Shown here piece after piece: positions 1 through 64,000 of a stretch of DNA of 64,000 nt. The number at the start of each line of letters is the position of its first letter. Position 1 is the stretch's first letter. The notes under the pieces are model-generated. The model saw only the letters and a list, made by a program, of their open reading frames with translations. It was not told where the DNA came from and searched no databases. The DNA comes from Kiritimatiellia bacterium (lineage in GTDB: Bacteria > Verrucomicrobiota > Kiritimatiellia > JAAZAB01). A program made the translations under genes and the position numbers. The DNA lies in contig JAQUMN010000013.1 in assembly GCA_028718125.1 (NCBI GenBank), positions 1 through 64,000 of the forward strand, read 5' to 3'.

Positions 1-141
1 GCCGTCGAGCTCTTGCTGACCATTCCTTACGACGGGTATCTCAGTGGCGAGTGGATCAACTGGAGCGACGCCTGCGAGGTGCACCTGCCCCGCGAACTGG
101 CGATAATGAAAAGCTACGAACGCGCCGTCGTCAAACGATGA
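1..141 (+). CDS. C-terminal fragment of an unidentified protein
   Basis: The window opens inside a plus-strand reading frame that stays open for 46 codons and stops with TGA at 139-141. The visible tail ends in ELAIMKSYERAVVKR. I do not recognise the family. The gene is convergent with the kinase gene that ends at 142, with no spacer between the two stop codons. The start and most of the protein lie upstream of the window, so no function is proposed. Confidence 0.5.
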   Translation, partial: AVELLLTIPYDGYLSGEWINWSDACEVHLPRELAIMKSYERAVVKR

Positions 142-1488
142 TCACACCTCGTACCGGCTCCCGCCGATAAATTCCCGCAACAGCGAGTCCGCAGGCACGC
201 ATGCATCGTCGTCGACGGCCGTTAAGGGCGATAGGAAATCATAGACGCGTTTGGCCCGGATATAGGCGTCCTGCCGGCTGGGATCCTGATGGTAGCGGGC
301 AACGGCATTCGGGAAATAGCGGAACACCTTGTGCTTCAGGATCGGAATCTCGTAGGGTAGGGCGCTGTTAACCAGGAAATCCGCAGTGTCAATGAAGGGG
401 ATAATATTTTTTAGCTCGCTGCGCCGGACGTAGTGCCAGTGGGTCAGGGTCGTTTCCGGCTTGGAATTGCGGTGCAGGCTGTCGCGGAGCATGCGGCGCA
501 TGAGCCGGTTGTCGGCCCAGCGCATGAAATCGCCGTCGGCGGCGCGCAACTGGCCGAGGGTTTCGATGTAAAGCCGGAATTTCTGTTCGGCCGGAATGCT
601 TCGGGTCATGTCCTGGTAAAGTCCGTGTAAGCTGTCCAACAGGAGAATTTGGTTGCTTGCCAGCTGCAGGGGCTCGGCGGCCAGGGTACGCTTGCCGGTT
701 TTAAAATCGTAGTGTGGGGCCTGGATAGTCTTGCCGGCCAGGAGCGCGGTCAGGTGTGTATTGATCAGCTTCAGGTCCAGGGATTGCGGCGCCTCGTAGT
801 CATAATCGCCGAACTCGTCCCTGGGATGCTGTTCTAGGTCGAAGAAATAGTTGTCCACGTTGATGGCCTTGAACCCCAGCCCCACGCGCGCCAGACGCTC
901 ACAGAGCTTGGCCGTCGTGGTCGTTTTACCGGAGGAGGAGGGCCCGGCGACAATCACGAGCCGGAGAGTGTCCTGCCGCTCCATGATTTTGGCGGCACAC
1001 TCTGAAAGCTCTTCGTCGTAGCGCCGGTCGGTCTCCCGGACAAGGCGGGGAAAGTGCCCGCCGGCGATGAGGGCATTGAGATTGCTGATCGAGTCGCATC
1101 CGTGGTCCATGTTCCAGCGCAGAACCTCATAGATTTTTTTATAGGGGATGTTGTCGGTGACTTCGAAAGCATAGGCGCGGGCGGCGCGGGCCTGGGCGCG
1201 CCGGTTGCGATAAATGATATAGGCGCGGGCGGTCTTAATCTCCCCGCGCTCCATGAGAGTTTCCTCGACAATATCCTGAATTTCTTCCACGCTCGGCGTT
1301 GCGTTCGTGCCGTAAGCGGAAATCAGCGCGCGTTCGACATCCAGGGCCAGGGACTCCGCTTGTGCACGGTCCCCTTGGCCGAGCGAGGCAAAAGCCCGGA
1401 AGATGGCCGTGCTGATCCGGTCGCGGTCGTAGGGCGCCAAATTGCCTTCGCGCTTGATGATCTGCCGGATCGGGGAAGACGATTTCAT
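142..1488 (-). CDS. ATP-cone plus uridine-kinase-like P-loop kinase
   Basis: This 448-residue protein joins two nucleotide-binding modules. Residues about 8-105 resemble an ATP-cone, the regulatory domain of ribonucleotide reductases and NrdR (KREGNLAPYDRDRISTAI, then TARAYIIYRNRR). Residues about 165-400 are a phosphoribulokinase/uridine kinase-type P-loop domain with the Walker A motif GPSSSGKT starting at residue 182 and a NVDNYFFD segment typical of uridine kinases. It probably phosphorylates a nucleoside or a related small substrate, under allosteric control by ATP or dATP through the cone; that control is inference. The start codon is ATG at 1488. It is a single gene, divergent from the UROD-family gene. 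Confidence 0.8.
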   Translation of the reverse strand: MKSSSPIRQIIKREGNLAPYDRDRISTAIFRAFASLGQGDRAQAESLALDVERALISAYGTNATPSVEEIQDIVEETLMERGEIKTARAYIIYRNRRAQARAARAYAFEVTDNIPYKKIYEVLRWNMDHGCDSISNLNALIAGGHFPRLVRETDRRYDEELSECAAKIMERQDTLRLVIVAGPSSSGKTTTTAKLCERLARVGLGFKAINVDNYFFDLEQHPRDEFGDYDYEAPQSLDLKLINTHLTALLAGKTIQAPHYDFKTGKRTLAAEPLQLASNQILLLDSLHGLYQDMTRSIPAEQKFRLYIETLGQLRAADGDFMRWADNRLMRRMLRDSLHRNSKPETTLTHWHYVRRSELKNIIPFIDTADFLVNSALPYEIPILKHKVFRYFPNAVARYHQDPSRQDAYIRAKRVYDFLSPLTAVDDDACVPADSLLREFIGGSRYEV

Positions 1489-1545
1489 GCTTGATTATGG
1501 CATTGGCATGGCTTAAACATCAAGCAGGAAGTGTGGCGATAATTG

Positions 1546-2649
1546 ATGAGAGAAACGTGTATGCAACCGATGACTGCCCGGGAACGGATTGGTAATTTGC
1601 TTAAACGCAAGCCGGTGGACCGCGCCTCGTTCCACGAGTCGCTCTGGGGCGAGACGGTTAAGCGCTGGACGGGCGAGGGGCATCTTAAGGAAAAGAAAAA
1701 TGTCGCCATGCAGTTGAAAATGGAGCTTTTGAGCGCCGGCTGGTTCAACTCCGAGGCCAGGCTTGGCAATGAGGATAATATTGTCGAAGAAGACAAGGAT
1801 ACAAAGCTGGTACGGAACGGCAATGGCGCGTTATTGCGTTACTGGAAGAACAAGTCGGGCACACCCGAACACGTGGATTTTCTGGTCAAGGACCGCGCCG
1901 GCTGGGATGAACATATTGCGCCCTACCTGAAGCCCGATCGTAAACGCGTGGATTTTGAAAATTATCGGAAAGTGAAGAAATTCGCCGCCGAGCAGAGCAA
2001 GTTTTTCAGCTGGAGCGGTGTGAATGTGTTCGAGCAGATGCACCCGGTTTGCGGGCACGAATATATGCTGATGGGTATGGCGCTCGACCCCGAATGGATC
2101 AAGACGATGGCGCGCACGTTCACCGATTTAACCATTGCCATGTGGGAAATGCTGTTTGCCGAGGAAGGTTTGCCGGACGGCATATTATTTTACGAGGACA
2201 TGGGATTCAAGGAGAAGCCGTTCATGTCGCCGGCCATGTACCGCGAGCTGATCATGCCCTCTCATAAGCGGACTTGTTCTTGGGCGCACCAGCATGGCTT
2301 GCGGGTGATCATGCACTCGTGCGGCTTTGTCGAGCCACTGGTGCCGCATATGATCGAAGCTGGTATTGACATGCTCCAGGCCATGGAGGTGAAGGCCGGC
2401 ATGAATATGCTGCGGTTGAACAAGCTTTTCGGGGACAAGATCGGGTTTATGGGGAATATCGACATTCGCGAGATCATTTCTAATGACCGCAATCGCATAG
2501 ACGCGGAGTTAAAGAAAAAAATATTGCCGCTGATGGAAACGAAAACGCCGTATATCCTGTCCTCGGACCATTCCACGCCGCCGGATGTGGACTACGAGAC
2601 ATTCCTCTATTTCCGTGACCGCGGCCTGGAACTGGCGCGATATGCATAG
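1546..2649 (+). CDS. Uroporphyrinogen decarboxylase (UROD) family protein, MtaA/MtbA-like
   Basis: A 367-residue member of the UROD fold family, closer to the methylcobamide:CoM methyltransferase-type branch than to haem-pathway HemE. A HSCG motif sits at residues 257-260; MtaA/MtbA enzymes use His-X-Cys at this place to bind zinc. No obvious downstream Cys ligand is visible, the corresponding C-terminal stretch reading SSDHSTPP, so the metal site may differ. The GDKIGFMGNIDI segment is typical of the family. These proteins are abundant in anaerobes and PVC bacteria and mostly have unknown methyl donors. The start is uncertain: TTG 1543, ATG 1546 and ATG 1561 are all possible and none has a convincing ribosome site. 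Confidence 0.75.
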   Translation: MRETCMQPMTARERIGNLLKRKPVDRASFHESLWGETVKRWTGEGHLKEKKNVAMQLKMELLSAGWFNSEARLGNEDNIVEEDKDTKLVRNGNGALLRYWKNKSGTPEHVDFLVKDRAGWDEHIAPYLKPDRKRVDFENYRKVKKFAAEQSKFFSWSGVNVFEQMHPVCGHEYMLMGMALDPEWIKTMARTFTDLTIAMWEMLFAEEGLPDGILFYEDMGFKEKPFMSPAMYRELIMPSHKRTCSWAHQHGLRVIMHSCGFVEPLVPHMIEAGIDMLQAMEVKAGMNMLRLNKLFGDKIGFMGNIDIREIISNDRNRIDAELKKKILPLMETKTPYILSSDHSTPPDVDYETFLYFRDRGLELARYA

Positions 2650-2673
2650 GAAGCGTGGTTAATGGGGAACTAC

Positions 2674-2876
2674 TCAGGTGTTCAGTGTTCGGAGGAGCAT
2701 GACAGATGAGCCAAAAGACAAGACTTGTTTGGAATGCATTCGAATGCTAAACGGACTTGAGAAGTCTCTTGGACGGCATCTTTCCGAGAAAAAATGCCAT
2801 TGGGCCGTCGTTGAGGCAGCCGACAGGTATAGCGACCCGAATCCTGAACACCGAACAATGAACACCGAACACCTAT
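2674..2876. repeat. Iterated GAACACC words, inverted around a small ORF
   Basis: The left end (2676-2692) reads as copies of GTGTTC and the right end (2846-2876) as repeated GAACACC words, so the two ends are inverted copies of each other. They bracket about 150 bp between the UROD-family gene and metXW. The right tract runs up to the metXW start codon. Other tracts built of different 7-8 nt words occur elsewhere in the window. Confidence 0.6.
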
Positions 2877-2881
2877 CATGA
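2699..2881 (+). CDS. Possible 60-residue hypothetical protein, translationally coupled to metXW
   Basis: A short frame starting ATG at 2699 directly after a GGAGGAG ribosome-site-like stretch and ending TGA at 2879-2881, so that its stop overlaps the metXW start in an ATGA arrangement. The protein has three Cys and one Trp and is mainly charged helix-like sequence; I do not recognise it. The last dozen residues are encoded by the iterated GAACACC words, which argues for caution. It may be a leader-type ORF or no gene at all. Confidence 0.3.
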   Translation: MTDEPKDKTCLECIRMLNGLEKSLGRHLSEKKCHWAVVEAADRYSDPNPEHRTMNTEHLS

Positions 2882-4713
2882 TTACTTCCGATACAACTGA
2901 GGACAGCGTGGGGTTGGTGGAGACGCGCCATGTTTCCATCCGCCTGCCGCCGGAGGGGTTGGTTCTGGAAAACGGCTCAAGCTTGGCAAGCCTGCAGGTG
3001 GCCTACGAAAGCTATGGAAAGCTTGCTACCGCCGGCGACAACGTCATTTACATTTGTCACGCGCTTACCGGCGATGCGCACGTAGCCGGCTATCACAGCG
3101 CACAAGATAAAAAAACCGGCTGGTGGGATGCCATGGTCGGCCCGGGCAAGGGGATTGATACTAACCGCTTCCATGTGATTTGCGCCAACATTCTCGGCGG
3201 CTGCATGGGCACGACGGGACCCTCCTCGCTCGATCCGCGCACGGGTCGTCCCTACGGCTCATCTTTTCCGGCCATCACCACCGGCGATATGGTTCGCGTC
3301 CAATATCTCCTGCTCCAGCACCTGGGCATCAAGCGCCTGGCGGCGGTCATCGGGGGATCGTTCGGGGGCATGCAGGTTCTGGAGTGGATCCGCCGCTATC
3401 CGCACATGGTGGACAAAGGCGTATGCATTGCTTCGGCGATGAGTCTTTCGGCCCAGGCGCTGGCGTTCGATATTGTGGGCCGTAACGCCATCCAGGCCGA
3501 TTCAGCCTGGGCCGGCGGAGACTATTATGGGAAAGAGCAGACTCCCGACCAGGGCCTGGCCCAGGCGCGCATGATCGGTCACATCACCTACCTCTCCTCC
3601 GAAAACATGAAGCTCAAATTCGGGCGCGAGAAGAAGGCGATCCATGAGCCCCTGCCGCGCTTTGCCACCCCGTTTCAGGTGGAAAGCTACCTGGATTACC
3701 AAGGCTCTAAGTTTGTCGACCGGTTCGACGCCAACTCCTACCTGCATATCACCGAAGCCATGGATATTTACGACTTGGCCGAGAATTGCGCCGATCCGGC
3801 CGATGCGTTCCGCTCCGTGAACTCGCGCACGCATGTCCTGGTAGTGGCCCTCAGCTCCGATTGGCTCTTCCCTCCGGAACAGTCGCTGGCCGTAGCCCGG
3901 GCGCTCATACGCGCCGGCAAGCACGTTTCCTATTGCCTCCTGCCGTCGCCTTATGGACACGATGCGTTTCTGATTGAGGTGGAGCGATTGGCCGACGTGC
4001 TGCGCACGTTCCTGGCATCAGTAAGCGCTTCTTGTGTTGATGCGAAGGTGGCGAACATGCCATCCACCCCTCCGCCGCCCCGGCGATTTGTGCGTAAAAG
4101 GGTCCACGGCGAATTAGAGCGCGAGGATTACATCCGTATTATCGATCAAATTGTTCCCGGTGCGCGTGTCCTTGACCTCGGTTGCGGTGACGGCGAACTT
4201 CTGTGCGAACTTATGGCCCGCAAAACAATCACCGGCCTGGGCATGGATATCGATCTGGAGCATGTCATCAACGTGCTTCGCAAAGGCATCGATGTGTTTC
4301 AATGCGACCTTGACGCGGGCCTTAGCGTCATCCCGGACCAGGCCTACGATTATGCCGTGCTTAGCCAGACCTTGCAGGTCGTGCGCAAGCCGCGCCTGGT
4401 CCTCAACGAAATGCTGCGCGTGGCCCGCGAGGGGATCGTGAGCTTTCCCAATTTCGGCAACTGGCGCTATCGTTTGCGTCTGGGACTCAAGGGGTGTATG
4501 CCGATTTCCGGCACCCTGCCCTTCGAGTGGTATGACACGCCCAATATCCATCTCTCCACGCTGAAGGATTTCCGTTCCCTGTGCCGCATGGATCATATCC
4601 GCATCATGGATACCGTATGCATCCCGCGCGGCTGGGGCGATGCCGCCTTGCTTCGCTTGAGCCGGCACAATATGGGGGCCGATCGGGTTTTAATCCGGAT
4701 AGCGAGGGAATAA
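2878..4713 (+). CDS. metXW: Homoserine O-acetyltransferase fused to MetW methyltransferase-like domain
   Basis: A 611-residue fusion of two normally adjacent methionine genes. Residues about 15-375 are MetX, the alpha/beta hydrolase that acylates homoserine; the nucleophile is Ser161 in GGSFGG, and Asp328 (SSDWLFP) and His361 (YGHDAF) complete the triad. After a proline-rich linker (about 390-402), residues about 405-611 are MetW, with the SAM-binding motif LDLGCGDG at 432-439 and the MetW-typical NFGNWRYR segment. MetX and MetW are separate genes in most bacteria and are thought to work together. No in-frame stop, start or ribosome site separates the halves. The gene is followed after 6 bp by a GIY-YIG gene and then cysE, giving a sulfur amino acid context. 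Confidence 0.9.
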   Translation: MITSDTTEDSVGLVETRHVSIRLPPEGLVLENGSSLASLQVAYESYGKLATAGDNVIYICHALTGDAHVAGYHSAQDKKTGWWDAMVGPGKGIDTNRFHVICANILGGCMGTTGPSSLDPRTGRPYGSSFPAITTGDMVRVQYLLLQHLGIKRLAAVIGGSFGGMQVLEWIRRYPHMVDKGVCIASAMSLSAQALAFDIVGRNAIQADSAWAGGDYYGKEQTPDQGLAQARMIGHITYLSSENMKLKFGREKKAIHEPLPRFATPFQVESYLDYQGSKFVDRFDANSYLHITEAMDIYDLAENCADPADAFRSVNSRTHVLVVALSSDWLFPPEQSLAVARALIRAGKHVSYCLLPSPYGHDAFLIEVERLADVLRTFLASVSASCVDAKVANMPSTPPPPRRFVRKRVHGELEREDYIRIIDQIVPGARVLDLGCGDGELLCELMARKTITGLGMDIDLEHVINVLRKGIDVFQCDLDAGLSVIPDQAYDYAVLSQTLQVVRKPRLVLNEMLRVAREGIVSFPNFGNWRYRLRLGLKGCMPISGTLPFEWYDTPNIHLSTLKDFRSLCRMDHIRIMDTVCIPRGWGDAALLRLSRHNMGADRVLIRIARE

Positions 4714-4719
4714 TGGCTA

Positions 4720-5007
4720 ATGAGGTCTTATTATGTTTATATTCTGGCCAGCAAGCGGAATGGCACGCTTTATATTGGGATTACCAATAGCTTGATAAGG
4801 CGGGTTTATGAACATAAAAATGGTCTAATTAAAGGGTTTACTAAAAAATACAAGGTTCATAATCTTGTTTTCTATGAACGTTTTGATGATGTAAAATCCG
4901 CTATTCGATATGAGAAGCAGTTGAAGAAATGGAATAGGAAATGGAAAATTGAGTTGATCGAAAAGGACAATCCGGAATGGAAAGATTTATACGAGGATTT
5001 AACCTGA
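4720..5007 (+). CDS. GIY-YIG nuclease-domain small protein
   Basis: A 95-residue single-domain protein of the GIY-YIG superfamily (UPF0213/YhbQ-like): YYVYIL near the N terminus, GTLYIGIT with the paired Tyr motif, then RRVYEHK and the family helix ending in IRYEKQLKKWNR. It starts 6 bp after the metXW stop. Its base composition is strikingly low in G+C (17 of 60 bases in 4801-4860), unlike both flanking genes, so it is probably a recent arrival. A paired-hairpin repeat follows its stop directly. Biological role of stand-alone proteins of this size is unclear. Confidence 0.85.
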   Translation: MRSYYVYILASKRNGTLYIGITNSLIRRVYEHKNGLIKGFTKKYKVHNLVFYERFDDVKSAIRYEKQLKKWNRKWKIELIEKDNPEWKDLYEDLT

Positions 5008-5136
5008 TCCTGGATTCCCGATCAGTCCCCGCTTTGCGGGGACATGTCGGGAATGACATACACGCGCTCCATTCTGCCTGCCCTGCGTAGCCTCCGGGCA
5101 AAGCAGGGTCATTCCCGCGAAAGCGGGAATCCAGGA
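5008..5136. repeat. Paired-hairpin REP-like repeat, copy A
   Basis: Two hairpins about 50 bp apart. The left one starts GGATTCCCG at 5012, contains an inner perfect 8-bp stem (GTCCCCGC/GCGGGGAC) and closes with CGGGAATGAC; the right one is GTCATTCCCGCGAAAGCGGG followed by AATCC (5109-5133). The spacer has a CTGCCTGCCCTGCG/AAGCAGGG hairpin of its own. It begins immediately after the GIY-YIG stop codon. Copies B (37843-37951) and C (39211-39291) share the terminal stems. Confidence 0.8.
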
Positions 5137-5217
5137 TAATGACAACCACGCGCAACGCGGGGACGGGGCAGGAATAACGTTGCCTGACTTCTGAATACGG
5201 CCAAGGAGGAAAAAACC

Positions 5218-6138
5218 ATGAAACTTGCCGAATGGATGGACAATAAATTGCCGGCCATTGTGGGCACCCTGACACGCTGTTTGAACTGTCAGGTCGGTGT
5301 CAACACACAGAAGCGGTTCAACCTGGCCGGCCAGAAAGCTGTGCATGCGGTCGTGGACGAGTTCATGGGCATTCTGTTTCCCGGCTGTCATGGGCACGCG
5401 CCGCTGACCGAAAGCAACATGGATACCCTGTATAATAGCCGGATTCGCTCGGCAGCGACGCTTCTGGCCGAGCAGGCCGAAAATGCCTTCCGCTACCAGT
5501 GTGAATTCGAAAAATGCAAGGATTGCGGAGATTGCCGTAAAAAAGCGGAAGAAGCCGTCATGACCCTGGTTGAATCCCTGCCGATCATCCGTGACTTGCT
5601 CCAGCGGGATATCCAGGCGGCCTATGACGGCGATCCGGCCGCCCGGTCGCTCATGGAAATTGTCATGAGCTACCCCGGCCTGCAAGCCATCGCCATTCAT
5701 CGCGTGGCCCACGTTCTATATCAGAAGGGCGTGCCGCTGATCCCGCGGGTCATGTCGGAACAGGCCCATTCGAGCACGGGCATCGATATCCATCCGGGCG
5801 CCCGGATCGGCAGCGGATTTTTTATCGACCATGGCACGGGCGTGGTTATCGGCGAAACCTGCGTCATCGGCGAGAACGTAAAACTTTATCAAGGCGTCAC
5901 GCTGGGCGCCTTAAGTTTTCCCAAGGACGAGCACGGCAACCCCATCAAGGGCATCAAGCGGCACCCTGAAGTGCGTGACAACGCAACGATCTATGCCGGG
6001 GCCACCATCCTGGGCGGCGAAACGGTCATAGGCGAAGGCGCCGTGATCGGCGGCAACGTGTGGCTGATGCATTCCGTGCCGCCGGGCGCCAAGGTTTATA
6101 ACCAACAGCCCAAGCCCCGCATCCAGGTGGGCGAATGA
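5218..6138 (+). CDS. cysE: Serine O-acetyltransferase
   Basis: A 306-residue cytoplasmic enzyme that makes O-acetylserine from serine and acetyl-CoA, the first step of cysteine synthesis. The C-terminal half (about 180-300) is a left-handed hexapeptide-repeat helix with the family signature IHPGARIGSGFFIDHGTG and GETCVIGENVKLYQGVTLGA. The N-terminal helical part has the usual ILFPG segment but carries an unusual set of cysteines: C21, C24, C57 and a CX4CX2CX2C cluster at C95, C100, C103 and C106. The start ATG at 5218 follows a strong AAGGAGG site. It lies downstream of metXW, consistent with a sulfur amino acid group. Confidence 0.9.
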   Translation: MKLAEWMDNKLPAIVGTLTRCLNCQVGVNTQKRFNLAGQKAVHAVVDEFMGILFPGCHGHAPLTESNMDTLYNSRIRSAATLLAEQAENAFRYQCEFEKCKDCGDCRKKAEEAVMTLVESLPIIRDLLQRDIQAAYDGDPAARSLMEIVMSYPGLQAIAIHRVAHVLYQKGVPLIPRVMSEQAHSSTGIDIHPGARIGSGFFIDHGTGVVIGETCVIGENVKLYQGVTLGALSFPKDEHGNPIKGIKRHPEVRDNATIYAGATILGGETVIGEGAVIGGNVWLMHSVPPGAKVYNQQPKPRIQVGE

Positions 6139-6153
6139 CCTGAGGAACGGGCC

Positions 6154-6280
6154 GGTAGTCAGAGATCAGAGGTCGGCAGTCAATAATTATTTATGGTCAT
6201 GTTTTCTTTGCATTTGACCGCTTGCCCGCCGAAGCGCCCAGGCGAAGTAGGGTTGGGCGTTCGGCGTTGGATGTTCGGCA
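6154..6280. repeat. Two iterated short-word tracts around the DUF1573 gene start
   Basis: At 6154-6183 degenerate 7-8 nt words of the type GTCAGAG are repeated, and at 6250-6280 words of the type GTTCGGC/GTTGGGC are repeated. The second tract lies inside the 5' end of the DUF1573 reading frame and makes its real start codon hard to assign. Confidence 0.5.
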
Positions 6281-7308
6281 TTTACTTTTGCCTTATGGCC
6301 GCCCTCGCCCATGCCCGCCCGCCTGCAACGCTACCAAGCCCGCAGTCGCTACGCGCCAGCGTTGCGGGCGGGTGCGTAGCATTACGGGCAGGCGACCTTC
6401 CCCGCTTGATCTGCGATGAACCGGAATATTGTTTCGGCACACTGAGTAACACAAGCGACGTGCCGCACACCTTTGTGCTGGCCAATGAAGGTGATGCGAA
6501 TATTGACATCTACCGCGTGCAGAACGATTGCGGTTGTATCCTTGTTCGCCTGGAGAACAGGATCATCCACCCGGGCGAGCAGATTGCCGTGAAGGTGCGT
6601 TTTATCCTCGCCGGCCGCGCCGGCCGCCAGCACAAGCGCGTAACGATCATATCCAACGATCCCGACCAGCCCCGGCTGACATTGAGCCTGGTCGGCGAGG
6701 CCGTGGCGGAGGTGGAGGTGAAACCCGATCGGATTTACTGGGGCAATCTGCGGAGCGATGCGGCTGAAGTCAAAACAGTGGATATCAAATTTCAGGAGTC
6801 GGCGCCGGGCCATGTCACCGGCGCCGGCGTGATGTCGCCGGCATTTGACGTGGCCATGGAAACGAACAAGAGCGGTTTGACCTATCGCCTCCAGATTTGG
6901 TCCGTTCCGCCGCTGGAGTTGGGTCGGTTTGCGACCAACGTGTGGATTACCACCGACTCCCCCCGCCACCCGCAACTTACGGTGCCCATGCATGGGCGGG
7001 TGGTTGGGGATATTTATACCGTACCGGACGAGCTATGGCTGTCGAGCGATATCAATCAGCCGGTTACACGCTTGCTCATGGTCCAATCCGGCCGCAGACA
7101 TAAATTCAAGATTGTGCGTGTGGACCCGCCGTTCCCGGACATGGATGTCACTGTCCGCACCACCTTGTTCAAAGGATACCGCGTCGAATTGAGGAATCTG
7201 CGCCCCCTGCCGGAACTTGACGGGCGGACTTTAACCATCGTCACCGATTGTCCAACCAGCCCCACGTTAACCGTTCCGTTCCGGATCGGCCAACCGCCTG
7301 GAAATTAG
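6193..7308 (+). CDS. Exported DUF1573-family protein
   Basis: Up to 371 residues. A hydrophobic segment with a likely cleavage site (FGIYFCLMAALAHA) suggests export. Residues about 80-180 form a DUF1573 domain (FGTLSNTSDVPHTFVLANEG, then the conserved DCGC motif and a THP-like HPGEQIAVKV strand), an immunoglobulin-like fold common in Bacteroidota and PVC proteins; two further beta-rich domains follow. Starts at 6193 (ATG), 6199 or 6271 are possible: the longer form supplies an Arg-Arg before the hydrophobic core, but the first 26 codons are repeat-derived. A GC-rich hairpin is embedded in the coding region at 6313-6393. Function unknown. Confidence 0.75.
   Translation: MVMFSLHLTACPPKRPGEVGLGVRRWMFGIYFCLMAALAHARPPATLPSPQSLRASVAGGCVALRAGDLPRLICDEPEYCFGTLSNTSDVPHTFVLANEGDANIDIYRVQNDCGCILVRLENRIIHPGEQIAVKVRFILAGRAGRQHKRVTIISNDPDQPRLTLSLVGEAVAEVEVKPDRIYWGNLRSDAAEVKTVDIKFQESAPGHVTGAGVMSPAFDVAMETNKSGLTYRLQIWSVPPLELGRFATNVWITTDSPRHPQLTVPMHGRVVGDIYTVPDELWLSSDINQPVTRLLMVQSGRRHKFKIVRVDPPFPDMDVTVRTTLFKGYRVELRNLRPLPELDGRTLTIVTDCPTSPTLTVPFRIGQPPGN
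6313..6393. repeat. GC-rich palindromic repeat inside the DUF1573 coding region
   Basis: CGCCTGCAACGCT and AGCGTTGCGGGCG form a 13-bp near-perfect inverted pair, followed by GTGCGTAGCATTACGGGCAGGC. A closely related hairpin (CTGCCCGCAGTGCTACGC, then GTGTTGCAGGCGGGC) lies at 22638-22675. Here the repeat is read in frame just after the signal peptide. Confidence 0.6.
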
Positions 7309-7504
7309 ACGCCAGCCTGCCCTGCGAAGCTTTAGCGAAGCAGGGACGGACCAGGCTTCGCCCAAGAGCTACGCCTTGGCGCGCGCCTGATACCAGTCCG
7401 GATAACAAAGATTGGCTGTGAAATCCGCGGTGAAAGTTCATTCTGCCTTCTGCCGTCCGTTCTGAGTCTTTTCCGGTATGGCGTCTGGCATCCGTCGTCC
7501 GCCT
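7309..7504. repeat. Convergent intergenic region with palindromic and iterated-word repeats
   Basis: This 196-bp gap separates the convergent DUF1573 and carB genes. CCCTGCGAAGCTTTAGCGAAGCAGGG near 7320-7345 forms a hairpin (outer stem CCCTGC/GCAGGG) and a second imperfect hairpin follows. At 7441-7468 words of the type TTCTGCC are iterated. It could act as a bidirectional transcript end, though no T-run follows the stems. Confidence 0.5.
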
Positions 7505-10500
7505 TTATTGGATATCCCGATGGTATTCCTGCAGGGATTTAACGCCGCCATGGCCCGTGCGGCGCGCGGCGATGCCCTTGGCCGATGCCAGTGCCGCCGC
7601 CAATGTGGTCACGTAGGGCACTTTGTGTTTGATGGCCGCTTTACGGATATAGGAGTCATCGCTCTGGCTGTTTTTGCCGAGGGGCGTGTTGATGACCAGA
7701 TGAATTTCCTTGTTCATGATCCCGTCCGCGATATTTGGTCGGCCCTCATGGAGCTTGTTGATCGCTTCGGACGGTATCCCGTTCTGTTCGAAAAACGCGT
7801 GGGTGCCGCGCGTGGCTTTAATCTGGAACCCCAATTTAACAAAGGCCCTGGCCACTTGCAGGGCGGTACGATGCGTTTTATCCGCAAGGCTGATGAGCAC
7901 GGTGCCTTCGGTTGGGAGCACCGGCGTGACGGCTTCCTCGGCCTTGAAGAACGCCATACCGAAGGAATCGGCCAGACCCAGCACCTCGCCGGTGGAGCGC
8001 ATCTCGGGGCCGAGGAGCGGGTCCACTTCCGGGAACATGCTGAAGGGAAACACGGCTTCCTTAACCCCAAAGTGCGGAATCTTGCGCGGCTTGAGGTTCA
8101 TCTCGGCCAATTTTTGGCCCAACATGAGCTGAGTGGCAATGCGTGCCATGGATACATTGCAGACCTTGGACACCAGCGGCACGGTGCGCGAGGCGCGCGG
8201 GTTAGCCTCCAGCACATAAACAATATCCTTGGCAATGGCGTATTGCATGTTCATGAGCCCGATAACATTGAGTTCCTGGGCAATGCGCCGGGTGTAAGAT
8301 TCGATCGTGTCGAGATGTTTTTTCGGAATGCTCACGGGGGGGATCACGCAGGCCGAGTCGCCGGAATGAATGCCGGCCAGCTCGATGTGCTCCATGACTG
8401 CCGGCACGTAGGCGTCGGTGCCGTCGGCCAGGGCATCGGCCTCAGTCTCGAGGGCGTCGTCCAAAAAACGGTCGATCAGGATCGGCCTCTCGGGCGTGAC
8501 GTTCACGGCGGCGGCGACGTAATGTTTCAACATTTCTTCATCGTAAATCACTTCCATGCCACGCCCGCCCAGTACATAGGAGGGTCGGACCATGAGCGGG
8601 TAACCAATCCGTTGGGCTGCTTGGAGCGCTTCGTCCATGGTGCTGGCCATGCCGGATTCCGGCATGGGAATGCCCATCTTTTCCATTGCCTGGCGGAACC
8701 GGTCACGGTCCTCCGCCAAGTCAATCGTTTCCGGTGTCGTGCCGAGGATGTGCACGCCGGCCTTGGCCAGTTCACTGGCAATATTGAGCGGTGTCTGACC
8801 GCCGAACTGCACAACCACGCCTTCGGGCTTTTCCTTCTCATAAATGCTCAGGACATCCTCGACGGTCAGCGGCTCAAAATACAGTTTGTCGGAAGTATCG
8901 TAGTCAGTGGAGACGGTTTCCGGGTTACAGTTGACCATGATCGTTTCCATGCCAGCCTCGCGCAGGGCGAAGGCGGCATGAACACAGCAGTAATCGAACT
9001 CAATGCCCTGGCCAATGCGGTTGGGGCCGCCGCCGAGGATCATGATCTTGCGCCGGGTGCTGGCGCTGGTCCGATCCGGCGCATTGTAGGTTGAGTAGTA
9101 GTAGGCCGCCTTTTCAACGCCGCTCACCGGTACGGCATCCCAGCCTTCTACGACTCCCAGGGCCGTGCGTCGCCGGCGGATATCTTTCTCCGGGATCGCC
9201 AGAAGTTTAGCCAGGTAACGGTCGGCAAACCCGTCCTTCTTGGCTTTGATCAGCAGCGCGTCCGGCAGGATCTTGCCCTTGTAGCGGAGAATTTCCTCCT
9301 CCAGTTCCACCAGTTCCTTCATCTGCTGAATGAACCAGCTCTTGATATAGGTTTTACGATAAAGCTCTTCCACCGTGGCGCCCTTGCGCAGGGCCTCGTA
9401 CATGATGAATTGCCGCTCGCTGGTAGTTTCGCTCAGCATGGTCATGAGTTCGTCCAGCGAGCGCCGGTTGAAATCCTTGGCAAAACCCAGCCCCGCGCGG
9501 CCGATCTCCAGTGAACGGATCGCTTTCTGCAGGGCTTCCTTGTAATTTTTGCCGATGCTCATGACCTCGCCCACGGCGCGCATCTGGGTGCCTAATTTGT
9601 CCTGTACGCCCCGGAATTTCTCGAAGGCCCAGCGCGCAAACTTGACCACCACATAATCCCCGGAGGGCGTGTATTTTTCCAGCGTGCCGTCACGCCAGTA
9701 AGGGATCTCGTCCAGCGTCAAGCCCGCGGCCAGCATGGAGGAAACCATGGCGATCGGGAAGCCCGTGGCTTTCGAAGCCAGCGCGGAGGATCGCGATGTG
9801 CGCGGATTGATTTCGATGATGACAACCCGGTCGGTCTTGGGATCGTGCGCGAACTGGATGTTGGTGCCGCCAATGACCTCGATGGCCTCGACGATTTTGT
9901 AGGAATAGTCCTGGAGTTTCTTCTGCAGATCGGGGCTGATCGTCAGCATCGGCGCCACGCAGTAGGAGTCGCCGGTATGAATGCCCATGGCGTCCACATT
10001 TTCGATGAAGCAGACGGTGATCATCTGGTTCTTGGCGTCGCGAACGACTTCCAGTTCCAGCTCTTCCCAGCCGAGGACGGATTCCTCGATCAAAATTTGA
10101 CCGACGAGGCTTGCGGCAATGCCGCGGCTGGCGATGGTGTGCAATTCGTCTGAATTATATACCAGGCCGCCTCCGGTGCCGCCCATGGTATAGGCCGGGC
10201 GGATTACTACGGGGTAGCCCAGTTCACCGGCAATCTTCTCGGCCTCCGGCACGCTGTAAGCCGGCGCGCTTTTGGGCATGTCAATGCCCAGCTTTTTCAT
10301 CGTTTCCTTGAAGGCGATGCGGTCCTCGCCGCGCTCGATGGCGTCCACCTGGACGCCAATGACCTTTACATTATACTTTTCGAGCACGCCGGCCTTGGCC
10401 AGCTCGGAACTGAGGTTAAGCCCCGTCTGCCCGCCCAGGTTGGGCAGGAGCGCGTCGGGACGCTCCTTGGCGATGATTTCGGTCATGCGCGCCAGGTTCA

Positions 10501-10705
10501 GCGGCTCGATGTAGGTCACGTCGGCCATGCCGGGATCGGTCATGATCGTAGCCGGATTGGAATTGACCAGCACGATCTGAAAGCCCAATTTCCGCAGGGC
10601 CTTGCAGGCTTGAGTGCCGGAGTAATCGAATTCGCAGGCTTGCCCGATCACGATTGGGCCGGAGCCGATGATCATCACTTTATGTATGTCGCTGCGCTTT
10701 GGCAT
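7505..10705 (-). CDS. carB: Carbamoyl-phosphate synthase large subunit
   Basis: A 1066-residue protein, the normal length. CarB makes carbamoyl phosphate from ammonia (supplied by CarA), bicarbonate and two ATP, for arginine and pyrimidine synthesis. Two ATP-grasp synthetase halves are visible (each with preATP and ATP-binding segments such as GSGPIVIGQACEFDYSG and GGGPNRIGQGIEFDYCC), an oligomerisation region between them and a C-terminal MGS-like allosteric domain (about 930-1066). I chose ATG at 10705 because MPKRSDIHKV matches the usual N terminus and AAAGGA lies 8 nt before it; an upstream ATG at 10720 overlaps the ridA stop as ATGA. carA is not in this window. Confidence 0.95.
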   Translation of the reverse strand: MPKRSDIHKVMIIGSGPIVIGQACEFDYSGTQACKALRKLGFQIVLVNSNPATIMTDPGMADVTYIEPLNLARMTEIIAKERPDALLPNLGGQTGLNLSSELAKAGVLEKYNVKVIGVQVDAIERGEDRIAFKETMKKLGIDMPKSAPAYSVPEAEKIAGELGYPVVIRPAYTMGGTGGGLVYNSDELHTIASRGIAASLVGQILIEESVLGWEELELEVVRDAKNQMITVCFIENVDAMGIHTGDSYCVAPMLTISPDLQKKLQDYSYKIVEAIEVIGGTNIQFAHDPKTDRVVIIEINPRTSRSSALASKATGFPIAMVSSMLAAGLTLDEIPYWRDGTLEKYTPSGDYVVVKFARWAFEKFRGVQDKLGTQMRAVGEVMSIGKNYKEALQKAIRSLEIGRAGLGFAKDFNRRSLDELMTMLSETTSERQFIMYEALRKGATVEELYRKTYIKSWFIQQMKELVELEEEILRYKGKILPDALLIKAKKDGFADRYLAKLLAIPEKDIRRRRTALGVVEGWDAVPVSGVEKAAYYYSTYNAPDRTSASTRRKIMILGGGPNRIGQGIEFDYCCVHAAFALREAGMETIMVNCNPETVSTDYDTSDKLYFEPLTVEDVLSIYEKEKPEGVVVQFGGQTPLNIASELAKAGVHILGTTPETIDLAEDRDRFRQAMEKMGIPMPESGMASTMDEALQAAQRIGYPLMVRPSYVLGGRGMEVIYDEEMLKHYVAAAVNVTPERPILIDRFLDDALETEADALADGTDAYVPAVMEHIELAGIHSGDSACVIPPVSIPKKHLDTIESYTRRIAQELNVIGLMNMQYAIAKDIVYVLEANPRASRTVPLVSKVCNVSMARIATQLMLGQKLAEMNLKPRKIPHFGVKEAVFPFSMFPEVDPLLGPEMRSTGEVLGLADSFGMAFFKAEEAVTPVLPTEGTVLISLADKTHRTALQVARAFVKLGFQIKATRGTHAFFEQNGIPSEAINKLHEGRPNIADGIMNKEIHLVINTPLGKNSQSDDSYIRKAAIKHKVPYVTTLAAALASAKGIAARRTGHGGVKSLQEYHRDIQ

Positions 10706-10716
10706 GGCGAGTCCTT

Positions 10717-11100
10717 TCATTCCCGTGCGGCGATCACTTCGATTTCAACCAAAGCGCCCAACGGTAATTTGGCCTGTACGGTGGTCCGGACCGGCGGCGG
10801 CTCGGCGTTGAAATGCCGTCCATAAATCTCGTTGAACTTGGGATAATCCTCCAAGTTGGCCAGAAAAGCCGTGACCTTGACGACATCCGCCAGGGTCATG
10901 CCGGAGGCTTCGACGATGGCCTTAAGGCTTGCAAGTACCCGCTCGGTCTGCGGTTCGATGGCGCCCGCGACCAGTTTGCCGGTCGGCGGGTCCAGCGCGA
11001 TAACACCCTGGACGTAAAGCGTGTTGCCGACCTTGATGCCTTGCGAATACCGAGCGACGGCTTTGGGCGCCCCGCTCGTTTTGATGACGATTTTACTCAT
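10717..11100 (-). CDS. ridA: RidA family reactive-intermediate deaminase
   Basis: A 127-residue RidA/YjgF/UK114 protein. Family members hydrolyse enamine/imine intermediates released by PLP enzymes, protecting other PLP enzymes. The N-terminal PKAVARYSQGIKVGNTLYVQG segment and the conserved Arg in PPPVRTTVQAKLP, which binds the substrate carboxylate, are both present. Its stop overlaps the carB region (TGA at 10717-10719), so ridA and carB are probably co-translated. The ADH gene ends 12 bp upstream of it. Confidence 0.9.
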   Translation of the reverse strand: MSKIVIKTSGAPKAVARYSQGIKVGNTLYVQGVIALDPPTGKLVAGAIEPQTERVLASLKAIVEASGMTLADVVKVTAFLANLEDYPKFNEIYGRHFNAEPPPVRTTVQAKLPLGALVEIEVIAARE

Positions 11101-11112
11101 GGATGCTGCCTT

Positions 11113-12150
11113 TCATGTGGTGTGCTCCAGCTTGAAAACAACCTTGATGGCTTCGCTGCGCTCGAATACGTCAAAGGCATGTTCCCAATCGGTCAACGGA
11201 AACGTGTGGGAAATCAACGGGGTTGCCTGAATCTTGCCCTGTGCGCATAGCGCCAAGGCCTGTTCCCAGCCAATGAATTTCTGGCTGAACGAGCCGGTCA
11301 GCCGGATTTCGCGATAGAGCACCTGATCCAGGTCGAAGCGGATCGGTTTGCCAAAAATACCGATTTGCGTATATTGACCCTGGTGCTTGAGCAGGTTCAA
11401 GCCCATCTGGGCCGCGGGCTCCGCACCGGAACATTCCAGGACCACGTCCACGCCTTTCCCGTTTGTGAGCGCCCGGATTTTTTCTTCCAGCCCGTCGCCG
11501 GCCAGAATATGATCGGCGCCCAGCTTCCGGCCCAGTTCCAGTCGCCGGGTGTCTTTGGCCGTGCCGGCGAGAATAACCAGTCCGCCGTTAGCCTTGGCGT
11601 ATTGCAGGCAGAAAAGCCCCATCGGTCCCGGGCCCGAAATAAGCACATGCGCTCCGGCGTCAATGCGCGTAAGTTCCTGTACGGCATGATAGGCGCAGGC
11701 CGAAGGGTCGGTAAGCGCGCCGGATTGGAAATCCACCGTGGCGGGCAGGCGATGTACGCGCACTGCCGGCACGACCACGTAACTTGTGAAGGCGCCGTCG
11801 AAAGCGTAGCCCGTGGCCAACCTTTTCCGGCAAAGGTTATAACTGCCGGCGGCGCACTGCGGGCACAAGCCGCAACTGGAGCGTGTGTTTTCGGCGGTGA
11901 CGCGCTCTCCGACCTTGAGTTCGGCAACACCCGCGCCGACTTCCGCGATGACGCCGGAAAATTCATGGCCGGGCACCACCGGAAAACGCATGGGAATACC
12001 GATGTCGCCGTGGCGAATATGGAGATCGGAGCCGCAGATGGAAGCGACCATGACCCGGATTTTTACATTGCCCGGCCCCGCTGCGGGCTCGGGCACCTCG
12101 CGCAGCTCCATGTGTCCGGCGCCGGGTGCAAATTTTACTAATGCCTGCAT
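11113..12150 (-). CDS. Zinc-dependent medium-chain alcohol dehydrogenase
   Basis: A 345-residue member of the threonine/sorbitol dehydrogenase group. The catalytic zinc site is visible as Cys39 (CGSDLH), with His62-Glu63 in GHE, and the structural zinc site as Cys93, Cys96, Cys99 and Cys107. A Rossmann segment (LISGPGPMGLFCLQYAKANGG) binds NAD(P). The substrate is likely a polyol or amino alcohol; sequence alone does not settle it. It heads a minus-strand set with ridA and carB. The upstream region is shared with the divergent sugar importer and holds palindromic element copy 1. Confidence 0.85.
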   Translation of the reverse strand: MQALVKFAPGAGHMELREVPEPAAGPGNVKIRVMVASICGSDLHIRHGDIGIPMRFPVVPGHEFSGVIAEVGAGVAELKVGERVTAENTRSSCGLCPQCAAGSYNLCRKRLATGYAFDGAFTSYVVVPAVRVHRLPATVDFQSGALTDPSACAYHAVQELTRIDAGAHVLISGPGPMGLFCLQYAKANGGLVILAGTAKDTRRLELGRKLGADHILAGDGLEEKIRALTNGKGVDVVLECSGAEPAAQMGLNLLKHQGQYTQIGIFGKPIRFDLDQVLYREIRLTGSFSQKFIGWEQALALCAQGKIQATPLISHTFPLTDWEHAFDVFERSEAIKVVFKLEHTT

Positions 12151-12218
12151 GGGGTGTGATTATTACCAGTTTGGCCGCGGAAGACAAGACTTCATCCTCC
12201 GGGCTGTGTTGAACTGCA

Positions 12219-12336
12219 GGGCTGCGTCAAGAACGGTCTCGCGGGAGCTTGACCCTCCATGAATGCCAATATTTTCACGATATTGGAGGGCGGAGCTCCG
12301 CGACGCCGCTGGTTTTGGCATGGATGACGCAGCTCT
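12219..12336. repeat. Palindromic 117-bp element, copy 1
   Basis: Starts GGGCTGCGTCAAGAACGGTC and ends GATGACGCAGCTC, so its ends are inverted copies. Inside lies CCCTCCATGAATGCCAATAT opposite ATATTGGAGGGCGGAGC, giving a long imperfect hairpin. Copies 2 and 3 are at 34626-34741 and 51201-51317. No transposase is nearby and no clear target duplication is visible. It lies between the divergent ADH and ABC permease genes; the rest of this 343-bp gap shows nothing recognisable. Confidence 0.85.
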
Positions 12337-12493
12337 GCCAGAGTCCGTTCACCATGAAAAATGACTTGTGCGGGGGCGTCTGATGCGGGTAGCATCCGGC
12401 AATCTCCAGGTGGTGGTCTGCTCCCGCGAGTCACGGCCAAACCGGGGTAGAACATATGGACACAAATCCAGGTATTAGCTGAGCTGGCCTTGC

Positions 12494-13561
12494 ATGCATA
12501 CGCTTAACCATCTCTTCCGCAAGCTGTTCAATTCCCAGCAGTCGGGACTGGTCATTGTGATTTTAATCATCGGAGTTGTCCTGTCGTTTTTTGCCGGCTT
12601 CCACGTCGACCATCTGACCGGACAAAAAATCAATAATTTTATCAATGCATACACATTGATGCAAACCGGCACGGACGCGAGTTTTTTTGCGATTATGGCC
12701 ATCGGGATGACACTGGTCGTCATTTCAGGCGGCATTGACCTCTCGGTCGGCTCGATTTATGCGCTTTCCGGAATTGCCATGGCCATGTTCTTGCGCTCAG
12801 CCGGGGCGCTTTCCCCGGTCGCGACAGTTACTATTGGCCTGTCAATATCGCTTGGCGTCGGACTTCTTTGCGGACTCATCAACGGGGTCATGATCACCGG
12901 GCTCAAGGTTCATCCCTTCATCATAACACTGGGCACAATGTGGGTATTTCGCGGCATTGCCTTTGTTGCCAGTAAAGCCGAAAGCATCCTTGTGCCGGAC
13001 GCGCTCACCTCCGTTGCCAAGGCCGACTTTTTGGGATTGGCGATCTATCCCGTGCCCATGCTCATTATGCTGGCGGTCACGGCGCTTGGCGCGCTCTATC
13101 TTGCCGGGACCGTCATGGGGCGGCATATCTATGCCGTAGGCGGAAATGCCGAGGCCAGCCGTTATGCCGGCTTGAGGGTCAACCGGATTCTTGTGGGCGT
13201 ATACGTTGTTTCGGGGTTGACCGCCGGTATTGCCGCCTTTGTCGGCAGCAGTTACTACGGCTCCGCCTCCTGCGCCGATGCCACCGGTTATGAATTATAC
13301 GTGATCGCGGCGGCGGTGGTCGGCGGGGCCAGCCTATCCGGCGGCAGGGGCAGCGCGCCCAGCGCCATGCTGGGGGCCATCCTGATCGTTCTTATTCGCC
13401 AATCCATCCGCACGCTCCATCTGGACCAGAACTATGAATGGATTATCATCGGTTGCGCCATAATCGTGGCTGTCGTGTTCGACAGGCTGAATGCCCGTTT
13501 GACGGCCAAAAGGCTGTTGACTGAATCGGCCCGTGCCCGGTCAGAAGAACGTGAAGCGTAA
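12494..13561 (+). CDS. Ribose/xylose-type ABC transporter permease
   Basis: A 355-residue inner-membrane permease of the BPD_transp_2 (RbsC/XylH/AraH) family, with about 8-10 hydrophobic segments. The loop after the central helices contains the family-typical GGIDLSVGSIYALSG segment near residues 77-91 and GGNAEASRYAGLRVNR, the cytoplasmic coupling region. It is the first gene of a three-gene importer followed by the binding protein and the ATPase. Starts at ATG 12494, no strong ribosome site. Confidence 0.9.
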   Translation: MHTLNHLFRKLFNSQQSGLVIVILIIGVVLSFFAGFHVDHLTGQKINNFINAYTLMQTGTDASFFAIMAIGMTLVVISGGIDLSVGSIYALSGIAMAMFLRSAGALSPVATVTIGLSISLGVGLLCGLINGVMITGLKVHPFIITLGTMWVFRGIAFVASKAESILVPDALTSVAKADFLGLAIYPVPMLIMLAVTALGALYLAGTVMGRHIYAVGGNAEASRYAGLRVNRILVGVYVVSGLTAGIAAFVGSSYYGSASCADATGYELYVIAAAVVGGASLSGGRGSAPSAMLGAILIVLIRQSIRTLHLDQNYEWIIIGCAIIVAVVFDRLNARLTAKRLLTESARARSEEREA

Positions 13562-13576
13562 AGCGTTGAGCGTTAA
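13551..13576. repeat. Iterated GTGAAGC/GTAAAGC word tract
   Basis: Words GTGAAGC, GTAAAGC, GTTGAGC and GTTAAAT follow each other at a 7-8 nt period across the permease stop codon, ending just before the ribosome site of the binding-protein gene. Similar tracts with other words occur at several gene boundaries in this window. Confidence 0.5.
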
Positions 13577-13607
13577 ATTCGGGAAATCAAAAAGGAAGGG
13601 ATACCCC

Positions 13608-14621
13608 ATGCGCAAAATGAACGTGGTTGGATTGACGATCAGGCTCGCTTTATGCGCCCTGATTCTTGGCGGCAGCGTGTATGCGCAGCAGGCGGCAAAA
13701 AAGAAAATTAAAATCGCCATGATCGCCAAGAGTTCAACGAATCCCGTATTCTTAAGCGCGCGCAACGGCGCGGAGGCAGCAGCCAAGGACCTTTATGCAA
13801 AATATAATATTGAAGTGACGATCGATTGGCGCACGCCGCCGACCGAAGACGGCCAGGTCCAGGCCCAGCGCCTTGCTCAGGCGGTCAATGAAGGCGCTGA
13901 TGCCGTCTTGATTTCATGCTCTGATGCCGCCAAGGTCAACGGCGCCATTAACGACGCCGTGGCGCGCGGCATCCCGGTTATGACCTTTGACAGCGACGCG
14001 CCCCAGTCGAAACGGTTTGCCTTCTACGGCGCAGACGATATCCAGGCTGGCGAGCAGATCATGGCCGCGCTCGCGGAGACAATCAAAGGAAAGGGCAATG
14101 TGGCCATCCTGGCCGGCAATCAGAACGCGCCGAATTTGCGCAAACGGGCGGAGGGCGTGATCAAGACGGCCGCCAAATACCCGGGCATAAAAATTGTGGG
14201 AACCTTTTATCATATCGAAACGCCGCAGGACGCCGCGGCCGAAGTGGTGCGGGTGATGCATGCCTATCCCGAAATCAACGCCTGGGCTATGATCGGCGGC
14301 TGGCCGCTCTTTACCAAAACGCTCCTGAGCGATCTTGATCCGGCCAAGGTAAAGGTTGTGTCCATTGACGCATTGCCCGCCGAACTGCCTTATATCAGCA
14401 AAGGCATTGCGCCGGTCCTGCTGGCTCAGCCGACTTATAAATGGGGTTATGTTTCCGTTGAAAAAATAATCGAGAAAGTCTGCCTGGGTAAAGAGGTGCC
14501 GGTGATCAACAAGATGGACCTGGTCAGCGTGTCGCAGAAGAACCTCGGCGCCTGGGCGCGCCAGTTGCAGGCGTGGGGTTTCGGCGATGTACCCGAAGAA
14601 TACTTGAAGCTCCCGGAATGA
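13608..14621 (+). CDS. Sugar ABC transporter periplasmic binding protein, RbsB-like
   Basis: A 337-residue periplasmic binding protein of the type 1 (ribose/galactose) family. An N-terminal signal peptide (MRKMNVVGLTIRLALCALILGGSVYAQQ) precedes the lobe sequence IKIAMIAKSSTNPVFLSARNGAEAA, typical of RbsB-like proteins, and DADAVLISCSD/GIPVMTFDSDAP form the sugar-binding cleft region. The start ATG 13608 follows AAGGAAGGG. It supplies substrate specificity to the importer; the ligand is probably a monosaccharide or short product of the neighbouring glycan genes (inference). Confidence 0.9.
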   Translation: MRKMNVVGLTIRLALCALILGGSVYAQQAAKKKIKIAMIAKSSTNPVFLSARNGAEAAAKDLYAKYNIEVTIDWRTPPTEDGQVQAQRLAQAVNEGADAVLISCSDAAKVNGAINDAVARGIPVMTFDSDAPQSKRFAFYGADDIQAGEQIMAALAETIKGKGNVAILAGNQNAPNLRKRAEGVIKTAAKYPGIKIVGTFYHIETPQDAAAEVVRVMHAYPEINAWAMIGGWPLFTKTLLSDLDPAKVKVVSIDALPAELPYISKGIAPVLLAQPTYKWGYVSVEKIIEKVCLGKEVPVINKMDLVSVSQKNLGAWARQLQAWGFGDVPEEYLKLPE

Positions 14622-14624
14622 TTG

Positions 14625-16127
14625 ATGGAAAATATACATCCAATCATCCGGTTTGAGGGCATTGGCAAACGGTTTCCCGGTGTGCAGGCGCTGCGGGGCG
14701 TCAATCTTGAAATCAGGCGGGGCACCTGTCATGCGCTGATTGGCGAAAATGGCGCGGGCAAAAGCACGCTCGGAAAAATCCTGGCCGGCTTGTATCAACC
14801 CGATGAAGGCCGGTTGATTCTGGACGGGCGCGCAGTTGGGTTCCGCAGCCCGCGCGACGCGTTTCTGGCCGGCATCGGCATCGTTCACCAGGAACTGGCA
14901 TTCTGCGAGAATCTGTCTGTGGCCGAAAATTTGTGCCTGGGTAGTCTGCCGGCGAAGCGCGGGTTTATTTGCCGGCGATCGATGAAAGCCATGGCGGAAC
15001 AGACCCTGGCCGTGATCGACGCCAGCCTGAATGTGGAAACGGTGATGGCGGAGCTCTCCATGGGCCAGCAGCAACTTGTGCAAATAGCGGGCGCGCTGGC
15101 CGGTGGTGCTCGGATTATTGTTTTTGACGAGCCTACCAGCAGCCTTTCGCAGGTCGAGGCGCGGCGACTTTTCAAGCTGGTTAAAAGCCTGCCGGCGCGC
15201 GGGATAACCTCGATTTATATTTCGCACCGGCTCGAGGAAATATTCGAACTCTGCGACAATATCACCGTCCTGCGCGATGGCTGTGTGGTGGCCACAAAAC
15301 AGGCATCGGCCGTCAGCGAAAAAGAGCTCGCGGCAATGATGATCGGCCGATCATTGGACGCTTATTATCCCCGGCGCACAACCGGTTCGGGCGGCAAGAC
15401 AGAACTGTTGCGCGTTAAAAATCTTTCCAGCCCCGGCAAATTTTCCTCGATTTCGTTCAGTGTCAACGCCGGTGAAATTGTCGGCCTGGCGGGCCTGGTC
15501 GGCTCCGGGCGCACGGAAGTGGCCCTGGCGCTCTTTGGTCTTGACCAGCAAGCGAGCGGGGATGTGTTGATTAACGCAGACAAGACGCTGATTACGTCGC
15601 CCGGCGAGGCAATGCGTCATCGTATCGGCCTGGTGCCGGAAGACCGCAAGCGGTGCGGGCTGATTTTGAGCATGAACGCCCGCGAAAACATTTCCCTGGC
15701 TATATTAGAAAAAACAGCAACCTTCGGATGGGTCCGGCGTAAAAAAGAGAACGAACTGGCCCAGACATATTTTGACCGGCTTCGTGTATGTGCCCCCCAT
15801 GTAAACGCCCTGGCCGCTTCGCTTTCCGGCGGTAACCAGCAGAAACTGGTCGTTGCCCGCTGGCTGGCGGCCGACTGTCGCCTGCTGATTATGGATGAGC
15901 CTACCCGCGGCGTCGATGTGGGCGCCAAGGCCGAAATTCACGGGATCATTGATCACATGGCCCGGAGCGAGAGCGGAATCCTGCTGATTTCAAGCGAACT
16001 GCCCGAGGTGATCAATCTTTCCGACCGCGTGCTGGTTATGCGCAACGGCCGTCTGGCAGGCGAATTGCCGCGTAAACAGGCCTCCCAAGGCGCCATCCTT
16101 AAGCTGATGGCCGGCGTTGCCGCGTGA
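14625..16127 (+). CDS. Sugar ABC transporter ATP-binding protein, RbsA/XylG-like
   Basis: A 500-residue protein with two ABC ATPase domains in tandem, the pattern of RbsA, XylG and MglA. The first half has Walker A GENGAGKST, an LSMGQQQLV signature and Walker B IIVFDEPTS; the second half has a degenerate Walker A (GLVGSGRTE), the signature LSGGNQQKLVVARWL and LLIMDEPTRGVDVG. The asymmetry of the two sites is normal for this family. It starts 3 bp after the binding-protein stop; TTG at 14622 is an alternative first codon. It completes the importer; the order permease, binding protein, ATPase is not the most common one. Confidence 0.92.
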   Translation: MENIHPIIRFEGIGKRFPGVQALRGVNLEIRRGTCHALIGENGAGKSTLGKILAGLYQPDEGRLILDGRAVGFRSPRDAFLAGIGIVHQELAFCENLSVAENLCLGSLPAKRGFICRRSMKAMAEQTLAVIDASLNVETVMAELSMGQQQLVQIAGALAGGARIIVFDEPTSSLSQVEARRLFKLVKSLPARGITSIYISHRLEEIFELCDNITVLRDGCVVATKQASAVSEKELAAMMIGRSLDAYYPRRTTGSGGKTELLRVKNLSSPGKFSSISFSVNAGEIVGLAGLVGSGRTEVALALFGLDQQASGDVLINADKTLITSPGEAMRHRIGLVPEDRKRCGLILSMNARENISLAILEKTATFGWVRRKKENELAQTYFDRLRVCAPHVNALAASLSGGNQQKLVVARWLAADCRLLIMDEPTRGVDVGAKAEIHGIIDHMARSESGILLISSELPEVINLSDRVLVMRNGRLAGELPRKQASQGAILKLMAGVAA

Positions 16128-16163
16128 TGGACGGATCTTGCCCACTTGCTCCAGAAAAAGCAG

Positions 16164-16191
16164 TTGACGCCGATTTTCGGCTTGGTACCAT
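16164..16191 (+). promoter_or_regulatory. Candidate sigma-70 promoter for tRNA-Cys
   Basis: TTGACG at 16164-16169 and TACCAT at 16186-16191 are 16 bp apart, with the tRNA starting 43 nt downstream of the -10 box. The -10 match is weak, so this is tentative. Confidence 0.3.
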
Positions 16192-16233
16192 GAGCGCCAG
16201 TTTTGTCATCCGGGTGACGAGCCCATTTTTCAA

Positions 16234-16304
16234 GGCGCGATAGCCAAGCGGTTAGGCACGGGTCTGCAAAACCTGTCAGACCGGTTCAACTCCGGTTCGC
16301 GCCT
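16234..16304 (+). tRNA. tRNA-Cys (GCA)
   Basis: A 71-nt cloverleaf: acceptor GGCGCGA/TCGCGCC, short D-arm GCCAAGCGGTTAGGC, anticodon stem CGGGT/ACCTG around loop CTGCAAA with anticodon GCA, and T-arm ACCGG/CCGGT with loop TTCAACT. The discriminator is T, usual for tRNA-Cys, and CCA follows at 16305-16307, so the 3' end is genome-encoded here, unlike the other two tRNAs in the window. Confidence 0.95.
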
Positions 16305-16388
16305 CCATCTCGAAACCGGCTTTTTCCCGAGAGCCGAATTGTCGGCAATTGCGATACTCGCCATCATTCAGGCATACCGCATGAGGTT

Positions 16389-17159
16389 TTATTTGTAGCC
16401 CCAGCTTGCCAGGTTGTTATAGCTTATTGCGAGCGATTCAAACGGGTCACGGCCGTAGCAATTATCCTGTTCAACCAGCAGATACTCAACCCCGCTCTTC
16501 TCGGCCTGATTAAGAATGGCGTCCCAGTTCAAATTGCCTTCGCCGACCTCGGCAAACCTTTGTTCGCGTTCTTTGGTTGCGATCATGTCCTTGCAATGCA
16601 GCAGCGGGATCCTTCCGGCCCAGCGTTTAATCCAGTCGGCCGGATCGCCGCCGCCGGCGGCAATCCAATAGGTGTCAATCTCCGCTTTCAGCACCGATGG
16701 GTCGGACTCGTCGCAAATGCTTGCCAGCCATGTCTTGCGGCCATATTTTGCAAGCTCGTGATTGTGATTGTGGTATGAAAAATCCATGCCTGCGTTCTTT
16801 AATTTTTCGGCGATTGGCCCAAGCTCATCGAGGAATCTTTTCACGCCCTCTGCGCAAAAATAATCCTTCGGCAATCCGCCGATGGCCGGGTGGAAACATT
16901 TCCATAATTTATGTTCGGCGATGACTTGATCCAGCTCGTTCAAAAAACGGGTCCAGCTTGTATGGGTGGAAACAATCCGGAGCCCGGCATCCCCGGCCGC
17001 CCTGGCGACATCCTTCGGATCTGCCGGCCCAAAACCGGAAACCTGCACGGTCGTGTAACCTATCGCGGCAACTTTTTTCAACGTCGCGACAATGTCGGGC
17101 AAGGTCTTTTCATATTCCTTCAGTGTATACAGCTGTGCGCCTATCGCCGGCTTGGTCAT
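16389..17159 (-). CDS. Sugar phosphate isomerase/epimerase (xylose isomerase-like TIM barrel)
   Basis: A 256-residue single-domain AP-endonuclease-2/xylose-isomerase-like TIM barrel. It has the family features GAQLYTLKEY at the N terminus, YHNHNHEL with metal-ligand His residues mid-sequence, EIDTYWI, LLHCKDM and EQDNCYGRDPFES near the end. The start ATG at 17159 follows AAGGAGA; an upstream in-frame ATG lacks a ribosome site. These enzymes rearrange sugars or inositol-type compounds using a divalent metal. It is the last gene of the long minus-strand carbohydrate run and may process the released monosaccharide. Confidence 0.85.
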   Translation of the reverse strand: MTKPAIGAQLYTLKEYEKTLPDIVATLKKVAAIGYTTVQVSGFGPADPKDVARAAGDAGLRIVSTHTSWTRFLNELDQVIAEHKLWKCFHPAIGGLPKDYFCAEGVKRFLDELGPIAEKLKNAGMDFSYHNHNHELAKYGRKTWLASICDESDPSVLKAEIDTYWIAAGGGDPADWIKRWAGRIPLLHCKDMIATKEREQRFAEVGEGNLNWDAILNQAEKSGVEYLLVEQDNCYGRDPFESLAISYNNLASWGYK

Positions 17160-17238
17160 TATGGCACTCTCCTTGATTTTGGTTGGTAAAACAATTTTAG
17201 GAATCACACGCTTTTCCGGCTGGCCATGGGCGCCGTTG

Positions 17239-20200
17239 TTAATCGGCTCGCAAATAAACGGTATATTGCGTAAACGGCTGGTTGTCCTTGAGCAAGCGGC
17301 AATAGAAGGCGTAGCCTCCCGAGCTCTGGTCAGTTTTGAGCAGCAGCCGGTTGCGGCCCTTATGCATGTGGACGGACACGATGCGTTCTTCCACCCGCAG
17401 ATAGCAGGTTTCGGGGAATACCCCCACCGTCGTGCCGTTCAAAATCGCTTTGCTGCTTTGGTTAAAACCAAGGGCCAGTTGCACGTCGGTATCCGCCTCT
17501 ACCTGGAGATAACACGCAGCGTAGCCGATGACATTGACCGTTGGCCCGGTGATGTCCATTTCCGGCGCGCTGAGCGTCCCTTTATTAATGCCGTTTTTTG
17601 GGCTCTCTATGTAGTCCCAGAAAATTTCCGTTTTCCCGGGTATCCACCACCACGACCGGCCGGCGGGGAAAACGACTTTCAACCGCGCGCCGAAAGCCGG
17701 GACAACCCCGCTTTCGCCCCCAGCGCTTTGCAAGAAATCGGTGCGGAATCCTACGCTGTTTGTTCGAGCATCGTCGGAAATGTTTGGGAACGGACCGCAA
17801 ACCAGCCAGTTGCGGATGAAGCCATCATTGTCCGGTCGGAATGGGCCCGCCACGTAGTTTGTGGACGGCGTCCGCGGCTGGGCAGCCGGCGCCGGCGGAT
17901 AGACAATATCCCGGGGACTGCCCGCGGTTATAACTGCGGGCAAGGCAAGCCGGGCGCTTAAGTTCGTGGCCGCATGCCCGGCCAAGTCAACCCATTGAAC
18001 GTGTTGGTACCCGGCGGTTTCGCGCGGCGGGAAAGGGTGCTTCTCCGCGATGAACTCCGTGGTATAGGCTTTGCCGTTCCAAGTTGCTGAGGCCCGGTAG
18101 CGGCCGGCGGCGCCCAGACTGAACCAGGCGGTTCCCTGCGGGTCGGTCATGACAGAATCCGCTGCGACGGGTTGTGTGGCCGCAGGCGTTACCTTCACGA
18201 AAGCGCCGGAGGCCGGCACCTCATCCGGCGCGAAACAGACCACGACCTCTGGGGCAATTTTTTCCGCGAGTGGTCCAACATCCAGCCCATCCGCGTCGCG
18301 AAACGCGGCGCGGACTCTCGGCATGGCTACGTTAAACGTGTAAGCCGCGCGCGAGGGATCAAACCAGTTCATCAAAAGCGGATGGGCCACATAACCGCCC
18401 GCGGCCATTCTGGTAGGCCGCATGCCCCGTCCGGAAAGGCTTGGCCATTTGATCTGAACGGAAGGCACGTTGAACACCTGGTTTGCTCCAGCCCACGGCT
18501 CACCGGGAACCGCCGGCTTTCCATCCTTCGTCAGCCGGTCCACGCGGCTGGCTTCCTTGGTCCACGGTCCGAACGCAAACCCATCCTGGGTATCGGGCCC
18601 GAACTGGACCGTGCCTGCGGCCGCGCAGAGACTGGCGCCGCGCGCGCCGGCTTCGGCGACCGAGCGGATACTGCACGCCAAGCTGACGCCCGCCAGCACA
18701 TACGCGCGCTGCAACGTCCGGGAACGAATAATTTCGCCCTCCTTGGTCCACCAGTTGAACGGGCTGCTGCCGAAAGCGACGACCATTTCGCCCACATGCA
18801 CGGGGATGCGGCCATCATACTGATAGGCGTTCATGTGCCGCTTTAAAAAGTCACCCAGGGGCGCGCCGTAGGGGTGCGAGTTAAACACCTGAAGGTTGTC
18901 ATACAGGCCCATAGCGGCGACATTAGCAATGGCCGGGCTTCCGTGCCATTCGAGCAGTCGGGTAGGATCCAACGTTTGGAGGAGTTTTCCCCGCATGTTC
19001 ATGATGGCGTATAGCTGGGGTCGGGGTACGGTCTCGCCGCTCAGGCACTCGTTGTCGCCGGAATAGATGACAATGCTCGGATGGTTGGCATGGGCCCAGA
19101 TGAAATTGCGCCACTTGGCCTCGATCCCGGCGACATCGCCGTTGGGGCCGGTTATGCCTTGCTGGCCGGTTACACCCAGCTGGGGCTCCACCAGCGCGCC
19201 GACCTCATCCGCCACGTCAAACCAGACATCGTTGGCAAAGGCAAATACGTGATGGCGGACGAAATTCATGTTGCCTTCCCGGAGAAACTGGAAATATCGC
19301 TGGGCGAAGCCACGGTTCTCGTACGCGCTTTCGATCCCGTGCAGATCGCCCTTGATGAAGAATGGCTTGCCGTTGAACATAAAGTTGGTTCCCCGAGCGC
19401 CGAATTCGCGGAACCCGAAGCGCGCGTAGCTCTCGCCGGTGGCGCCGCCCCGCTCCAGGCGGTGGCGCATGGCATATAAATACGGCGTCCCATACGGAGC
19501 AAAGCCCCACAACACGGGATTGGTCCAGGCCTGGGTGAATACGATATTGGTCAGGGCGCCGGCGGGGACGTTCACCGTTTGCGGGTCGAACCGCAACGCC
19601 AGCCCGCCTTCTTCCTCCATGACATCCGCCGCCACATTGCCGACAGCGTCATGCCGGGTCAGGTTGCGCACATAGACATGGGATTCGATCGTTTGTTTGC
19701 GTACGGAGGTCCGCACAATGATATTGTCAATATAGAGCGCGGGATAGAATTTCAGATACACATCGCCACGGATGCCGCCCGCACTGTGAAAATTAAAGGC
19801 TTCGACTTCTTTCAACAACACCCGCAGTTCGTTGGTCTGGCCATAAAGCAGTTTGTCGTCCATCCGCACCCTGATTGGCAGATCGCGCATCGCGCTCGCG
19901 CCGGCACGTTGGCCGTTCAGATAGTAGGTCGCCTCCCCGTCAACGCAGGTGCAATAAAGTTCCGCATAAGCGGCCTTCTGGTATTCAGCCGGTGCCACAA
20001 ACTTAACCCTGTACCACGCCGGCCGCGGCGGCGGATAGGAACGTGCGGTGGCGGGCGGATAGACATATTGCCCAATGAATCGCGTGATGGAAGGAATGCC
20101 GAGCGGCTCCCACCCTGTTTCCGGCGCGGCGTTGGTGTCGGCATTGAACACGGCTTCCCAGCGTCCGTTCAGGCAGAGGGATTCAACTTGCCCCGGCACG

Positions 20201-21207
20201 GGTTCCACATCAAGCGGAGATCGCAAATCCGGCCCGACCAACGGGGGAATCGTGGCTGCAGCCGATTTCAGACTGACGGGATCGTACACCTCGCCCAGGT
20301 TCGCCAGGCGATCTTCGATCCCGGCGCTGTCGAGCTCCACGTCCATCCGATACATTGCCGCTAATTTGGCGAATGCGATCGCTTTGCCGTTCCGGGTCCA
20401 CGATGGCGAGGCATTCTGATTGTTGTCCGTGGTCAGCGCAACGCGCTGGCGTCCGTCAATGGACATCACGACGATGTTGTCCAGCGGTTGCATCTGCGAA
20501 TGGATCATGGCGATCCATTTACCGTCCGGCGACCAGCGCGGTGAGAAATAGCCCACCGCGTAGTAGCTACCCGCTGCGGTATCCCCGCGCTGGATCAGGC
20601 GCGGATTTGAGCCGTCCACGCCCATCACCCCCAGGGACCGCGCGCCGTTCGGCTCGGAGATGACGAACGCCAGATATTTACCGTCCGGAGATGGGACGGC
20701 ATCCATCTCGTTGCGCTGGGAAATGATCCGTTGTTTACCGGTTTGGACGTTCAGGACTGATACACCCAGTTTTTTGTCCTGAAAGGCGATATAATAGATA
20801 GTTTCGCCATCCGGCGACCAGTGCGGATTTGTGCTATATAAGTTGCTCGTCAATTGTTTGACGTTCGACCCGTCCGCGTTCATGATCGCAATGTCGGATC
20901 CCTGGGCGCGGCTGGCAACAAAACAAATCCTCTGCACGTTCTCCGCAAGCGGCGAGTCGTCGACCGGCGAAAACTCGGGGCACGTGCCCGCATTGTGCAG
21001 GACTTGGCACAATCCGGACTCCGTATCCAGAAGCATGATCTTGCCGCCACGGGAGAATACGATCAATTTGCCGTCCGCGCTGACGTTGGGATTGGCAAAG
21101 GATCCCTCCGCCAATTGACGGCAGGCGTTCGTGCGCATACCCGCTCCTGCGGCCAGTCCGGCCCACGCCAGACTAAATACGACCGCAAACAGCCATAGCC
21201 TATTCAT
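17239..21207 (-). CDS. Exported TolB-propeller/glycoside hydrolase family 2-like protein, paralogue 1
   Basis: A 1322-residue exported protein. A signal peptide (MNRLWLFAVVFSLAWAGLAAGAG) precedes a TolB-like beta-propeller at about 30-325, shown by repeated SPDGK-type blades. Then come a GH2-like sugar-binding jelly roll (about 355-510, LNGRWEAVF), an Ig-like domain, and a TIM-barrel region (about 620-880). The likely acid/base is Glu720 in SGDNEC after HPSIVIY and the likely nucleophile Glu807 in HVGE, 87 residues apart, a spacing similar to GH2 enzymes. The C-terminal 190 residues contain NWLVCGPFPN and another jelly-roll-like region. It probably cleaves a beta-linked glycan in the periplasm or at the surface. 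It is a paralogue of the protein at 22684-26562. Start ATG follows GGGAGC. Confidence 0.8.
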   Translation of the reverse strand: MNRLWLFAVVFSLAWAGLAAGAGMRTNACRQLAEGSFANPNVSADGKLIVFSRGGKIMLLDTESGLCQVLHNAGTCPEFSPVDDSPLAENVQRICFVASRAQGSDIAIMNADGSNVKQLTSNLYSTNPHWSPDGETIYYIAFQDKKLGVSVLNVQTGKQRIISQRNEMDAVPSPDGKYLAFVISEPNGARSLGVMGVDGSNPRLIQRGDTAAGSYYAVGYFSPRWSPDGKWIAMIHSQMQPLDNIVVMSIDGRQRVALTTDNNQNASPSWTRNGKAIAFAKLAAMYRMDVELDSAGIEDRLANLGEVYDPVSLKSAAATIPPLVGPDLRSPLDVEPVPGQVESLCLNGRWEAVFNADTNAAPETGWEPLGIPSITRFIGQYVYPPATARSYPPPRPAWYRVKFVAPAEYQKAAYAELYCTCVDGEATYYLNGQRAGASAMRDLPIRVRMDDKLLYGQTNELRVLLKEVEAFNFHSAGGIRGDVYLKFYPALYIDNIIVRTSVRKQTIESHVYVRNLTRHDAVGNVAADVMEEEGGLALRFDPQTVNVPAGALTNIVFTQAWTNPVLWGFAPYGTPYLYAMRHRLERGGATGESYARFGFREFGARGTNFMFNGKPFFIKGDLHGIESAYENRGFAQRYFQFLREGNMNFVRHHVFAFANDVWFDVADEVGALVEPQLGVTGQQGITGPNGDVAGIEAKWRNFIWAHANHPSIVIYSGDNECLSGETVPRPQLYAIMNMRGKLLQTLDPTRLLEWHGSPAIANVAAMGLYDNLQVFNSHPYGAPLGDFLKRHMNAYQYDGRIPVHVGEMVVAFGSSPFNWWTKEGEIIRSRTLQRAYVLAGVSLACSIRSVAEAGARGASLCAAAGTVQFGPDTQDGFAFGPWTKEASRVDRLTKDGKPAVPGEPWAGANQVFNVPSVQIKWPSLSGRGMRPTRMAAGGYVAHPLLMNWFDPSRAAYTFNVAMPRVRAAFRDADGLDVGPLAEKIAPEVVVCFAPDEVPASGAFVKVTPAATQPVAADSVMTDPQGTAWFSLGAAGRYRASATWNGKAYTTEFIAEKHPFPPRETAGYQHVQWVDLAGHAATNLSARLALPAVITAGSPRDIVYPPAPAAQPRTPSTNYVAGPFRPDNDGFIRNWLVCGPFPNISDDARTNSVGFRTDFLQSAGGESGVVPAFGARLKVVFPAGRSWWWIPGKTEIFWDYIESPKNGINKGTLSAPEMDITGPTVNVIGYAACYLQVEADTDVQLALGFNQSSKAILNGTTVGVFPETCYLRVEERIVSVHMHKGRNRLLLKTDQSSGGYAFYCRLLKDNQPFTQYTVYLRAD

Positions 21208-21220
21208 TGCTTTGCTCCCG

Positions 21221-22528
21221 TTACACCGCATCCCAGCTTGTTGAACCTTGGAACATGGTCGTCTGCACGGCATCCTCGTTGAAAAAAGGCAACGCCATTT
21301 GACGGGCGAAAACGGACATGCCGGCCACCTTCAAATGCCCCGTATGGTCGAAATAGGATTCAACCGTACGCTCCGCGACCTCGGCGTCCATCACCATTTG
21401 TTTCTGGGCATCGCTGTAAGGCAATGCGAACTGCCTGAGCAGTGCCCGGCCCTGGTTCATGATATTACGGCACCCGTCGTAACGGGCGGAAGGCGGAATG
21501 GTAAACAGGCAGGGCACATGGGCGCGGCGGCAGATCGCGATGATCTGCGAATAAGCCTTCGCGTTCTCGGCAGCTTTTCGCGAGGAGTCGTTGGCGCTGA
21601 TTTCAAACACGACGATATCCGGGCGGATCAGCGGGGCGGTGTCGCGCATCATCGCGGCCAGCTGCCGGCTGTTGCAGCCGCTTTTGCCGCCATTGATCAC
21701 GATGAAACTGGGCGTGCTCCAGGCTTCGATGCCCCAGAATCGCACGGGATGGCCGGTATCCGTCGCCGTCACGCGCACCACGTGCGCGCCGTCGTCGGGC
21801 AGAGTGAGGCCGGCCCGGGCATCAACAACATCGTTGGTCGAATAGTTGTCCACCTCCGGCCCAACCCGGACATCCTGGGTCAGTCCCTCCGAACAGCGTG
21901 TCTCCAGCGCCAGGCGTCCGTCAACTTCCACCTTGAACGCGCCGCTGTGGAACCGCTTGGCATAGACGATGTTCGCATAGCGCTTGCCGCTGACAGTGAT
22001 TTCCGCGCTGGCGCCAGTTTTGACCGGGGAGCGGAAATCGAAAAACCGCGGCATGCCCAGCGCGTCGAAATGTGCGATCGGCTTTTCGATCAGGGGCCGG
22101 CTGGTCCAGTCGCCGCCGAACCGAAAATCCGGATGACTGAAACGCCGGAATTGAATGTCGCCCTGCCATCCCTGGGCGGTCAGTTGCTCGTAGAGTTGCG
22201 CGGGCGCGTTGCGGTATTCCAGGTGGGGCGGGGAGGCATGGATGCCGAACGGCGAAACGGCGTCCGGGTTGGGTTGCCATTGGCCCGCGGCGTCCCGGAT
22301 GGCGGCGTCGGAGACGGCCGTCATCAACGAGTCCCCCACGCAAAGAATGCGGAAGAGCCGGTCGGCCGGATAGGCGCGGGACCGTAACAACGCCAGTTTG
22401 TCGGCCATCAAGTTGGAAAGGCAGCGATAACCGACGGATACGTTGCGCATGTGTTCGATGCGTTGGAACGCATCCTCCAGGTCCACATGGTACTGATCGA
22501 GGTCGTTAAACGGGTTGGCGCTTCGCAT
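21221..22528 (-). CDS. SGNH/GDSL-family hydrolase (putative esterase)
   Basis: A 435-residue SGNH hydrolase. Block I is ILCVGDSLM with the catalytic Ser at 67; the conserved Gly and Asn blocks appear as NGGKSGCNSRQ and EISANDSS; the catalytic Asp-His pair lies in YFDHTGHLKVAG near the C terminus. A beta-rich region between blocks I and II (about 90-280) looks like an inserted carbohydrate-binding domain, as seen in some acetylxylan esterase-type enzymes. No signal peptide is visible with the ATG at 22528. It lies between the two TolB-GH2 paralogues, 13 bp upstream of one, suggesting removal of acetyl or similar esters from the same glycan. Confidence 0.8.
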   Translation of the reverse strand: MRSANPFNDLDQYHVDLEDAFQRIEHMRNVSVGYRCLSNLMADKLALLRSRAYPADRLFRILCVGDSLMTAVSDAAIRDAAGQWQPNPDAVSPFGIHASPPHLEYRNAPAQLYEQLTAQGWQGDIQFRRFSHPDFRFGGDWTSRPLIEKPIAHFDALGMPRFFDFRSPVKTGASAEITVSGKRYANIVYAKRFHSGAFKVEVDGRLALETRCSEGLTQDVRVGPEVDNYSTNDVVDARAGLTLPDDGAHVVRVTATDTGHPVRFWGIEAWSTPSFIVINGGKSGCNSRQLAAMMRDTAPLIRPDIVVFEISANDSSRKAAENAKAYSQIIAICRRAHVPCLFTIPPSARYDGCRNIMNQGRALLRQFALPYSDAQKQMVMDAEVAERTVESYFDHTGHLKVAGMSVFARQMALPFFNEDAVQTTMFQGSTSWDAV

Positions 22529-22588
22529 CGGTAGTTTGCCTTTCGTTTTAAAGCAGGCGTTGATCTCCAAATCCACGTATAGGAATTT

Positions 22589-22675
22589 TCCGCCAGAGGC
22601 GGATCCGCCTACGGCGGACAATCCCTAGCGGTTCTAACCTGCCCGCAGTGCTACGCACAGTGTTGCAGGCGGGCG
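22589..22675. repeat. Two tandem GC-rich hairpins between operon genes
   Basis: TCCGCCAGAGGCGGATCCGC and CTACGGCGGACA form one hairpin at 22589-22620; CTGCCCGCAGTGCTACGC with GTGTTGCAGGCGGGC forms another at 22638-22675. They lie between the paralogue 2 stop and the SGNH start within one minus-strand run and could modulate transcript stability. The second is related to the hairpin at 6313-6393. Confidence 0.6.
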
Positions 22676-22683
22676 ACCCGCCG

Positions 22684-25600
22684 TTACTCAGCCTTTAAAT
22701 AAACGGTGTAATTTGTAACCGGCTTATTGTCCTTGAGCAGGCGGCAATAGAAGGCATAACCGCCCACGCTCTGGTCAATTTTAAGCAACAACCGGTTGCG
22801 ACCCTTATTCAAGTGGACCGACACGGTGGCTTCGTCCACTATTGCGGCGCCGTGGTCGGGCCATAATCCCACCGTCTTGCCGTTCAGAATCGCCTGGCCG
22901 CCGTCGTCAAAGCCCATGGCCAGTTGCACGTCCATGTCCGATTCCATCTGGAGATAACATGCGGCGTAGCCGACAACATTGACCAGCGGCTTGCTGATAT
23001 CCATTTCAGGAGCCGAGAGGATGTCCTCAAGTTCCATGCGATTATTGCGGCTGGCCAGGTAATCCCAGAAAACTTCCGTTGTGCCGCTCTTCCATGATTG
23101 GCCGGCTGGAAAAACGACTTTCAGCCGCGTGCCGAAGGCCGGCACGACCGCGCTTTCACCCCCGGCGCTTTGCAGAAAATCGGTGCTGAATGATGTCCAG
23201 TTGGTTTTGGCAAAGTCGTAGGCGTTCGGGAACGGACCGCAGACCAGCCAGTTGCGGATAAAGCCCTGGGCATCGGGCTGGAACGGCCCGGCTGCATAGT
23301 TGGTGGATGCCGCGCGGGGCTTTTTGATCACGGCCGCTTCCGGCACATAGACGATTTCCTTGGGATTGCTCACGGTCACAACCGCGGGCCGGGCCAGCAG
23401 AGCGCTTAGGTTCTTGGATGCGTTCCCGGCCAGGTCAACCCATTGAACGTGGCCGTATCCGGAGGTCTCGCGCGGCGGGAAGGGGCGCTTCTCCGCGACA
23501 AATTCCGTGGTATAGGTTTTCCCGTTCCAGGTTGCCGAGGCCCGGTAGCGGCCCGCGGATTGCAACGTGAACCAGGCGGCGCCCTGCGGGTCGGTCATGA
23601 CGGAATCCGCCGGCGCGCTTTGCGCTTTGAGCGGGGTCACCTTCACGAACGCGCCGACCGCCGGGACCTCGTCCGGTGCAAGGCACACCACAACCTCGGG
23701 CGCCAGCGTCTCCGCAAGCGGACCCGGCTCAATGCCGTCCACGTCGCGAAACGCGGCGCGGACTTTCAGCATGGACGAGTTGAACGTGTAAGCCGCTCGC
23801 GAGGGATCGAACCAGTTCATGAGAGGGTTGCCGGGGCCGCAACTGGCGCCGGCGCCCATGGAGGTTGTGCGCATGCCTTTCCCGGAAAGGCTTGGCCATG
23901 GGATCTGTACCGAGGGCGCATTGACCACTTGGGACCCTTTTGGGGGCAGCTCGCCGGGAACCACCGGCTTGCCATCCTTCGTCAGCCGATCCGTACGCAA
24001 CGCTTCTTTCTGCCACGGACCGAACGCCACGCCGCCTTTGCCGTCCGGTCCGAACTGGAGCGTAGCCACGGAGCTGCAGAGCGTGACGCCGCAGGCGCCG
24101 ACCGAGGCGACGGAGCGGATCATATCCGCCTGTTCGTCTCCCGTAATCTCGTAGATGCGTTGCAGTTTTTCGGAACGCTTGACTTCGCCCGCCATCGTCC
24201 ACCAGTTGAACGGGCTGGCGCCGTGCCCGACATACAGTTCGCCCACATGGACCGGGATTTGTCCGTTATACTGGCATTCCTGCATATCTTTTTTAAGCTG
24301 GATACTCAGGGGCATGCTGTAGGGGTGCGAGTTGAAGACCTGGAGGTTGTCATAAAGGCCCATGGCGGCGGCAATACCTAAGGCCGGGTCTCCATGCCAT
24401 TCGACCAGCCGGGTCGGATCAAGCGTATTCAGGAGTTTGCCCCGCTGGTTCATGCGGGCATACAAATCGGGCACGGGTATGAGACAGCCGCTTAACGACT
24501 CGTTGTCGGCGGAATACATGACGATGCTCGGGTGGTTGGCGTGCGTCCAGATGAAATTGCGCCACTGGGCGTCGCTGCCTTCGGTCATATAGAGTTGTGT
24601 CTCCATCAGTATGCCGACCTCGTCGGCCACGTCGAACCAGACGTCGTTGCCGAAAGTCCAGGTATGATGGCGAATGAAATTCATGTTGCCTTCCCGGAGA
24701 AACTGGGAATACCGCTGGACAAATCCCCGGTTCTGGATCTCATCTTGGAGACTGCCGGGGTGATCGCCTTTGATCCAGAGCGCCTTGCCGTTCAGCATGA
24801 AATGTGGCCCCTCGCCCCAGAACTCGCGAAACCCGAACCGCGCGCAGCCTTCGCCGATAGCGCGGCCCTGTTCCAGGCGGTGGCGCATGGAATATAGATA
24901 GGGCTTTCCATAAAGGCCGAAGCCCCACAGCACCGGATTGGTCCAGGCCTGGGTAAACACCACGTCGGTCATGGTGCCGGCCGGAACCTTCACCGGTTGC
25001 GGCTCAAATCGCAAGGCCACCTCGCCATCTTCCCCGATGACGTCGCCGGTAACCGTGGCTTCGGTTGGATGCTTGCTCAGGTTGCGCACATAGACCCGGG
25101 ATTCGATCGTTTGCTTGCGCACCGAGGTCGTGACGATGATGTTGTCGACATACAGCGCCGGATAGAATTTCATAAAGATGTCGCCGCGAATGCCCGTATC
25201 GCGCGGATCAATTTTGCCCTGCTTCAAGAACACCTGAAGCTCATTGGTCCGGCCCCAGAGCAGTTTCTGGTCCACCCGTAGGCGGACCGGCAGGTCGGAG
25301 AGCGCGCTCTCGCCCACCGGTGCGCCGTTCATATAATACTTGGCGTCACCGCTCACACAGGTGATATACAGTTCCGCATAGGGGGCCTTCTGGTATTCGG
25401 CGGGTACCACGAACTTAACCTTGAACCAGGCGGGCGCTGCGCTATGTGCAGGAACGGTTATGGCTACCCACCCATTTTCCGGCGCGATGTTGTTAGTAGA
25501 CTTTGTGACGGCTTCCCAGCAGCCGTTCAGGCAGACGGATTCCACGACGCCGGGTATCGGTTCGACATCCAACGGAGCTTTGACATCCGGTCCTGCCAAG

Positions 25601-26562
25601 GCCGGCAAGGCTTCCGCAACCGCCTCGCGGTCGGCAGGATTATACACCGCGCCGAGGCTTGCCAGGCGATCTTCAATCCCGGCGCTGTCAAGCGTTACGT
25701 CCATTTGGTACAGGGCTGGTTGCGGGTGGCCAAGCAATTTACCGAACACGATCGTCTTGCCGTCCCGCGACCACGAGGGCGAGGCGCTCTGCCCACTGTC
25801 CGCGGTCAACGTCACACGCTGGCGACCGTCGATGGACACCGCAACGAGATTATCCAGCGGCTGCATCTGGGAATAGACCATGACGATCCATTTGCCGTCC
25901 GGGGACCAGCGCGGCTCGAAATAGCCGCTGGACGGCACCGTCGTCCCCTGCATGAGCAGGCGCGGATTGCTTCCATCCGTGCCCATCACGCCCAGCGCGC
26001 GCGAGCCTTTCGGTTCGACGATGACAAAGGCCAGGTATTTGCCGTCCGGCGAGGGGACGGCATCCATCTCGTTGCGTTGGGAAACGACCCGTTGTTCACC
26101 CGTCTTGATGTTGCGAATGAACACGCCTATCTTTTTATCCTGCAAGGCAATATAGTAGATGCTCCGGCCGTCCGGCGCCCAGTGCGGGCTTGTGCTGTAT
26201 TGGTTGGTCGTCAGTTGCTGAACGTCCGACCCGTCCGCGTTCATGACCGCAATGACCGAGTCGGCTCCATACTTGCGGCAGGTGGCAAAACATATTTTTT
26301 TGCCGTCCGGCGAGAACTCGGGAAACATGCCGGCATCATGAATTACGTTACTTGATCCCGCCGCCAGGTTCAGCACAACGATCTTTCCCGGCATGCTTGC
26401 GGTGGTGGAGAATACGAGCAGTTTGCCGTCGGCGCTGAGGTCAGGATGGTAGGCCGGTCCCGCCGCCAATTGGCGGCAGGCGTTGATTTGAATTCCAGCC
26501 CCCGACGCCAGTCCGGCGCACGCCAACCCGAATATGACCACAAGCAGTCCTCGTATGTTCAT
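22684..26562 (-). CDS. Exported TolB-propeller/glycoside hydrolase family 2-like protein, paralogue 2
   Basis: A 1292-residue paralogue of the product of 17239-21207, with the same order: signal peptide (MNIRGLLVVIFGLACAGLASGAG), TolB-like propeller (about 30-320), GH2-like jelly roll, Ig-like domain, TIM-barrel region with likely acid/base Glu688 (SADNES) and nucleophile Glu775 (HVGE), 87 residues apart as in the other copy, and the C-terminal NWLVCGPFPN domain. It is shorter because the linkers differ; several loops near the active site also differ (PLSIQLKKD versus PLGDFLKRH), so substrate or linkage may differ. Start ATG at 26562 has an AAGGAG site. An upstream 318-bp gap holds no recognisable gene. 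Confidence 0.8.
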   Translation of the reverse strand: MNIRGLLVVIFGLACAGLASGAGIQINACRQLAAGPAYHPDLSADGKLLVFSTTASMPGKIVVLNLAAGSSNVIHDAGMFPEFSPDGKKICFATCRKYGADSVIAVMNADGSDVQQLTTNQYSTSPHWAPDGRSIYYIALQDKKIGVFIRNIKTGEQRVVSQRNEMDAVPSPDGKYLAFVIVEPKGSRALGVMGTDGSNPRLLMQGTTVPSSGYFEPRWSPDGKWIVMVYSQMQPLDNLVAVSIDGRQRVTLTADSGQSASPSWSRDGKTIVFGKLLGHPQPALYQMDVTLDSAGIEDRLASLGAVYNPADREAVAEALPALAGPDVKAPLDVEPIPGVVESVCLNGCWEAVTKSTNNIAPENGWVAITVPAHSAAPAWFKVKFVVPAEYQKAPYAELYITCVSGDAKYYMNGAPVGESALSDLPVRLRVDQKLLWGRTNELQVFLKQGKIDPRDTGIRGDIFMKFYPALYVDNIIVTTSVRKQTIESRVYVRNLSKHPTEATVTGDVIGEDGEVALRFEPQPVKVPAGTMTDVVFTQAWTNPVLWGFGLYGKPYLYSMRHRLEQGRAIGEGCARFGFREFWGEGPHFMLNGKALWIKGDHPGSLQDEIQNRGFVQRYSQFLREGNMNFIRHHTWTFGNDVWFDVADEVGILMETQLYMTEGSDAQWRNFIWTHANHPSIVMYSADNESLSGCLIPVPDLYARMNQRGKLLNTLDPTRLVEWHGDPALGIAAAMGLYDNLQVFNSHPYSMPLSIQLKKDMQECQYNGQIPVHVGELYVGHGASPFNWWTMAGEVKRSEKLQRIYEITGDEQADMIRSVASVGACGVTLCSSVATLQFGPDGKGGVAFGPWQKEALRTDRLTKDGKPVVPGELPPKGSQVVNAPSVQIPWPSLSGKGMRTTSMGAGASCGPGNPLMNWFDPSRAAYTFNSSMLKVRAAFRDVDGIEPGPLAETLAPEVVVCLAPDEVPAVGAFVKVTPLKAQSAPADSVMTDPQGAAWFTLQSAGRYRASATWNGKTYTTEFVAEKRPFPPRETSGYGHVQWVDLAGNASKNLSALLARPAVVTVSNPKEIVYVPEAAVIKKPRAASTNYAAGPFQPDAQGFIRNWLVCGPFPNAYDFAKTNWTSFSTDFLQSAGGESAVVPAFGTRLKVVFPAGQSWKSGTTEVFWDYLASRNNRMELEDILSAPEMDISKPLVNVVGYAACYLQMESDMDVQLAMGFDDGGQAILNGKTVGLWPDHGAAIVDEATVSVHLNKGRNRLLLKIDQSVGGYAFYCRLLKDNKPVTNYTVYLKAE

Positions 26563-26880
26563 TTTTATTCTCCTTAAGTTTACACCCTCTGTGCCCAAAG
26601 TCCTAACAACGGAATAACAAGAAAACCAGAAACACCGCAGGGGACAAATGCTATCAGAACGATATTGGCAGGGCAATCAGGAAGGGAAACGCCGCTCATT
26701 GTGAAGAGGGCCGGTCATCGGTATGTGCTTCAGGTGGGCGGTTGGTCAGGGTCGTTTGTGCCGCCCCGGTCAAAATCGCACCATCGGGATGTCCGCGGCG
26801 TCGGTGACGGCGGCACGGCCTTCGCAAAAGTCGCGCGGAAATATTCCGGTTTCCTGGCGCATACAGGGTGTCTTTCAGAA
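26563..26880. other. 318-bp gap without a recognised gene
   Basis: This stretch lies between two minus-strand genes of the carbohydrate run. I see the AAGGAG ribosome site of the downstream gene at its lower end, no convincing promoter, no hairpin followed by a T-run, and no open frame with family features. Confidence 0.5.
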
Positions 26881-29433
26881 TCAGAACTCAACTTCAAACT
26901 TCATGCCAGCGGGCAGCCGTTGGAAGAGGATGCGGTCGCTCGTAAAGTGGCGATAGGCGCGCCCGTTGATTCGCACCTTTTTGATCGGCTTGGCTCCCGG
27001 GTGGCGCAACAGGATGTCGCCGGCCACGGGGCCGCGGCCGGCGGTAATTGTAATTTCGCCCGTCATGCGATCGCCTGTGTGATCGACCCGTATGGCACAG
27101 GAGACCGCGCCATGTTCCGTCTTCCAGTCGCGCAGTGAAAATGACTGGAGGGGTTCCAGCCAGGCGCGCGGGACGCCCCGCAGGAAAAACAGTCCCTGTT
27201 CCCGTTCGAAAATAATGGCCTCGGCGATCATCGTAATCAGGCGGGCGCTCCCGCTTGGATTAACCTGCACCGGCGCCCAATACGGATCAATGGCGCTGAT
27301 TCGTTCGGTCGTTTGGAGCGTGTCGGTCAGGCAGAACGCGATCAGGCTGTAGAGCGTCAGCAGCGCTTTCTCCGGCTCATGGCGTTCAAGATAAATTCGG
27401 TAGCGTTCGTATTCTACAGCAATAACGTAGTATTCGGCGCCCTTAATGCCGCATCGCGGAGCGCTGTCGGTGAGTTGTTCGTCATCCAACCGGTTGCATA
27501 ACCCCAGCAGTTGGCGCCCGCCCGTGCTCAAACGCCGGTCAATCCGCCGATACAGCTCGCGGAACAGCGCCGAACCGACCGGGGTCATCCCGGCATTCAG
27601 GGCGATCAGCATGGATCCTGCCCAGGCCCACGGGATGGGACCCTTGGGCGGATAGACGACGTGCGGCACAAGATCCGAGCCGGGCCGCAGCGTGAGCGCG
27701 ATCCGGAACATGCGCTGCAGGCACCGGCGATAATCATCGACCTCGTCCTGGAGATGTTCCGGGAGTTTGATCCCGGCTCGCTGAAAGGCCTTGACTATCT
27801 GGTGGAGCCCGTTCCAGGAGGGGCAATCGGTAAAGGCGTAGAAATAGCCTCTTTCCTCGGTATCCGTGGCCCGGGCGCTGGGCAACAGCCCGTAATGCCG
27901 CACCGGCCGGCCGTGTGCATCCTTGACCTTGGTCAATTGGCGCTGGAGGTGAATCCATTCCATGGCCATGAGCGCCGAGGCCGTCTTGGCCTTCAGCCAT
28001 TCCCGGTCGCCTGACAGGAGATAATGCCGGCCCATGACCCCCAGCATGCAGCCGGTATCCTGCATCCAATTACAGTTGGAATCGAACGCCCCGCTTAAGG
28101 TCGAGATTTCGGCTTTTTCCGGGCCGGACCAGTCAATCTGTTTGCGGGTGAAATACTCGATTATTTTGGCGGCTTCCGCATGCAATCCAAGCTGGTCGAA
28201 CGTGTCGGCGCAATGGCGGGCTTCGCCCACCCATGCGGCCATCGGCCAGACCGATCCCTGGCTGGGGAAAAGAACGTCATCCGTTTCCACAAAACGGTGA
28301 TGCATCTGGTGCAACGAAATAACCTGGGCGCGCCAGGCGTTCATGACGCGCGGCTCCGGGACCCTTAACTGGGCGCCGCGTTTGAGAATCAGTTCCCACC
28401 GGCGAATGCATTTGGCGCGCTCGCGTTCATACCGCAGGCGGCGTACCGCCCGCAGGCGGCGCACCGCTTGCCGGCCGGAGGCGCTCCAGAAACGGTCGGC
28501 AAAGCAGGTCCGGAAGGTAAGTTGGAGGCTTGCGCCGGGGGCGAGTTCCAGCGAAAAGCAGGGAACTTTTTCCTTCGGCTTGAAGCTGTCGGGATGCGCG
28601 TTGCCGGGAAACTTGCCTAACCGCAAGGCGACATTTGGCGGACAATCAACCCGGCAGATCATCCGGCCGTTGTGATAGAGCTCATGGCCGCTTTGTTCGA
28701 GACGCAGGCTGCCGCTTGCCCAGGCGCCGGTTGGATAACCATTGAAACGGCCGTAGTTGCACCAGCCGAAGGCGGCGCGCGGCGCGATGGCAAAACACTT
28801 GAATAACTGTTGACGCAAGATTCTCCGGCCGGGATTGCGGACCGTCAGGCGCTCCCAGAGCACACGATTATAGCAAAAAGTGCCGGGCGATTCCTCGTCG
28901 GCGCCGACCACGAAGCATTCGGCGGTAAACTCGGCGCCATTCTGGTTCCAACGGGTCGTGACAATCGGCAGCCCCCGGTGGGCGTTGAGCGCCTCATGGA
29001 GATAATCGGGAAAGCGGGCCGGGTTGCCGATAGCCAGGCCGGTGCCAAAAACGCCCGGATCCGGCGGTCGGCCTCCGCGGACGCGGCCATCAATGCGCAG
29101 GACCGTCAAATTCGGGTGAAGCTGGCAGAATGCATAATCCGCTTTCTCCTGCAAGGGCGTGTGAAAAACCGCCGGATGCGCGATCAGTCCATCCAATTCG
29201 GCCAGCGTCACATCGTGCCGGCGCCGGGCAACGGATTCCGGCGCCAGCGATTGCAGGCCGGGCGGGGGGCTATACTCACCGCGCCGTATGCCCTCGCAGG
29301 TCTTGAAGCCCCGCCACATTTCCTCGGGCGTTTTTTGTTTGTCGCCGCGGGTCAATCCCTCCGGGGCCTTGAGCATTGCCCGGCGGGTTATGGCATCCAG
29401 GGCATCCTGGTGTGTGGCTTTATTCATGCGCAT
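26881..29433 (-). CDS. Six-hairpin glycosidase-like protein of unassigned family
   Basis: An 850-residue protein without a signal peptide. The N-terminal third is beta-rich (TRWNQNGAEFTAECFVV, then RVLWERLTVRNPG), and the rest is helical with segments typical of alpha/alpha-barrel glycosidases, including FPSQGSVWPMAAWVGEARHCADTF and NCNWMQDTGCMLGVMGRHYL about residues 350-480. I could not place it in a numbered family; GH63, GH65, GH78 and GH127 share this general plan. Asp and Glu residues in those segments are candidate catalytic groups. It starts ATG 29433 or ATG 29427, the latter with AAAGAG six bases before. It is flanked by GH116 and TolB-GH2 genes on the same strand. Confidence 0.6.
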   Translation of the reverse strand: MRMNKATHQDALDAITRRAMLKAPEGLTRGDKQKTPEEMWRGFKTCEGIRRGEYSPPPGLQSLAPESVARRRHDVTLAELDGLIAHPAVFHTPLQEKADYAFCQLHPNLTVLRIDGRVRGGRPPDPGVFGTGLAIGNPARFPDYLHEALNAHRGLPIVTTRWNQNGAEFTAECFVVGADEESPGTFCYNRVLWERLTVRNPGRRILRQQLFKCFAIAPRAAFGWCNYGRFNGYPTGAWASGSLRLEQSGHELYHNGRMICRVDCPPNVALRLGKFPGNAHPDSFKPKEKVPCFSLELAPGASLQLTFRTCFADRFWSASGRQAVRRLRAVRRLRYERERAKCIRRWELILKRGAQLRVPEPRVMNAWRAQVISLHQMHHRFVETDDVLFPSQGSVWPMAAWVGEARHCADTFDQLGLHAEAAKIIEYFTRKQIDWSGPEKAEISTLSGAFDSNCNWMQDTGCMLGVMGRHYLLSGDREWLKAKTASALMAMEWIHLQRQLTKVKDAHGRPVRHYGLLPSARATDTEERGYFYAFTDCPSWNGLHQIVKAFQRAGIKLPEHLQDEVDDYRRCLQRMFRIALTLRPGSDLVPHVVYPPKGPIPWAWAGSMLIALNAGMTPVGSALFRELYRRIDRRLSTGGRQLLGLCNRLDDEQLTDSAPRCGIKGAEYYVIAVEYERYRIYLERHEPEKALLTLYSLIAFCLTDTLQTTERISAIDPYWAPVQVNPSGSARLITMIAEAIIFEREQGLFFLRGVPRAWLEPLQSFSLRDWKTEHGAVSCAIRVDHTGDRMTGEITITAGRGPVAGDILLRHPGAKPIKKVRINGRAYRHFTSDRILFQRLPAGMKFEVEF

Positions 29434-29535
29434 CTCTTTCAGGGGTTGGTATCGAACGCATAGGTGCGGCGCGCTTCCATGGGCCAGATAAACTCCCGGC
29501 AGGGCCGGAAGAAGCGACAGCGCCTGATCTCACCT

Positions 29536-32091
29536 TTAGACAAAACTTATTTCCAAGCGCCGGGTCTGTCCCTCGCGGATGAGGCAATCGCGGCGAAACA
29601 CGGTGGCGCCCAGCCCGGTAAGCTCCAGTCGCTTGAGCGTTAAGCGGCCTTTCAATACGGAAAGACCGACTCGCGCCGCGCCCCGCTTAAGAATAATCCG
29701 GCATTGTCCCCAGGCGGAGCCGTTGGACCAGAAGTGGCAACCGCGCCTGGCGGCAAAGGTCATCGTTCCGGTCACGCCCGAATAGTGAAACCCGGTCAGC
29801 GCCGGCACAGCCGCCCACGCGGCCATGGCGCGTGCGTAATGATGGCCGCACTCGGCTTCGTCGAAGGGGCTGCGCTTGCGGCCATCGAAGCGATGGCGGA
29901 TGTCCCGGATACATTCTAGGCCCTGCGCGATGCGGCCTTCCTGGATAAGCTGGACGGCCACGACGTATTCGAAGCCGGTCATGACTTCCGTGAAATAAAT
30001 GAAAGGAAATTGCGGCCGGCACTTCGGGTAATGCGCCATGACCAGTCCCGATTCGTCGCCGAGCGCGTAACCGCGCAAGCTGTTGAAGCACCGCCCTATT
30101 TTTTTGCGCCGGTTATAGGCGAGAATGCTTTGAAGCGTCCGGCGTACGTGGGCGGGAGCCAGCAGGTAACCCAGGCCGCACAGGTGCGCCATGTACTGGC
30201 CGACCAACTGGTCAACCAGGCAGCCATGTTCAAGCTGATGGTTGAGCGCCTGGCCGGGCTTGAGCGCCCCGGTAAAATTCAAGCCTTTTGCGATTGCAGC
30301 CGGATCGGCCGGTACGCGCACCTGATGCTCGAAATATTCGCCATTAAATAAATGCCGGTCGGTCCATTTGCTTCCGCGCTCGAAAAGCGTGCGGCATTGA
30401 GCGGCGAAATCCGCTTCGCCAACCTGGCGGGCCATTTCTTCGCCCGCGCGCAGCGCGCCGAGATACCAGCCTTCCATCTGGGGATTAGGCCCGAAATATT
30501 CGACATCCATGGTATTGTGCTGGCAGCCTTCCATAACCCCGTCCCGGTCGGCATCCCAGCCGCCGGCGATCCAGCAGAAAGCCAGGGCGGCCTTGACCTT
30601 CGGCCATAATCGGGCCAGCCACGCGTTGTCCCCGGACAGTTGCCACTCGCGGTAGATTTTCAGGATGCAGCCCATCTGTCCGTCGGCGGCGGCCCGGCCG
30701 TATTTCCGGGCCTGACTTAAGGGCAGGTAAACCCGGAAACTCATCAGGCCGGTGTCGTCGGTGGCGCAGTCGAATTCGGTTGCGCGCATGTCCCGGGCAA
30801 GCTTGCCGAAAAGGAACGGCGTGGCCTGCTCGTAATTCCAGACGTGCGTGCAGTTGCCTTGGCAGATGCCCGCATGGTCCATGCAGCCTTCCCAACCGAA
30901 GAATTTTCCGTCGGGGGTGCGGAAACAAGTCTGCGTGCGCAGGGTGCTCAAATTAAAGAGCGCGGCTTCCTTGACCTCGACGGGCAAATCGCTCCCGCAA
31001 AACGCCTGCACAAAGCGCAAGGTGCCATGTTCCAGGGCGGCCAATTGCGGCGCCGTTTTTTTGACCACATCCCAGGCGTCGCGATAACGGGTGGTGTAAT
31101 AGTTGCCGATCAAATTGGCCCTGGCGACGGATGCACTCGTGCCGTCCCTGGGCGCGACCAGCGGCGTCCAGGATTGGCGGTTGGGAAAATGCCAGGCGAC
31201 CAGGAACGTCACCGTGCGTTCCGAGTGCGCCGGCAGATTAGAGGCGACCGCCAGCGAGGCCATGGGATCGGCGACGGGTTTGCCGGTTCGTTCCGAGAGC
31301 CGACCGTCATGATTTAAGTCGTCCCAGAAGTCAAGCAGCGCATCGCCGTCGGTCCAGGGCACATTCCAGGGCGCCATCCAGTTCGTCCGGTACGTTATGC
31401 TGCGGGTGGCCAGCGTGGCGAGGGCCAACGACCCGTATTGTTCGGCCTGCTTCGCCACGCCGCGGGATGCCATAAAAATACCCGCAAGTCCGGCCGATGC
31501 GCGGAATTGGTTGAAATTATCTTTCGGCCCCGGTGCGTTGGGAGAGCCGTCCTGGCCGATGAAATTCCGCAGAACACCGCACAGTGAGGTCCGTACGACG
31601 CCATTGGTTCGATTGGTCAGCACGAAACGCAGGACCGCCAGGGGTATGCCGCTCTTTTCGGCATCCGGCGGGATCAACGGATTGAATCCCTCCAGCCGCA
31701 CGGCAACCGGTACATCGGGATCGGAAAGCCGCACCTGTCCGAAAGGGTAGGCAGCGGCAAAGGAACACTGGCGGAAGCGCGGCATGCCATGGGTGGGCGC
31801 CGTGCTGCCGAAGGCGCCCTCGTAATTTTCCTTGTCGAGCGGGCCCTCAACCAGTCGCGTGACGGCATGCCCTTGGGCGGATTTTGTGTAAAGCGCAAAA
31901 AAAGAATGCGGATTGAAACCCTTGGCCGGGCGGTTCATGATCTCCCAGTTGCGGAGATTGCCGTTGCCGCCCAGCGAGACCGTGCCCGTGCCGATGCCGC
32001 CCAACGGCAGGGCGATGCGGCGCAGATGATCGCCGTCATAAAGCTTCACGCGCGGCCAGGTTGAATTCCAGGCCGCAAATTTCGCTTTCAT
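29536..32091 (-). CDS. GH116-family beta-glycosidase (GBA2-like)
   Basis: An 851-residue protein of glycoside hydrolase family 116. The N-terminal domain opens with LPLGGIGTGTVSLGGNGNLR followed by NWEIMNRP, the hallmark of the GBA2_N domain. The C-terminal alpha/alpha barrel contains WDADRDGVMEGCQHNTMDVE and the conserved Asp529, matching the catalytic acid/base Asp of GH116; the nucleophile Glu is expected in the stretch near residues 395-425. The family includes beta-glucosidases, beta-xylosidases and glucosylceramidases. No signal peptide is visible, so it likely acts on imported oligosaccharides in the cytoplasm. The start has a weak AGAGGC site. Confidence 0.88.
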   Translation of the reverse strand: MKAKFAAWNSTWPRVKLYDGDHLRRIALPLGGIGTGTVSLGGNGNLRNWEIMNRPAKGFNPHSFFALYTKSAQGHAVTRLVEGPLDKENYEGAFGSTAPTHGMPRFRQCSFAAAYPFGQVRLSDPDVPVAVRLEGFNPLIPPDAEKSGIPLAVLRFVLTNRTNGVVRTSLCGVLRNFIGQDGSPNAPGPKDNFNQFRASAGLAGIFMASRGVAKQAEQYGSLALATLATRSITYRTNWMAPWNVPWTDGDALLDFWDDLNHDGRLSERTGKPVADPMASLAVASNLPAHSERTVTFLVAWHFPNRQSWTPLVAPRDGTSASVARANLIGNYYTTRYRDAWDVVKKTAPQLAALEHGTLRFVQAFCGSDLPVEVKEAALFNLSTLRTQTCFRTPDGKFFGWEGCMDHAGICQGNCTHVWNYEQATPFLFGKLARDMRATEFDCATDDTGLMSFRVYLPLSQARKYGRAAADGQMGCILKIYREWQLSGDNAWLARLWPKVKAALAFCWIAGGWDADRDGVMEGCQHNTMDVEYFGPNPQMEGWYLGALRAGEEMARQVGEADFAAQCRTLFERGSKWTDRHLFNGEYFEHQVRVPADPAAIAKGLNFTGALKPGQALNHQLEHGCLVDQLVGQYMAHLCGLGYLLAPAHVRRTLQSILAYNRRKKIGRCFNSLRGYALGDESGLVMAHYPKCRPQFPFIYFTEVMTGFEYVVAVQLIQEGRIAQGLECIRDIRHRFDGRKRSPFDEAECGHHYARAMAAWAAVPALTGFHYSGVTGTMTFAARRGCHFWSNGSAWGQCRIILKRGAARVGLSVLKGRLTLKRLELTGLGATVFRRDCLIREGQTRRLEISFV

Positions 32092-32130
32092 TATGTTTGC
32101 CTCTATCGCGTACTTACTCGGAAATTTTTA

Positions 32131-32160
32131 ACTACGAAACACGCGAAATACACGAAATGG
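32131..32160. repeat. Iterated CGAAATAC-type word tract
   Basis: ACTACGAAACACGCGAAATA and following CACGAAAT show an 8-nt period; the partial inverse GTATTTCGTAGTTG occurs at 32279-32292, so the 234-bp gap between the GH65-like and GH116 genes has inverted ends of this word. Nothing else is recognisable there. Confidence 0.5.
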
Positions 32161-32325
32161 ATTCGGATTAATGAATATAGTATACCAACAAGTTTGTTTT
32201 CCGCTGGAGACGGATCTGCTCATCTGGGCGAAGCCTCGGCCTGTGGCATGAACCTTCTTCCGTTTTCGCGCTTTTGGCGTATTTCGTAGTTGTCTCTTTC
32301 TTGAGTAGCAGTTATTCCATCGCAA

Positions 32326-34536
32326 TCAAACGCACTTGACCATTTGGCCGGGTTCCAGGGTTAGCCGGCGTTTAAAACCACCCGGCGCGCTGAGCTGCAC
32401 GATTCGCGTTTCCGTATGGTCGTTGGTAATCTCCAACCGCTCCAAGCGACCGTCTTTGAGGCCCGCCGAAACACGCAATCCGTCCTCCGTGGTCAGATTC
32501 TCGAAGGAGACGGTCTTCCAATCCGGCGGCAGGGTCATGAGCACCCGCAGATGTTCGCCGACTCTTTGCAGGAGCAGCCCGTGTACGGCCCATAGATAAG
32601 CCGCATGCGCGGTAAAAAACCAGTCTCTGTAAAGCTCGCCATGGCAAAAAATACGTTCCGGGATTCCGCCGTAGCAGTTGGTGAATTTGGCGTTTTTGCG
32701 CAGTCTTTCCCATGCTTGCGCGTCGCCGGACTCGGCCAGTATCCGGATTGCCCAGTTCTCCGCCCAGGTGAAGTTGCGCGCCAGATAACGGTTGAGCCCC
32801 ATGCTGTTGTAACCATCCAGTTCCTTGTCATATTTGGAAATAGCCGCCATGGTATTGGCGCGCGCCGGATGGTCCGGAAACAGGGAAAAGATCAGCGAGC
32901 CCCAGTGCGGCACGCGCCCGCCATGGAACGACTGCATTACGCCATGCTCATCCACGTTGCGGTTGAGCGCGTCCCAAAGCAAGGCGCGCAACCTGGGCAG
33001 GTCGGGCCGGTAGGGCTTGCGCCCGATTTTTTCCGCTGCCTGCAGATAGTAATCGATGCTTTTGATAATCCCCGCGCAGGTCCAGGTGTCGGTGCTCTTC
33101 TTGTCCACCACCGATTCATCCGGCCCGGCGCAGGCCGCCAGCGCAGCCGTTTGCCCATCCGTCCGCACCAGTTTTTCGATCAGGAACCGCAAGGCGTCCT
33201 CCATGACCGGATAGGCTTGCTCCAGGAACTCGGCGTCGCCGCCGGCCTGCCAGACCTGGGCCATCTGGATGAATGCGTCCCCGTTATTATGGAATTGGAT
33301 GGCGCGCGCGGCGTCACGCGTGAAGAAGCGGCGGTTGCTGGTCCAGGAAAACCGCGCTCCGCCGACGCCCAGTTGCCTGGCCACGTCGCGCGCTTCATCC
33401 AGTTTACCGATCCAGAATTCGGAAATGCGCCGCGCGTCGTCGCGGCGATTGCTTCCCAGCCAGGCCATCGAGCAGAACCAGCTGTCCCAGAACATGCAGT
33501 TCTGCCACTGATACGGCAGAATGCCCATAGGCATGAATCCCGTCGCGCGGTTGAAAACGCTGTTCAAAACATAGAGCGAAGTGTCGTATATATATTGCAG
33601 GTCGCTGGCCGGTAAGCGCACCCGGGCCCGGTCGTTGTAAGCCTGCCAGGACTGGACATGCGCCGCGCGTGTTGGCGCATAGCCATCCGCCTGCGTCCGG
33701 GCGATTAATGCCGTCAGGTCTTTTTTGGGATCAGGCGTGTCCTCAGAATCGAGAACCGCCGTGTAACACGTCACCACCGTTCCGGTGGTGAGCGCAGCCG
33801 TGACCAGGCGATCCTTGGCGCTACCTTTTGCTGAAGCTTCCTCATTTGCCCCGACTCCCTGAGAGGCCGGGGCTGCGGGGGAAAAGTCGCAGGACACGTC
33901 ATACCAGGTCGCGCACGCTCCCCGGTAACCGCAAATTTCATAGGAAAAGCCGAGCATGCGCTTTTCGCGCGTTGTCCAGTATTCAACGCCTTGGGCGACC
34001 AGCGGCAGATCGTTTCCACAGGTGCCTGCATCATGGCGCGGCGGGCGGATGCAGAATTCAAGGTGGAATGGGGTCGCCGGCGCCTCCAGAACCTCGTAAC
34101 GCTCGACCAGGATATGCTCGTCGGTCAGGAAGGTGGTAACCTTCAGGCTGATTTGCCCGGGATCGCGGTGACTGAATTGGCTGAACCGGGTGGTGACCGT
34201 CGCTGTTTTGGGGTCAAACACCTGTTCCATTTTAATCGGCATGATCTCTTCCGTGCCGATAAACAAAAGCGTTGCCGGATGGGCCAGGCAAAGGCTGCTG
34301 CCATAGGAGGTGTCCGATTTGAAGTTCTTGCGGTCAGTCTTGAACCAGCCCAGGGAAGTTTTGTCGGGCAATAGCCCGGAATAATGCAGAAAACTCAGCG
34401 AATCCGTGCTCCCGGCCGGATTAACCATGATTGCATCCGTGCCGTTGGCCAGGATGATCGGGAAATAAGGGCGCTCCGGGAAACAGGCGCCTTCCGGGGT
34501 TGCCGCCAAACCGCCTTGCTGGTATTTTACATTCAT
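32326..34536 (-). CDS. GH65-like alpha/alpha-barrel glycosidase
   Basis: A 736-residue protein. The N-terminal beta-sandwich (about 30-290) ends with a linker to an alpha/alpha barrel. The barrel has WQNCMFWDSWFCSMAWLGS, like the FWD segment of GH65 and related families, and CAGPDES with Glu474, where GH65 enzymes carry their general acid Glu. It may be a hydrolase or a phosphorylase acting on an oligosaccharide; GH65, GH37 and GH63 relationships cannot be separated by eye. No signal peptide is visible. I chose ATG 34536, which follows AAGGA; ATG 34560 lacks a site. First gene of the minus-strand carbohydrate run. Confidence 0.65.
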   Translation of the reverse strand: MNVKYQQGGLAATPEGACFPERPYFPIILANGTDAIMVNPAGSTDSLSFLHYSGLLPDKTSLGWFKTDRKNFKSDTSYGSSLCLAHPATLLFIGTEEIMPIKMEQVFDPKTATVTTRFSQFSHRDPGQISLKVTTFLTDEHILVERYEVLEAPATPFHLEFCIRPPRHDAGTCGNDLPLVAQGVEYWTTREKRMLGFSYEICGYRGACATWYDVSCDFSPAAPASQGVGANEEASAKGSAKDRLVTAALTTGTVVTCYTAVLDSEDTPDPKKDLTALIARTQADGYAPTRAAHVQSWQAYNDRARVRLPASDLQYIYDTSLYVLNSVFNRATGFMPMGILPYQWQNCMFWDSWFCSMAWLGSNRRDDARRISEFWIGKLDEARDVARQLGVGGARFSWTSNRRFFTRDAARAIQFHNNGDAFIQMAQVWQAGGDAEFLEQAYPVMEDALRFLIEKLVRTDGQTAALAACAGPDESVVDKKSTDTWTCAGIIKSIDYYLQAAEKIGRKPYRPDLPRLRALLWDALNRNVDEHGVMQSFHGGRVPHWGSLIFSLFPDHPARANTMAAISKYDKELDGYNSMGLNRYLARNFTWAENWAIRILAESGDAQAWERLRKNAKFTNCYGGIPERIFCHGELYRDWFFTAHAAYLWAVHGLLLQRVGEHLRVLMTLPPDWKTVSFENLTTEDGLRVSAGLKDGRLERLEITNDHTETRIVQLSAPGGFKRRLTLEPGQMVKCV

Positions 34537-34625
34537 TGATTTGTTCCTTGGGTAATTCACGAAAAGTTTGCCACTTCGCGCGTCAAATGTCAGCGCTAAA
34601 CTTCTGTAGCATGGCGTGAAGCCAC

Positions 34626-34741
34626 GGCTGCGTCAAGAACGGTCTCGCAGTAGCTCGACCCTCCATGAACGCCAATTTTTTCGCGATATTGGAGGGCGGA
34701 GCGCTGGGACGCCGCTGGTTTCAGCATGGATGACGCAGCCC
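34626..34741. repeat. Palindromic 117-bp element, copy 2
   Basis: Begins GGCTGCGTCAAGAACGGTC and ends GATGACGCAGCCC, same orientation as copy 1, differing at a few positions (for example GCAGTAGCTCG for GCGGGAGCTTG). It lies in the 404-bp divergent gap between the GH65-like gene and the FAD dehydrogenase gene. The rest of the gap holds a candidate promoter at 34770-34799. Confidence 0.85.
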
Positions 34742-34769
34742 CTGAATTGCTGTTTGCGGCAGTTTGCGG

Positions 34770-34799
34770 TTGCAAGGTTCAACGCGTTCATGTTAGTTT
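34770..34799 (+). promoter_or_regulatory. Tentative promoter with a LacI-type palindrome in the spacer
   Basis: TTGCAA (34770-34775) and TAGTTT (34794-34799) are 18 bp apart, and the spacer contains the perfect palindrome AACGCGTT (34781-34788) centred on CG, as in many LacI/GalR-family operators. The -10 match is poor. It would drive the FAD dehydrogenase and racemase pair. Confidence 0.25.
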
Positions 34800-34940
34800 G
34801 TTTCGCAAGTAGATGCCGCCGTGTTTCTGGCGTAAGTCTTTTTGCCGAAATGATTTGAGGTGTGCCGGTCTGTTTTATTTGCGGATAATATTGGTTGCCG
34901 TTAAATGCCGACAACCTGTTTTTTAAAGGAAAATTGTTTT

Positions 34941-36554
34941 ATGCCGGGCAATTGCATCCAGTGTCAAAATGTTTTAACTGATAATGAATGTGCGCGGATT
35001 GGCGAATTTGCCGGAGGGCATCGTGGCGTCGGCGCTTTGCCCGCCATGACCCGGTTTATGCGCGATGTGTTTGCGGCCGAATTGGTCCTGGATCAGGATA
35101 TTGTGGCCGGTTTTGCGCATGACAGTTCCAACCTGCCTGGGCGGGCCGATGCGCTCTGCAGGCCGCAATCGGAGCGGGAGCTGGCGGCCATATTCCGCTT
35201 GTGCTTTTCATGCGGGATCCCTTTCACTGTCTCCGGCGGGCGCTCGGCCCTTACCGGCAGCGCCACGCCGGAGTCCGGCGTTGTAATTTCAATGGTTAAA
35301 ATGATTTCGCCGGCGGTAAAGGTTGATCCCGAACATCAAACCGTCGTCACGCCGGTTGGCGTCATATTGGAAGATATGCGCCGCGCCGTTCTGGAACAAT
35401 CGAACGGAAAACTTTATTTTCCGGTTGACCCGACCAGCCGTGCGGATGCTTCCGTCGGCGGCGCCATGGCCTGTAATGCCTCCGGATTCAATCCCGGAGA
35501 GGCGGGCGCTATCCGGCACTGGGTCGAGGCCGTTGATTTCATCCTGCCGAACGGGATGAAGATTTCTGCGCGGCGCGGGCAGTATGTTTCCGGGAACGGA
35601 TGTTTTATTATTGATTCGCCTGAGGGGTCACGCTCCCTGCCGGTGCCCGGTTACCCGCGGCCGAAAATCAAGAATGCCGGCGGGCCGTATTCGGCGCCGG
35701 ATGGCGCATTGGACTTTGTCGACCTGCTGATCGGCAGCGAGGGGATATTCGGCGCGTTTTCAGCCTGCGAACTGCGCCTGGCGCAAAGCCCGGCCGGCTA
35801 TCTCGATTTGTTTTTTTCGATGCCCGCGGAGGAAAACGCCGTGGCCTTCCTCGATTACCTGCGGAGCCATCTTTCCGCCGGGCTTGGACAGTTGACCGCG
35901 CTGGAATATTTTGGCGTTAACTGCCGGAAATATATGTCACATGAGGGCAATTTGTTCCGCGGCACAAACCAGGTCGGCGTTTATATCCAGCAGCCGCTGA
36001 CGGAGAAATCGGCTGAAGACGCTGCGCTTGAATGGCTTGAGCTCTTTGCGGGCGCTAATTGCGGGATTGATGAAGATGCCGTTATTATGCTGGATAATGA
36101 ACGCGATAGGAAAATTTTCATGGAAGCGCGCCATTCCATGCCGGCCAATGCCCTCGAAGTGGTCCAGCATCGCGGCGCCTATACCATCATGACCGATACC
36201 GTTGTGCCGCCCGAACATTTCCGCGAGTTTCTTAAGTTTACGCATCATGCCATCCAATCGGAAGGCTTGGACTATCTTTCGTTCGGCCACTTTGGCGATT
36301 GCCATTTGCATTTCACCATATTGCCGGAGAAGGAAAAATTGGTTAAGGCGGTTGAGGTATACGACCGGATAATCGCCGAGTCCGCGCGGCTGGGCGGGGT
36401 TTATTCGGGCGAACACGGCACGGGCAAGCGCAAGCGCCGTGATTTTCTGCGCTGTTATGGCCCTGAAGCCGCAGAACAGTTGCGCCGCTGCAAGGCGGCG
36501 GTTGATCCCGAATTCCTTTTAAACCGCGGCAATGTTATTGAATATGCAAATTAA
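34941..36554 (+). CDS. FAD-linked hydroxyacid dehydrogenase (GlcD/D-lactate dehydrogenase family)
   Basis: A 537-residue protein with an FAD-binding type 4 (PCMH) domain (about 45-240) and an FAD-oxidase C-terminal domain (about 270-535). Signatures include FTVSGGRSALTGSATPESG and VDPTSRADASVGGAMACNAS for FAD binding and SFGHFGDCHLHFTILPE and YSGEHGTGKRKR for the substrate end. Members oxidise glycolate or D-lactate and pass electrons to a quinone or partner protein. The start ATG 34941 follows AAAGGA. It overlaps the lactate racemase gene, which suggests lactate as substrate: the racemase would supply the D form. Confidence 0.85.
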   Translation: MPGNCIQCQNVLTDNECARIGEFAGGHRGVGALPAMTRFMRDVFAAELVLDQDIVAGFAHDSSNLPGRADALCRPQSERELAAIFRLCFSCGIPFTVSGGRSALTGSATPESGVVISMVKMISPAVKVDPEHQTVVTPVGVILEDMRRAVLEQSNGKLYFPVDPTSRADASVGGAMACNASGFNPGEAGAIRHWVEAVDFILPNGMKISARRGQYVSGNGCFIIDSPEGSRSLPVPGYPRPKIKNAGGPYSAPDGALDFVDLLIGSEGIFGAFSACELRLAQSPAGYLDLFFSMPAEENAVAFLDYLRSHLSAGLGQLTALEYFGVNCRKYMSHEGNLFRGTNQVGVYIQQPLTEKSAEDAALEWLELFAGANCGIDEDAVIMLDNERDRKIFMEARHSMPANALEVVQHRGAYTIMTDTVVPPEHFREFLKFTHHAIQSEGLDYLSFGHFGDCHLHFTILPEKEKLVKAVEVYDRIIAESARLGGVYSGEHGTGKRKRRDFLRCYGPEAAEQLRRCKAAVDPEFLLNRGNVIEYAN

Positions 36555-37806
36555 GCTTCCATATGGGAAAACTGTTGTCACGGTTGAAGCGCCTTTTCCC
36601 GATGTCACCATTCTTGAACCGCGTTTTGTTGAAGGTCTTGCCGATGAACCCGGGGACTTTGCGGACGCTGTTCGTTCGCCGATTGACGCGCGGCCGCTCC
36701 GCGAGATTGCCGGTCCTCAAGACAAAGTGGCCGTCTTGGTTCCCGATATAACCCGGCCATTCCCGTCGCATCGGGTTTTGCCCTGGTTTTTCAAGGAGCT
36801 TGCCCATGTGCCCGCCGGTAATTTTACCATTATCATCGGCACGGGTTCGCATCGCGCCAATACGCCGACGGAACTGAAAGCAATGCTGGGAAGGGAAATC
36901 GTTGCGCGTTATCGCGTGGTCAATCACGATGCGCATGCCTTGCAAACGATGCAGGCGGTGGGCAAACGGGAAGATGGCGGGATTGTGCGCCTGAACAAGG
37001 AGTATGTGGCGGCGGACAAGCGCGTGATCCTGGGTTTTATCGAGCCGCATTTCATGGCTGGTTTTTCGGGTGGATATAAGGCGGTCATGCCCGGCGTGGC
37101 CGATATTGATTCAATCATGTATTATCACCGCGCGGCGGTTATCGCCGATCCGCGAAGCACCTGGGGCGTGTTGCAGGACAACCCCACCCAGGCATTGATC
37201 CGGAAACTCGGCGCGCTGGCGCCCGTGGATTTCTGCGTTAACGTAACGCTTAACCGGAAGCGTAGCATAACGGGATTTTTCTGCGGTGACCCGCAGGCCG
37301 CCCATTTGAAAGGCTGCGAATTCGCCCGGGCGTCAGTCATGGCGGCCTGTTCCCGCTATTTTCCGGTTGTCATCACCACCAACGGCGGTTATCCGCTTGA
37401 CCAGAATCTTTACCAGTCGGTCAAGGGGTTGTCGGCGGCCGCCCAGATCGTTGAGCAGGGAGGATTGATCATTGCGGCCTGCGAATGCGCCGACGGATTT
37501 CCGGCGCACGGTAATTTTGCCAGGCTTTTATTTGAGCACGATTCGCCGCAATTGATTATCGCCACTGTGCTTAAGCCGGGGTTTAAAATGTTTGACCAGT
37601 GGGAGGCGCAATTGCTGGCCATGATCCAGGTGCGCGCCAGGGTGGCTCTGTTCAGCGCTTTGCCGGCTGACGACGTCCGGCGGGCGCACTTGGATTATGT
37701 GGAAAACCTTTCTGAATACCTGGCTTCCGTCATGCGCCGGCTTGGTAAAAATGCGCCGATTGCCGTCCTGCCCGATGGTCCGTTGACAATTCCGTATGTT
37801 CGGTGA
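36544..37806 (+). CDS. larA: Nickel-dependent lactate racemase family protein
   Basis: A 420-residue LarA-type protein, interconverting D- and L-lactate or a similar 2-hydroxyacid through the nickel-pincer cofactor. Key residues of the Lactobacillus plantarum enzyme (His108, His174, Lys184, His200) appear here at the same spacing as His103 (GTGSHR), His169 (EPHF), Lys179 (SGGYK) and His195 (YYHRA), a constant offset of five. Lys179 would form the covalent cofactor bond and His195 bind nickel. The gene overlaps the upstream dehydrogenase; ATG 36532 and ATG 36544 are both possible starts, and MQIKLPYGK resembles the usual N terminus. The cofactor genes larB, larC and larE are not in the window. 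Confidence 0.88.
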   Translation: MQIKLPYGKTVVTVEAPFPDVTILEPRFVEGLADEPGDFADAVRSPIDARPLREIAGPQDKVAVLVPDITRPFPSHRVLPWFFKELAHVPAGNFTIIIGTGSHRANTPTELKAMLGREIVARYRVVNHDAHALQTMQAVGKREDGGIVRLNKEYVAADKRVILGFIEPHFMAGFSGGYKAVMPGVADIDSIMYYHRAAVIADPRSTWGVLQDNPTQALIRKLGALAPVDFCVNVTLNRKRSITGFFCGDPQAAHLKGCEFARASVMAACSRYFPVVITTNGGYPLDQNLYQSVKGLSAAAQIVEQGGLIIAACECADGFPAHGNFARLLFEHDSPQLIIATVLKPGFKMFDQWEAQLLAMIQVRARVALFSALPADDVRRAHLDYVENLSEYLASVMRRLGKNAPIAVLPDGPLTIPYVR

Positions 37807-37842
37807 TAACTTGATGCATAGGAATTTCAAAGTTAGACGTAG

Positions 37843-37951
37843 TCTGGATTCCCGCTTTCGCGGGAATGACCACGCTTCGCCGGAGGCTGCGCGGGGCAGG
37901 CAGAATGGGCAGGCGTTATTTGTCATTCCCGATCCAATCGGGAATCCAGGA
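37843..37951. repeat. Paired-hairpin REP-like repeat, copy B
   Basis: Left hairpin GGATTCCCGCTTTCGCGGG plus AATGAC (37846-37870), right hairpin GTCATTCCCGATCCAATCGG plus GAATCC (37922-37947), separated by about 50 bp rich in CGCCGGAGG and GGCAGGCAG. It lies downstream of larA in a 267-bp gap otherwise without a recognisable gene. Confidence 0.8.
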
Positions 37952-38073
37952 TCTTAGTTGCTAGTTGCGGCGATAGCCTAACCTAATTCAAATTTACGGG
38001 CGAAGCAACGGTAAATTATTCTTTCGTAGCCGCGCCCGTAAGGGCGTGGATTCTTTTGGCGGCCACTACAATT

Positions 38074-39171
38074 ATGATCACACCCTATTACCTGATCGAC
38101 GAAAAGAAGCTCTTGCGGAACCTGAAGATCATCCGGCGCGTATGCGAGGTTGCGGGGGCAAAAGCGGTGCTCGCATTGAAGTGTTTCTCGACCTGGTCCG
38201 TTTTCGGCCTGATGAAACCGTACTTGGACGGCACGACCAGCAGCGGTGTATACGAGGCCCGGCTGGGACGCGAGAAATTCGGCAAAGAGGTGCACGCGTT
38301 CAGCGTGGGGTTTTCCCGCGCGGACATCCGCGAGGTGCGGCATTACGCGGACACGGTCATCTTCAATTCGCTGTCCCAGCTCAAATCCTTTTACCGCGAG
38401 GTCAGCGGCCTGAAGATCGGGGTTCGGGTGAATCCGGGGTTCAGTTATTCCCATTTCGATCTCGCCAATCCGGCGCGCAGGTATTCCCGGCTCGGCGTGC
38501 GGGACGCCGGGGCTCTTAGTGAGGTTGCCGGGCTCATCAGCGGCATGATGTTCCATTTCAACTGCGAGAACGACGATTTCGCCGACTTTTCGCGGAATCT
38601 GGATCGCATCGGGCGGAACTATGGCGAACTGCTTGAAAGGCTGGAATGGGTTAGCCTGGGCGGCGGCGTTGCTTTCACTAAGCATGGCTATCCGCTTGTA
38701 CAATTCTGCAATCGCTTAAAGGTCTTCAGTAAAAAATTCGGCGTTCAGGTATATCTGGAACCCGGCGAAGCGGTTGTTACCGGCTGCGCGGAACTTGTGA
38801 CCACGGTTTTGGATGTAGTACATAACGAGGTTGATATTGCCATTGTCGATGCCTCGACCGAAGCGCACATGCTGGACCATCTGGTCTACCGCACCAGCGC
38901 GAAGATCGCGTCCCCGGGTCCCGGGCGATGCAAGGTTGTCATTGCCGGGCGCTCTTGCCTGGCCGGCGATGTGTTCGGTCAATACAGCCTGAAAACCCGG
39001 CTGAAGAGCGGCCGTGTTATCCGTATTGCGGATGCCGCCGGGTATACGATGGTAAAAAAGAACTGGTTCAACGGGTTGCCTATGCCGGGCATCTGTGTGC
39101 GAAGGCTGAACGGGAGCGTGGACACGGTCAAAAGTTTCGGATATAAGGATTTCATCGCGAGTCTTTCTTAG
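38074..39171 (+). CDS. nspC: Carboxynorspermidine/carboxyspermidine decarboxylase
   Basis: A 365-residue fold type III PLP decarboxylase. Lys36 in LALKCF is the PLP lysine; MMFHFNCEND contains the conserved His of the family; GGGVAFT and EPGEAVV bind the cofactor phosphate; DASTEAHMLD and SCLAGD are NspC-type active-site segments. NspC removes the carboxyl group from carboxy(nor)spermidine, the last step of the alternative spermidine pathway that does not use decarboxylated SAM. It is followed by the dehydrogenase of the previous step. ATG 38074 is preferred over an upstream TTG; no strong ribosome site is visible. Confidence 0.9.
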   Translation: MITPYYLIDEKKLLRNLKIIRRVCEVAGAKAVLALKCFSTWSVFGLMKPYLDGTTSSGVYEARLGREKFGKEVHAFSVGFSRADIREVRHYADTVIFNSLSQLKSFYREVSGLKIGVRVNPGFSYSHFDLANPARRYSRLGVRDAGALSEVAGLISGMMFHFNCENDDFADFSRNLDRIGRNYGELLERLEWVSLGGGVAFTKHGYPLVQFCNRLKVFSKKFGVQVYLEPGEAVVTGCAELVTTVLDVVHNEVDIAIVDASTEAHMLDHLVYRTSAKIASPGPGRCKVVIAGRSCLAGDVFGQYSLKTRLKSGRVIRIADAAGYTMVKKNWFNGLPMPGICVRRLNGSVDTVKSFGYKDFIASLS

Positions 39172-39173
39172 CG

Positions 39174-39207
39174 CGGCTTAAGCCGCAGCTAAAACGTGTT
39201 TTAAGTG
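39174..39207. other. Hairpin after nspC
   Basis: GCGGCTTAAGCCGC is a perfect palindrome immediately after the nspC stop, followed by AAAACGTGTTTT, a second smaller one. Either could fold in the transcript, but no T-run marks it as a normal terminator. Confidence 0.35.
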
Positions 39208-39210
39208 ACT

Positions 39211-39291
39211 GTCATTCCCGATCTAATCGGGAATCCAGTTTCATTCGTCTATAACTGGGGCAGACTGGATTCCCGCTTTCGCGGGAATGAC
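39211..39291. repeat. Paired-hairpin REP-like repeat, copy C
   Basis: Left hairpin GTCATTCCCGATCTAATCGG plus GAATCC (39211-39236) and right hairpin GGATTCCCGCTTTCGCGGG plus AATGAC (39267-39291), 30 bp apart. It is copy B in the opposite orientation, with a shorter spacer, between nspC and the dehydrogenase gene. Confidence 0.8.
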
Positions 39292-39326
39292 ACAACGGAA
39301 AAAAATATATAATGCAAGGAGAGCCT

Positions 39327-40703
39327 ATGAAGAAGAACGTACTGATCATCGGCGCCGGCGGCGTCGCCCATGTAGCGGCCCACAAGGCGGCCATGAATAA
39401 CGATGTGCTCGGCGACATCTGCCTGGCCTCCCGCACGCAGGCCAAATGCGACGAGATTATCGCGAGCGTCAAGCGCAAGCATCACGTCAAGGACACGTCG
39501 AAAAAGCTTTATTCCCGCCAGATCGACGCGCTCGACGTTCCGGCGACCGTGAAGCTGATCAAGGAAACCGGTTCCGAGATCGTCATCAATCTTGGCCAGG
39601 CGTTTATCAACATGTCGGTCCTCGAGGCCTGCCTGGAGACCGGCGCGGTCTATATGGATACGGCCATCCATGAGGAGCCGGACAAGGTTTGCGAAAACCC
39701 GCCCTGGTACGCGAACTACGAGTGGAAGCGCAAGGACCGCTGCAAGGAAAAGGGTCTGACCGCCATCCTTGGCGTGGGGTTCGATCCGGGCGTGGTCAAC
39801 GCCTACTGCGCGCTGGCAGCGAAGCGCTATTTCGACAAGATAGATACGATCGACATCATGGACGTCAACGCGGGCAAACACGGCAAGTACTTTGCCACGA
39901 ATTTCGACCCGGAGATCAACTTCCGCGAGTTCATCAAGGTCTGGACCTGGATTGACCGCCAGTGGAGGGAGTATCCGACGCACTCCGTCAAGCGCGTCTA
40001 CAATTTCCCGGTTGCCGGCCTCTGTCCGATCTACCTGAACGGCCACGACGAGTTGCACTCGCTCTCGAAAAACATTGACGCGAACAGCATTCGTTTCTGG
40101 ATGGGCTTCGGTGACCACTACATCAACGTCTTCACGGTGCTCCGCACCCTCGGGTTTCTCTCGCACTTGCCGGTGACCCTGACCACAGGCCAGAAGGTCG
40201 TGCCGCTCAAGGTTGTCAAGGCGCTCCTGCCCGACCCGAAGACTCTCGCGCCCAACTATACCGGCAAGACCTGCATCGGCAATTTCGTCAAGGGCTGGAA
40301 GAACGGCAAAAAGCGCGAGGTCTTGATCTACCAGGTCTCGGACCACAAGAAATGCTTCGAAGAGGTCGAGTCCCAGGGCATCAGTTACACGGCCGGCGTC
40401 CCGCCGGTTGCCGCCGCCATGCTCGTGGCCCAGGGCGTCTGGGACCCGAAGACGATGGTGAACGTCGAGGAACTCGATCCCGAACCGTTCATCGCCATCC
40501 TCGATAAGATCGGCCTGCCCACTTGCGTCAAGGAAATCAAGCCCGGCAGCAAGGACTCGTTCGACGGCACCGTCAGGGACCTGCAAACGGAATTGGCAAG
40601 GTCCACGGCAACCGTCACCGTATCCGCGGCCAACCCCATGATCGCCGTTTCTCCCAAGCCGGTGGCTAAGGCAGCGAAAAAATCAAAGAAATCTGGTGGA
40701 TAA
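39327..40703 (+). CDS. Carboxynorspermidine/carboxyspermidine dehydrogenase (saccharopine dehydrogenase family)
   Basis: A 458-residue oxidoreductase. The N terminus VLIIGAGGVAHVAAHKA binds NADPH; the family features TAILGVGFDPGVVNAYC and MDVNAGKHGKYFATNFDPEI fit carboxynorspermidine synthase. It condenses aspartate semialdehyde with a diamine and reduces the imine, giving carboxy(nor)spermidine for the NspC protein encoded upstream. The C-terminal tail is lysine-rich (KAAKKSKKSGG), beyond the usual end. Start ATG 39327 has AAGGAGAG upstream. Confidence 0.9.
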   Translation: MKKNVLIIGAGGVAHVAAHKAAMNNDVLGDICLASRTQAKCDEIIASVKRKHHVKDTSKKLYSRQIDALDVPATVKLIKETGSEIVINLGQAFINMSVLEACLETGAVYMDTAIHEEPDKVCENPPWYANYEWKRKDRCKEKGLTAILGVGFDPGVVNAYCALAAKRYFDKIDTIDIMDVNAGKHGKYFATNFDPEINFREFIKVWTWIDRQWREYPTHSVKRVYNFPVAGLCPIYLNGHDELHSLSKNIDANSIRFWMGFGDHYINVFTVLRTLGFLSHLPVTLTTGQKVVPLKVVKALLPDPKTLAPNYTGKTCIGNFVKGWKNGKKREVLIYQVSDHKKCFEEVESQGISYTAGVPPVAAAMLVAQGVWDPKTMVNVEELDPEPFIAILDKIGLPTCVKEIKPGSKDSFDGTVRDLQTELARSTATVTVSAANPMIAVSPKPVAKAAKKSKKSGG

Positions 40704-40733
40704 AAGGAAAGAAGCTTTCATGAAGCAGCAAGA

Positions 40734-41552
40734 ATGAATGGATGCGATAAACCACACGAAAAAATAGATCGAAAGACATTCTTGAATCTGCTTGTTCTTG
40801 GCCTAGGGATAGCTGTTGCATTTTGCGTAATATCTTCTGCCCAAAGTGCGGAGGAAGGTAGCGGGACTGTGACAAACACGGCAGCTTCCATCATCGGGGA
40901 ATTGCAGGCCAATACCAAGACTTTACGATCATTTCAGTGCCGGATTGCCATGCGTCGTGTCAAAGGGGCGCCGGAGGGCGGTGGCGAAGAAATGCCGGAC
41001 GAGTTCGATTCTGATGTTATGATCAAGATGCCGGACAAGGCGCGATGGGTTACGCATTTTGCGACTGCCGACATTCTCATGATTCGCAACGGGGGATTGG
41101 AAAACCAGTATGTAAAAATCCACGGTCAACCGGGAGGGTGGAAGAAAAAGGTGAACAGAACCCCTGTACGTGACCAGTTTATCAATAAATTGACATGTTC
41201 AGTGCCGCCCGCGGATAGTCGTTTGAAAGCAGAGAATGAGGATCGTTATGAATTGGAGCATAGCGATCCGCGCGGGTGGCGTGAGGTATTCTATGTCAGC
41301 AAGAAGGATAAGCATGTCACCGAGATCCTAACATATGAATCCGATGGAAAACTCTATAAGCGATTGCGTCGCGAAGAGTTTTTTTCCAGTCAGCCGCCCG
41401 ACATTGCGACGAAGATCGTGATTGAGAATTTCGATGCATCCGGACGCCTGACCGGTGCCCATGATCAGCAGTTGACCGACGTAAAAGTCAATGCGGCTGT
41501 TTCCGACCAGCTTTTTGACTTGGAAACCGATTGGAAAGGCGACAGCAAATGA
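40734..41552 (+). CDS. LolA-like exported protein (DUF1571-type)
   Basis: A 272-residue protein with an N-terminal signal-anchor or signal peptide (about 15-38, LLVLGLGIAVAFCVISSAQSA) and a beta-rich part with the outer-membrane lipoprotein carrier look: an iterative 'fraction of' fold with motifs such as LRSFQCRIAMRR and KITHFDSDG-like strands. The family is probably DUF1571/LolA-like; function unproven. It starts 30 bp after the dehydrogenase gene and lies between two polyamine genes without an obvious link to them. Confidence 0.6.
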   Translation: MNGCDKPHEKIDRKTFLNLLVLGLGIAVAFCVISSAQSAEEGSGTVTNTAASIIGELQANTKTLRSFQCRIAMRRVKGAPEGGGEEMPDEFDSDVMIKMPDKARWVTHFATADILMIRNGGLENQYVKIHGQPGGWKKKVNRTPVRDQFINKLTCSVPPADSRLKAENEDRYELEHSDPRGWREVFYVSKKDKHVTEILTYESDGKLYKRLRREEFFSSQPPDIATKIVIENFDASGRLTGAHDQQLTDVKVNAAVSDQLFDLETDWKGDSK

Positions 41553-41662
41553 GTTGTTTACCCGGCTTGAATGCCATTATGCATGCTGAAGAAAACTGGA
41601 GTTGGATCCACCTTATCATTATTGCGCATCCAGGTTGGCAAGGTCCCGTCGTCCACTACTAA

Positions 41663-41793
41663 GAACTGACGCGGCTTGCTGAGCGAATTGGGAAACGACA
41701 AGGGAAGACGTTCAACCGTTCCTGGAACATCCGGAGGACGCCACGTTGATTACGCGGGAGAATCTGGAATCGTTAGTGCAAACTACCGGTTGA
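41663..41793 (+). pseudogene. Relic of an AbiEii-type toxin gene, C-terminal end
   Basis: Reading ELTRLAERIG, then after a shift of frame near 41690 NWETTREDVQPFLEHPEDAT followed by LITRENLESLV and a stop at 41791-41793, matches the C-terminal pattern of AbiEii nucleotidyltransferases (xxDVxPFLExPxxxxLLTRENLLxLL). No start, N-terminal domain or antitoxin is present. It overlaps the 3' end of the convergent decarboxylase gene by about 10 bp. The gap upstream (41553-41662) shows nothing else recognisable. Confidence 0.5.
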
Positions 41794-42925
41794 TGTGAAC
41801 CACCTTGGCGGGCGGGAAGCCGTTGAAAGGGGTTGACGAGGCGACGCTGTAGGCGCCGATGTTATTGCTGTAAAGCAAATCGCCGCGTTCGAGGTCGGCC
41901 GGGAGTTCTTCGGCCATGGAGATCACGTCCAGCGCGTCGCAGGTCGGGCCGAAGACAGTGCAAATTCGGGTAGCTCCCTTTTTGAATGCTTCCATGTGAT
42001 ACTGGCAGTGATCGAAGAGGATGCCTGAGAAGGTCTGATAAACCCCGTCGTCAACATAATAACATAGCTTGCCATCGCGCACGGCTTTGCCGATGATCTT
42101 CGATATGGCGGTCCCGGCCGTCGCCACCATGAATCGCCCCGGCTCGGCCAGGATTTGGATATCCTTGGGAAAGAGCCGGTCAATCTCGGCGTTGATCTTC
42201 CGGGCCAGTTCGCGGAACGGCTTCACGGTGGCATCGTAGGGCGCCGGGAACCCTCCGCCGATATCCAGCAGGTTCATCTTGGTGTAGCCGCGTTCGCGCG
42301 CCTCCTTGAACACATTGGCCGCGAGGTTGATGGCCTGCACAAAATTCTCGAAGTTGGTGGTCTGGCTGCCGACGTGGAAGCTCAGGCCTTCAACGACGAG
42401 GCCGGCCTTGTCGGCTTCGAGGATGAGATTCGCCGCTTCCCCCGACGCCGCGCCGAACTTGGACGAGAGTTCCACCATGGCGCCGGTGTTGGAGACTTTG
42501 AGGCGCAGGACAAGGCCCGAATGCGGGGCGTACTGCTTGATTTTTCTGATTTCCTCGAAGTTATCGAAAGTCACCAGCGCCTTGTATTGATCGAGCTCAC
42601 GCAATGTCTCGTTGGCCTTGATCGGGTTGGCATAAATGATTTTATCCCAGATCCAATCCTGGCGCTGTTTAGCCGGCAGGTTCTTGATGTACTCGTGCAC
42701 CACCATGAACTCAGGCATCGAGGCCACGTCAAAGCTCGCGCCCGCGTCGTAAAGCGTCTTCACAATGGCCGGGTCCGGGTTGGCTTTGACCGCGTAGTAT
42801 GCCTGGACGCGCGGCAGATATTTTTTGAAGGCGGTATAATTTCGGCGCAGCTCGTTGTGATCCACCACGAACAGGGGCGTCCCATGCTTCTTTGCCAGTT
42901 GCTGTAACATCTTTAACGGGGCCAT
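41783..42925 (-). CDS. Ornithine/lysine decarboxylase, PLP fold type III
   Basis: A 380-residue protein. Lys47 in YAVKANP is the PLP lysine; GLSFHVGSQ holds the stacking His; DIGGGFP and EPGRF bind phosphate; FGPTCDALD carries the catalytic Cys/Asp pair of ornithine and lysine decarboxylases, and YSNNIGAYSVASSTPFNGF closes the active site. It makes putrescine (or cadaverine), the diamine used by the dehydrogenase encoded nearby. The start ATG has AAGGAGA upstream. It is convergent with the other two polyamine genes, so it is regulated separately. Confidence 0.88.
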   Translation of the reverse strand: MAPLKMLQQLAKKHGTPLFVVDHNELRRNYTAFKKYLPRVQAYYAVKANPDPAIVKTLYDAGASFDVASMPEFMVVHEYIKNLPAKQRQDWIWDKIIYANPIKANETLRELDQYKALVTFDNFEEIRKIKQYAPHSGLVLRLKVSNTGAMVELSSKFGAASGEAANLILEADKAGLVVEGLSFHVGSQTTNFENFVQAINLAANVFKEARERGYTKMNLLDIGGGFPAPYDATVKPFRELARKINAEIDRLFPKDIQILAEPGRFMVATAGTAISKIIGKAVRDGKLCYYVDDGVYQTFSGILFDHCQYHMEAFKKGATRICTVFGPTCDALDVISMAEELPADLERGDLLYSNNIGAYSVASSTPFNGFPPAKVVHINR

Positions 42926-43072
42926 AAATGTCTCCTTGATATTAAAAACCGCGCCGCATGGGTGAAGAACGCTTGTCCACCTAACCTACATGATGCCGGA
43001 AAACCGACCGGAAATCCATTGCCTTTTTGGTTTGAAAGCTTACACTTTATTAGAATTTAATGCAAAAAAACT

Positions 43073-46000
43073 ATGGCCATTCCTTTTACCCGTAAGATGC
43101 TGATGGACTGGGGCGGAGACGATGTGTTCCGCTCCGGCCTGGCCATGTTCGAGAAGGGCCTTGTCCAGGCCGTGACCTATGTTCCGCCCGTGGTCAAGGG
43201 CACGGTCAAGGTCGGCGCAGGAACGCTGGCCTGCCAGTTTACCCTGCGCCCGAAAGGGGGCGCCGAGAACCAGTGCCGCTGCTACAATTGCCGGGAGCGC
43301 TCCCTGACCTGCGTCCACATGATTGCCGTCGGCCTGGAACTTCTTCGCCGGCAGAGCGATCCCGATCGCGCGATAAAGATCCGGGAAGAACAGCGCCGCG
43401 CGGCGCGCCTGGCACAAGTGGACGAGGCAGCCTACCTTAAGCGCGTTCCGGAGGGCACGCCGAACGCCGTCGCCGCTTCCCTGTACCTGACCCTAGGCCG
43501 TAACTGGATGGCCGGATGCCGCGCCGGCCGCATTCCGCTCCGTTGTGAGATCGAATGCAAAGGCCGCCGGGCTGAGCCCGAAATCGTTTCCAGGAAGTTG
43601 TCGTTCGTGTTTCCGCCCCGGGATGAATCCTTGCTGTTCGTGCTGGAGGATATTTCGGAAGGTCCGCTGAAAGGCAGCTTGGAAATCGGGCTGAGGGATT
43701 TCGCCAATCTCCTGCAGATTCACGCGGGCAAACCCCTTGCCGTCGAGGGCGAAGAAAATCCCCTGATGATCAACACCGTTCCGCTGGTCTCCATCCTGAA
43801 ATTAGACATCGATAGCCAGGCAGGCGATCTGATCCTGGCGGTGCACAATGAGCTGCCGGTCAGCGGCGCGGCCGCGGCGCCCTTTTATATCGTTGCCGGG
43901 AAAACCGGCTGGGTTTTCGGCGCCGGTCAGTTCTGGCCGCTGGAGAAACTGCTCCCCATTCCTTTCCAGCCGCTCTATGTTCAGCCGGTGAACATCCCGC
44001 GTACGGCTGCGCTCCGTTTCATGAACATCGAGCTGCCGTTGCTCGTAAAACACATGCCGGTGGCGACCGAGCTCAGGCCCGACCTGTTCAGCATCGAACC
44101 GGCTGAGCCCCGGTTCCGGTTGGAGATGCGCGGCAGTCCCGTTTCGCTGGCCGCCACGCTGTATGCCGAGTATGGCGCAGTCACGGTGGTGGCCGGCAAA
44201 CCCGATCCGGTTGACCCGCTGGCCGTAGCGGATCCGGAAGATGTGTTCCGTTACCTTACCCGCAACCCAGAGCGCGAACAGCAGGCTCTGCAGCGGGTCA
44301 AAGCCTTTGGCTTCGGCGGAGAGCGCGGCGACGCCCTCACGCCGGTTGTCGGTGAGCGCGAGGTGCTCAATGTCCTGGGCAGCGGCATCCACGCCCTGCG
44401 CCGGCTCGGATGGAAAGTGGAATGCTCCGGCTCGGTGCAGCCGTTCATGGATTCGCTGGAGTCCGCCATGCCCGTGGTGCATGTTCAGGATGATGCCGGC
44501 GCCGGCTGGTTCGATGTCGGTTTTGCGTATGAAGATGGCCAGGGGCAAAGTTTATCCGAAGCCGAGATCCAAAGGGCACTGCTCAAGGGCGACTCCTTTA
44601 TCCAGAAGGGCGGCCGGACCATCCTGCTCGATTCCGGCGCGATCGAGTCGGCCCGCGATATCTTTGCCGACTGTGCCAGCGGCGAGGGCGCGCGCGCCGG
44701 CACATTCCGTCTCGATGGCGTATATGCCGCCTACGTCAAATCATCCCTGGATGCCCTGGAAGGAATTGATATCGAGGCGCGTCCGGAATGGATGGACAAG
44801 ATCCGGAGCCAGGAGAGTGGACGCCTGGTCCTGGAACCCGCCGTGTTGCCGCCGGACCTCGGAGCCGTCATGCGCCCGTACCAGAAGGATGGCGTCGCCT
44901 GGCTGAGGTTCCTGGAGCAGAACCAGTTTGGCGGCATCCTGGCGGATGACATGGGACTGGGCAAGACCCTGCAGGCCCTGGCGTGGCTGAGCCTGGCGCG
45001 GCGGCACGCGTCGGCAAAGGGCAAGCCGGCGCTGATTGTTTGCCCTTCAAGCCTGGTGGACAACTGGGCGGAGGAGTCCGCGCATTTCACGCCGCAGCTC
45101 CGCGTGCTTGTGATGAGCGGTGGCGAGCGGCACGAAAAGTGGAATGATCTTGACGAGGCCGATATTGTCGTTACCTCATATGCGCTGTTGCGCAGGGATA
45201 TCGAGTTGTTGGCCGCCCTGGACTTTGCCGCAGTTGTGCTTGACGAGGCCCAGCACATCAAGAACCGCTCTACCCAGAATGCCCAGGCCACCAAGCGCCT
45301 GAAAGCCGTCCACCGTCTCGTTCTGACCGGCACGCCGATCGAAAACAGCGTGGCCGACCTGTGGTCAATCATGGATTTTCTCATGCCTGGTTACCTCGGG
45401 TCCTATGAACGCTTTCGCCTTGGCTACGAGGCCCCCATTGCGCAGGGCGGCGAGGTGGCCGAAGCGGCGCAACTCAAGCTGCGCCGTAAGCTTCGGCCGT
45501 TCATGCTCCGGCGATTGAAGCAGGATGTCGCCAAGGACCTGCCGCCCAAGATCGAAAAACTGGCAACCTGCGTGATGACCCGCGACCAGCAACTCGTCTA
45601 TAAAAACCTGTTGCAGGCCTCGCAACGCAAGATCAGCGATCTGGTTGCGCGTAACGGCTTCCAGCGCTCACGCATGGAGATTCTCGTAACCCTCCTGCGC
45701 CTGCGGCAGACTTGCTGTCACCTTGAATTGCTCAAATTGAAAGATCTCGACAGCCAATATCCCTCGGGCAAGCTGGATCTTTTCTGCGAACTGCTCGACG
45801 AAGCGATTGATGGCGGCCACCGGGTGCTGGTATTCAGCCAGTTCACCTCCATGCTGGCCATCCTCAGGCGCGAACTGGAAAAGCTCGGGCTGACTTACAG
45901 CTATCTCGACGGCTCCACGAAAAATCGCCTGGCCGTCGTGAAGGAGTTCAACACCAACCGTTCAATCCCCGTGTTCCTGATCAGTCTCAAGGCCGGCGGC

Positions 46001-46276
46001 ACGGGCCTTAATCTTACCGGGGCGGACATGGTCATCCATTTTGACCCGTGGTGGAATCCGGCCGTCGAGGCGCAGGCTACCGACCGGGCTCACCGGATCG
46101 GCCAGCGCCGTACCGTCTACAGCCTCAAGCTGATTACCAAGGATACCGTCGAGGAAAAAGTCCTTGCCATGCAACGCCGCAAGCAAAGTGTTATCAACGC
46201 AACGCTGGCCGATGACGAACAGGTCATGCAGAAACTGACCTGGGAGGATGTCAAAGATCTTCTGAGCCTGAATTGA
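43073..46276 (+). CDS. SWIM-zinc-finger SNF2-family helicase-like ATPase
   Basis: A 1067-residue SNF2 ATPase with an N-terminal SWIM zinc motif: Cys68-X-Cys70, Cys80-X-His82 (also Cys73). The centre (about 200-560) is a beta-rich SNF2_assoc-type region. The ATPase core begins about 595, with Walker A ADDMGLGKT (Lys631) and the DEAQ box at 724-727; the C-terminal helicase lobe carries YLDGSTKNR and the DRAHRIGQ motif VI. Such proteins remodel DNA-protein contacts, perhaps RNA polymerase; the precise role is unknown. The upstream spacer is 147 bp, with no clear ribosome site before the ATG. Confidence 0.92.
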   Translation: MAIPFTRKMLMDWGGDDVFRSGLAMFEKGLVQAVTYVPPVVKGTVKVGAGTLACQFTLRPKGGAENQCRCYNCRERSLTCVHMIAVGLELLRRQSDPDRAIKIREEQRRAARLAQVDEAAYLKRVPEGTPNAVAASLYLTLGRNWMAGCRAGRIPLRCEIECKGRRAEPEIVSRKLSFVFPPRDESLLFVLEDISEGPLKGSLEIGLRDFANLLQIHAGKPLAVEGEENPLMINTVPLVSILKLDIDSQAGDLILAVHNELPVSGAAAAPFYIVAGKTGWVFGAGQFWPLEKLLPIPFQPLYVQPVNIPRTAALRFMNIELPLLVKHMPVATELRPDLFSIEPAEPRFRLEMRGSPVSLAATLYAEYGAVTVVAGKPDPVDPLAVADPEDVFRYLTRNPEREQQALQRVKAFGFGGERGDALTPVVGEREVLNVLGSGIHALRRLGWKVECSGSVQPFMDSLESAMPVVHVQDDAGAGWFDVGFAYEDGQGQSLSEAEIQRALLKGDSFIQKGGRTILLDSGAIESARDIFADCASGEGARAGTFRLDGVYAAYVKSSLDALEGIDIEARPEWMDKIRSQESGRLVLEPAVLPPDLGAVMRPYQKDGVAWLRFLEQNQFGGILADDMGLGKTLQALAWLSLARRHASAKGKPALIVCPSSLVDNWAEESAHFTPQLRVLVMSGGERHEKWNDLDEADIVVTSYALLRRDIELLAALDFAAVVLDEAQHIKNRSTQNAQATKRLKAVHRLVLTGTPIENSVADLWSIMDFLMPGYLGSYERFRLGYEAPIAQGGEVAEAAQLKLRRKLRPFMLRRLKQDVAKDLPPKIEKLATCVMTRDQQLVYKNLLQASQRKISDLVARNGFQRSRMEILVTLLRLRQTCCHLELLKLKDLDSQYPSGKLDLFCELLDEAIDGGHRVLVFSQFTSMLAILRRELEKLGLTYSYLDGSTKNRLAVVKEFNTNRSIPVFLISLKAGGTGLNLTGADMVIHFDPWWNPAVEAQATDRAHRIGQRRTVYSLKLITKDTVEEKVLAMQRRKQSVINATLADDEQVMQKLTWEDVKDLLSLN

Positions 46277-46337
46277 AGGAGGGGAAGAAAAGTGATCGAT
46301 CACGCATCCCGCAGCGTTAAAATAAAGGTAAGAACAG

Positions 46338-47684
46338 ATGAATTACTATGACATTTTCCCGCGCATGGTTCCATCCGACGAAGTGTCCGAGATCAGAATC
46401 CACCCCCGTTTTGAACATGCGGCTTTTCCATCACCGGATCTTATGGGCGTATTCTGCAATCCATTTGACGGTCTCGCCAAGGACGGTTCATACGCGCAAT
46501 ATTCATCGAAGCCGGATACCCATAAGGCGGAAGAATGGCATTTGGACGGAGGCGACCTCGTGATCCGTCATTATTTTGCCGGCGAACAGGAGTACAACAT
46601 TCGTGTGATGCTGAAAAAAGCCGACAATCCGAATTATTTGTTGACAAAAGAGTTCCGCATCTATTCCCTCAAAAACGATCTCTTCGCTCTCCGTCCGTTC
46701 AAGGGCGACTTCCATATTCATACGACACGTTCCGACGGCAAAGAATGTCCGTGTTATGTGGCGGCGCGGTATCGTCAGAAAGGTTTTGATTTTGCCGCGA
46801 TAACCGATCACCGCGAGTATAAACCCTCGCTGGAGGCAATCGAATACTGGAAGGAATTTAATCTTGATTTCAAACTTTACCCGGGTGAAGAGGTGCATGC
46901 GCCGGACAATCCGGTGCATATAGTCAATTTTGGGGGGAAATTCAGCGTCAATGCTAAATTCCGCGAAGACGAGGAAGCTTACCGCCGGGAAGTGCAGGCC
47001 ATCCTTGACGGCATGCAGGATAAAAATCCGAACGTGAACAATTTTGCCGTTGCGGCATCGGAATGGGTGTTCGACCGGATACGCGAAGGGGGCGGGCTGG
47101 CGGTCTTCTGCCATCCGTATTGGTATGCTTCGCAATTTGTCATCGACGAGGGGCTTACCGGCGCGATGTTCAAGCGGCGCAAATTCGACGCTTTCGAACT
47201 CATCGGCGGATTCTACCGTCACCAGTTCGAATCCAATAATATGCAGGTCGTGCGCTATTACGAGGAGCAGGCTAAAGGAAATAAATTTCCCGCAATCGGG
47301 CTCAGCGATTCGCACGGAACAGATCAATTTCTTAAGGGGATGGAATATGCCGGCAGCTCCGACAGGGATCTTTTTGGGTGGTATTATACGATTGTCCTCG
47401 CGAAATCGAACTCCGCGCTTGATATTATCGAAGCCGTGAAGAACTTTAACTCCGCCGCCGTCTGTGCGCCGTCCGGAGACATGCCGAAAATTTACGGAGG
47501 TTTCCGCATGGTGAAGTATGCCAGTTTCCTGATGCGCGAATACTTCCCGATGCACGCCATTTACTGTGAGCAGGAGGGCGCCTTGATGCTGGATCATCTG
47601 GCGGGAGAAAAGAAGGCTGCGGCAGCGCTAAAGCTGCTCAACGGCAGAACAGCGGATTACCGGGAAGCGAGCTTCAGAAAATAA
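46338..47684 (+). CDS. PHP-domain metallophosphoesterase-like protein
   Basis: A 448-residue protein. Residues about 1-110 are beta-rich; from residue 122 a PHP domain follows with all metal motifs: FHIHTTRSDG (His126, His128), ITDHRE, GEEVHAP, FCHPYW and SDSHGTD. PHP domains hydrolyse phosphoester bonds using three metals; members include histidinol phosphatase and polymerase subunits. The substrate is unknown. AAAGGTAAG precedes the ATG. It precedes a DMT transporter gene by 4 bp, suggesting co-transcription. Confidence 0.82.
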   Translation: MNYYDIFPRMVPSDEVSEIRIHPRFEHAAFPSPDLMGVFCNPFDGLAKDGSYAQYSSKPDTHKAEEWHLDGGDLVIRHYFAGEQEYNIRVMLKKADNPNYLLTKEFRIYSLKNDLFALRPFKGDFHIHTTRSDGKECPCYVAARYRQKGFDFAAITDHREYKPSLEAIEYWKEFNLDFKLYPGEEVHAPDNPVHIVNFGGKFSVNAKFREDEEAYRREVQAILDGMQDKNPNVNNFAVAASEWVFDRIREGGGLAVFCHPYWYASQFVIDEGLTGAMFKRRKFDAFELIGGFYRHQFESNNMQVVRYYEEQAKGNKFPAIGLSDSHGTDQFLKGMEYAGSSDRDLFGWYYTIVLAKSNSALDIIEAVKNFNSAAVCAPSGDMPKIYGGFRMVKYASFLMREYFPMHAIYCEQEGALMLDHLAGEKKAAAALKLLNGRTADYREASFRK

Positions 47685-47688
47685 GGCC

Positions 47689-48588
47689 ATGACTCTTCTT
47701 GCCTTTATCTTCGTGTTTTGTTCCGTATTTCTGCACGCAACCTGGAATTGCATCTCAAAAAGCGAGAGGCCGTCGCTGGCGTTCTATATGCTTATGTCGG
47801 GGACGTCGGCCTGCATCTTGCTGCCGTTTTTCGTATTTTCGGATTTACGCCTGACCGCTTTGCCGACGGCCTTTTTTTATCTTCTGTTTGCAAGCATAGC
47901 GGCAGAGGTGATGTATATGGCTGGATTGGCGTATGCTTACCGGAAAAGCGACATCTCGCTGTCATATCCGCTTGTGCGCGCGCTTCCGGTGCTGATGGTC
48001 GCCGCAATAACCGTGATCTTCGGGATAGGCAAGACTCCTGGTAAAACGGCGTTGTTCGGAATGCTGCTCATCTTCGTCGGCTGCTTGTTCATGCCGTTGA
48101 AAAGTTTCCGCGACTTCAATCTCAATCTTTACTGGAATAAAGTAATCGTATTCATTCTGCTTGGAGCGCTCGGGACAACGGGATATACTATTGCCGACAG
48201 CAGCGCCTTGACGTTGATCAAAAAGGTTTTTGAGCGTGAGCGCGTGATGGATGTGCTCGCTTACCTTTTTCTGATCGAATTCGGATTGTGCGTCGGGCAA
48301 ATGTTTTTCGTCTTTTCGATCAAATTGGAGCGCGCGGAGTTCAAGCGGCTTTTCATGCGCTCGATCTACCCTTGCCTTGCCGGCGTATGCGCTTGTTCCG
48401 CGTATGGGCTGGTTCTGCTGGCGATGCGACACGTCACCAACGTCAGTTATGTCCAGGCGTTCAGGCAAATGAGTCTGCCGCTGGGATTTTTGGCCGGCAT
48501 ATTAATCCTGAAGGAATCCGGCAATGTGCCGAAAACGGTTGGCATGATCCTTATCGTGGCCGGGCTGGTGACAACCTGTCTGGGCTGA
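47689..48588 (+). CDS. DMT-superfamily (EamA) transporter
   Basis: A 299-residue protein with about ten hydrophobic segments arranged as two five-helix EamA-like halves; the first starts TLLAFIFVFCSVFLHATWNC, and the last reads GMILIVAGLVTTCLG. DMT proteins export or import small metabolites. It starts 4 bp after the PHP gene, so the two probably share a metabolite or transcript. It ends 14 bp from the convergent isomerase gene. Confidence 0.85.
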   Translation: MTLLAFIFVFCSVFLHATWNCISKSERPSLAFYMLMSGTSACILLPFFVFSDLRLTALPTAFFYLLFASIAAEVMYMAGLAYAYRKSDISLSYPLVRALPVLMVAAITVIFGIGKTPGKTALFGMLLIFVGCLFMPLKSFRDFNLNLYWNKVIVFILLGALGTTGYTIADSSALTLIKKVFERERVMDVLAYLFLIEFGLCVGQMFFVFSIKLERAEFKRLFMRSIYPCLAGVCACSAYGLVLLAMRHVTNVSYVQAFRQMSLPLGFLAGILILKESGNVPKTVGMILIVAGLVTTCLG

Positions 48589-48602
48589 TCGCGAAGCATT
48601 CT

Positions 48603-49589
48603 TCACTTGAACGCTTCGTCAAAGACCCGGTTGGACGGGGCGAAGTCGATCTGGCGCACGAACCGGCAGGCTTCTGCCGCGCCGGTCTCACGATCCATGG
48701 CCGCGTCTTCCCATTCCACCGAAAGCGGCCCCTTATACCCGATGGCGTTTAAGGTGCGAATGATTTCCTCGAACTTGACGTTGCCCCGTCCCAAACTGCG
48801 GAAATCCCATCCGCGGCCGGACGTTCCGAAATTCAGGTAAGAAGCCAGGATGCCGCTGGTGCCGTCGAGCGTGAGGGCTGCATCCTTCATGTGTACGTGG
48901 TAAATCCGGTCGGGAAAGGCTTTCAGGAAACATACCGGGTCCACCATCTGCCATACCAGGTGGCTCGGATCAAAATTAAACCCGAATGTCGGGCGGTTTT
49001 TCAGGGCTTTCAGCGCGCGTCGCGCCGTGACGGTGTCGAAAGCGATTTCCGTGGGATGCACTTCCAGGGCGAATTTGACGCCACACTTGTCGAATTCATC
49101 CAGGATCGGGTTCCACAGCCGGGCAAAATAGTTGAAGCCTTCTTCAATCATCGCTTCGCTGACCGGCGGGAAGCTGTAAATCATATGCCAAATGGATGAG
49201 CCCGTGAAACCGTTGACCACCTTGACGCCGATATTTTTTGCGGCGTGGGCCGAGTCCTTCATCGCCTGGATTGCCCACTTGCGCTTGGCCTCCGCATTGC
49301 CGGCGCAGGCTTTGGGTGCGAACGCATCGGAACGCGAATCGTTGTTCGGGTCGCATACAAGTTGTCCGGCGAGGTGATTGCTGATGGCAAAAACCTTCAG
49401 TCCGTGATCGGCCAGGATTTCCACGCGGGTCCGGGCATATTTCTTGTCCTTTGCGGCGCGTGCCACGTCCAAGTGGTCGCCCCAGCAGGCCAGTTCCAGG
49501 CCGTCATAACCCCAGCCGGCGGCCTTTTTAGCGAGTTGTTCCAGCGGAATATCGGCAAATTGCCCGGTAAAAATAGTCAGAGGACGCAT
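48603..49589 (-). CDS. Sugar phosphate isomerase/epimerase (AP endonuclease 2-like TIM barrel)
   Basis: A 328-residue TIM-barrel protein: GYDGLELACWGDH near the N terminus, VVNGFTGSSIW, FALEVHPTEIAFD, FGFNFDPSHLVWQ, HVHMKDA and PLSVEWED with the usual His, Glu and Asp metal ligands. Start ATG 49589 follows a good GGAGG site. It lies downstream of a Gfo/Idh/MocA gene on the same strand, a frequent pairing in sugar or inositol oxidation. The gap between them (49590-49714) holds two hairpins. Confidence 0.87.
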   Translation of the reverse strand: MRPLTIFTGQFADIPLEQLAKKAAGWGYDGLELACWGDHLDVARAAKDKKYARTRVEILADHGLKVFAISNHLAGQLVCDPNNDSRSDAFAPKACAGNAEAKRKWAIQAMKDSAHAAKNIGVKVVNGFTGSSIWHMIYSFPPVSEAMIEEGFNYFARLWNPILDEFDKCGVKFALEVHPTEIAFDTVTARRALKALKNRPTFGFNFDPSHLVWQMVDPVCFLKAFPDRIYHVHMKDAALTLDGTSGILASYLNFGTSGRGWDFRSLGRGNVKFEEIIRTLNAIGYKGPLSVEWEDAAMDRETGAAEACRFVRQIDFAPSNRVFDEAFK

Positions 49590-49625
49590 GCTCTACCTCC
49601 ATGTTAATATTGTAATTTCCATTCA

Positions 49626-49692
49626 TAGCGGTTTTGTCGAACCGCGGCTACCTTAACAAGTTGTAGCGGCCGTTCGGTAGAACGGCAAAGTT
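49626..49692. other. Two hairpins in the gap between Gfo/Idh/MocA and isomerase genes
   Basis: TAGCGGTTTTGTCGAACCGC has a 7-bp stem, and GCCGTTCGGTAGAACGGC is a perfect 7-bp stem with a GGTA loop. Both lie between two minus-strand genes; they could be processing or attenuation sites or a repeat. Confidence 0.45.
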
Positions 49693-49714
49693 GCCGAAGG
49701 GTTTAATTTAATGA

Positions 49715-50863
49715 TTACAAGTTGATCCATTTTTTGGCGGAAAGTGAACTCTTGACGACCGCTTCCAGGAATGCCATTCCGCGGACACCATCGTGGACAT
49801 TTGGATAATCGCCTTGCTTGACCTTCCGGCCTGCGCCGGCCGCCTCGAGCGCGTCGTAAAACCGGCGATAGAGATTAGCAAAGGCGTCGTGAAAGCCTTC
49901 CGGATGTCCTGACGGCAGACGCGTTGCCGCGGTTGCGGCCTGGCCGACAAAGCTTGTGCCGCGCCGCTTGATTTCGGTCGCGCGATCAGTCCAATGGATA
50001 ATCAAGGTGTCCGGATCCTGCTGGCGCCAGATTACGGCGCCTTTTTCGCCATAGACCCGGATCGCGAGCGCGTTCTCTTCGCCCACGGCAATCTGGCTGG
50101 CCCAAAGCACCCCGCGGGCTCCGTTATCGAAGCGCAGCAGCACGCTGCCGTCATCATCCAGGGGTCGGCCTTTTACGAACGTGGTCAAGTCCGCGCACAA
50201 GGCCTTGATCTTAAGGCCGGTGATATACTCGGCCAGGTTTTCGCAATGCGAGCCGATATCGCCCATGCAACAGGTGGCCCCGGCGCGTTTGGGATCCGTG
50301 CGCCAGGCGGCCTGCTTCTGGCCGGTGGCCTCCAGGCGCCCGGCCAGCCAGCCCTGCGGATATTGCACCACGATGCGCCGGATTTTTCCCAGGCATCCGC
50401 CCCGTGCCAGGTCGCGGGCTTCCTTGACCATTGGATAGCCGGTGTAATTATGCGTCAGGCAAAACAGGCGGCCTGTTTTGCGCACTTCAATTTCCAGGCG
50501 CCGGGCCTCGGCCAGGGTTGTGGTCATGGGCTTGTCGCAGACGACGTTAAATCCAGCTGCCAGCGCGGCCATGGCCGCCGGATAGTGCATATAATTGGGC
50601 GTTACGATGACGACAAAATCCATCCGGTCGCTCTCTGGCAAGCGCCGCTCTGTAGCAAACATTTCCTTGAAACTGCCGTAGACGCGATGATCCGGCAGGA
50701 AGAATTCGCGTCCCGCGTCCCGTGATTTTTCCGGCGAGCGGCTGAACGCTCCGCAGACCAGTTCTGCGCGGCCGTCCATCAGCGCAGCGCGCCGATGTGC
50801 CGCGCCGATGAACGCGTCTTTGCCTCCTCCGACCATGCCCATGCGCCATTTGCGATTCTGCAT
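49715..50863 (-). CDS. Gfo/Idh/MocA-family NAD(P)-dependent oxidoreductase
   Basis: A 382-residue protein with an N-terminal Rossmann domain (MGMVGGGKDAFIGAAHR; VIVTPNYMH; VVCDKPMTTT, the EKP-like motif as CDKP) and a C-terminal alpha/beta domain with GDIGSHCENLAEYI, the family's catalytic GDHGxH region. Such enzymes oxidise or epimerise sugars and inositols. ATG 50863 follows GGGAGG; longer starts lack it. The adjacent isomerase is a natural partner for keto-sugar handling. Confidence 0.88.
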   Translation of the reverse strand: MQNRKWRMGMVGGGKDAFIGAAHRRAALMDGRAELVCGAFSRSPEKSRDAGREFFLPDHRVYGSFKEMFATERRLPESDRMDFVVIVTPNYMHYPAAMAALAAGFNVVCDKPMTTTLAEARRLEIEVRKTGRLFCLTHNYTGYPMVKEARDLARGGCLGKIRRIVVQYPQGWLAGRLEATGQKQAAWRTDPKRAGATCCMGDIGSHCENLAEYITGLKIKALCADLTTFVKGRPLDDDGSVLLRFDNGARGVLWASQIAVGEENALAIRVYGEKGAVIWRQQDPDTLIIHWTDRATEIKRRGTSFVGQAATAATRLPSGHPEGFHDAFANLYRRFYDALEAAGAGRKVKQGDYPNVHDGVRGMAFLEAVVKSSLSAKKWINL

Positions 50864-51341
50864 ATCCGGTGCCTCCCTGGTTGTTTGCACTGACCCCCGG
50901 CCGGGACTGTCTGTTGTTAAAATAGCATGGCAAGAAAAACTGTCAATGGTTTTGGCGACATGGCCTTGATGCTTCCGAGATGTGTCTTTGGTTGCTTGGT
51001 TATTAAATTTATGCCGGTATTATTTACTGGTTGGGCAAATGCGCGCGCCGCATTGGCGTGCCGGGTGCGTTCGTTAACTTCCCGGGCAATCTTTTGGCAT
51101 TCTACAGGATGATATTCGGGGATTTGGGAACGGAGAAGATGGAGGCGCGTATACGCGACATTGGCCAGAAAACGAGGTCAGCCGCCCGGATCAATGAACA
51201 GGGCTGCGTCATTCATGCCAAAACCAGCGGCGTCGCGGAGCTCCGCCCTCCAATATCGCGAAAATATTGGCATTCATGGAGGGTCGAGCTTCCGCGAGAC
51301 CGTTCTTGACGCAGCCCTGGGTCAATAAACAAGGCAAAGCA
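50864..51341. other. Long intergenic stretch without a recognised gene
   Basis: Apart from palindromic element copy 3 at 51201-51317, this stretch between the minus-strand oxidoreductase and tRNA-Arg shows only short frames without family features. A small plus-strand frame at 50927-51112 has no ribosome site and no recognisable motif. Confidence 0.4.
51201..51317. repeat. Palindromic 117-bp element, copy 3 (reverse orientation)
   Basis: Starts GGGCTGCGTCATTCATGCC and ends GTTCTTGACGCAGCCC, the reverse complement of copies 1 and 2. Its central part has CCCTCCAATATCGCGAAAAT and TTCATGGAGGG. It lies upstream of tRNA-Arg and downstream of nothing coding on the plus strand. Confidence 0.85.
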
Positions 51342-51369
51342 TTGATTCCTCCGCAGTATCTTCTATAAT
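51342..51369 (+). promoter_or_regulatory. Candidate sigma-70 promoter upstream of tRNA-Arg
   Basis: TTGATT at 51342-51347 and a consensus TATAAT at 51364-51369 are separated by 16 bp. It lies about 145 bp before tRNA-Arg and just after palindromic element copy 3, and is the best consensus promoter in the region. Confidence 0.5.
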
Positions 51370-51513
51370 GCCATGCAGGTATAAATATGCCTGCCCTTTG
51401 AGAAGTTATATTATTCGTTGAGCGGTTCGGCGCGCGAGGCGAGGCCCGCTGGTCCGGCAAATATAATGAAGCCCAAATCGGTTGTTGAACTTAAGCTTTT
51501 TAGCATATAACTT

Positions 51514-51587
<74 letters not shown>

Positions 51588-51695
51588 CCCGATTGGAAGA
51601 ATTGGTGATTGCTGATTTGTGACTCGCTTGGGCGAGGCGCTCCGGCGGAGCCTGGTTGAGGATTGCGAAAAGTGGACCTAACAAAAGGAATGCAT

Positions 51696-54600
51696 ATGAA
51701 ATACGATCTATCGAGCCAAGTTGCACAAGTGTGTGTCAGTAGCTTGGCGTGTTTGATCATCAGCACGCTGGCCGTCGCCGATGATCAGCCGCTGGCCGCG
51801 GTACAGAGTGGCCAGTCAGAAATTATTGCAGCCTTAAATGCCAAGGCCCAGGCCGTTGATGCCGCGCTGAATGACATGCGCGCCAACCTGAAAGTCGCCG
51901 CCGACATGCAGGCGACGCTGGATAAGGAAGCCGGACGGAAAGATCAGGCCGAGGCCGCCGCTAAAGCAAACCGGGAGGCCCGTAAAGCTGCCGAGAAGAA
52001 TCTGGCCGACCTGAAATCCCGCCTGGCTGCCGCCGAAAAGGAAAAAAGCAAATTACAGGCGCAGGTGGACGAGCAAGCCCGGCGCGTTGCCGAGGGCATC
52101 GACCAGAAAAAGGCCGCAGACCAGGTTCAGGCGGAGCTGGCTGGCGAGAAACAGGCGTGCGCGGCAAGCGAAGCCAAGCTTGCTGAAGCCAACCGGGCGT
52201 ACGCGGCGTCATCGCAAGCCATAGCTGCTCTGAAGCAAAAAATAGTCGAGAGTGAAGAGCAGGCCCAAAACCTGAAAAAGCAGGCCCAGGTCCAGGCCAA
52301 GCTGCAGGCGGAATTGGCGGATATCCGCAAGGCGAATGCTGAAAAAAAACAGGAAATTCAGGGTTTTGCGGCGTCCCGCGCGGAAATTGAAAATGCCGTG
52401 GCCATTTTTAAGGCCAGGCTCGCAGCCGTGCAGACAAACATCAGCGCCCGGTCAGAAGGGGCGAAGCAAGTACAGGTCTTGCAGGATGAAATCGGCAAAG
52501 AAAAACAATTGCAGGAATCCCTGGTCGAGGACGCGGCGAAAGCCCGCGAAGCCGTTCAGGCGGCCGAAAAGGAAAAAGGCAAATTACAGGCGCAGGTGGA
52601 TGAGCAAGCCAAGCGCGTTGCCGAGGGCCTGAGCCAGCAGAAGGCCGCGGATCAGCTTCAGGCAGAGCTGGCCGGCGAGAAGCAGGCGCGCGCGGCAAAC
52701 GAAGCCAAGATGGCCGAAGTCAATCAGGCGCGCGCGGCGGCGGAGCAAGCCATAGCCGCTCTGAAGCAAAAAATAGCCGAGGGTGAAAAGCAAGCGCAGG
52801 TCCTGGATAAGCAGGGAAAATCCCTGGCGCAACGGCAGGAAGAATTGGCCGAGGCGCGCAAGTTCAACGCGGAAGCGGCGGCGGACCTTCAGCAGGCAAC
52901 GGCCGCTAAAACGTCGGCCGAGCAGGAGATAGCGGCGCTTAAGGCAAAGCAGGGGGAGGTCGTGCAAAAGTCCGCAATAGCCCAGGAACAGGCCAAGAAG
53001 CTGCAGTCCCTGCGGGATGAACTCGGCAAGGAAAAGCAACGACGGGAATCCCTGGTCGAGGACGCGGCGGAAGCCCGCGAAGCAGTTCAGGCGGCCGAAA
53101 AGGAAAAAAGCAAATTGCAGGAGCAGGTTGATGCGCAGGCCGGGCGCGTTGCCGAGGGCCTGAGCCAGCAGAAGGCTGTGGACCAGCTTCAGGCAGAGCT
53201 GGCCGGCGAGAAGCAGGCGTGTGCGGCAAGCGAAGCCGAGATTACCTCAGCCAACCAGGCGCATGCGGCGGCGGCGCAGGCCATAGCTGCGCTGAAGCAG
53301 AAATTAGTCGATAGCGAAGAGCAGGCCCAAAACCTTAAAAAGCATGCGCAGACCCAGTCCCGGCTCCAGTCGGAATTAGCTGATATCCGCAAGGCGAATG
53401 CTGAAAAGAAGCAGGAAGTTCAAAGCGTCAAGGCGTCGATCGCGGAAATTGAAAAGGCCGTGACCGTTTTTCAAGCCAGGCTCGCAACTGTGCAGACAAA
53501 CAACCTCGCCCGTGCGGAACAGGCGAAGCAGGTCCAGGCCCTGCAGGATGAACTCGGCAAGGAAAAACAATTGCGTGAATCCCTGCTTGAGGATGCGGCG
53601 GAAGCCCGCGAAGCAGTTCAGGCGGCCGAAAAGGAGAAAATCAAATTGCAGGAGCAGGTTGATGCGCAGGCCGGGCGTATGGCCGAGGGCCTTGACCAGC
53701 AGAAGGCTGTGGACCAGATTCAGGCAGAGCTGGCCAGGGAGAAACAGGCGCGCGCGGCAAGCGAAGCCGAGATTGCCAAAGCCAACCTGGCGCGCGCGGC
53801 GGCGGCGCAAGCCGTAGTCTCTCTGAAGCAAAAATTAACTGAGGGTGAAAAGCAATCCCGGGAACTTAAAAAGCAGGTGCAGTCCCAAGCCCGGCTCCAG
53901 GCGGAATTGGCGGATGTCCGCAAGGTGAATGCCGAATGGGCTCGAGAAGTTCAGCGCGTCGCGGCTTCCCGCACCGAGGCCGAACAGGCCGTAGCTGACC
54001 TAACGGCTCAAATCGCAACTGCGCAGACAAATATCGACGCCCAGGCGGAACAGGCCAATATGATCCGGCAACTGCAAGCCGACGTGGAAAAGGAAAAACA
54101 GGCAGGCGCGGCTGCCATAGCGCGGCTGGAAAAAGACAAGGACGCCATTGACGTTGCCGAGAAAGAAAAAGCAAGTTTGCAGGACCGTAACGCGGAATTG
54201 AAAAAGCGAATTACGGAAGGGACTGTCCAGCAAAATGCCTTGGAACAGATGAAGAACAATTTGGCGCAGGAAAAACAAGCCCGTGCCAAGGCTGAAGCAC
54301 AACTGACCAGCAGCGTCGAATCGCGGAAAACAATCCAAAAGGAAGCAAAAGACTTGCAGCGCAAGATCGACAACATGGGGGACCAGCTGGATAAGCAGGC
54401 AAAACAGGCCAAGGTGTTGAAAGAACTCCAGGCTGAATTACGTGAAGAACAGGAAGCCCGCAAGGAAGCGGATGCCGAAGCTAAAAAGAAAGCCGAGGCG
54501 CTGTCAGCCGCGGGCAAAGAACAGGACGCGTTGAAAAGCCGGCTTGCGGAAATGGAACAGCAATATACCGCCAAACTGGAGCAAGAAAAAGCAGTGGCGC

Positions 54601-55283
54601 AGGCGAAGGCTGACCTCGAGCGGGAACGGGAATTACGCGAACAGGCGAATAAACGCACGACCGAAATAACGGCCAAAGAAGAGGCGCTCACCAGGCAGAA
54701 CCGGGACTTGAAGGACCAGGTGCAGGCCGCGTCAAAAAAGAATACAGCGCTGGCCAAGGATATGGATAAACAGACACAACAGGCGGCCGCCGAGCGCGCG
54801 GTTGAAAACAAACAGGAGAGCGGCGAACCGGAAAGCGTATCAGCCACTGAGAAAAAAATCATAGCCCAGGCCACGGGTGAGTCGTCGGTCGGTGCGGCTG
54901 AGTCGGCACCAGACACGGAAAAAATGAAGTCCGCAGAAGCAAGCAGCGCGTTTCGTCCTGCTGGATCCAAAGCCCTTCAGCATTATCAGGCAGGGATCCG
55001 GAAATTTGACGCAGGCGATATAAAAGGCGCCATAGCGGAATTCAAAAAAACCATCAAACTGGATAGTTCGTTAGCCGGCGCCTACTATAACATTGCTTTT
55101 GGCTACGCTAAGTTGGGCGATCAGGACGAAGCCTGCGACTATGCGTATGAAGCCGGCAAAATCTACCTGAAAAACAAGAACAGCAAGCAGGCCGTCCGCA
55201 TGGTTGTGTTTATGAAAAATGTCGATCCTTCATCCTCGCTTATTGAGAAACTGCGCGAGGAGATTGCCGCGAATAGAGAATAA
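51696..55283 (+). CDS. Exported giant coiled-coil protein with a 177-residue repeat and C-terminal TPR
   Basis: A 1195-residue protein. The N-terminal signal peptide (about 1-28) ends near LAVADDQ. Residues about 60-1075 are almost entirely charged, Ala/Glu/Lys/Gln-rich coiled coil. The central part is built from a repeat with an exact period of 531 bp (177 residues): the QAELAGEKQ element recurs at residues 146, 323, 500 and 677, and parts of the units are near-identical in DNA. The C-terminal 105 residues contain a tetratricopeptide-like module (ALQHYQAGIRKFDAGD, then AYYNIAFGYAKLGD). It probably spans the periplasm as a long rod with a protein-binding end. Start ATG 51696 follows AAAGGA; an upstream TTG start is less likely. 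Confidence 0.85.
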   Translation: MKYDLSSQVAQVCVSSLACLIISTLAVADDQPLAAVQSGQSEIIAALNAKAQAVDAALNDMRANLKVAADMQATLDKEAGRKDQAEAAAKANREARKAAEKNLADLKSRLAAAEKEKSKLQAQVDEQARRVAEGIDQKKAADQVQAELAGEKQACAASEAKLAEANRAYAASSQAIAALKQKIVESEEQAQNLKKQAQVQAKLQAELADIRKANAEKKQEIQGFAASRAEIENAVAIFKARLAAVQTNISARSEGAKQVQVLQDEIGKEKQLQESLVEDAAKAREAVQAAEKEKGKLQAQVDEQAKRVAEGLSQQKAADQLQAELAGEKQARAANEAKMAEVNQARAAAEQAIAALKQKIAEGEKQAQVLDKQGKSLAQRQEELAEARKFNAEAAADLQQATAAKTSAEQEIAALKAKQGEVVQKSAIAQEQAKKLQSLRDELGKEKQRRESLVEDAAEAREAVQAAEKEKSKLQEQVDAQAGRVAEGLSQQKAVDQLQAELAGEKQACAASEAEITSANQAHAAAAQAIAALKQKLVDSEEQAQNLKKHAQTQSRLQSELADIRKANAEKKQEVQSVKASIAEIEKAVTVFQARLATVQTNNLARAEQAKQVQALQDELGKEKQLRESLLEDAAEAREAVQAAEKEKIKLQEQVDAQAGRMAEGLDQQKAVDQIQAELAREKQARAASEAEIAKANLARAAAAQAVVSLKQKLTEGEKQSRELKKQVQSQARLQAELADVRKVNAEWAREVQRVAASRTEAEQAVADLTAQIATAQTNIDAQAEQANMIRQLQADVEKEKQAGAAAIARLEKDKDAIDVAEKEKASLQDRNAELKKRITEGTVQQNALEQMKNNLAQEKQARAKAEAQLTSSVESRKTIQKEAKDLQRKIDNMGDQLDKQAKQAKVLKELQAELREEQEARKEADAEAKKKAEALSAAGKEQDALKSRLAEMEQQYTAKLEQEKAVAQAKADLERERELREQANKRTTEITAKEEALTRQNRDLKDQVQAASKKNTALAKDMDKQTQQAAAERAVENKQESGEPESVSATEKKIIAQATGESSVGAAESAPDTEKMKSAEASSAFRPAGSKALQHYQAGIRKFDAGDIKGAIAEFKKTIKLDSSLAGAYYNIAFGYAKLGDQDEACDYAYEAGKIYLKNKNSKQAVRMVVFMKNVDPSSSLIEKLREEIAANRE
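52029..54155 (+). repeat. Tandem 531-bp coding repeats in the coiled-coil gene
   Basis: About four units: matching segments (GGCCGAAAAGGAAAAA type) start near 52029, 52562, 53093 and 53625, all 531-533 bp apart. Units two to four share long near-identical stretches; the first is more diverged. The frame is kept because 531 is a multiple of three. Confidence 0.8.
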
Positions 55284-55384
55284 ACAAGCCTTGCGCGATC
55301 TGAAAAACATGCCAGGTGAAAGAGGCGGCAGTTGGCCGAGTTGCCTGCAGTAATTGTTTGTACATGCGGAAAGAGGAGCGGTTC

Positions 55385-55412
55385 CTCTACGCTCTACGCT
55401 TTCCGATCTCCG
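55385..55412. repeat. Iterated CTCTACG-type word tract at the end of the gamma-subunit gene
   Basis: CTCTACGCTCTACGCTTTCC repeats a 7-nt word. It covers the stop codon (TAG at 55394-55396) and the last few codons of the minus-strand gamma-subunit gene. The 110-bp gap to the convergent coiled-coil gene holds nothing else. Confidence 0.5.
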
Positions 55413-55939
55413 CTCGACGAAAAATCCAGGCCGGCACGGAAGGCTCGGATGTTGATGTCGATCAGGGCCGGAGGAGCGTCGGGGAAATGGGTCGCCATGG
55501 CGTTTTCAACAGTTCGGTTGGGAATCAGCGGTTTGCGGGCAAGCCAAACACCCAGCATAACGAAGTTCGCCGCTTTGGCGTTTCCCAGGCGGTCGGCGAT
55601 TTCCGTGGCCGGAACCAGCACATGGCGGTCATCCGCGTGGGCCTTGCACATGGACTGATTGATGACGGCCAGTCCGTTTTTATCGAGCAAGGGCATAAAG
55701 TGGTCGGTGCTTTGCTGGTTCATGACAAGGAGAGAATCGAACTTTTCAGCAATGGGTGCGGCGATTTCATTCGAGGACAGAATCACCTGGCAATTAGATG
55801 TGCCGCCGCGGACTTCCGCGCCGTAGGCGGGAAAAAACGTGATGTGCTGAATGGTTTCGGCGGCCAATCGGGCCAGCAGTTTGCCTATCGAGATGACCCC
55901 CTGTCCGCCGGATCCGGCTATGAGAATCCGTTCATGCAT
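55394..55939 (-). CDS. vorC: 2-oxoacid:ferredoxin oxidoreductase gamma subunit
   Basis: A 181-residue gamma-domain protein: ILIAGSGGQGVISIGKLLA at the N terminus, EVRGGTSNCQVILSS and FDSLLVMNQQS, typical of the gamma subunit that helps coenzyme A-linked electron transfer. It is the last gene of the four-gene set and its start overlaps the beta-subunit stop by 8 bp. The ATG at 55939 follows AAGGAG. Symbols of the VOR type are used because of the order and sequences; substrate is not proven. Confidence 0.88.
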   Translation of the reverse strand: MHERILIAGSGGQGVISIGKLLARLAAETIQHITFFPAYGAEVRGGTSNCQVILSSNEIAAPIAEKFDSLLVMNQQSTDHFMPLLDKNGLAVINQSMCKAHADDRHVLVPATEIADRLGNAKAANFVMLGVWLARKPLIPNRTVENAMATHFPDAPPALIDINIRAFRAGLDFSSSGDRKA

Positions 55940-56693
55940 GGACGGGCACTCCTTCCTTCCTGAAAATTCGCACGGGAAATTGCGCTGCCATTTTTTGGCC
56001 GACAAACTTCAGGGAGTCCTGCGGCGAGCAACGGAAATGGGTCGGGCAGGGTGACAGGACTTCCACAAAACTGTAACCTTTGCCCGACACCTGGGTCTGG
56101 AAGGCGGTCAGCAATGCCTTTTTCGTTGCGACCATGCCTCCATGGCCGTCGAGCGCGACCCGCTCGATATAATAGGGTTGTTCCAGCGTGTTCAGTAATT
56201 CGCACATACGGATCGGGCACCCCATGGTTGCGGGGTTGCGTCCGGTTGGCGAAGTGGCGGTGATTTGGCCCGCCAGCGTGGTGGGCGCCATCTGGCCGCC
56301 GGTCATGCCATAAACGGTGTTGTTGATAAAGATGACCGTAATCGGCTCGCCGCGATTGGCGGCGTGAACGGTTTCGGTCAAGCCGATGGCGGCCAGGTCG
56401 CCGTCGCCCTGGTAACTGAATACGATCCGGTCGGGCAGGGCGCGCTTAATGCCCGTGGCGACCGCGGCAGCCCGGCCATGCGCCGCCTCCGATATATCGC
56501 ACTTGAAATAAAAATAGGCGAACACGGCACAACCCACCGGCGCCACGCCGACCGTGCGTTCCCGGATTTCAAGCTCATCCAGCACTTCGGCCAGCAGTTT
56601 GTGAACGCTGCTATGTCCGCAGCCGGCACAGTAGTGCATGGCGGCGTCAGTCAGCGAAGCCGGGCGTTGATAACCACTTGTGGGTGTTTTCAT
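55932..56693 (-). CDS. vorA: 2-oxoacid:ferredoxin oxidoreductase beta subunit (TPP-binding)
   Basis: A 253-residue thiamine diphosphate-binding subunit. YCAGCGHS is the conserved motif with Cys residues; VGVAPVGCAVF, YQGDGDLAAIG (Mg-TPP GDGD motif) and INNTVYGMTGGQMAPTT match the VOR/KOR group of 2-oxoacid:ferredoxin oxidoreductases. It oxidises branched-chain or other 2-oxoacids to acyl-CoA with ferredoxin as acceptor. It lies 12 bp downstream of the alpha gene. Substrate could be 2-oxoisovalerate or 2-oxoglutarate. Confidence 0.9.
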   Translation of the reverse strand: MKTPTSGYQRPASLTDAAMHYCAGCGHSSVHKLLAEVLDELEIRERTVGVAPVGCAVFAYFYFKCDISEAAHGRAAAVATGIKRALPDRIVFSYQGDGDLAAIGLTETVHAANRGEPITVIFINNTVYGMTGGQMAPTTLAGQITATSPTGRNPATMGCPIRMCELLNTLEQPYYIERVALDGHGGMVATKKALLTAFQTQVSGKGYSFVEVLSPCPTHFRCSPQDSLKFVGQKMAAQFPVRIFRKEGVPVHA

Positions 56694-56705
56694 GTGTCGG
56701 GCTGT

Positions 56706-57821
56706 TTAAACTGCAGGCTGCTCCACCTTGCCGTGGTGATTTGTTTTGGTCAATTCGATTAAGGCGTTCAACACATCGGTTTCGGTCGGTACGCGCCCGC
56801 CGGGGTACCCGCTGAACCGGACCGGCGCCGCGCCATTCACTGCCAGGCGTACATCCTCAAGCATCTGGCCGCAGTTCATTTCCACGACCAGCAGCGCCTT
56901 GACCTGGCTCCGGCGCGCCAGCCGCGCCAGCCGTTCGTGCGGGAAAGGCCACAGCGTAATCGGCCGCACCAATCCGGCCTTGATGCCCTGGGCGCGCGCC
57001 TTTTGGACCACTCCCTTGCTGATCCGGGCGCAGGTTCCCCAGGCGGCGATCAGCCATTCACAGTCTCCGGTTTCCGTTTCTTCCGCTTTTATTTCGGTCG
57101 CGGTAATCTGCCGGTAGCAGGCCTGCAGTTCGTAGTTATGTTTTTCCAGCGCCCTTTCTTCCATAAAAAGAGAACGAATATATTGGGGCGGCCGCCCCTT
57201 GGCGCCGGTTAGCGCCCACGGCTTAGGCGGGGCGGGCGGCGGAGAATCTTCGTACAAACGGACGGGTTCCATCATCTGGCCCACACGCCCGTCGGCCAGG
57301 ATCATGACCGGGATACGGTATTGGTCGGCCAGGATAAATGCCTGCATGGTCATGTCGTGCATTTCCTGGGCGGAAGCCGGCGCCAGTACAATGATATGAT
57401 AATCACCATGGCCGCCGCCCTTCGTGGCCTGAAAATAATCGCCCTGCGAGGGATCAATACTGCCCAGACCCGGTCCGCCGCGCTGGACGTTAATGATCAC
57501 GGCGGGTAATTGACAGCCGGCCATGTATGAAATACCCTCCTGCTTCAGGCTGATGCCCGGGGAAGATGAACTGGTCATGGCGCGCGCCCCGGCCACAGAA
57601 GCTCCGAAGACCATGCTGATGGCGGCAACCTCGCTTTCGGCCTGGATGAACACCCGGCCGCGCTCCGGCATGTGTTTGGCCATGTATGCTGTCAGCTCAT
57701 TTTGAGGCGTGATGGGGTAGCCGAAATAGCACTGACAACCGGCGCGGATGGCGCCCTCGGCAGCGGCTTCGTTGCCCATCATGAGCACGCGGGAGAAAAA
57801 AGCGGCCTCAGGTTTTTTCAT
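56706..57821 (-). CDS. vorB: 2-oxoacid:ferredoxin oxidoreductase alpha subunit
   Basis: A 371-residue alpha subunit with the pyrimidine-binding domain (GNEAAAEGAIRAGCQCYFGY, then PITPQNEL), substrate segment TSSSSPGISLKQEGISYMAG and a C-terminal domain with WGTCARISKGVVQKAR. ATG 57821 overlaps the ferredoxin-subunit stop as ATGA, indicating translational coupling; the longer frame upstream lacks a site. It works with the beta, gamma and 4Fe-4S subunits. Confidence 0.9.
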   Translation of the reverse strand: MKKPEAAFFSRVLMMGNEAAAEGAIRAGCQCYFGYPITPQNELTAYMAKHMPERGRVFIQAESEVAAISMVFGASVAGARAMTSSSSPGISLKQEGISYMAGCQLPAVIINVQRGGPGLGSIDPSQGDYFQATKGGGHGDYHIIVLAPASAQEMHDMTMQAFILADQYRIPVMILADGRVGQMMEPVRLYEDSPPPAPPKPWALTGAKGRPPQYIRSLFMEERALEKHNYELQACYRQITATEIKAEETETGDCEWLIAAWGTCARISKGVVQKARAQGIKAGLVRPITLWPFPHERLARLARRSQVKALLVVEMNCGQMLEDVRLAVNGAAPVRFSGYPGGRVPTETDVLNALIELTKTNHHGKVEQPAV

Positions 57822-58036
57822 GGGACGTTCAGTATTTCTATTGCGGCCTCGGGGCACATCCGGGCGCATTTTATACAACCCAGGCACTCCGCAGCGCGCA
57901 CGGTTTCCGAAACATGATAGCCCTTGCGGTTCATGGTAGTCGACATGGCCAGCAGATGCAGGGGGCATACGGGAATGCACAGTTCACAGCCTTTGCACCG
58001 TTCCCGGTCAATAGCTACACGAAAATGTTTTTTCAT
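57818..58036 (-). CDS. vorD: 2-oxoacid:ferredoxin oxidoreductase 4Fe-4S subunit
   Basis: A 72-residue ferredoxin-like protein with two full CX2CX2CX3CP motifs (CKGCELCIPVCP and CLGCIKCARMCP), the usual delta subunit with two 4Fe-4S clusters. It carries electrons from the TPP site to external ferredoxin. It is first in the vorDBAC-type operon. The ribosome site is weak; the 235-bp divergent upstream gap to the DUF362 gene probably holds its promoter. Confidence 0.9.
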   Translation of the reverse strand: MKKHFRVAIDRERCKGCELCIPVCPLHLLAMSTTMNRKGYHVSETVRAAECLGCIKCARMCPEAAIEILNVP

Positions 58037-58138
58037 CTCGGGTCAGATTCTCAGTTTGCGGTCCAACTACAGCTGACAAAGAAACTAAAATCTTGCATAA
58101 AAATTAATCCGTGTCCAGAAATATTCTGTTTAAGGAAC

Positions 58139-58167
58139 TGGCAAATAAAGTTAATTGGTTGTATAAT
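58139..58167 (+). promoter_or_regulatory. Candidate promoter for the DUF362/polyferredoxin genes
   Basis: A consensus TATAAT at 58162-58167 is preceded 17 bp upstream by TGGCAA (58139-58144), which matches only half of the -35 consensus. Transcription would begin about 100 nt before the DUF362 start. Confidence 0.4.
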
Positions 58168-58271
58168 TCATGATAACTAAAAACCAAGAACGACGAAATT
58201 CCGATGCCGATAGTGTCCTGCCCGGGACAGTCAATACGGAGCGCCGTTCGATAACATGGGAAAGGTGCGCT

Positions 58272-59171
58272 ATGAAATCTCTCATCAGTCGCCGCCAATT
58301 TATGACCGGTCTTGCCGCCACGGCGGTCGGCAGTGTGTACCTGCCGCGTATGGCGTGGTCGGCATCCGGAAGCGAGCCCGTGATTTATGTGGTGCACGGC
58401 TCCGATCCCGGCCGTATGCTCGCAGCGGGCATTGGCCGGATGGGCGGTTGGGCGGGCTTCGTGAAGCCGCGCCAAAACGTTGTGCTCAAGCTGAATGCAG
58501 CCTGGGCATCATTGCCTGAACAGGGCGGAAATACGAGTCCCGCCCTGGTCGAATGCTGTATCCAGGAGTGCTTGCGTTCCGGCGCCTCGGCCGTCGTAGT
58601 GCCTGAAAAGAGCTGTTCTAATCCCAAGGATTCGTTTGAGCGCAGCGGCATTGGCGCGGCAGTCAAACGCGCAGGCGGTCGCATGTATTCGCCGGAACGT
58701 CATCAGTTCCAGCGTGTTGCCATTCCCCGGGGTGTCAAGCTCAAGGAAGCGGACGTCGTCCGGGATGTGCTGGAAGCGCCTTGCCTCATCAATATGCCGG
58801 TGGCCAAAAGTCACGGCGGCTCAACCCTGACGCTTTCCATGAAAAACTGGATGGGCTCGGTATATGACCGCGGCTATTGGCATGCGCATAACCTGCACCA
58901 GTGCATCGCGGATTTCAGCTCCTTCATCAAGCCTTCGTTGATTATTGTAGATGCCCTGCGCATTTTGACCACCGGCGGGCCACAGGGACCCGGCAAACTG
59001 GCCTATCCCAACCAGCTTATCTTCGGTACGGATCCGGTGGCGGTGGATGCTTATGCGGCGACACTGTTCGGTAAACAGCCGTTTGATGTGCTTCATATTA
59101 AGCTGGCCCATGATATGGGCGTCGGGTGCGGGAACTTGCAGCAAGTCCGTATTGTGCGCGTGGAGGCCTGA
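58272..59171 (+). CDS. Tat-exported DUF362 protein
   Basis: A 299-residue DUF362 protein. The N terminus has a twin-arginine signal (SRRQFMTGLAATAVGSVYLP), so the folded protein, perhaps with a cofactor, is probably exported by Tat. The body contains VVLKLNAAW, NMPVAKSHGGSTLTLSMKN and DPVAVDAYAA, hallmark segments of the family. DUF362 proteins are often found with or fused to 4Fe-4S modules; their reaction is unknown. ATG 58272 follows GGGAAAGG. It is followed by a membrane polyferredoxin gene. Confidence 0.85.
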   Translation: MKSLISRRQFMTGLAATAVGSVYLPRMAWSASGSEPVIYVVHGSDPGRMLAAGIGRMGGWAGFVKPRQNVVLKLNAAWASLPEQGGNTSPALVECCIQECLRSGASAVVVPEKSCSNPKDSFERSGIGAAVKRAGGRMYSPERHQFQRVAIPRGVKLKEADVVRDVLEAPCLINMPVAKSHGGSTLTLSMKNWMGSVYDRGYWHAHNLHQCIADFSSFIKPSLIIVDALRILTTGGPQGPGKLAYPNQLIFGTDPVAVDAYAATLFGKQPFDVLHIKLAHDMGVGCGNLQQVRIVRVEA

Positions 59172-59201
59172 ACCTAAAACGAACACTTGATTTTCCACTT
59201 C

Positions 59202-60536
59202 ATGCTTGCCTCCTTGCGTATGAACCACAAACGAATGATCATGCGCCTTGCCATTGTGGTGATCGCCGCGGTCCTGAGCATGCAGGTCATACCGGGGCTT
59301 TCGGTCGCGGCCGCCTGGCCTTCCGCCAGTCCTCTGCTGTCAATCTGCGCGGCGGTTGCGGAGCGCGCGGTCAGCCTGGTGTCGCTCGTTGGCCTGCCTC
59401 TGCTGGTGCTGGCCCTGCTGCGCGGCCGCTGGTTTTGCCACCATATGTGTCCAACTGGATGCCTGTTGATTTGGGTCGGCAGACTGAGTCGACGGCATTC
59501 AGCCATGCGCCGTTTTCCAGTGCTTGGTCCGGGCCTGTGTCTTGTAATGCTGGGGAGTGCACTGGCCGGATTTCCCCTGCTGTTGAATCTTGACCCGCTG
59601 GTTCAGTTCAACGGGTTTTTCAGTGTATGGCGGGGTGCGGACTGGACATGGGTGGATGGACTGCCGGCCTTGAGTTTGATTATTCTCGGCCTGATCACGG
59701 CAATTTGGCCGCACCTTTGGTGCGAACGGATATGCCCATTGGGAGCTCTGCAGGCATTGCTGGGAATGGCCGGCAAGACCTGTTGGCATGTGATCGGGCG
59801 GAAGCCGGCGCCACAGCCGGTGCCCGGGGAAGCCATCCGGGCGGAGACGCCTGACGTGGCGTCTCCAGATACTCTCGAATTGGAGACCAAATGCCCTCGT
59901 CGGGCGGGCGAAATGGATACGGGGCGGCGCGCGTTTCTGATTCTGGTCCTTGGCGCCGTCCTGGGGTGGATGCTAAAACGGATGGGAATCCATTGCCCTG
60001 GCCCGGACGGGCTGATTCGTCCGCCGGGCGCCGTGGCTGAAAGCATGTTGCATGGACTTTGCTCCCGGTGCGGTAGTTGTATGCGCGCTTGTCCGGAAGG
60101 CATTATCATTCCGGACCGGGGAATCGGCGGCCCCGGAAGCTTGCTGACGCCCCGCCTGGATTTCAGCGAGCGCTATTGCAATGAATGGTGCCAGGTCTGC
60201 ACGGGCGTCTGTCCGACGGGAGCCATTCGCCGTCTATCGCTGGAAGCCAAGAGGGCTTTATCCATCGGCACAGCCCGAGTGGATCGCAACCGCTGTCTGG
60301 CGTGGCACGAAGCCCAGTATTGCATGGTTTGCCACGAATTTTGTTCCTACCAGGCCGTTCGGATTGTGGAGCATAACGGCGTAAATTGCCCGGAAGTGGA
60401 TGAAAAGCTCTGCCGGGGATGCGGGGCCTGCCAGGGCCATTGTCCTGCGGGAACGCCCCGGGCGATTGTGGTCCATGCCCGTGTTCAGGCGCCCTGCTAT
60501 TCGAAAGAGATTGACAACTCTCACCTGCCGGTATAA
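59202..60536 (+). CDS. Membrane polyferredoxin (NapH-like 4Fe-4S protein)
   Basis: A 444-residue protein with about four transmembrane segments in the first 200 residues interrupted by CHHMCPTGC and CERICPLGA motifs, as in NapH/CcoG-like proteins. A further hydrophobic stretch (about 245-265) leads to a soluble part with several cluster motifs: CSRCGSCMRACPEG, CNEWCQVCTGVCPTGA, CLAWHEAQYCMVCHEFC and CRGCGACQGHCPAG. It probably carries electrons between a quinone or ferredoxin pool and the exported DUF362 protein (inference). ATG 59202 and 59220 are possible starts; neither has a clear ribosome site. Confidence 0.82.
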   Translation: MLASLRMNHKRMIMRLAIVVIAAVLSMQVIPGLSVAAAWPSASPLLSICAAVAERAVSLVSLVGLPLLVLALLRGRWFCHHMCPTGCLLIWVGRLSRRHSAMRRFPVLGPGLCLVMLGSALAGFPLLLNLDPLVQFNGFFSVWRGADWTWVDGLPALSLIILGLITAIWPHLWCERICPLGALQALLGMAGKTCWHVIGRKPAPQPVPGEAIRAETPDVASPDTLELETKCPRRAGEMDTGRRAFLILVLGAVLGWMLKRMGIHCPGPDGLIRPPGAVAESMLHGLCSRCGSCMRACPEGIIIPDRGIGGPGSLLTPRLDFSERYCNEWCQVCTGVCPTGAIRRLSLEAKRALSIGTARVDRNRCLAWHEAQYCMVCHEFCSYQAVRIVEHNGVNCPEVDEKLCRGCGACQGHCPAGTPRAIVVHARVQAPCYSKEIDNSHLPV

Positions 60537-60537
60537 A
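60511..60537 (+). promoter_or_regulatory. Candidate sigma-70 promoter for tRNA-Thr
   Basis: A perfect TTGACA at 60511-60516 and TATAAA at 60532-60537 are 15 bp apart. It overlaps the 3' end of the polyferredoxin gene (TAA at 60534-60536), and lies 31 bp before tRNA-Thr. The short spacer is the only weakness. Confidence 0.5.
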
Positions 60538-60567
60538 TATGCAATCCAGTCATTATATTATTTTCCT

Positions 60568-60640
60568 GCCAACGTAGCTCAGTTGGTAGAGCAGCGCATT
60601 CGTAATGCGCAGGTCGTCGGTTCGACCCCGACCGTTGGCT
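60568..60640 (+). tRNA. tRNA-Thr (CGT)
   Basis: A 73-nt cloverleaf with acceptor GCCAACG/CGTTGGC, D-arm GCTC/GAGC, anticodon stem GCGCA/TGCGC with loop TTCGTAA and anticodon CGT, and T-arm GTCGG/CCGAC with loop TTCGACC. The next bases are TGGG, so CCA is not encoded. It lies 24 bp before the rpoD start. Confidence 0.95.
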
Positions 60641-60664
60641 TGGGCCGCGCCCATCGTTGGACAC

Positions 60665-62521
60665 ATGAAAACAAAACACAAACATCCGGCCGTGTGCCGC
60701 GTCAAACCGCCCAAAAAGTATGCTCGTCCGTCGCCGGCGCCCAAAGCCAGGCGGGCCAGCCCGCATAAAAAAATTCCGGCCGTCAAGGGCGCACCCAAGA
60801 CGGCGTTGGTGGTGATCAAGTCCGCCGCTGTCAAAGGCGCGGCGGCCGACTCGATCGGCGTGACCTTGAATCCCAATATTCGCGTCAAGCTGAGCAGTGA
60901 AGAGCTGCGCGAAAAGATGAAGGATTTAATGAGGCTGGCGCGGGACCAGGGCTACCTGACGTATGGTGACATCAACGGTGCGCTTCCGACCAACCTGATT
61001 GATCCCGAGGAAATTGACGGGTTTATTTTGCTTTTGCGCGGGATGGATATCGAGGTGATTGATTCCACCGGCGTGGAGCAGTTCAAGAAACAGGCAGAAA
61101 AAGAGGAGCGCGCCGAGCAGGCCAAGTCCATGGACGTCATGGACGATCCGATCCGCACTTATCTGCACCAGATGGGGCAGGTGCCGCTGCTGACGCGCAA
61201 CCAGGAAGTGGAAATCTGCAAGCGGATCGAGGAAGCGGAGATCAATTCGCGCGCCTTGTTCAAGCGCTTCGGGTTTTCGATGGAAGCCTGCTTTGGACTT
61301 ACGGCCCGGCTGGAAGAGGGCAAGGAACGGTTTGACCGCATCATTATTGACAAACATGTGGAGGGGCGCGACAAGTATTTCCGGATGTTGCCTGCCCTGA
61401 AGAAAAAAATCAGCCTTTCATACAAGAACATTGCGGCCCTGTTTGCCAAACTCAAGAAGGTCCGCGATAATCCGAAAAAGACGGAACACTATCAGAAAAT
61501 GTTCGACAAATCCTGGAGTGTTTATTCCCGCCAACTGGACGGGTTTTATTTCAAGCAGAAGGCCATCGAGGATTTCGTTGTTTTGGCGGATAGTTATTTC
61601 CAGAAGTATACGGAATGCACCGGCATGATCCATAAACTGGAAACGGCCAAGGGCCCTAAGACCGCGGTCCGGGCGGCTAAATTGCGGGCGGAACGTAAAA
61701 AACTGCGTGATTTTGAAGACATTTACCTGATGGAAGGAAACATTTTCGATGCCAAGTACCGGGAGCTCAAAAGCTGGCTCAAGAAGGGACAGAAGGCCCG
61801 AACCGAAATGGCGGAAGCCAACCTGCGCCTGGTGATCAGTATCGTTAAAAAATATATGAACCGTGGGCTGATGTTTCTGGATCTCATCCAGGAAGGCAAC
61901 ACGGGCCTAATGCGGGCCGTGGAAAAATTCGAATACAAACGCGGATATAAGTTCAGCACCTACGCCACGTGGTGGATCCGCCAGGCCGCCACTCGGGCCA
62001 TTGCCGATCAGGCCCGCACCATCCGAATCCCCGTCCACATGATTGAGACAATCAATAAGCTGGTCAGGATTCAGAAACAACTCCTCCAGGATTTCGGTCG
62101 CGAGCCGACGCCCGAAGAGGTGGCCAATGAAGTTGACCTTCCCGTGGACCGCGTCCGCGAAGTGTTCAAGATGTCCCAGCAGCCGATTTCCCTGCAGGCT
62201 TCCGTGGGTGACAGCGACGACGCCTGCTTCGGCGATTTTATCGAGGATAAATCGGCGGAAAATCCATCCGAAATGACCGGTTACAGTCTCCTGCGGGAAC
62301 GACTGCAGGAGGTCATCGCCACGCTCTCCGAGCGCGAGCAGAAGGTGTTAAAACTTCGCTTTGGTGTGGCCGACGGCTGTCCGCGCACGCTGGAAGAAGT
62401 CGGCAGTATGTTTGCCGTCACCCGCGAGCGCATCCGGCAGATCGAGGCTAAGGCCTTGCGCAAATTACGCCATCCTACGCGCTTGCAGAAGTTGGAAGGA
62501 TTCTTAGAGACCCATAATTAG
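60665..62521 (+). CDS. rpoD: RNA polymerase primary sigma factor
   Basis: A 618-residue sigma-70 protein. An N-terminal basic extension (about 1-65) precedes a region 1.1-like segment ([20 protein letters not shown]). Region 1.2 is [13 protein letters not shown]; the nonconserved insertion is about 185-370; region 2 is [19 protein letters not shown] and [14 protein letters not shown]; region 3 is [14 protein letters not shown]; region 4 has [18 protein letters not shown]. It directs RNA polymerase to housekeeping promoters. Start ATG 60665 gives the expected length but has no strong ribosome site. tRNA-Thr is directly upstream. Confidence 0.95.
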
Positions 62522-62529
62522 ATCAGTTT

Positions 62530-62575
62530 ACCCGCGAAACACGGCCTCGCAACGATAGGGATTCGCGGGCAATAG
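62530..62575. other. Hairpin after rpoD
   Basis: CCCGCGAA and TTCGCGGG form an 8-bp perfect stem around a 24-base loop just downstream of the rpoD stop codon. No T-run follows, so it is not a typical rho-independent terminator. Confidence 0.35.
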
Positions 62576-62606
62576 ATCTTGCATTACTTTCGGAAAGGTC
62601 GGAGTT

Positions 62607-63266
62607 ATGGCGAACAAGAAAGCATTAGCGTCTCTTTTCCATCCCGCTCTTATATTTGCCCTGCTTGCCTCCATGCTTATACTCGCCTTTCCTGTCCAGG
62701 GTGCCGGCCAAGTATTCAAATGGAAAAAGACGGTCTCGACGACGGAAACCTCAGCCGCAAACCTGACCCGCGAAGAGTGCCTGGAGCGCGCACGCAGCAC
62801 TCGGATGAACAAGAACCTGCAAGGCGCCAAACTGAACGATGCTGACCTGAGCGGTTTGGTCTTGTTGTCGGCGGATATGCGTGAAGCCAACCTAAAAAAA
62901 ACGATTCTGTCCAAGGCCGTCATGTGCCGGGCTAATTTAAATGTCGCCGATATGGAGGGCGCCGTGCTGAACGAGACCGATTTGAGCGGCGCCCAGCTGG
63001 TCAATGCCAAATTAAAAAAAGCCAACCTTGCGCGCGTCAAGCTGAGCGATGCCTCGTTAATGGGGGTTGACTTGACCGGCGCGATCCTGACCGATGCAAA
63101 CCTGACCCGCGCCAACTTGACCGGTGCGATCCTGACCGGGGCCATCCTGGATGGCGCGGACCTGTCCGGAGCGAACCTGCGGGGTGTCACGCTCTCGAAA
63201 ACTAATCAGTTGAATAAGGCCGTATTGTCCCAAACGATTATGCCCGATGGGACGGTGCATCCGTAG
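62607..63266 (+). CDS. Exported pentapeptide-repeat protein
   Basis: A 219-residue protein. A signal peptide (about 1-33, LIFALLASMLILAFPVQGAG) is followed by a short linker and about 24 pentapeptide repeats of the A(D/N)LxX type (LNDADLSGLVLLSADMREAN and so on to LSGANLRGV), a right-handed beta-helix. Function unknown; many such proteins are surface or periplasmic scaffolds, and Qnr types mimic DNA, though the signal peptide argues against that here. The ribosome site GGTCGGAG precedes ATG 62607. Confidence 0.85.
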   Translation: MANKKALASLFHPALIFALLASMLILAFPVQGAGQVFKWKKTVSTTETSAANLTREECLERARSTRMNKNLQGAKLNDADLSGLVLLSADMREANLKKTILSKAVMCRANLNVADMEGAVLNETDLSGAQLVNAKLKKANLARVKLSDASLMGVDLTGAILTDANLTRANLTGAILTGAILDGADLSGANLRGVTLSKTNQLNKAVLSQTIMPDGTVHP

Positions 63267-63304
63267 ACAGATGGTTGGATTGATGCTTTCTGAAAACAAT
63301 CCAT

Positions 63305-64000
63305 ATGCCAACAGCGAAAAAACTGGTTGTCGTAGTGCCGTTCCTGAACGAGGCCGATAATCTGCCCGTGCTGTATGACCGGGTGATTAAGGTGATGACC
63401 GGCCAGCCGGAGGAGCTGCAAATTCTGTTTGTGGACGACGGCAGCACCGACAGTTCCACGCAATGGGTTCAGAACCAGGCGGCGACTGCCAGCCGGGTGC
63501 GACTTTTGCGCCTGTCGCGCAATTTCGGCCATCAGATTGCCATCACAGCCGGCTTGGACCATGCCGATGGCGACGCCGTAGTTGTCATGGATGCCGACTT
63601 GCAGGACCCGCCCGAAGTGATTCCCGATCTGCTGGCCAAATGGCGCGATGGATACGAGGTGGTGTATGCCGTGCGACGCAGCCGGGCAGGAGAGACCTGG
63701 CTGAAGAAGTCCCTCGCGGTTTGCTTTTACAAGTTTTTTCGGGCGTTGGCCAAGGTGAATGTTCCCATGAATGCCGGCGATTTCCGGCTCTTGGACCGGT
63801 CGGTGGTTGAAGCCTTGCGGCAGATGCGCGAAGCCCATCGTTATATGCGGGCCATGACCTCTTGGGTTGGTTTTTCCCAGTGCGCTGTGGAATACGACCG
63901 GCCGGCGCGTTTTGCCGGCGAGACCAAGTATCCGGCCTGGAAGTCGTTGCGTCTGGCCATTGACGGGATCACGTCATTTTCGGCGGCGCCGTTACGCTGG
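63305..64000 (+). CDS. Glycosyltransferase family 2, dolichol-phosphate-mannose-synthase-like (truncated by window end)
   Basis: The first 232 residues of a GT2 enzyme. VVVVPFLNEADNLPVLYD opens the nucleotide-binding domain; VDDGSTDSS and MDADLQDPPEV hold the metal-binding Asp residues; LRLSRNFGHQIAITAGL and MNAGDFRLLDRSVVEAL match GtrB/ArnC-like prenyl-phosphate glycosyltransferases. These load a sugar onto undecaprenyl phosphate at the inner face of the membrane. The C-terminal two membrane helices expected are beyond the window. ATG 63305 has no strong ribosome site. Confidence 0.9.
   Translation, partial: MPTAKKLVVVVPFLNEADNLPVLYDRVIKVMTGQPEELQILFVDDGSTDSSTQWVQNQAATASRVRLLRLSRNFGHQIAITAGLDHADGDAVVVMDADLQDPPEVIPDLLAKWRDGYEVVYAVRRSRAGETWLKKSLAVCFYKFFRALAKVNVPMNAGDFRLLDRSVVEALRQMREAHRYMRAMTSWVGFSQCAVEYDRPARFAGETKYPAWKSLRLAIDGITSFSAAPLRW

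Follow-up and report, generated by a model that had tools for sequence, protein, structure and literature searches.

The GH2 family is among the best-studied groups of glycosidases. In the S9 peptidases (DPP IV, prolyl oligopeptidase), a propeller gates access to the hydrolase. Beta-propeller folds are also known as catalysts in their own right, in propeller-fold lyases and glycosidases (PMC8406133). The window analyzed here, a stretch of 64,000 nucleotides from a Kiritimatiellia bacterium, encodes two paralogous proteins of 1322 and 1292 residues, 63% identical over their full length, in which a TolB-like propeller precedes a GH2 enzyme in a single chain. An earlier note on this DNA had described these two giants, and both are exact open frames at the positions in Table 1. 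We found no GH2 with a partner propeller in the literature searched, a search with subscription papers and InterPro architectures outside its scope; as far as that literature goes, the parts are known folds and the pairing is new. We propose, with a probability of roughly 0.6, that each fusion is a secreted, retaining GH2 beta-glycosidase with an intact active site and a TolB-like propeller as its dedicated subunit, the two having become fused and the fusion then multiplied in this genome.

Architecture and active site of the window fusions

Table 1. Positions in the window of the fusion genes, their parts, and neighboring genes.
Feature	Position	Strand
Fusion copy 1, 1322 aa: signal peptide, PD40 propeller, GH2, Ig-like, C-terminal domain	17239..21207	-
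Copy 1 propeller, about residues 23-286	20350..21141	-
Copy 1 Gln-Pro motif, residues 240-241	20485-20490	-
Copy 1 GH2 region and the Ig-like domain after it, residues 341-1071	17995..20187	-
Copy 1 E720, predicted acid/base, DNE motif	19048..19050	-
Copy 1 E807, predicted nucleophile, HVGE motif	18787..18789	-
Copy 1 C-terminal domain, GFIRNWLVCGPFPN type	17242..17847	-
Fusion copy 2, 1292 aa, architecture as copy 1	22684..26562	-
Copy 2 six-bladed PD40/TolB-like propeller, residues 23-285	25708..26496	-
Copy 2 invariant Gln234-Pro235, blade 5 hairpin loop (MQPLDN)	25858..25863	-
Copy 2 GH2 sandwich and Ig domains, residues 340-580	24823..25545	-
Copy 2 GH2 TIM barrel, about residues 581-930	23773..24822	-
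Copy 2 E688	24499-24501	-
Copy 2 E775	24238-24240	-
Copy 2 C-terminal domain, residues 1092-1292	22687..23289	-
SGNH/GDSL hydrolase gene between the copies; GDS, SAND, DHTGH motifs	21221..22528	-
Sugar-phosphate isomerase/epimerase-like gene (PF01261), directly downstream of copy 1	16389..17156	-
850-aa protein, upstream of copy 2	26881..29433	-
GH116 enzyme (PF12215, PF04685), no evident signal peptide	29536..32091	-
GH65/GH95-like enzyme	32326..34536	-

Of the domain order that the earlier note had read from the sequence (signal peptide, propeller, GH2 sandwich and barrel, C-terminal domain), the propeller and the GH2 domains were reproduced by Pfam and by an AlphaFold2 model, with the signal-peptide-like stretch at the N terminus of both fusions read by eye. 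PD40 was matched in both copies (E 8e-20 and 1e-24), six SPDG-type repeats could be counted in each propeller, and PF00703 and PF02836 scored above their curated cut-offs in both; the PF02837 sandwich domain was clear in a split relative. The AlphaFold2 model covered residues 23-1070 of the 1292-residue copy, was built with 54 sequences, and reached a mean pLDDT of 83 and a pTM of 0.76; a previous model from 8 sequences had a poor barrel and a pLDDT of 51. Structure prediction had been suggested as a check on the propeller and on an active barrel, and propeller, sandwich, Ig domain, and barrel are all visible in the model, the barrel with both of its glutamates.

The proposed catalytic pairs, E720/E807 in copy 1 and E688/E775 in copy 2, were confirmed at exactly these positions, with the same spacing of 87 residues in both copies. 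In the copy 2 model, both residues lie at barrel strand ends, at the GH2 acid/base and nucleophile sites. Across 54 diverse GH2s, the first Glu (model position E666) and the Asn preceding it were invariant, while the second (E753) was kept in more than 90%; motifs, conservation, and model agree on the GH2 glutamates and place the nucleophile-type Glu on barrel strand 7. Pfam, the model, and Foldseek also recovered the GH2 succession of sandwich, Ig, and TIM barrel. Profile searches of the PDB matched GH2 enzymes with E values down to 3e-40, and a Foldseek search with the model returned GH2 enzymes (E 1e-27), among which the GH2 beta-galacturonidase 6ncw gave the most compact match (rmsd 5.6). 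A dead barrel is unlikely given the position of the Glu pair in the model, the Foldseek matches, and the conservation among the 54 GH2s. Our best reading of sequence and model is that the fusions are predicted to be catalytically intact retaining GH2 beta-glycosidases.

The C-terminal domain, for which the jelly-roll fold named in the earlier note is putative, had no sequence match in Pfam or the PDB, including a profile search of the latter, and its sole hint was a weak RhaB_D2 match (E 0.18-0.26). It is also encoded by a gene of its own and forms the N-terminal part of other GH2s. Judging from its sequence and placements, it is an unnamed accessory domain. A domain of this kind (GFIxNWLxxGPFPN type) is N-terminal in a sister GH2 group (L032, L150, L155, L182, L190, and others).

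Distribution of the GH2-propeller pairing

The source genome holds five propeller-GH2 fusions on three contigs. The three full-length fusions beyond the window are a tandem pair on contig C9 (L021 9436-14430 and 5448-9374) and a single gene on C3; one of the C9 fusions bears an extra C-terminal right-handed beta-helix (PF13229). Mid-gene, the two C9 fusions do not differ in DNA for about 150 codons, and toward either end they are only about 65% alike, which indicates recent gene conversion or recombination. The same genome also carries the parts separately. On C19, the C-terminal domain, propeller, and GH2 are three consecutive genes, and on C8, GH2 and propeller are neighboring genes. A gene combining HEAT repeats with a GH42M-like region lies ahead of the C9 fusion pair and another ahead of the C19 split set, so the fused and split sets lie in similar surroundings. 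The large proteins of this HEAT/GH42M-like type (L021 655-5415 and L023 12050-16363) are 30% identical to each other. Contig C33 holds a 202-residue remnant of a related GH2, barrel part only, beside SGNH-like genes (L027 6781-7389).

We searched 388 genomes of the phylum and a named genome collection with a GH2 profile, scoring two candidates per genome. The top matches outside the source genome were in G520, G439, G299, and G526, each with a same-strand propeller gene directly adjoining. An Armatimonadetes protein (JACQGJ010000721.1) has the parts in reverse order, with GH2 N-terminal, then a CBM9-like domain, and the propeller C-terminal. Split GH2 and propeller genes occurred in six genomes, this one included, and of the 388 genomes of the phylum that were searched, this one alone had an N-terminal propeller on a GH2. 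The earlier note was thus right that the propeller-first fusion is unusual. The genome survey for which it had called upheld that rarity and changed its meaning, showing the fusion to be one arrangement within a broader GH2-propeller partnership.

We examined 129 GH2 frames. Of the 16 that scored at least 381 bits, 14 had a propeller; the exceptions were an unfused GH2 on C44 of the source genome and one at a contig end. Only 4 of the remaining 113 frames had any propeller match, and the 2 inspected were weak (E about 6e-7) and lacked the Gln-Pro motif described below. In the GH2 tree, the 14 propeller-linked members and the C44 GH2, which has no propeller within several kilobases, formed one clade (support 99), and the propeller label changed twice compared to a mean of 12.6 when shuffled. 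The propeller is fused or directly adjacent in 14 of the clade's 15 members, which include relatives from four other families and the Armatimonadetes protein. The five fusions formed a clade of their own (support 100), which implies that the propeller-first fusion arose once and that the Armatimonadetes fusion is separate.

A reciprocal search of the 388 genomes with a propeller profile, scoring six candidates per genome, matched G000, G520, G526, G299, and G439 at E 1e-86 or better. The next matches, TolB-length proteins, were weaker by 50 orders of magnitude (about 1e-33). The GH2 clade and the strong propeller matches mark the identical five genomes of 388, each of a different family; the probability of this by chance is about 1e-11 if genomes are independent, a figure that is indicative only because the thresholds were set after seeing the gap. 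Another genome, G567, was found later by its GH2 alone, out of sample, and has an adjacent propeller with the Gln-Pro motif. In nine genomes of the same genus or family, no copy reached E 1e-20, which gives no support to vertical inheritance within the genus, and plasmid records held ordinary distant GH2s only, with no full-length relative.

Genomes of the PVC group contain many large mosaic enzymes, and the C-terminal domain, too, can stand at one end of a GH2 or the other. Ordinary domain shuffling, in which a generic TolB-like propeller joined a GH2 in this lineage and was copied with no special function, would fit that background. We consider this very improbable, since the association is kept in one clade, in three arrangements, through six genomes from five families and also in Armatimonadetes. 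The reciprocal co-occurrence and the out-of-sample G567 also count against it, as does purifying selection, which acts on all domains (propeller dN/dS 0.14-0.29). Taken together, the pairing of GH2 and propeller across genomes is well supported, and its extent through the clade points to a two-part enzyme. A pairing that recurs as neighboring genes, as one chain, and as one chain in reversed order leads one to expect that the partners are linked physically and in function.

The propeller and its possible roles

A Gln-Pro motif in the blade 5 hairpin loop was invariant in 13 of 13 GH2-linked propellers and absent from 13 control TolB-type propeller frames (two of them the same protein). The loop is of low confidence in the copy 2 model (pLDDT below 50). 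All 13 propellers fell on one side of a tree with three TolBs (99/97). When the lone propeller of G292 was added, a single origin of the GH2-linked propellers was rejected (p-AU 0.004), with long branches involved. This nearest GH2-free propeller (L199/L215) has no GH2 nearby and no Gln-Pro. From these sequences, recruitment of the propeller may have taken place twice; alternatively, the GH2 partner may have been lost in G292.

Given that propeller-fold lyases and glycosidases exist (PMC8406133), the propeller could itself be an enzyme, like PL22, PL25, or GH145, making the protein bifunctional; the G520 propeller has a very weak Pectate_lyase22 match (E 0.0044). This is very improbable. Across 12 aligned propellers, no residue that could form an active site (His, Tyr, Arg, Asp, or Glu) was invariant, and the near-invariant positions besides Gln-Pro were hydrophobic or belonged to the usual PD40 repeat pattern. 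We rejected a PL22 oligogalacturonate lyase in particular, as neither window copy matched PF14583 and no His was invariant in the 12 propellers. The lack of a conserved catalytic residue set fits a binding or scaffold role.

Such a role could be that of a carbohydrate-binding or cell-surface anchoring module, keeping the enzyme near its substrate without shaping or regulating the active site. The split propellers bear their own signal peptides (read by eye), domain order varies, and a CBM9-like domain is encoded in the propeller gene of G520 and in the Armatimonadetes protein, all of which agree with anchoring. However, a binding module that can be swapped freely should also turn up on glycosidases of other families, and strong propeller matches among the 388 genomes occurred only with the GH2 clade. 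We regard anchoring as rather doubtful. The Gln-Pro propeller may instead be an obligate subunit that completes or gates the GH2 active site, making a two-component glycosidase of a so far undescribed kind, in separate or fused chains according to lineage; this we rate as less likely than not.

For the dedicated propeller subunit proposed at the outset, the following scheme can be drawn. In most relatives, the propeller is a separate small protein, probably secreted, that is encoded beside the enzyme; in this genome, propeller, GH2, and C-terminal accessory domain would have been joined into one polypeptide and multiplied to five copies. The fusion is probably secreted, as the signal peptides read by eye suggest. 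A noncatalytic propeller would then dock on the GH2 or present the glycan to it, probably through the loop with the invariant Gln-Pro. If this is true, it would give a function to a set of TolB-like propellers that would otherwise be annotated as generic PD40 proteins, and it would offer a handle on glycan use by uncultured bacteria.

The locus and its relation to known systems

Between 34536 and 16389, seven genes follow one another on the minus strand, spaced by 13 to about 320 bases, in the order GH65/GH95-like, GH116, 850-residue protein, copy 2, SGNH, copy 1, and isomerase/epimerase. The 850-residue protein, for which Pfam gave nothing at E 1 and NCBIfam nothing significant, is possibly a distant alpha/alpha-barrel glycosidase. 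The gene between the copies, reported as an esterase gene in the earlier note, is a candidate SGNH hydrolase. It looks intact, and beyond its SGNH motifs, it matched PF13472 at E 1.2e-6 with 29.6 bits, just under the 32.9-bit cut-off. A homolog 44% identical to it lies directly after the C9 fusion pair; no SGNH gene was seen at the C3 fusion locus, and the link of such a gene with a fusion was seen nowhere beyond the window and C9. The two copies do flank an SGNH gene as described, but with five fusions in the genome, they are not simply a two-copy oddity with an esterase.

On the plus strand, at 12494-16127, lie genes that resemble a sugar ABC transporter (judged by eye to be a permease, a periplasmic binding protein, and an ATPase). 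The natural reading would be a catabolic locus with cleavage outside, import, and cleavage inside. The product of the fusions would be imported by the transport genes and cleaved further by the neighboring GH116 and GH65-like enzymes, and the SGNH protein would remove acyl groups from the same glycan.

Two other observations were made in the window. In a single frame at 2878-4713 (+), a MetX-like alpha/beta hydrolase is joined to MetW (PF07021), apparently a fusion of homoserine acyltransferase and MetW. An FAD-linked oxidase-like gene followed by a lactate-racemase-like (LarA) gene, both assigned by eye only, lies at 34905-37806 (+), directly divergent from the glycosidase run.

Compared to TolB of the Tol-Pal system (TIGR02800; PDB 4jml), the window proteins share the six-bladed PD40 propeller, and TolB was the best sequence match of the window propeller (E 4e-33 in NCBIfam, 5e-36 in the PDB). 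However, no N-terminal TolB domain was seen in the window propellers, and the window propeller scored 115 bits against a curated cut-off of 343 bits. The genome has a full-length TolB on contig C32, which lacks the Gln-Pro loop motif. We therefore rejected identity with Tol-Pal TolB: the propeller stands alone, its score is far under the TIGR02800 cut-off, and the true TolB is elsewhere. With PL22, PL25, and GH145, the fusions have in common a beta-propeller tied to polysaccharide breakdown, but in those enzymes the propeller is the catalyst, whereas here it has no conserved catalytic residues and stands with a separate, intact GH2. The S9 peptidases likewise join a propeller of similar repeats to a hydrolase; the catalytic partner here is a GH2 barrel and not an alpha/beta hydrolase, and gating is putative for the fusions.

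The solved GH2 enzymes of the beta-galactosidase/glucuronidase/galacturonidase type (5t98, 6d8g, and 6ncw) have the same order of sandwich, Ig, and TIM barrel and a recognizable fold, with the same acid/base in an NE motif and the second Glu near the barrel end. The window fusions are about 20% identical or less to these members and far under the cut-offs of the NCBIfam GH2 models, and they carry an extra C-terminal domain; a TolB-like propeller is fused to the enzyme or, in relatives, encoded next door. Since the defining features of TolB and of the propeller lyases were looked for and not found, we place the fusions among GH2 systems.
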